This document shows positions 1 to 20,744 of a DNA stretch of 20,744 bases, piece by piece. Numbering within the stretch: the first letter of the stretch is position 1; every line of letters begins with the position of its first letter. Under the pieces are notes generated by a model. The model was not told the origin of the DNA, ran no database searches, and saw only the letters and a list, made by a program, of their open reading frames with translations. A program made the position numbers and the translations under genes. This DNA is from a virus, in the IMG/VR virus record IMGVR_UViG_3300027917_004202, positions 1 through 20,744 of that record. One strand, given 5' to 3'.

Positions 1-397
1 ATTTTGACGATTTTTGACCCGGATCACCCATATTATCAGGCATTGATTTGATTTGTTTTTGACGGGTGCGTTGTGCTGCAGCACCGCCGACGGCCGTTAG
101 CAAACCTTCACCCAGATTCCACCAATCCATGGGGGTTGCTTTCCCCTCAGCAAATCTCATCATTTGCTTTTCTCTTTCACGACCTTCACCTGGAGGATTG
201 ACATACCCTTGTTCCATGGTGGGTCGATTCATTTCAGCAAAAAACTCTTTTTCAAACTCTACCGGCATTGCAAGTTTGATGCGCGACTTATCAGTATCTG
301 ACAATCCCTGGTATTGACTAAACGCCCTGTCCGGATTGAGACGATACAACTTTTGAAGTTGAATGACTTCTTGTGGAGTTTTCTTATCTTCTGGCAT
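1..397 (-). CDS. Unrecognised protein, C-terminus cut by window edge
   Basis: An open frame of 132 codons starts with ATG at 397 and runs off the left edge without a stop. The start is well supported: AAAGGAGA lies 5 bases upstream and overlaps the endolysin stop codon. The protein begins MPEDKKTPQEVIQLQKLYRL, is mostly polar and charged, and has a short Gly/Ala-rich, mildly hydrophobic stretch (about residues 98-108, LLTAVGGAAA) followed by a basic segment. It shows no signal peptide and no motif I recognise. Its place directly after holin-like and endolysin genes in the same transcript would fit a further virion or lysis protein, but this is inference from position only. That the frame is real rests on the ribosome site and tight packing; the function is unknown. 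Confidence 0.75.
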   Translation of the reverse strand, partial: MPEDKKTPQEVIQLQKLYRLNPDRAFSQYQGLSDTDKSRIKLAMPVEFEKEFFAEMNRPTMEQGYVNPPGEGREREKQMMRFAEGKATPMDWWNLGEGLLTAVGGAAAQRTRQKQIKSMPDNMGDPGQKSSK

Positions 398-402
398 TTG
401 AA

Positions 403-410
403 TCTCCTTT
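403..410 (-). promoter_or_regulatory. Strong ribosome binding site for the left-edge gene
   Basis: The minus strand reads AAAGGAGA, then 5 bases, then ATG at 397. It is one of the best Shine-Dalgarno matches in the window. It overlaps the TAA stop of the endolysin gene, so translation of the next gene may be partly coupled to endolysin translation. Confidence 0.7.
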
Positions 411-786
411 ACCAGGTGGCCGAACGACCCACTCGCCTATCGACATGGGTGAATGAGGCGTATGAACCCAGGCCTTTGATGCCCAGTTCCACTCGCAGTT
501 TTGTGTTTGACAGTGCCTTCTGCACCTCTTGTGGTGTCAGACCCTTCACCCTGATGTCGGCCGCATAGCCGAGCAGGTGTTGAGACTTTTTGGCGCCACC
601 GCAGGCCCTGTTATGTTTGAGACAGCGAACCCCGCTGATGATGGTGATGGGGGCACCGTCGAAATGGGCGCGAATGCCTTCCAGTAGTTGGGCCGTGAGT
701 GTCAGCGCTTCGACGAAGTCCTTCTCAGTGCCGCACCCACATTTGCAGGCGAACTCTTTCAGTTGGAAGTGTGGTGTCAGTTGCAT
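409..786 (-). CDS. Endolysin, M15-family peptidase
   Basis: A 125-residue zinc peptidase of the M15 type (D-Ala-D-Ala carboxypeptidase / L-Ala-D-Glu endopeptidase superfamily) that would cleave peptide crosslinks of peptidoglycan at the end of infection. The N-terminus carries the FxCxCGCG pattern (Cys14, Cys16, Cys18) common in this subfamily. The zinc-site signature SQHLLGYAAD gives His70 and Asp77, and the C-terminal THVDRR gives His114 and Asp116. The protein ends with the R-x-A-x-W tail typical of these short enzymes, so it looks complete. There is no signal peptide and no cell-wall-binding domain, so export would depend on a holin. Its ATG overlaps the stop of the holin-like gene (TAATG), which supports the start and the lysis pairing. 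M15 assignment is confident; exact bond specificity is not known. Confidence 0.93.
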   Translation of the reverse strand: MQLTPHFQLKEFACKCGCGTEKDFVEALTLTAQLLEGIRAHFDGAPITIISGVRCLKHNRACGGAKKSQHLLGYAADIRVKGLTPQEVQKALSNTKLRVELGIKGLGSYASFTHVDRRVGRSATW

Positions 787-1019
787 TAGTGTCCCTTCAG
801 TTTGTCAAGTCTGATTTCCACCTGACTATCCTCAAGTTTGGTTAGCCGAGTTTCGAGACCATCGATGCGTTTCTCGAGTGCATCGAACTTGATAGTGGAA
901 GTGGCAATGAAGGTGCTGAGTTGGCCCTTGATTTCACCAAGCAGACCGCTCAACTTCCACCCAAATCCACCGATGATGCTTAGACCTGTGACTATGGCCA
1001 CGATTTGTTCAAATGTCAT
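786..1019 (-). CDS. Holin-like small membrane protein with coiled coil
   Basis: The start chosen gives 77 residues (MTFEQIVAIV...). That ATG overlaps the stop of the upstream 1192-residue gene as TAATG, the pattern used at four other junctions; an in-frame ATG at 1061 would add 14 polar residues inside the upstream gene and is less likely. Residues about 5-28 form one hydrophobic, Gly-containing membrane segment. Residues about 40-75 are heptad-like and charged (DALEKRIDGLETRLTKLED), predicting a coiled coil. Position directly before the endolysin, with stop/start overlap, suggests a holin that lets the endolysin reach the wall. No holin family is recognised by sequence; a spanin-like or membrane-anchored regulator would also fit one membrane segment plus coiled coil. 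Confidence 0.7.
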   Translation of the reverse strand: MTFEQIVAIVTGLSIIGGFGWKLSGLLGEIKGQLSTFIATSTIKFDALEKRIDGLETRLTKLEDSQVEIRLDKLKGH

Positions 1020-4000
1020 TACTTCCTCGCCTGTGTCTCGATGCCGAACTTGTTCTCCCAATATGCATCCATATCCTCGATGCTGAGGGTGACGATGTCC
1101 TTCAGCTTCTCAGCTTCGTCCTCGGCCTTTGCCAGTGCCTCGTTGTCGCCCATCCTTTCGGCCAGTTGGGCTTTTCGCTTGGCCTTCCACTTGCCGATGA
1201 CCGTCTCCATCTCTCGCTGCACACCGCGCTTGAAGCGTTGGTACTGGTCCTGGGTGTTTATCGTCTGGTAGCCGAGACCGATGACATTTCTGATGTGCCA
1301 GTCGAGAGCACTCTCGGCAGCCTTCATACCCGGCTCCACTTGACGGAACCTCTCGTTGGCTCCCTCACCAAAAACGAAAGCTCGGGCCGGGCCAGGCACG
1401 TACGCCTTGACGAAGTCCATTGGGTCGAACCGCTTTCCCTGTTCGTCAGCGTCGAGTGCTCGGGTGAAGACATCGAGCATAATACCACCACCGAGGCCAA
1501 CGAGTTTGAGAATAGTTGGAGCGAAGTCACGTTTGGTTGTGGCTTCCCGTTGCAGGCGTTTCATTAGCAGCGCGAACTCGGCGCCCTGTGGATCGGCGGC
1601 CTTGAACTTCTCGATGTCGCTTTCGGTGAAGCCATCGGTGAAGTTGGAGGCCAGGTCGAGCAGGCTGAGGGTGGGTTCCAGGAAGTTGGCTGAGGAGTAG
1701 CGGGCCACACCCACCTGGGCCGGGTTGCCGAGCGATTTGAAGGCCAGGGTGGCCGGGTTCTTCGGGTCGTAGGACATCATTCGGGCCATTTCGGGGTTCG
1801 AGACCGCCTCGTCCCTGGTGGCGGCAATCAGTCCAGCCCTCTTGATGCCGAGCAGGGCAGCGTCTGTTATGAGTTTGGCGTTGGCCGAGGCGCTGTTGGT
1901 GACGATATTGGTCGGGCTCTTCAGCACCGCCGACATCAGACCCTGTTTGACGAACGGAATGTCCAGAGCCTTGAAGCCCCAGGTGTAAAAGGGAGAACCA
2001 GCGCCGATGGCCGGTGCCTTTCTCAACTCGGTGATGAATGCCGGCACCCGACTGTAGTCGAAGTAGTAGGCATCCATTTGGTTTTTGGCGTAGCGAGCCA
2101 GCAGGTCGTTGAGTGCCGGGGTGGAGATGGGCTTGGGAATGCCCACCTTTTTGCCCAGACTGACCTTTTGCATTAGTAGGCCGGTGCCTTTCCGTGTGAT
2201 TCTGACGCTCACATTGGGAGACACGGGCACCTGCATGAACTGTCCGTCTGTCAGCGAGTTCGCGATGTCCTTGGCTTTCTTCCATTCTTTGAAGCCACCG
2301 CTGACACGATAGATGTTGTCGCCCATTTGCATAAGCTCGCCACCTTTTTCGGCAAGAAAGTCAAAAGGCTTTCCGACTGTGCCTGCCACGACATTTTCCA
2401 GCGCTGAGGCTGCTTCAACATCTGCCTTGATGACATTGGCTTCGAACAGGCCAGCGCGGCGAGCTGAGGCCAGGTATTGCTGTTGTTCGGGCGACAGCAG
2501 TTTGGCCTTGTCTTTGCCGCGGGTGAGGGCGTAGCGCAGCACATTGGCGAAGGGCAGCTCACCGTAGGCCACCGATGTCGCCACCTCGTTGCCGATGACG
2601 TTATTGACCATTGCCTTGGGATTGATGGGCAGTGCCACCTTCTTGGGAATGTCTGAAAGCAGAGTTTTCGCAGGCTCAAGAAGAGCACTCCACTGGCTTT
2701 GCTTGACAAAAGTCTTGGACCCTTCGAGCCATCCCTTGATGGCGGGATTGACAAGACCACTGATGCTCGTTCTGCCGTAGTCGATGATGGGGTCCAAACG
2801 ATTGACGTGAGCAATGGCCTTTTCCACAGCGGCGGCATTGTCAGGCGTTCTCAGGCTATTTATCTGCGCGATGAGTTCTTCTTTGGAGGTGGCACCTGTT
2901 GGTTGAGATGCCCGAATGAAGTTGGGTAGTGGCTTTCCTTCGGCAGCGGCCTCGACCAATGCCTCCGCTGTTTCCGTCATACCACCACCTTCGCCTTTAG
3001 TGATGCCTTGTTTGGCGACGGGCTCGCTCTTGGGTTTGATGAAGTTGGAAAACTCTTCGTCTAACAGTTGGCCTTGACGACCTGACTGCAGCTGTCGTCT
3101 GATATCCTGCACCGATTGTTTGTACAGTCTTTCCTGCACTTTGGCGTCTAATGCGCCACCTGCTGCCTCTGTTGCGTCTGCAATCTTTTTATTGACTGTG
3201 TTTTTTACCAATGCCAACATTTCAGCAGCGTTCAGGTCCTCAAGTTTTCCTCGATTTCCTGGTGCATTTGTCAGTGCTTGCACTTCATTGAATACCTTCT
3301 GACCGATGGCCTCTGCCTCTGCCGCTTGTTCCGCAGTCAGGACAAACGGAACCGGTTCTTCGGGTCGAGTTAGCGGAACCTTCTTCTTATCGGTAGCCGG
3401 TTGCCTGAACCCAAAACGCTCAGTCGCGACAGCTGGAGACGGAGGTGCGGTCGATGTTGTGGCGCGCGGGACTGAGGATGTCTCATCACCGAACTCGGCC
3501 TCGATTCGTTTGCCAGTGGTGATGAGTTCGTCGAGCAGGACATTGGCCTCAGGAGAGCCGGTCTCCAATGCATCGATGGTGCCGCGGTATGTATCTTGTG
3601 TCAGCCGCTTGAACTTTTCCCATTTGGGACCGCTGAATGGGATTTTGGTGGCCTTGACCCGTTCCAGCACCTCAGCCGCTCGAGCTGCGGCCGCTGTGCC
3701 TCGGGTCGCATTGGCAGCCGTCATAGCCAGCGGTACCAGTGTCAGAGCTGTGGTGAAGGGAGCTGTCTGAGCTGTCTCGATGGGATTGCGCACCGCTTCG
3801 ATGGCCTGAGTGGCCACGGCTGCAGGTAGGGCACGACCCAGAGCCTCACCGGCCTTGACCAGATCGACAGGCTTTTTGGGATCCGCCTCTTCCACCTGGG
3901 TGCCAATGAGAACCGTGCCGACAAGATTAGCCAGACCACCGACAACGACTGCCACATCCTGAGCCAGTCCGCTGACGAAGCCGTCCTCCTTTCGCTGCGC

Positions 4001-4597
4001 TCTCGTCTTGGCCAGCTCCTCTCGGGTGGCCTCCATTGTGCGCAGCGTCTCTTCCTCACCCTTCCGAATGGCGGCCAAGCGAGCAGCGCCGGGCACACCG
4101 GGCACGTAGGGCAGCAAGCTCTCAGCCACCTTCTCGCCTAGTCCTTTGACGGCACCACCGACAAACTCAGCTGTTTCAACAGGAGCCCTGAGAAGACCAC
4201 CCTTTCTGACGAAGCGGGTGTCGGGCACAGCCTGGGTTTGTGCTGCTGTCGGAACTGAGGGTGCCGGGCCGGCCTCTTCAGGCATTGGTACCGCATCCAT
4301 CTCTGCGGCGATCTGTCTCTCTTCAGGAGTTTCGGCCACATCACGAGGTGTGGGCATCATAGGCACGGGCACACCTTCCACCGTCTCCACCGGTTTCAGT
4401 GCCTCCGGTGAGAGGAAGGGTAGGGCACCTGCGACTGTCTCGCCCGTTTTTCGGGTACGTGCTTTGGCCAGAGCATCGTTGTAGTCGAGATCGATGTCAT
4501 CACGCTTGAAGCCGATTTTGCTGAACCTGGCAGCAATGTCGGCATCGCTGAAACCTGCATCTCTGGCTTCCTGCAGTTTTTGTCTGAGGGTTGGCAT
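1019..4597 (-). CDS. Very large virion protein, probable internal/ejection protein
   Basis: A 1192-residue protein, the largest here. The first 40 residues contain a compact helical motif (EARDAGFSDADIAARFSKIGF), of a kind I associate with the N-termini of large podovirus virion proteins. A Pro/Ala/Glu-rich linker follows (about 60-125). Residues about 208-232 and 280-297 are strongly hydrophobic and could insert in a membrane. The middle is Lys/Glu/Ala-rich. The C-terminal half is better ordered and includes an Asn/Gly-rich patch (NPKAMVNNVIGN, about 657-668) and YYFDYSR...SPFYTWGFK (about 844-872), which resembles a module I recall from very large phage polyvalent or structural proteins. 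No enzyme motif is seen. It follows two Ala-rich coiled-coil genes, with its ATG 2 bases past the preceding stop, so I infer a DNA-ejection role like T7 gp15/gp16 or P22 gp16/gp20. The role is inference; the coding call is firm. Confidence 0.9.
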   Translation of the reverse strand: MPTLRQKLQEARDAGFSDADIAARFSKIGFKRDDIDLDYNDALAKARTRKTGETVAGALPFLSPEALKPVETVEGVPVPMMPTPRDVAETPEERQIAAEMDAVPMPEEAGPAPSVPTAAQTQAVPDTRFVRKGGLLRAPVETAEFVGGAVKGLGEKVAESLLPYVPGVPGAARLAAIRKGEEETLRTMEATREELAKTRAQRKEDGFVSGLAQDVAVVVGGLANLVGTVLIGTQVEEADPKKPVDLVKAGEALGRALPAAVATQAIEAVRNPIETAQTAPFTTALTLVPLAMTAANATRGTAAAARAAEVLERVKATKIPFSGPKWEKFKRLTQDTYRGTIDALETGSPEANVLLDELITTGKRIEAEFGDETSSVPRATTSTAPPSPAVATERFGFRQPATDKKKVPLTRPEEPVPFVLTAEQAAEAEAIGQKVFNEVQALTNAPGNRGKLEDLNAAEMLALVKNTVNKKIADATEAAGGALDAKVQERLYKQSVQDIRRQLQSGRQGQLLDEEFSNFIKPKSEPVAKQGITKGEGGGMTETAEALVEAAAEGKPLPNFIRASQPTGATSKEELIAQINSLRTPDNAAAVEKAIAHVNRLDPIIDYGRTSISGLVNPAIKGWLEGSKTFVKQSQWSALLEPAKTLLSDIPKKVALPINPKAMVNNVIGNEVATSVAYGELPFANVLRYALTRGKDKAKLLSPEQQQYLASARRAGLFEANVIKADVEAASALENVVAGTVGKPFDFLAEKGGELMQMGDNIYRVSGGFKEWKKAKDIANSLTDGQFMQVPVSPNVSVRITRKGTGLLMQKVSLGKKVGIPKPISTPALNDLLARYAKNQMDAYYFDYSRVPAFITELRKAPAIGAGSPFYTWGFKALDIPFVKQGLMSAVLKSPTNIVTNSASANAKLITDAALLGIKRAGLIAATRDEAVSNPEMARMMSYDPKNPATLAFKSLGNPAQVGVARYSSANFLEPTLSLLDLASNFTDGFTESDIEKFKAADPQGAEFALLMKRLQREATTKRDFAPTILKLVGLGGGIMLDVFTRALDADEQGKRFDPMDFVKAYVPGPARAFVFGEGANERFRQVEPGMKAAESALDWHIRNVIGLGYQTINTQDQYQRFKRGVQREMETVIGKWKAKRKAQLAERMGDNEALAKAEDEAEKLKDIVTLSIEDMDAYWENKFGIETQARK

Positions 4598-4599
4598 TC

Positions 4600-6915
4600 T
4601 TACTCCGGAAGAAGTTCGTCTAGTGATTTACCGGCCGGCTTTGTAGGTACAGCAGGTGCAGCAGGTTTGGCAGCAGGAGCCGGAGCTGCAGGTGCAGTTC
4701 CGCCGCGCCTTTTCCTCAAGGTGCGCTTGATGTCCTCGACACCAGCCGCACGATCCTCCAGCAGACGAGCCTTGTTGGCCTGACACTCAGCAATGATATT
4801 GAGCTGTTCGGTTTTCTCACCGGGGATTGAGGCCAGGCGTGCCTGAGCTCTCTGGTAGTCGGCATTCGCCTTGTCCCACTTGGCCTTTTCTTGGGCATAG
4901 GCGCGCATTCTCTGAGACGACTGAACGGTGGGAAGTGTGGGTTCCGCTCCCGGGCTTTTGACGCGGGCGAGCTCTCTCTCTTCGCTTTCGAGTTCCCGGT
5001 GGCGTGTCCGAGCCTGGGTCTCCACTTGGTAGTTGAATGTGATGCTGTCTTTCTGGTTTTGCCTGACCTTTTTGAGGGCGGCACCGACACCGCGACCGGC
5101 CTTTCTGGCTCGCATCAGGGCAGCTTTTGCTCTGTCGAGTTCTGCGAAGGCGGAGGCTCGGGACTTGAAGGCTTTGGCCAGTTCGGCCTCGGTCTTCGCA
5201 CCACGCATCACCCTCTCAGTCTCGGCCCTCTCGCCGGTGAGTTTCGCCTGCTGACGAAGTTGCTCAGCCCTGGCAATGGACAGTTGGGCTTGGGCCAGGT
5301 CCTTCTCAGTCTGTGTCACAATCTTCGGGAACAGGTTCGAGACCAGCGCCATCTGTTGGGTGGATGCTTGTGTGGGACCGCCGAAGCCCAGGGCCTCGAA
5401 CAGGTTGGTGGCACGACGCTCCGGACGCAACACCTGTTGAGCGGCAGCCAGCACCAGCGCCTGCTTCTCTCTCGTGTCAGCCATCCGGGCAGCAGCGTAG
5501 ATACCGGCCGGAGTGCTGAGGTCGAAGCCTGTCATCTCGGGTTGGGCCTCAGTTTCAGCCGGCATCGTTTCACGACCAAGCAGACCCAGTGTTTCTGCCT
5601 GAGACACTGTCACCGGTGCCTCGGTGGGACCGACGCGTTGGGCGCGCAGCAACTGAAGCTCGTAGTTCTCGTAGTCAGTGCGTCCCGGTTTGGCTTCCAG
5701 CGCTGCAATCCGTTCCGCCACCAGTTCAGCGGGACCACGCTGCGTTTCGGAGGTCCTCTCTGGTGCTTCGGAAGTCTCAGCGGCCATAGTTGCCTCGGGG
5801 GCCTGTGTTTCCGGAGCTCGAGCGACCTCTGGGGCGGGTGCTGCGGGTGCTGTAGGTGTGACCCGACTGACCGAACCGACGGCACCCGGAGCCATTTCCT
5901 CCAGGAATGCCAGCAACTGTTGCTCAGCAGGGGTGGGATTGGGCTTCTGCAGAATGCGCATCTTGGCGTTATCGACGGCTTCCTGGCCCCTGTCGATGAT
6001 GGCATTACCGACGTTCGCCACCTCGGCAGAGAACTGGGGCGATGGCTCCATCTTGGCACCGGCACGAGCGCTTTCCAGCCGCTGTTGGGCTGTCGTCATT
6101 TCCCAGTCGAGACCAGCACCTTCCACCATTTTCTTAGCCTGCTGTTGCAGTTCCAGGAACATTGCACCCTGGCGGTTGGCCTCTTCTTGATTGCCTTCCT
6201 GCAGAGCGATGTCCCTGAGCTGGCGGTGACCCTCAGCCACACTCATCAGGCGCTTGGCCTCAGTTCCTGCTGCCTCTATCTCGGCCTCTCTGCCGCGGGC
6301 CATTTCAAGCTCGCCACGAGCGAATGCCTCACCGGCACGAGCCCTCTCCTCACGTGCCTGTCCGGCAGCCTCACGGGCCATTCCGGCCTCAATCTGGGCC
6401 AGACCCTGCTGCTCGGCCACAGTCGGTACCTTACGCTCGGCTTCCGAAATGGGTGCGGCGGGTTTGAGGGATGGCATAGCAGGAGCCGGTTGGGCTTTGG
6501 CCTGTGTCTCAAACTGAGACAGTCCCATTTCGTTGAGGCGTTCCCGCTGCCTGGGAGTGAGAGTGTCCAGGACAAAGCCCGGGACATTCATCGGACTGCC
6601 GTACTGCTTCAACACATTCTGAACGACACGGTCTTCCTGAAGGGCAGCCGACTGTGTCTGTTGTGTCAGACGAGCTTGTGCAGCCTGAGCCTTCAAGTCC
6701 TCGGGCGACGGCGTCAGTCCCTCACGAATGGCTGAGACTGCGCCCACAATGGCCGGAGACGAGATGATGCGCTCAGCCGTTCCGAGAACCGTATTGAACT
6801 GCTCAGCCGCAGAGGCTCTCGCCTTCGACTTCAACAGGCGCTCAGTGATTGCATCCACCCTGGCCGGATTGCGACGGTCAAGGTATTCGGATGTCGATGA
6901 GATAACTCTTGCCAT
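4600..6915 (-). CDS. Large Ala/Glu/Gln-rich coiled-coil virion protein
   Basis: A 771-residue protein dominated by Ala, Glu, Gln and Arg. Long helical, coiled-coil-like stretches lie at about 150-290 (EAEIEAAGTEAKRLMSVAEG) and about 520-720. They are separated by a Pro/Ala/Thr/Glu-rich linker near 345-395, and the C-terminal tail is Pro/Ala/Lys-rich, ending GKSLDELLPE. There is no membrane segment, no signal peptide and no enzyme motif. Composition and position between the 211- and 1192-residue genes match podovirus internal virion proteins that leave with the DNA. The start is supported by AAGGAAA about 8 bases upstream, and the next gene starts 2 bases after its stop. The biased composition produces a long open frame on the opposite strand, which I do not consider a gene. 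Exact function unknown. Confidence 0.9.
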   Translation of the reverse strand: MARVISSTSEYLDRRNPARVDAITERLLKSKARASAAEQFNTVLGTAERIISSPAIVGAVSAIREGLTPSPEDLKAQAAQARLTQQTQSAALQEDRVVQNVLKQYGSPMNVPGFVLDTLTPRQRERLNEMGLSQFETQAKAQPAPAMPSLKPAAPISEAERKVPTVAEQQGLAQIEAGMAREAAGQAREERARAGEAFARGELEMARGREAEIEAAGTEAKRLMSVAEGHRQLRDIALQEGNQEEANRQGAMFLELQQQAKKMVEGAGLDWEMTTAQQRLESARAGAKMEPSPQFSAEVANVGNAIIDRGQEAVDNAKMRILQKPNPTPAEQQLLAFLEEMAPGAVGSVSRVTPTAPAAPAPEVARAPETQAPEATMAAETSEAPERTSETQRGPAELVAERIAALEAKPGRTDYENYELQLLRAQRVGPTEAPVTVSQAETLGLLGRETMPAETEAQPEMTGFDLSTPAGIYAAARMADTREKQALVLAAAQQVLRPERRATNLFEALGFGGPTQASTQQMALVSNLFPKIVTQTEKDLAQAQLSIARAEQLRQQAKLTGERAETERVMRGAKTEAELAKAFKSRASAFAELDRAKAALMRARKAGRGVGAALKKVRQNQKDSITFNYQVETQARTRHRELESEERELARVKSPGAEPTLPTVQSSQRMRAYAQEKAKWDKANADYQRAQARLASIPGEKTEQLNIIAECQANKARLLEDRAAGVEDIKRTLRKRRGGTAPAAPAPAAKPAAPAVPTKPAGKSLDELLPE

Positions 6916-6926
6916 TGGTTGTTTCC

Positions 6927-7562
6927 TTAGATTGAGATTTCGGAGGGCATCTTGTTGGCATTGGCCCGGGCCGCAGCATTGATATAAACTTGCGCCTTTG
7001 CCGGGTTGGTCTCAGCATTTGCCAGGGCGATGAGCTCACGATACATTTGACGATAGTCGTCCTCAGATGTCCAGACCTTTCCGCGGTACTTGACCTCTAC
7101 GCCCTTGACAGCGGCGTAAGCCTCGGCGGCGCCGGCTGCACGCTCCTTCTCGGCCTGGAGAAGCTTTCCTTCCTCCAGAAGTCGTTGCGTTTTTGCCTGC
7201 GCAGCCTGTTGCTTGGCACCTGACAGCTGTTCCGCGAACTGCGACCTGAAAAGCTTCTCTTTGGTGGCAGCCTCACCTGCGGTGCCACGAGCCAGAGCCA
7301 GACCTCGTCCGCCTTCCACCAGGCCGCGCTGTGTGGCCAGAGCTTGGGCAGCACCACGACGAAGGCTCTCGATGGAGGCGGCTTCTTGTTTCTGAATGTC
7401 AGCAATGGCACCCGCAGCCGCCTGCTCCTCACCCAGAAGACCTTCCCTAATCTGCTTCTCGATGGCAGCTTCCTGCTCGTAAATGGATGTGTCAAATCCC
7501 ATTGGGACGACATACTCAACGCCACCGACGTTAACCTTTTTTCCCTGCACTCGTGTAGCCAT
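6927..7562 (-). CDS. Ala-rich helical protein, probable small internal virion protein
   Basis: A 211-residue protein. The first 25 residues look like a short beta segment (KKVNVGGVEYVVPMGFD). Residues about 28-160 form a long Ala/Glu/Gln/Lys-rich helix or coiled coil, interrupted by a Gly-rich turn (GLVEGGRGLALARGTAGEA, about 80-98). A compact C-terminal part contains WTSEDDYRQMYRELIALANAETN. The size resembles the smallest of the three internal ejection proteins of podoviruses (for example T7 gp14), and it heads the block of three such genes. Unlike T7 gp14 it shows no obvious membrane span. It lies 20 bases after the 613-residue gene and 11 bases before the 771-residue gene. The ribosome site is modest (AGAGG). 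The coding call is confident; the role is inferred from size, composition and order. Confidence 0.88.
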   Translation of the reverse strand: MATRVQGKKVNVGGVEYVVPMGFDTSIYEQEAAIEKQIREGLLGEEQAAAGAIADIQKQEAASIESLRRGAAQALATQRGLVEGGRGLALARGTAGEAATKEKLFRSQFAEQLSGAKQQAAQAKTQRLLEEGKLLQAEKERAAGAAEAYAAVKGVEVKYRGKVWTSEDDYRQMYRELIALANAETNPAKAQVYINAAARANANKMPSEISI

Positions 7563-7582
7563 AGAAATACCTCTTCTCTATC

Positions 7583-9424
7583 TTACTTGACAGCGGCCGA
7601 AGTTGTTGCCACTTCCATTTTGCCGATGATGTAAATCCAGTGTCCGCCCATGCCCACATAGGTGGTGCCGGCCGGGTTCGGGTCACCTGTTGCGCCCGAG
7701 TTGAGACCGTTGACATCGGACATTTTCCACCTGACTTCCAGGAACAGTTCGCCGCCTGCCGTATTGGGAGTGCGAGTGGTGCCTGGTGCGCCAACCACAC
7801 CGACCGAGCGCCTGGCTCTGGTGGCCAGACCCGACTTACCGACATAGTATGGGAAGCCCTGGTCAGCGTAGCCGCGGGTGCCTCGTCCTCCCAGCACATT
7901 CGAAACGAGTGGCACCTGCATCAGCGCGAGCTCGTAGTTGTTTGTCAATGTCTGATCGCCGCCGAAGAACGGCGCTTCCACACCGGGTTTGCACCTATCA
8001 AACTCGTAGAGAGCCTTTGTGTCCGGTGTGTAGGAGACGAATGCCACCTGCTCGTATTGCTTTGCGTCAGCCCGCAGACCGGTGCAGATGCCCACACCGA
8101 TTTCTGAGGTGAATGTGGGAGATGTCGGAAGAGTGCCCCACTGCCAGATATTGGGACCTGCAGGAAGCACATACGGACGTGCCAGGCCGTTGTAGCTCGG
8201 ATAGTAGGACGGAAATATGATTTTTGGTGATGCGTAGTTATGAACGGCGATGACCTGATGCACCACAAATGATTGTGAGATGGGAATGAGGCGCCTGTCC
8301 TGCAGCGAGCCGTTCCAGACATTGGGTGCCGGGTTGTTTTGGTCACCGTATGGCAGACCCACTCGGTTGATGTCCTCGGACCTGATGTCGTTCCAGCCAC
8401 CGAACATTGGCACGGCAATGACTGTGTAGCCGGTGTCGTGAGAGATGGGTTCTTCGGGACCAGTGACACCGCGTGGGTCTCGTCCAGCCGGCAGACCCCC
8501 CAGCACCACCGCATCCAGCATCTCAGCATTTTGCTGCAGGCGACCGTTGCCGGCCACACCTGTCCTGGCGGTGATGAGAGAATCCGCAGTGGGGGTGTCG
8601 ATGCTGACGCTCATACCAGCCTGGCCGCCATCGGCGAAAACAGGCACGTTCTGAATGGGATTCTCTTCCGGATCGTATGCGTCACGGCGTAGGATGGGAC
8701 CTTCGAAGTTGAGCTTGATAGTCAGGGAGCTCACAGAGAAGCGCTTCTGGACTTCATCCACAAGTTTGCCAGCCCAGATTTTGGGGAAGTTGATGCCCAT
8801 CAGGTAGGTCTTGAACGGATCGATGACCTCGTCAATGCCGTCAATGAAGACAGGATTGAACTGCTGGACATCACCTGCGAAAAGGAGACCTGAGATAGAC
8901 TGTTCGAAGATGAACTTTTTAGCGGAGTGGTAGATTGGGTCAGAGGTGAGACCATAGACATAGGCCTGGTCTTTGGTACGAATGGTGAGGTCAATATCGT
9001 AGATGTCAGCGCTGGCATTCAGATAGACTGAATCATTCAAGCCACCGTCGGTGTCCCAGGTATCAGTCACACCGTTCGGTCCCATTCCTGTATCGAGAGA
9101 GACTGAGATGCTGCGTAGCACCGGCATCGGTGTTTCATCTCCGATTTTACCCTCATTCCACAAATCCTGCGTCGGCGGCAACACGAATGGCACCACCAAC
9201 TGGTTCGGGTCAGCGCCTGGATAGGTCGGTTGAAACTGAAAAGCATAGGCCGGCAGTCGTGGCCAGTTGAATGTCAGCGAGAAGGAGCCATTGTTGAGCT
9301 CGAGGTTTTCAGGCTCAATCGTGACACCGTTCAGTGCAGAGGCAATGCCCTGAGTGGCATCGGACCAATGTTGAGCGGTGAGCTTTGTGCCGCGAGCCAG
9401 GTCACGTCTGGAGATTTTTGCCAT
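7583..9424 (-). CDS. Beta-rich virion structural protein, 613 residues
   Basis: A 613-residue protein not recognised by family. It begins with a short helical segment (RRDLARGTKLTAQHWSDATQGIASALNG, about 6-33). The rest is rich in aromatic residues, Gly, Pro, Asn and Asp with alternating strands, as expected of a beta-sandwich virion surface protein. The N-terminal pattern, a basic start then a helix placing the chain before a beta domain, resembles that of the neighbouring 301-residue protein (RKISDIQFEDKTVISGDNIDTFLEDA). The two may bind the same virion site or have related folds. The C-terminal segment (GGHWIYIIGKMEVATTSAAVK) looks like a final strand plus a tail. Its ATG overlaps the upstream stop (TAATG). 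Candidates are tail appendage, receptor-binding protein, capsid fibre or head decoration. No hydrolase motif or collagen-like repeat is seen. Confidence 0.88.
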   Translation of the reverse strand: MAKISRRDLARGTKLTAQHWSDATQGIASALNGVTIEPENLELNNGSFSLTFNWPRLPAYAFQFQPTYPGADPNQLVVPFVLPPTQDLWNEGKIGDETPMPVLRSISVSLDTGMGPNGVTDTWDTDGGLNDSVYLNASADIYDIDLTIRTKDQAYVYGLTSDPIYHSAKKFIFEQSISGLLFAGDVQQFNPVFIDGIDEVIDPFKTYLMGINFPKIWAGKLVDEVQKRFSVSSLTIKLNFEGPILRRDAYDPEENPIQNVPVFADGGQAGMSVSIDTPTADSLITARTGVAGNGRLQQNAEMLDAVVLGGLPAGRDPRGVTGPEEPISHDTGYTVIAVPMFGGWNDIRSEDINRVGLPYGDQNNPAPNVWNGSLQDRRLIPISQSFVVHQVIAVHNYASPKIIFPSYYPSYNGLARPYVLPAGPNIWQWGTLPTSPTFTSEIGVGICTGLRADAKQYEQVAFVSYTPDTKALYEFDRCKPGVEAPFFGGDQTLTNNYELALMQVPLVSNVLGGRGTRGYADQGFPYYVGKSGLATRARRSVGVVGAPGTTRTPNTAGGELFLEVRWKMSDVNGLNSGATGDPNPAGTTYVGMGGHWIYIIGKMEVATTSAAVK

Positions 9425-10329
9425 TAGATTTTCCTCTCGAGGTATGTCAGTGTGCCGTTATACTGTTGCAAACGCCAGGCACAGCGGAAGCCTGACCCGT
9501 CTTCCATTGACCAGCGGTTGTCATTGGGTGCAGTTTGGTCAACGGTCCAGTTCGGGATGAAGAGGTTCATTCTCACCCTTGACTTTGCCGGAATGGGACA
9601 GTTGATGTCACGTGCTGTGATGCAGACACCCCAGGCTTTTCGAGCATCCATCGATGGAACCATATCAGACGACCAGGCCTTGTTGAATGCAGAGAACTGT
9701 GCGTCACAGCTGAAGTTTGATTTGTGGAGTTCGACATTGGTGCCATCCACATCTGAGGCATTGAATGGCGCATCCACAGTCAGTTGGCAGACGACATCCT
9801 GAACATAGTCCTCAGCACCAATAGTGGAAACGGGACCGGCAGCATTCCACTGCCAGTAGTCCGAATAGGGTGTGTTGGTCTCTTCAATGTAGTCATCGTC
9901 AGTCTGTAGAAACATATCGAAGTCAGTCAGAACCATAGGACGGTCGGCCCAGAATGAAACCTGCCAGATGAAGCCATTGTTGCAGAATGGGTTACCGACA
10001 ACATTGCCGGTCTGCACATTGACACCTGAGCCCTGGTGGTTGGTGCCCTTCATTCTGATGGCATAGTCCGGATTGTTGATACCGTTCTGCACCGCATCCA
10101 TAAACGGTGGCTCACGCAGGCTCAGGCTGCCTTCTTCGTCGACTTTCCAATCACAACGCCGCTCAGTGTAACCGAAGACCATCTGCTGTTGTAGCCACGA
10201 AGACTTGTCGTCTGTGGGTGGGAGCAGATTGAAACGAGTGGTGGCATCTTCCAGGAATGTGTCGATGTTGTCACCACTGATGACTGTCTTGTCCTCAAAC
10301 TGAATGTCAGAGATTTTGCGTGTGCTCAT
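9424..10329 (-). CDS. Beta-rich virion structural protein, 301 residues
   Basis: A 301-residue protein of unknown family, rich in Asp, Asn, Trp and aromatic residues, with several Cys (for example FSCDAQF, WGVCITARDINCPI and GFRCAW). Composition and strand pattern suggest a compact beta-sandwich. Residues about 3-38 form an N-terminal helix-containing segment comparable with that of the 613-residue neighbour. It starts immediately after the upstream stop (TAAATG) and its own stop overlaps the next start (TAATG), so it is translated in step with both. A virion surface or tail appendage protein is likely by position between the tail proteins and the internal proteins. There is no catalytic signature, and I cannot choose between decoration and receptor binding. 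Confidence 0.88.
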   Translation of the reverse strand: MSTRKISDIQFEDKTVISGDNIDTFLEDATTRFNLLPPTDDKSSWLQQQMVFGYTERRCDWKVDEEGSLSLREPPFMDAVQNGINNPDYAIRMKGTNHQGSGVNVQTGNVVGNPFCNNGFIWQVSFWADRPMVLTDFDMFLQTDDDYIEETNTPYSDYWQWNAAGPVSTIGAEDYVQDVVCQLTVDAPFNASDVDGTNVELHKSNFSCDAQFSAFNKAWSSDMVPSMDARKAWGVCITARDINCPIPAKSRVRMNLFIPNWTVDQTAPNDNRWSMEDGSGFRCAWRLQQYNGTLTYLERKI

Positions 10330-10836
10330 TTAGACCTCAAAGATTGTTGTCACATTGACGTGAGCGGTTGGACTAGACTTGATGCAGCCGACAATGCCGG
10401 CGTTGGCAGCCGGGCCTGCATTATTTACATAGCCCGCGCTTTCGAACGAACATCCCACAAACGAGGCTCGAGCACCGTTGGCCATTCCCACTTCCTTCAG
10501 AAATCTGCAGCCGATGAATGAGATCCTGGCGGTGCTTGTCATCGTCACTGTCTCATCAAAATCGATGTTGGTGATGATACCTTCCGCTGCACCCAGAGTT
10601 GCTGCCACAGAAGTGGTGGCCCCTGCAGATGAGACCCGGGCTGATGCTGCCGAGACAAAGCCCAACTGAAACGACTGGGGTGCCAAGTTGAGAAATGCGT
10701 CAGTAGCCTTCGGCACATCTTTTGTTGTCTTGAGATTGAGGGCGACAATGATGTCCTTTTCAATCTGTCTGACTTCCTGTTGCTGCTGCTCCTTCGAATC
10801 CTCAAGCGGAGGCAGCTCTCTGACAATACGCGGCAT
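10330..10836 (-). CDS. Small protein with N-terminal coiled coil and beta-helix-like rungs
   Basis: A 168-residue protein. Residues about 10-35 form a Gln/Glu-rich helix (SKEQQQQEVRQIEKDIIVAL) likely to oligomerise. Residues about 55-85 are Ser/Ala-rich. From about 88 onward short strands repeat, with FIGC (107-110), FVGC (126-129) and IVGC (148-151) at similar points of successive turns. This pattern recalls small right-handed beta-helices in which Cys and hydrophobic residues stack between rungs. A helical N-terminus plus a short beta-helix fits a trimeric spike, tail tip or adaptor. Its ATG overlaps the stop of the 986-residue tail gene (TAATG) and its stop abuts the next ATG, tying it to the tail or appendage genes. 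The beta-helix is inferred from the repeat only; no family is recognised. Confidence 0.85.
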   Translation of the reverse strand: MPRIVRELPPLEDSKEQQQQEVRQIEKDIIVALNLKTTKDVPKATDAFLNLAPQSFQLGFVSAASARVSSAGATTSVAATLGAAEGIITNIDFDETVTMTSTARISFIGCRFLKEVGMANGARASFVGCSFESAGYVNNAGPAANAGIVGCIKSSPTAHVNVTTIFEV

Positions 10837-13796
10837 TAGCGACCTCTCCGTCTCATTCCGGGAATCATTCGCACAAGGACTGACATAGCACCGATGCGAA
10901 CGCGTTCAGCCGGTGAGAGGACGTGACCGAATGATTGCACCACGATCCTGTCGCCCTTGACGCCGACCGATGTCTTGACATTGTCATATTGTGCATCGCC
11001 GATGAGGAAGTTGCCCGCGGCAGTGTTGCTGAAGTCTCCCCAGGTAGCCGTGGTGTTGAAGGTAGCTTTGCTCTGAGCAGCCGAGGTGCCCATTCTGTTT
11101 CTCAGCATCTCTTTACCGACCTTGATGAGACCGGCCGGGTCAGTCAGGAAGTCCAGAAACTGCGAAGCATAGGCCTTGTAGTTTGTCGAGGTGATGACAT
11201 TGAAAAGACGTAGCGGCCAGGAGCCAACACCCGGGTCGCCAGCCTGCAGCGTGGCGTTGCCACTGTGCTGAATGTCCGTGTTCAGTCCGCGGGCCACCAT
11301 CATATAGCCCTGTTGGTCCGAAGCTTGTTCCTCAGCGGTATAAACCCAATCGACTGACTGGACCGTAGGAGCATTCTGTGAGAGCCGCATAGCTCTGGTC
11401 TGGTCGTCCCACACTGCCACCTGCACCGGCCTGTTCGGTTGGCGTGTAGTGGAGTGGGTGGCGACCAGGGGTTCAATACCGAGCGAGAAAGTATCGACTA
11501 AGTTACCGACACCGGCCTTGCGCCTGAACGGAAGCAGAATGACCGGGTTACGATAGCGTGGAATGAAGTCGAACTCAGGGGCTGTGACGTGAGTGGCCGC
11601 TGCACCGTCAATGTGGATTTTGATGATGTCGCCAGTCGGAGACGGTAGGCCGGTGCCACTGTCAAAGCACCAAACGCCCTGTTGTGCAGTATTGTCAGCC
11701 GTGCCCAAGAAATAGGCACCAATGGCACCGAGACGTTCCGGTGGCAGGTCGAATACCACTTCGTAGGGGTTAATGGCGATTTGGTTGATGTAGGGTTCCC
11801 AGTGTGTGTTGTCGAAGGAGAACTCGAGCACCCAGGATGTGACGCTCTGTGCGCCTGCAGGTGCCACACCGACATCGTTGTAGTTGGGCACGAGTTCGAT
11901 TGGCACCCACATCGGTGAGAAGTCAGAGGCTCCGACACTGTTTCCCGCCCAGCTGAAGCTGTATCGATTGGGAATGGTGATGGGCTTGTTGATGAAATAC
12001 CAGGCCCTATCCCGGACGTTATTGATGATGTCTTCGTTGAAGCCCGTGTTACGCCACTCACCGGTGAGAATGCGTTTGTCCTCGTAGTCATTGGAAATAG
12101 AAGCATCGAGACCGCCACCACGACCGAGACGAAGCAGAGCGTAGGATGCCGAGGGGTTGTCGTAGCCGGTGACCAGCTCATCCCGCAGAGTTGTGTCATC
12201 CAGCGCCTGCTCTCGAACATCTGTCACCATATAGATGTCGCCGTCAGTGGCCAGCAGCCACGGTCTCGGCATGTTGCGAACGGCCTTGACAATGGGCTGT
12301 GGTTCCAGGGCACCGTCATCTGAGACAACAGATTCGTAGTTCCAGATGTGGAAGCCACCGTCCTCAATGACGAATGTCAGCAGCAGGTTTGGAATGGTGA
12401 TGAGAACCTGATTGTGGGTGGCTTCATACTCACAGTTGACACCCACGTAAGCATCTGAGTTCCACTCGAAGAAGGAACGAGGTTGCGGATCGTCGCCGGT
12501 GGTGGCACCATTGGAGGTGTAGTAGTTGAGAAGCGGGTTGGAGATGGAACCCTCGAAGAAGTTCTGCATCACATCTGAGATGCGCTGCGCCGAGGTGTTG
12601 CCGTAGTTTCTCCAGACACCGTTCTTCGCCACCCAAATGATGGCGCCATCCACATTCACCCAGGCATTGGGACCGAGACAGCCGACTGTGTCGCTCATCA
12701 GACGAGTGGTGCCACCAGAAATGAGGTCGCCCTGTGCCGGGTTGTAGTAGTAGGCCTTGTCGTCCTCGGTCCAGACGATGAGATTGCCCAGTGTCTCTGC
12801 CACCGCCGTGATGCGAGCCGGGAAGCCCTGCACGTTTGTATCCACGATGGCGTTCAAGTCCTCAGGATCGCTGAAGTAGAGGACATTATCGACAGCATAC
12901 ACCATTCGCCTGTCCAGCACGCAGGCCGCTTGTGGCAGACCGAAGTCGTCCTGTGTCAGGTAGGTTACACCGTCTCCGGAGAAGATGCCGTCACGAATGC
13001 CGAGGGGCTGAATGCAGCTCGTCTCTCCGTACGGATCCTTGTAGTCCTGAGTGTAGAGGCCATTGACCGACATCCGGCGGCCTCTCCAGCTTTTCTGGTC
13101 GTTTCTGACATCAGACGCGGCATACACCCAGGCACCTGACCTGGCATTACCGAAGACCACATAGACGCGGCCGGCGGTGTCCTTCGTCTCAGCGAACCAG
13201 AAGTATTCGTCCCTGTCAGTGTTGAACTCTCGGTTGGGTCCCTGCTCGTTCTGACCGGCATCGATCCACTCTTGAAAATCGCTCTCGTATTTCTCGCCGC
13301 GCACAGCTTCAAAGGTGGCGTGCCTGTCCGGAATGAGTGCATCATCCTGAGACGTGTGGTAGTGAAGTGGCACCTGCACATAGTCGTCCGAGGTCAGGTC
13401 ATAGACGACGACAGTGTAGAGAGTGCGATACTGCGCCAGTTTTTCGTAGGCGTCGAACGTGACACTGGCATCGCTCAGAATGTGGTCGGTGGTGTAGGCA
13501 TTGGTGCGAAACACAGAGATGACCTGCTTGTGACCGAAGCCGGCATCACCAATGATGTAGGAACCGAGATGGCGCTGGAAGCCGATAGGGTAGGTATTGT
13601 TGCCCACCACGACTTCTCGACCGGTTGTCATATCGCTATCAATGACAGCGATCGTTCCGAAACCAGGACGGGTCGTCCAGCTCTCCTCAATCTTTTCGAG
13701 GTTCTGGATCCAGGAAAAGCCGCGGTTCGGAGCATTGGGATTGATGCCCTTACCGACGAGATTGAGGAACTGGGATTGCTTAGTAATAACTGCCAT
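10836..13796 (-). CDS. Tail/DNA-stabilisation protein, beta-propeller type
   Basis: A 986-residue protein. The N-terminal half has the general character of podovirus tail hub proteins (P22 gp10 packaged-DNA stabilisation protein; T7 gp12 tail tubular protein B). It opens with a segment on the chain's path and an RPGFG motif (about 44-48), followed by many short strands with repeating aromatic/Gly turns. The segment NVLYFSDPEDLNAIVDT (about 303-319) is a pattern I associate with this family. The protein is longer than both relatives, so the C-terminal half (after about 560) holds extra beta-rich material and ends in a very basic tail (GMRRRGR). It follows the head-tail adaptor with 8 bases between, as in known podovirus layouts; AAGGAAGG gives a good ribosome site. 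The tail-hub call is probable from motif and position; detailed homology is not proven. Confidence 0.85.
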   Translation of the reverse strand: MAVITKQSQFLNLVGKGINPNAPNRGFSWIQNLEKIEESWTTRPGFGTIAVIDSDMTTGREVVVGNNTYPIGFQRHLGSYIIGDAGFGHKQVISVFRTNAYTTDHILSDASVTFDAYEKLAQYRTLYTVVVYDLTSDDYVQVPLHYHTSQDDALIPDRHATFEAVRGEKYESDFQEWIDAGQNEQGPNREFNTDRDEYFWFAETKDTAGRVYVVFGNARSGAWVYAASDVRNDQKSWRGRRMSVNGLYTQDYKDPYGETSCIQPLGIRDGIFSGDGVTYLTQDDFGLPQAACVLDRRMVYAVDNVLYFSDPEDLNAIVDTNVQGFPARITAVAETLGNLIVWTEDDKAYYYNPAQGDLISGGTTRLMSDTVGCLGPNAWVNVDGAIIWVAKNGVWRNYGNTSAQRISDVMQNFFEGSISNPLLNYYTSNGATTGDDPQPRSFFEWNSDAYVGVNCEYEATHNQVLITIPNLLLTFVIEDGGFHIWNYESVVSDDGALEPQPIVKAVRNMPRPWLLATDGDIYMVTDVREQALDDTTLRDELVTGYDNPSASYALLRLGRGGGLDASISNDYEDKRILTGEWRNTGFNEDIINNVRDRAWYFINKPITIPNRYSFSWAGNSVGASDFSPMWVPIELVPNYNDVGVAPAGAQSVTSWVLEFSFDNTHWEPYINQIAINPYEVVFDLPPERLGAIGAYFLGTADNTAQQGVWCFDSGTGLPSPTGDIIKIHIDGAAATHVTAPEFDFIPRYRNPVILLPFRRKAGVGNLVDTFSLGIEPLVATHSTTRQPNRPVQVAVWDDQTRAMRLSQNAPTVQSVDWVYTAEEQASDQQGYMMVARGLNTDIQHSGNATLQAGDPGVGSWPLRLFNVITSTNYKAYASQFLDFLTDPAGLIKVGKEMLRNRMGTSAAQSKATFNTTATWGDFSNTAAGNFLIGDAQYDNVKTSVGVKGDRIVVQSFGHVLSPAERVRIGAMSVLVRMIPGMRRRGR

Positions 13797-13804
13797 AGCC
13801 TTCC

Positions 13805-14506
13805 TTACGGATCAACAAGATAAGGATCTTCCGCCGTCACAAATCGATTGGCATTCCTGAGGCGGCCGCGTTCCACGAAGTCATTGACATCCTGGAGGCG
13901 CTTTTGGATTTGACGCAGGGTGCTGGTGTTGTCTGCGGTGTCCATCATGAAATAGTGCTTGGCCGCGAACAGAGCGATTAGGTCGTGGAATGCCAGCATC
14001 TCGTCAATGTATTCGTTGTCACCCACATTGATTTGTGTCCAACGCACATTGGAGAGCGGAATGTATTCGATGCGAATGGTGGCATTGATTTGGCCACTGA
14101 ACTTCAGCAGGGTGCCCTGTAGCATGAAGCGGGCTGGGTAGAGGATGCCTGGCGTGATGAGCTGCTCGTAGGAATACACCGGTGTGTAGATGTTTGTCGG
14201 CACACCTGAAGTGTCCAGCTGCACAATGCGCAGGATTTGTGACACCTGACGAGCCGGAGCGGCCACCGTGGGTCCCATAATGGCAGGCACTGCTGTCGCC
14301 AGATCGAGCTCAGTCACACCGGCCAGAGCATAAGTCTGGGTAGCGATGTAGAAGTTTGGGTCGATATCCGAGACAGCCTGCACAAACTCGTCGTAGCCTA
14401 TCTCCAGGAACTTGGAGACCGTAGCGTCGTCGATGAATGTGGCATCGTTCTCATCGATGATGAGCCTGAAGTAGTCGGCCACGTTTTCGCAGTATTTCAT
14501 TGCCAT
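13805..14506 (-). CDS. Head-tail adaptor protein
   Basis: A 233-residue protein of the size of podovirus adaptors (P22 gp4, T7 gp11) that dock under the portal and prepare the tail attachment site. The N-terminal part is helical (residues about 1-45, with DDATVSKFLEIGYDEFVQAVSD). A beta-rich middle follows (about 55-150). The C-terminus is a long helix (LRQIQKRLQDVNDFVERGRL). This helix / beta / helix build is that of the adaptor family. It comes right after the portal, with a TAATG overlap, and right before the propeller-like tail protein, the expected order. Two Met codons lie at the start (MAM); the first overlaps the portal stop and is preferred. The call rests on position and general architecture. 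Confidence 0.78.
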   Translation of the reverse strand: MAMKYCENVADYFRLIIDENDATFIDDATVSKFLEIGYDEFVQAVSDIDPNFYIATQTYALAGVTELDLATAVPAIMGPTVAAPARQVSQILRIVQLDTSGVPTNIYTPVYSYEQLITPGILYPARFMLQGTLLKFSGQINATIRIEYIPLSNVRWTQINVGDNEYIDEMLAFHDLIALFAAKHYFMMDTADNTSTLRQIQKRLQDVNDFVERGRLRNANRFVTAEDPYLVDP

Positions 14507-16443
14507 TATCGCACAGCTCCTCTATTGAATGACAGTGCCTCGTTCGAAGCCACATCAACATTTCTGGCTTCCTGCGCCTGGATTGCGTCGGCCACTCCCT
14601 GCTCACCCAACCTATCGACTGCAGCGCCTGTCTGCTGCTCCATCGCGAAGGGTGAGTTTTGCAGCAGCGTCAGATTGCGAGCCTCTTCAGGGGTGGAGAT
14701 GTTTGAGCGTGGGAACACCTTCATTCTGTCCGCCATGTTGCGTGCCACTTCGTCGCCTGTCTCATCGTTGGGTGTTGAGACGGCGATGAGAATGTCTCTG
14801 ATGTAGTCCTGACGCTCTGGGTCCAGCTCGTAGAAGTCGCGGCCCTTCATGTATTCGCCGAACACCTGCTGGAAGGCTTCCACATCGTCAGTGGCGAAGA
14901 TTTCGATGAGACCGCCATTCACAACAGCTTCCAGCATGTCATTTGCATGGGCCATGCCTTCCAGTTGCTCCACAATGTAGGCGTTGCCAGTGCGGAACTG
15001 AAGCTCCTTCATTGCCACGTCCTTGTCAATCAGGCCGGCCTGGAAGAGGGAGATGACACGAGCCTCGCGGTCAGCAGCCTTGTCCTGGAAGAGCGAACCG
15101 GCCTCGATGAAGATTTCCGGGTCCTCCACAATCTGAGTGCTATCGACCTGGTGGAAAATGACACGACCCACGTTGTCCAGCATCCTGTAGAGCTTGGGTT
15201 CCGTGTAAAATGTCTTCATCATCATTAGCACTGTCTGTGCCATGTATTGGCAGGCTTTCTCCACCGAATCCTGGGTGGTCTGTAGGGCCGAAACGTCTTG
15301 AGCGCTCAGCGTCTCGATGGCCTTGCCGCTGATGATGCCAGTGGCTCGTTTGCCCAGTGTGGTGGAGTGAATGCCGGCCACATCCATCATCTCAGCCTGT
15401 AGCTGGCGAATGTTGTCGATGACATAGCCCGGAATGGGAGCTGCCGGAACCTGTTGGGGTGTGCCACCGGCAGGATTGTAGAAGATTTTCTCACCGGCAC
15501 GCTTGGTAATGGCATTGGGTGCCACACCTGCAGACTTGGGAATGAGCCACTTGGGATTGGCCATCAGCTCCACATTCATCAGGATTTGGCCGCGGGCTCT
15601 GTTGTAGTAGGACTGCAGCTCAATCAGAGGCGTGACCATCGACAGGCCCCACAGGCGGTTGGGAATGTCGGTGTATTTCATGTGCTGAAATGGGAAGATG
15701 CCGGGCAGCTCACCCTCGAACAGGTAGCTTTGGTTGCCCAACATAATGCCGTATTTGCCGTTTTTCAGATAGACTTCGTAGCAATCGACTTTGCCCGGCG
15801 GCACATAGTTCATCGAATACAGGTAGCTGTTTTGCTGTTGTGTGTAGTTCGAATCACCGGAGGCGGTGTATTTTTCAATGGCCTCAGTGTGCTCCGGGTA
15901 GGCCTCGATGAGATCTTCCTTGTCGTAGAACTGGCGAACGGCCACCCAACGTGCATCATCCAGGTTGGCCACACCGGCCTCGTAGAAGATGTCGAACGGG
16001 CTGATGGCCTTGGTGCAGACGTTGTCTCTGTCAGGATCGTAGTATGTCAGCCATCCGGCATTGCCGAAGAGGAGCAGGTATTCGATGACCCGATTGACTT
16101 TCGCCGAGATGTCCTCCGCTTTCCAGTAGTACCTGAGCGCGGCCTCAGATGCTTGGGCCTTGATAATGTCCTCTTTAGACGGTGAAGCCGGCAGAACCAC
16201 GACACCAGGATACGCAGCGCTAAGCTTACTAAGGACAGTGCGATACAGAGGCAGAAGTTGGTTGATCGTCGGAACATTGGTAATCTCCCGAGAGTTGATG
16301 TAGGTCTGCAGGTTCCTGTCGTATGTCAGGTTCTGTTGGCCTTGAAGATATCGCTGGTTGAGGTCCCAGCTCCTCTCTTCGACAGTCTTAGCCGTTTTGG
16401 CATCAGCCATCTTTGCGATGATGTCTTTCAGTTCGAGTGCCAT
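14506..16443 (-). CDS. Portal protein
   Basis: A 645-residue protein forming the ring through which DNA enters and leaves the capsid. Several portal traits are visible. There is an N-terminal helical segment with YLQGQQNLTYDRN (about 32-44) and then THE core segment with NQLLPLYRTVLSKLSAAYP. A wing/stem portion (WGLSMVTPLIELQSYYNRARGQ, about 265-286) matches the usual G-x-S/P-x-hydrophobic... then Q-x-x-Y/N-x-x-x-x pattern. A long C-terminal Gln/Ala/Glu-rich helical region corresponds to crown and barrel. The length is within the podovirus portal range. The start has AAGGAT 7 bases upstream. The gene lies after the capsid gene and a Gly/Ala-rich gene, rather than between terminase and scaffold, which is not the common order. 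The call is strong from sequence character and from the adaptor next door. Confidence 0.9.
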   Translation of the reverse strand: MALELKDIIAKMADAKTAKTVEERSWDLNQRYLQGQQNLTYDRNLQTYINSREITNVPTINQLLPLYRTVLSKLSAAYPGVVVLPASPSKEDIIKAQASEAALRYYWKAEDISAKVNRVIEYLLLFGNAGWLTYYDPDRDNVCTKAISPFDIFYEAGVANLDDARWVAVRQFYDKEDLIEAYPEHTEAIEKYTASGDSNYTQQQNSYLYSMNYVPPGKVDCYEVYLKNGKYGIMLGNQSYLFEGELPGIFPFQHMKYTDIPNRLWGLSMVTPLIELQSYYNRARGQILMNVELMANPKWLIPKSAGVAPNAITKRAGEKIFYNPAGGTPQQVPAAPIPGYVIDNIRQLQAEMMDVAGIHSTTLGKRATGIISGKAIETLSAQDVSALQTTQDSVEKACQYMAQTVLMMMKTFYTEPKLYRMLDNVGRVIFHQVDSTQIVEDPEIFIEAGSLFQDKAADREARVISLFQAGLIDKDVAMKELQFRTGNAYIVEQLEGMAHANDMLEAVVNGGLIEIFATDDVEAFQQVFGEYMKGRDFYELDPERQDYIRDILIAVSTPNDETGDEVARNMADRMKVFPRSNISTPEEARNLTLLQNSPFAMEQQTGAAVDRLGEQGVADAIQAQEARNVDVASNEALSFNRGAVR

Positions 16444-16452
16444 TTGATATCC

Positions 16453-16935
16453 TTAGGATGGAAAGGCGGGCAACGGTACGTCGCGTGTTTGCAGATATGC
16501 CTGAAACTTATCAGTGTTGAAGAGGCCAGGGTTTTTCTGCAATGCAGCCGCAATGTCCTTGTCAGACATTTTGGAGAAGTCATACTGACCCATCATATTG
16601 GCCATGCCTCCAACCTTCGACCCCATCGATGCCAGGTTACCGAGAGCTTTGGCAGCCTCGTCACCGGAGCCCGTTCGTGCCATCGCTTCCTTTTCAGCCT
16701 CGGTCATCGCGACACCAGACAGTTCTCCACCGAGCTGGGCACCCATTGAGATGAGGGCGGGATTGCCTGTCATGTAGGCTCCGACTGCACCGGCCGCAGC
16801 ACCGAGACCAGTGCCCACTGCCTTCTTCATTCCACCGCGTTTTGCCACGCCTGCGTCTGAAGCGCGGTCCATCTTTTCTTTCAAGGCTGCCGCGCCCGCT
16901 TTTCGAGCAGCGAGATAGCTATCGAGATTTGCCAT
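16453..16935 (-). CDS. Unrecognised Gly/Ala-rich protein between capsid and portal genes
   Basis: A 160-residue protein. Residues about 1-40 are basic and helical (LAARKAGAAALKEKMDRASD). Residues about 41-75 are Gly/Ala-rich with GxxxG-like spacing (GLGAAAGAVGAYMTGNPAL), possibly membrane-interacting or tightly packed helices. The C-terminal half is Met/Gly-rich, then ends in a small folded-looking segment (MSDKDIAAALQKNPGLF). No family is recognised. It is the first gene after the capsid terminator and has a clear ribosome site (CAGGAG, 5 bases before ATG). Its stop is 9 bases before the portal ATG. Candidates are a minor head protein, a small internal protein ejected with DNA, or a portal-associated factor; none can be shown from sequence. 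The coding call is firm by spacing and ribosome site. Confidence 0.85.
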   Translation of the reverse strand: MANLDSYLAARKAGAAALKEKMDRASDAGVAKRGGMKKAVGTGLGAAAGAVGAYMTGNPALISMGAQLGGELSGVAMTEAEKEAMARTGSGDEAAKALGNLASMGSKVGGMANMMGQYDFSKMSDKDIAAALQKNPGLFNTDKFQAYLQTRDVPLPAFPS

Positions 16936-16940
16936 CGATA

Positions 16941-16946
16941 CTCCTG
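16941..16946 (-). promoter_or_regulatory. Ribosome binding site of the Gly/Ala-rich gene
   Basis: CAGGAG on the minus strand, 5 bases before the ATG at 16935. It fixes the start of the first gene after the terminator. Confidence 0.6.
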
Positions 16947-16950
16947 TATT

Positions 16951-16966
16951 CTATCTATTACTGGAC
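16951..16966 (-). promoter_or_regulatory. Candidate phage promoter, copy 2
   Basis: The minus strand reads GTCCAGTAATAGATAG, sharing 12 of 16 positions with the element before the scaffold gene (GTCCAGTAGATAATAG). Both read GTCCAGTAnnnnATAGA and both lie in gaps between genes, pointing at the downstream gene. This copy begins 2 bases after the T-run of the capsid terminator. A terminator followed at once by a new promoter makes regulatory sense. A TAGAAT hexamer could serve as a -10 box, but no TTGACA-like box stands at the right distance, so a promoter for a phage-encoded or modified RNA polymerase is more likely than a plain sigma-70 promoter. It could also be an RNA processing site. Function is inferred. 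Confidence 0.45.
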
Positions 16967-16968
16967 AG

Positions 16969-17004
16969 AAAAAAAGAAGGGGCCAGAGCCGAAGCCCTGA
17001 CCCC
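16969..17004 (-). terminator. Intrinsic terminator after the major capsid gene, UUCG loop
   Basis: On the minus strand GGGGTCAGGGC, TTCG, GCTCTGGCCCC form an 11-base-pair stem (two G-U pairs) closed by a C(UUCG)G tetraloop. TTC and seven T residues follow. It lies 22 bases past the capsid stop codon. This is a textbook rho-independent terminator and would end or thin out the capsid transcript before the portal and tail genes. The same place is used by the T7 terminator after gene 10. Confidence 0.93.
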
Positions 17005-17026
17005 CTCAACTTAGCTCAGCCTTCTA

Positions 17027-18265
17027 TTAGAACGCGATGCCAGTCAGGACGCCGTTGGCGTTCGGACGGGTGCAGACCGTGTTGTAGTAGAGCCGGTAAA
17101 ATCCCTCGAACTTGTCCTGGTTGGGGACGCGCGAGAGGATGGCGCCGTCCAGGTCAGCGAAACCAGGAGCCTCGAGCTCGGTGAGCTTCCAGTGCTTCGG
17201 GGCGAGGAAGAAGAAGGAGCCCTTGAAGCAGTCCTTGGAGGTGCGCATCGGGATGCCACCGTAGGCCAGGCCAGTGAAGCCACCGTCGCCGCTCTTCGCC
17301 GAATCGGTCTGAACGTAGAGGTTGGCCGCATTGGTACCGACGAGCAGAGCGGTGTACTCCTGACGCATCAGCGGGCTCATCAGGATGAGATCCGGCGCCT
17401 CGGACGAATCCTCGAGGATGGCGTCCAGAACACCCTGAATGGCGTCGAGGGTCAGAGCCTGGTAGCCGTTGCCCAGCGAGTTGTGGGTCGACTGCAGGGC
17501 CGGAGCACCGGTGGCCGAGGTGCGGTCAACGCCGAAGTGGACCGGCGAAGCGAGGTTGGTCGTGATGCCAGCCGGCTCGAGGTTCCAGCCACCAGCGACA
17601 CCACCGACGATGGTGGAGGCCGTAGTCGCCACGACCGCGAAGACCGCGCCACCACCGTTGGTCGCCACAGCGCCGTTGAAGGTGATTTGGGTCTCAGTGA
17701 TGGCATTGACCTGTTGGTTGGCTGCCACGGTGGCGTAGGTGTCAAGACGAACCACATCGACGAGGTCAGTGGCGTTACCGAGCTGAAGACCGGCCGAAGC
17801 CTGGCGACCGCTGTAGGCGTGATTGACGTTAGCCGCGATGGTGTCCATGATGTAGCCGAGGACGCGACCACCGAAGATGGCGCGCTGGTTGGCTGCAGTC
17901 TTGACATCCTCAACGAGCTTGTTCATCTCAGCATCGACGTAGGAGATGAAGGCGTTGGGACCGCTCTTCGCAGAAGCGATGGCCGGACCGGTGATGGCGA
18001 AGCGACCGTAGAGGAACTTGGCGTCAATCTCGAGACGCTCGAAGTCCTGCTGGCCAGCCGTCGGCAGGGTGCCGTCGTCAGCCACGAAGGCGACGCCAGT
18101 GTTACGAGCCACGTGGACCGGAATGACGACGCGACGGCCGCTCCAATCAACAGAAGCCTTGTCAAAGAGCTCATAGACCAGGATCTCCTGGTTGAGCTGC
18201 TCCGCGATGGGTCCGAGGTAGAACTCCTTCAGAATCGCGGTAAGTGAAGCGATAGATGCAGACAT
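17027..18265 (-). CDS. Major capsid protein, HK97-type fold
   Basis: A 412-residue protein that builds the icosahedral shell. It opens with a helical N-arm (about 1-40). An extended hairpin follows, as expected for the E-loop (about 45-90, RRVVIPVHVARNTGVAF then GTLPTAGQQDFERLEID), and then the long spine helix (about 103-131, FISYVDAEMNKLVEDVKTAA). The axial-domain part lies at about 270-365 (DAIQGVLDAILEDSSEAPDLILMSPL and GGIPMRTSKDCF). A Gly/Ala/Thr-rich stretch of about 90 residues (165-255) looks like an inserted domain or loop. The gene uses G- and C-ending codons more uniformly than its neighbours, as expected for the most expressed phage gene. A strong AAGGAGA lies 7 bases before ATG. 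It sits between scaffold and terminator. Confidence is high from fold pattern, position and expression signals. Confidence 0.93.
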   Translation of the reverse strand: MSASIASLTAILKEFYLGPIAEQLNQEILVYELFDKASVDWSGRRVVIPVHVARNTGVAFVADDGTLPTAGQQDFERLEIDAKFLYGRFAITGPAIASAKSGPNAFISYVDAEMNKLVEDVKTAANQRAIFGGRVLGYIMDTIAANVNHAYSGRQASAGLQLGNATDLVDVVRLDTYATVAANQQVNAITETQITFNGAVATNGGGAVFAVVATTASTIVGGVAGGWNLEPAGITTNLASPVHFGVDRTSATGAPALQSTHNSLGNGYQALTLDAIQGVLDAILEDSSEAPDLILMSPLMRQEYTALLVGTNAANLYVQTDSAKSGDGGFTGLAYGGIPMRTSKDCFKGSFFFLAPKHWKLTELEAPGFADLDGAILSRVPNQDKFEGFYRLYYNTVCTRPNANGVLTGIAF

Positions 18266-18272
18266 TTTGTGT

Positions 18273-18279
18273 TCTCCTT
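18273..18279 (-). promoter_or_regulatory. Strong ribosome binding site of the major capsid gene
   Basis: AAGGAGA on the minus strand, 7 bases before ATG. It is a near-perfect Shine-Dalgarno site, in keeping with the very high translation needed for the capsid protein. Confidence 0.75.
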
Positions 18280-18301
18280 ATGAACGTTAGGTGTTTTGAA
18301 A

Positions 18302-19054
18302 TCACCGCCCTTGCAGTGACTTCCAATACTCTAATGCGGCCGCCCTTGCGTCACGCATCGTTTTGGGTTGTGCTGTCGGCGTCGGACCGTTGCCTCCGCT
18401 TGCTGTGGGTCGTCTGGGTGCTGCGGGCTTGGCAGGGACTGTGCCCTTCAAGTGCTCAGCGATTGCCGCCTGTTGAATCTCTGAAATCCACGAATCGTAT
18501 TGCATTGCCACGACGCGCATATCAACAGTTGGGTCATTTACGACGGCCTGCAGCAGAACGGCCTCAGGAACGGATGGGTACTGCTTGGACACTGATGCGA
18601 GCTCTGCTTCGAGCTCGGCCTGTGCCTGTTTCTCTTCGAAACTTCTGAGACGCGATTCGAGGGACTTGTAACGGTCGTCATCCGGTTCGTCCAGTTGCCT
18701 GAACAACTCCTCGAGGTCATCGTCCTCAGGTACCACCGCTTTCTGGGGTGCTGCGGACTTTGCTTCCAGTTGGGCCTTCAGCTCCTCTAGCTGGCGAGAC
18801 AGTTCGTTGTTTTTCGACTTGAGCTCATTCTTTGTCTCAACAACGCTTTTGAAACGCTTGTAGGGGATGTTGTGACCCTCGTCGTTCTTGTCCTCGGTGG
18901 ATGTGTCCGGGACTTGATTTTCATCCGTCTTGACTTCGACCGGGGCGCTCGGCTCCGGCTGGGTCTGGGGAACGACATTGGCAGGCTCTTGAACTTCGCC
19001 TGCCTCAAGACGACTAGCTAGACTAGCCATCGCATCAGAGCTTAGAAAACTCAT
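18302..19054 (-). CDS. Capsid scaffolding protein
   Basis: A 250-residue protein directly upstream of the capsid gene. It has a Pro/Glu/Asp-rich disordered start (about 20-65) and then a coiled-coil helix (about 66-98, FKSVVETKNELKSKNNELSRQLEELKAQLEAK). An acidic patch follows (PEDDDLEELFRQLDEPDDD), then a second helical region (about 128-155). A Pro/Gly-rich linker leads to a basic helical C-terminus (MRDARAAALEYWKSLQGR), the kind of segment scaffolds use to bind the coat protein. Charge-rich, helical, low-complexity build plus position is the usual signature of scaffolds, which show little sequence conservation. No protease motif is visible, so a fused maturation protease is unlikely. The start has AAAGGTGA just upstream. 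Confidence 0.82.
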   Translation of the reverse strand: MSFLSSDAMASLASRLEAGEVQEPANVVPQTQPEPSAPVEVKTDENQVPDTSTEDKNDEGHNIPYKRFKSVVETKNELKSKNNELSRQLEELKAQLEAKSAAPQKAVVPEDDDLEELFRQLDEPDDDRYKSLESRLRSFEEKQAQAELEAELASVSKQYPSVPEAVLLQAVVNDPTVDMRVVAMQYDSWISEIQQAAIAEHLKGTVPAKPAAPRRPTASGGNGPTPTAQPKTMRDARAAALEYWKSLQGR

Positions 19055-19066
19055 TTATCACCTTTA

Positions 19067-19079
19067 CGTCCATAGGACG
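19067..19079 (-). other. Small hairpin in the leader of the scaffold gene
   Basis: CGTCC-TAT-GGACG on the minus strand forms a 5-base-pair stem with a 3-base loop, ending about 5 bases before the AAAGGTGA ribosome site of the scaffold gene. It is short and may be chance. If real it could shape the 5' end of the scaffold-capsid message. Confidence 0.25.
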
Positions 19080-19110
19080 ATTGAAAACGCCCGAAAAAGA
19101 GCGGCGACCT

Positions 19111-19126
19111 CTATTATCTACTGGAC
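19111..19126 (-). promoter_or_regulatory. Candidate phage promoter, copy 1
   Basis: The minus strand reads GTCCAGTAGATAATAG, beginning at the last base of the terminase TAG stop and about 57 bases before the scaffold ATG. It matches copy 2 (after the capsid terminator) at 12 of 16 positions. It contains GATAAT, close to a -10 box, but no matching -35 box is visible, so a phage-specific polymerase promoter is a reasonable alternative. It would drive scaffold and capsid genes up to the terminator. The 71-base gap holding it is one of the longest in the window, consistent with a regulatory role. Function is inferred. Confidence 0.45.
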
Positions 19127-20724
19127 TACTCGTAAGCCACAGTTGTAAAAAGTTGTTCTTCTTTCCCGCCTTCGAAGTATCCGAGGTCTGTCAGCTCAGC
19201 CACTGACTTACCGGTCTTCCTCTCCAGGTCCAGGACTTCTCTCAAGTTGGATGGCGGTTGTTTTCTGGCCATCTGCGTCTCGATGATGGCCTGATCAATG
19301 CCTTGTAACGCCAGGGCGACTGCGAACACCAAGTCGTCGTGGCATCCTCGAGCGTGGTCGGGTCGTCCCTTGTCGTCATAGACGAAGGTGTTCATCTGAA
19401 ACCTGAGGCGCTCGTCTGTGGGTTTGAGGATGTGACCGTTGATGTGCTGTTGAATGGTGCTGAGCAGGACCGGTCTCGTCCGTGAGTTGGTGGAAAAGCC
19501 GAGCTTAGATGTCCAGACTTTATTGACATCGTCAAACTTTTCTTGTGTATAGACTTTGCCCCACTCTTGATGTCTCAGGTATTCCAGCACCGACAGGCCG
19601 TAGCTATTCGATTCGATGACCGCAGTGCAGTCCCACTTTACGCATTCGTCATACACTCTGCGGGCGAACTCCAGCGGGCTCTCTCTGCCGACGAATGTGG
19701 CCACAATCTTTCTGGTGGAGCCGGTCACATCCAGAATCGCAAAAGCAGAATAGTCACCATTGACGGAGCCTGAGGCCACGTCAGCGCCAAGCACATAAGC
19801 GTGGTGACGAGATGGTGTTTCGTATTCTCTGTAGCCCTCTTCAAACTGCACGTGTGGAAAGACTTCATCGAAAAATCTGTCTCCTGAAGAAACAAAACAG
19901 GTGAGCGGATCGATGGCGTATTCTTGTAGGAAGATGGGCCACGAACCGGTACAACGAACGGCCAGCGTTTGAGCTGCCCACCACAACTGCTTGTCTGTCA
20001 GTCCCCACTCGCGACCGTATTCCAGCAGTTGTGATGTCGGTTCCACATCCATCTCATCGAGGTAGTAGTCGGGCTCCATCGTCCAGGAGACGAATGTCTT
20101 ACCGAAACCGTTGGAGGCGTCCTGCCACAGGGAGTGGAATGAGTTGAGACCGTTGGCGGTTGTCTCAATGATGATGCTCGAGTTGCCTGTCGCCGTCTGG
20201 AAGAGACCAGCGACTGTCTGACCGATGTCCTTCCAGAATGCCGTCTCAGAGCAGTGCAGGTTGTTGTAGGTGGCGCCGCGGTAGTTCTGAGAGGTAGCCG
20301 AAGCCACCCGAATGGTGCCACCGTGGAAGAAGACTATCTCGTTGGCAGAAGATGTTTTGGTGCTGAACTGTAGGAACTTGGGCAGGTAGTCGTAGAAGTT
20401 TTTGTAGATGCGATAGATGTTCCTGACCGCATCGTGAGTGTGGGCCACCACCAGCGTTCTCTCGTTGGGTGTGAATAGCGTCTTCCAAAAGAAATAGGCG
20501 CTGATGACAGTTGAAGAGCCCATCTGTCTGGCCTTCAGCACCATCTGCCACGGGTTGGTTTCCAGCTCCTGAAGCAGAGTTCGCTGTGCCGGCTTCATCT
20601 GAAACGACACGAGCTGAGAGTTACGGTCAATGATTTTCAGATATTTGGAGGCGAAGTATTCGAAGTCGTTTTTGCAGGCCTCGATTTCATCGCCGAAGAT
20701 TTTGCTTCTGTCAGGAGTTGTCAC
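19126..20724 (-). CDS. terL: Terminase large subunit
   Basis: The 532-residue DNA-packaging motor with ATPase and nuclease domains. The ATPase domain shows the Walker A-like KARQMGSST (64-72), a Walker B / catalytic segment LHCSETAFW with Glu160, and the coupling motif IIIETTANG (184-192). The RNase H-like nuclease domain has its three acidic positions at GADVASGSVNGDYSAF (Asp315), AVIESNSYG (Glu371) and CHDDLVFAVA (Asp463/Asp464). All key residues are present and the length is normal. The start codon is GTG; in-frame TGA codons just upstream exclude a longer form within the window. It overlaps a possible upstream stop as GTGA, which would explain the lack of a strong ribosome site. It works with the portal encoded further along and cuts the packaged DNA. 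Assignment is certain. Confidence 0.97.
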   Translation of the reverse strand: MTTPDRSKIFGDEIEACKNDFEYFASKYLKIIDRNSQLVSFQMKPAQRTLLQELETNPWQMVLKARQMGSSTVISAYFFWKTLFTPNERTLVVAHTHDAVRNIYRIYKNFYDYLPKFLQFSTKTSSANEIVFFHGGTIRVASATSQNYRGATYNNLHCSETAFWKDIGQTVAGLFQTATGNSSIIIETTANGLNSFHSLWQDASNGFGKTFVSWTMEPDYYLDEMDVEPTSQLLEYGREWGLTDKQLWWAAQTLAVRCTGSWPIFLQEYAIDPLTCFVSSGDRFFDEVFPHVQFEEGYREYETPSRHHAYVLGADVASGSVNGDYSAFAILDVTGSTRKIVATFVGRESPLEFARRVYDECVKWDCTAVIESNSYGLSVLEYLRHQEWGKVYTQEKFDDVNKVWTSKLGFSTNSRTRPVLLSTIQQHINGHILKPTDERLRFQMNTFVYDDKGRPDHARGCHDDLVFAVALALQGIDQAIIETQMARKQPPSNLREVLDLERKTGKSVAELTDLGYFEGGKEEQLFTTVAYE

Positions 20725-20744
20725 TTTTCACACGTTTCATCGCA
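20721..20744 (-). CDS. Possible last codons of an upstream gene (small terminase?)
   Basis: The first 24 minus-strand bases read as C-D-E-T-C-E-K then TGA in one frame. The TGA shares bases with the terminase GTG start (GTGA), a common arrangement of coupled phage genes. The small terminase often lies here, but seven codons cannot identify it. A different frame ending at 20711 is also open. Confidence 0.3.
   Translation of the reverse strand, partial: CDETCEK

Follow-up and report, generated by a model that had tools for sequence, protein, structure and literature searches.

Phage ejection proteins diverge fast and are recognized mostly by their size and their place in the genome. In T7 (Autographiviridae), a small, a medium, and a large protein, gp14-gp15-gp16, measure 196, 747, and 1318 amino acids (aa), and the corresponding P22 set, gp7-gp20-gp16, measures 229, 471, and 609 aa. 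The available part of PMC8954989 gives size ranges of 181 to 240 aa for gp14, 431 to 982 aa for gp15, and 609 to 1337 aa for gp16; there, gp15-like proteins are matched mostly by size and synteny, gp14-like proteins normally have several membrane helices, and some gp15-like proteins are known to carry a lysozyme domain. In the Schitoviridae, N4 and DEV eject proteins of 150, 644, and about 3500 aa that are encoded in one operon (gp52-gp51-gp50), according to the available part of PMC12633501. The Bcep22-like phages JC1 (gp67-68-69; 196, 510, and 4515 aa) and BcepIL02 (gp68-69-70; 234, 530, and 4667 aa) encode their sets consecutively and before the lysis genes, and JC1 gp67, gp68, and gp69 are listed among the virion proteins (PMC9144972, available part). 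For polyvalent proteins, packaging into the virion followed by injection has been proposed (PMC5512222, available part).

The stretch of DNA analyzed here (the window) is a complete IMG/VR record that is 20,744 bases long and classed as viral, and it belongs to an uncultured podophage lineage. All of its main genes, and all features located below, lie on the minus strand, in the order terminase large subunit, scaffold-like gene, major capsid protein, g160, portal, g233, and g986, followed by g168, g301, g613, g211, g771, g1192, a holin-like gene, an M15 endolysin, and a partial gene. We predict that g211 (positions 6927..7562, 211 aa), g771 (4600..6915, 771 aa), and g1192 (1019..4597, 1192 aa) very probably serve as the DNA-ejection cassette of this uncultured, short-tailed phage, because of their gene order, protein sizes, operon form, and position after the tail genes, together with a predicted tail nozzle and the muralytic domains of some relatives. 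The lysis genes downstream of the cassette also favor this role; they are a holin-like small membrane protein (786..1061) with one hydrophobic segment, an uncertain start codon, and a relative in the same place, and a peptidase M15 endolysin (409..786; PF08291, 2.4e−23; phrog_894, 8.8e−38). Upstream, the portal protein (14506..16443) matches phrog_156 (E = 4.5e−35), and g233 (13805..14506), which is conserved between the portal and nozzle genes, is by position the probable portal-nozzle adaptor. A search of solved structures with g233 returned no match, and profiles A3, A4, and A5 returned marginal matches only. The gene directly upstream of the cassette, g613 (7583..9424), is conserved and, again by position, probably encodes a tail or fiber protein.

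An earlier note on this DNA had described the three genes as a tight run, and the open reading frame (ORF) calls bear this out, placing them on the minus strand and separated by 11 and 2 bp. Because their homologues (31 to 60% identity) are arranged in identical order on other contigs, we regard the three ORFs as genes and not as chance ORFs. The Ala-rich composition that the note gave to the first two products is confirmed for g211 (19.9% Ala) and g771 (18.0%); g1192 has 14.0%, and the remaining window proteins have 3 to 14%, save g160 at 20%. Its coiled coils found slighter backing, with a helical periodicity, relative to shuffled sequences, of z = 2.0 in g211 and z = 1.4 in g771. As for the membrane-like segments that it saw in g1192, there is one clear stretch at aa 215-233 (3899..3955; KD19 = 2.01), the most hydrophobic of the protein and a possible membrane segment, while those near residues 909 and 1025 are weaker. 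Pfam and PHROG gave no passing family for g211, g771, or g1192.

The parallel that the note drew with T7 holds in both of its parts: the small-medium-large size order is the same, and there is no sequence match, since hhalign probabilities were all <1 when the small-protein, medium-protein, and large-protein core alignments were compared with those of 17 proteins from T7 and P22. The window resembles T7 in gene order, close protein sizes, tight spacing, and the location of the cassette after the probable adaptor and predicted nozzle genes, but its large protein has no transglycosylase, its small protein has no membrane helices, its capsid gene precedes the portal gene, and the lack of detectable sequence similarity to T7 and P22 counts against an ejection role. 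P22 shares the order and a large protein without a peptidoglycan hydrolase, whereas the P22 medium and large proteins are far shorter and likewise show no sequence similarity. The sizes of the three window proteins and their operon form fit the ranges in the available part of PMC8954989, which the small and large proteins of some relatives exceed. The single-operon set of N4 and DEV is also comparable, except that 34 large-protein rows of the window's lineage contain no RNA polymerase family by Pfam, one marginal RPOC_hybrid match aside. The consecutive Bcep22-like sets share the placement before lysis genes; unlike g1192, in which none of these domains passes, the BcepIL02 giant protein carries SLT, helicase-like, LPD3, and LPD38 domains.

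The layout of the cassette appears to be a rule of the lineage. A single-sequence scan with the capsid protein retrieved 17 viral contigs, and a capsid profile scan of viral contigs reported 118 relatives, 80 of which are among the matches listed; single-query searches with the portal, the large protein, and g986 retrieved no relatives among the viral contigs. The gene order from terminase to g613 is preserved in the long contigs, and in a set of 17 contigs, a small, a medium, and a large gene follow g613 wherever the sequence is readable. Within this set, the small gene of G003 is visible by profile only, G007 has a 93-aa gene between the small and medium genes, the large gene of G009 is interrupted by a run of N, and G012 and G025 end early. 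A scan starting from g613 yielded 78 loci, of which 35 were excluded for having fewer than three ORFs called downstream, mostly at contig ends; L198 has no called small ORF. In 42 of the 43 loci with at least three called downstream ORFs (not all distinct, as L140/L141 and L148/L150 look alike), the small-medium-large order follows the tail genes. The small proteins of these 42 loci have 182 to 293 aa and the medium proteins 458 to 882 aa, followed by a longer or end-cut ORF, and the 21 complete large ORFs among the 43 loci have 1018 to 2272 aa. The sole misfit, L199, contains one additional gene, of 192 aa. Spacing between cassette genes in relatives ranges from a 35-base overlap to a 42-base gap and is mostly <15 bases.

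Beyond these contigs, the lineage has few and distant matches. In INPHARED, the portal protein matched 15 records and the capsid protein 13, all at <60% identity and mostly at 20 to 36% in the matched part; these are chiefly Arthrobacter and Microbacterium phages, which we take to be long-tailed. The g1192 protein had no tblastn match among the 50,697 phage records of INPHARED (E ≤ 1e−5), and the large proteins of two relatives had none at E ≤ 1e−3 and that of a third none at 1e−2. When 84,980 prokaryote genomes were scanned for the capsid, a Micavibrio bin and a Planctomycetota bin each contained one locus, and these two loci may be binned phage contigs. A literature search found no description of this lineage's cassette, which does not prove that none exists.

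The small and medium proteins each have a fixed feature. The small protein is Ala-rich with a central Gly-rich hinge and occupies the same place in relatives; residue G85 in the hinge is nearly invariant (≥90% conserved in 42 sequences). In g211, a crude hydropathy test for membrane helices found none (no KD19 window >0.67), a second point against an ejection role. The medium protein has a conserved N terminus with the consensus MARIxP, in which M1 is invariant and R3 is ≥90% conserved, and the exact start MAR is present in 23 of the 42 called medium ORFs. The note had seen no transglycosylase motif, in agreement with an SLT search of the whole window that gave no match at E values as high as 10, where control genomes were positive. 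A peptidoglycan hydrolase is an optional part of such cassettes, and P22 has none. Relatives do carry muralytic domains: a Pfam scan of 42 medium proteins identified SLT in three (best 5e−24), PG_binding_1 in three, and PG_binding_3 in two. The SLT domains are C-terminal (aa 685-793 of 833 in L177, 646-752 of 795 in L187, and 665-783 of 882 in L201), and each contains the Glu-Ser motif, which has a catalytic role. SLT also occurs in shorter frames of seven further records. These assignments rest on the Pfam model, used instead of a regular expression, which matched no medium protein and gave two unchecked matches in small ones (L161 and L180). The presence of SLT on 3 of the 42 medium proteins parallels the lysozyme domain of some gp15-like proteins (PMC8954989, available part). 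At E ≤ 0.01, Pfam detected no peptidoglycan hydrolase in the 34 large-protein rows, which are two sets of 17 in which some proteins recur.

The large protein consists of an N-terminal module and a C-terminal core of about 550 aa, which flank a spacer of widely varying length. In g1192, the module spans aa 197-320 (3638..4009), is partly hydrophobic, and contains the protein's one clear possible membrane segment by KD19, which is N-terminal and not C-terminal; the core spans aa 611-1171 (1085..2767). Both are conserved in relatives. The core was found in 14 of 18 large-ORF entries; it was not found in G011, in G013, or in two incomplete entries, a 129-aa G012 fragment and the initial half of the interrupted G009 gene. 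It was also found in 26 ORFs of L131-L208, some on contigs counted before. The failure to find it in G011 and G013 speaks against an ejection role. The N-terminal module was found in 47 of 56 large-ORF entries, although in L187, L201, L162, and L174 its scores are no better than the best-decoy range. In a leave-group-out search, the window core was recovered at 1.3e−92 and the window N-terminal module at 1.5e−13, with best decoys at 0.001 or worse. The predicted structure of g1192 is poor (pLDDT, 58.9; pTM, 0.45), with good parts at aa 1-50 and about 760-845. A comparison with solved structures gave nothing at E ≤ 0.001; both points count against an ejection role, and because the model is weak, the lack of a match says little.

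The large protein could alternatively be an injected polyvalent effector of the DarB/LPD type, with the small and medium proteins serving its packaging and not a DNA tunnel. Large-protein lengths vary from 1018 to 3294 aa, and Bcep22-like phages have a small-medium-giant set in which the giant protein has LPD38 near its C terminus. In BFVD, four predicted viral proteins match the g1192 model at E ≤ 0.001, and the best of them is named a large-polyvalent-protein-associated-domain protein (E = 1.6e−15). Profile comparisons of the core with LPD38 scored at the shuffle level in a first run and 24.3 and 27.6 in deeper ones, scores reached by 4 and 1 of 200 block shuffles, respectively, and by 0 of 200 column shuffles. 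This profile likeness is suggestive, but the g771 profile, an unrelated control, scored 28.9 against LPD38, and we therefore do not claim the link. Pfam gave no LPD38 (PF18857) match up to E = 10 for 13 cores, none in a second scan of 11 records in which the controls were silent, and no convincing effector enzyme in the 34 large-protein rows. We consider the effector explanation unlikely, and the effector and ejection roles are compatible with each other. Separately, three motifs occur in the same order in the core and in LPD38, as judged by eye.

Another possibility is that the three proteins have an internal scaffolding or structural role and never leave the virion, given that they are helical, Ala-rich, and encoded next to head and tail genes. 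A separate scaffold-like gene lies ahead of the capsid gene (by a weak match and position), and some medium proteins carry SLT and peptidoglycan-binding domains, which point to the periplasm. We consider this explanation highly improbable.

The type of virion is best indicated by g986 (10836..13796). Its AlphaFold2 model, built with 27 sequences, has a pLDDT of 72.5 and a pTM of 0.76. In Foldseek, the first 23 rows consist entirely of phage tail chains, with cyanophage A4 (2.0e−18), PhiM1, P-SCSP1u, and T7 gp12 at the top, and row 24 is unrelated. VIA-align places phage tail chains in rows 1 to 30 (Z from 19.5 to 13.4), with P22 gp10 first; because the first unrelated propeller reaches a Z of 13.1, only the upper rows carry weight. 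The PHROG matches of g986 are weak but point in the same direction. We predict that g986 is a podophage tail nozzle with the T7 gp12/P22 gp10 fold, which points to a short-tailed virion. The proposal that the phage is long-tailed and that the three products are tape-measure proteins, which the earlier note raised as a route to refutation, or tail chaperones draws on the long, helical, Ala-rich proteins known among tape measures and on the distant portal and capsid matches to Arthrobacter and Microbacterium phages, but we reject it as the least probable explanation of all, because g986 models as a podophage nozzle and no tail-tube, chaperone, or baseplate gene was recognized by Pfam or PHROG in the window, itself a fragment.

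The predicted ejection cassette may have a fourth component encoded apart from it. The g160 gene (16453..16935), located between the major capsid protein and portal genes, encodes a glycine-zipper protein with four GxxxG motifs in 40 aa (aa 35-74, 16714..16833; shuffle P = 0.007). Among distinct ORF sets from the capsid-portal gap, 33 of 43 have at least three GxxxG in 40 weakly charged residues, and 29 of these 33 stretches exceed their own shuffles at P < 0.05, where the best ORF per gap was used and the shuffle P is uncorrected for that choice; three further gaps have no ORF. In 57 distinct small ejection proteins, a strong N-terminal zipper is present only in G007 (9) and L203/G033 (10), the next best having 5. 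The capsid-portal gap has no notable zipper in G007 (171 bases) or in G033 (567 bases, spurious frame only). A zipper that is on the small protein and missing from the gap in G007 and G033 is consistent with relocation or fusion, and the switch suggests that g160 and the small protein act as one unit. On the basis of this association in two lineages, we propose g160 as a fourth component. We infer that it is part of a membrane channel and may supply the membrane part that the small protein lacks. Small pore formers in the same role include N4 gp52 and DEV gp73 (PMC12633501, available part). A four-part ejectosome, in which the separately encoded zipper channel protein g160 and its soluble Ala-rich partner g211 share the outer-membrane part, is a tentative model that we hold to be possible and somewhat less than even in its chances.

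Under the preferred ejection role, g211, g771, and g1192 would be packaged in the capsid near the portal and, upon adsorption, would exit through the nozzle. The outer-membrane opening would come from the small protein, probably in combination with g160, and the trans-periplasmic tube from the helical medium protein. The large protein would be the last to exit; its hydrophobic N-terminal module would sit at the inner membrane, and its conserved core would hold or pull the DNA.

The earlier note had suggested a distinct apparatus, and this applies to the sequences, given the lack of a T7 or P22 profile match, but not to the principle. On our best reading, what is new is a set of sequences unrelated to the T7 and P22 ejection proteins, and what is known is the T7/P22/N4-like small-medium-large principle that they follow. 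For a cassette without known sequence relatives, the reported capsid-gene relatives (118, with 80 among the matches listed) provide deep alignments. These alignments separate the fixed parts, which are the two modules of the large protein, the MARIxP start of the medium protein, and the Gly hinge of the small protein, from the variable parts, and the g160 proposal gives a testable site for the membrane pore.

The head genes of the window occupy positions 14506-19054 and run in the order scaffold-like gene, capsid, g160 and portal. In both T7 and P22, the portal gene lies ahead of the capsid gene, whereas in the window this order is reversed. The g160 gene (16453-16935, minus strand), which encodes a glycine-zipper protein, is flanked by the capsid and portal genes, and most relatives also encode a glycine-zipper protein in their capsid-portal interval. 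In two lineages, however, the zipper is carried by the small ejection protein instead of by a capsid-portal protein.

The capsid-portal gap of many relatives (including L010, L012, L044, L046, L075 and L090, among others) also has an extra ORF of 50-77 aa ahead of the zipper gene, with one strongly hydrophobic stretch. Additional ORFs of 280, 154 and 122 aa are found in this gap in L038, L039 and G009 (L103); judged by their motifs, they resemble homing endonucleases. Capsid relatives were also found in bins named Micavibrio and Planctomycetota (loci L299 and L300); an ORF of 2350 aa in L300 weakly matches g986, the predicted tail nozzle protein.

Among the large cassette proteins in the protein alignment A3, one matched DUF7831 (2.5e-39) and one matched phrog_2072 (4.6e-14). 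In the related contig G004, no match to an M15 endolysin was found. Inspected by eye, a 139-aa ORF downstream of the G004 cassette (L030:2796-3215) looks like a candidate NlpC/P60-type hydrolase.
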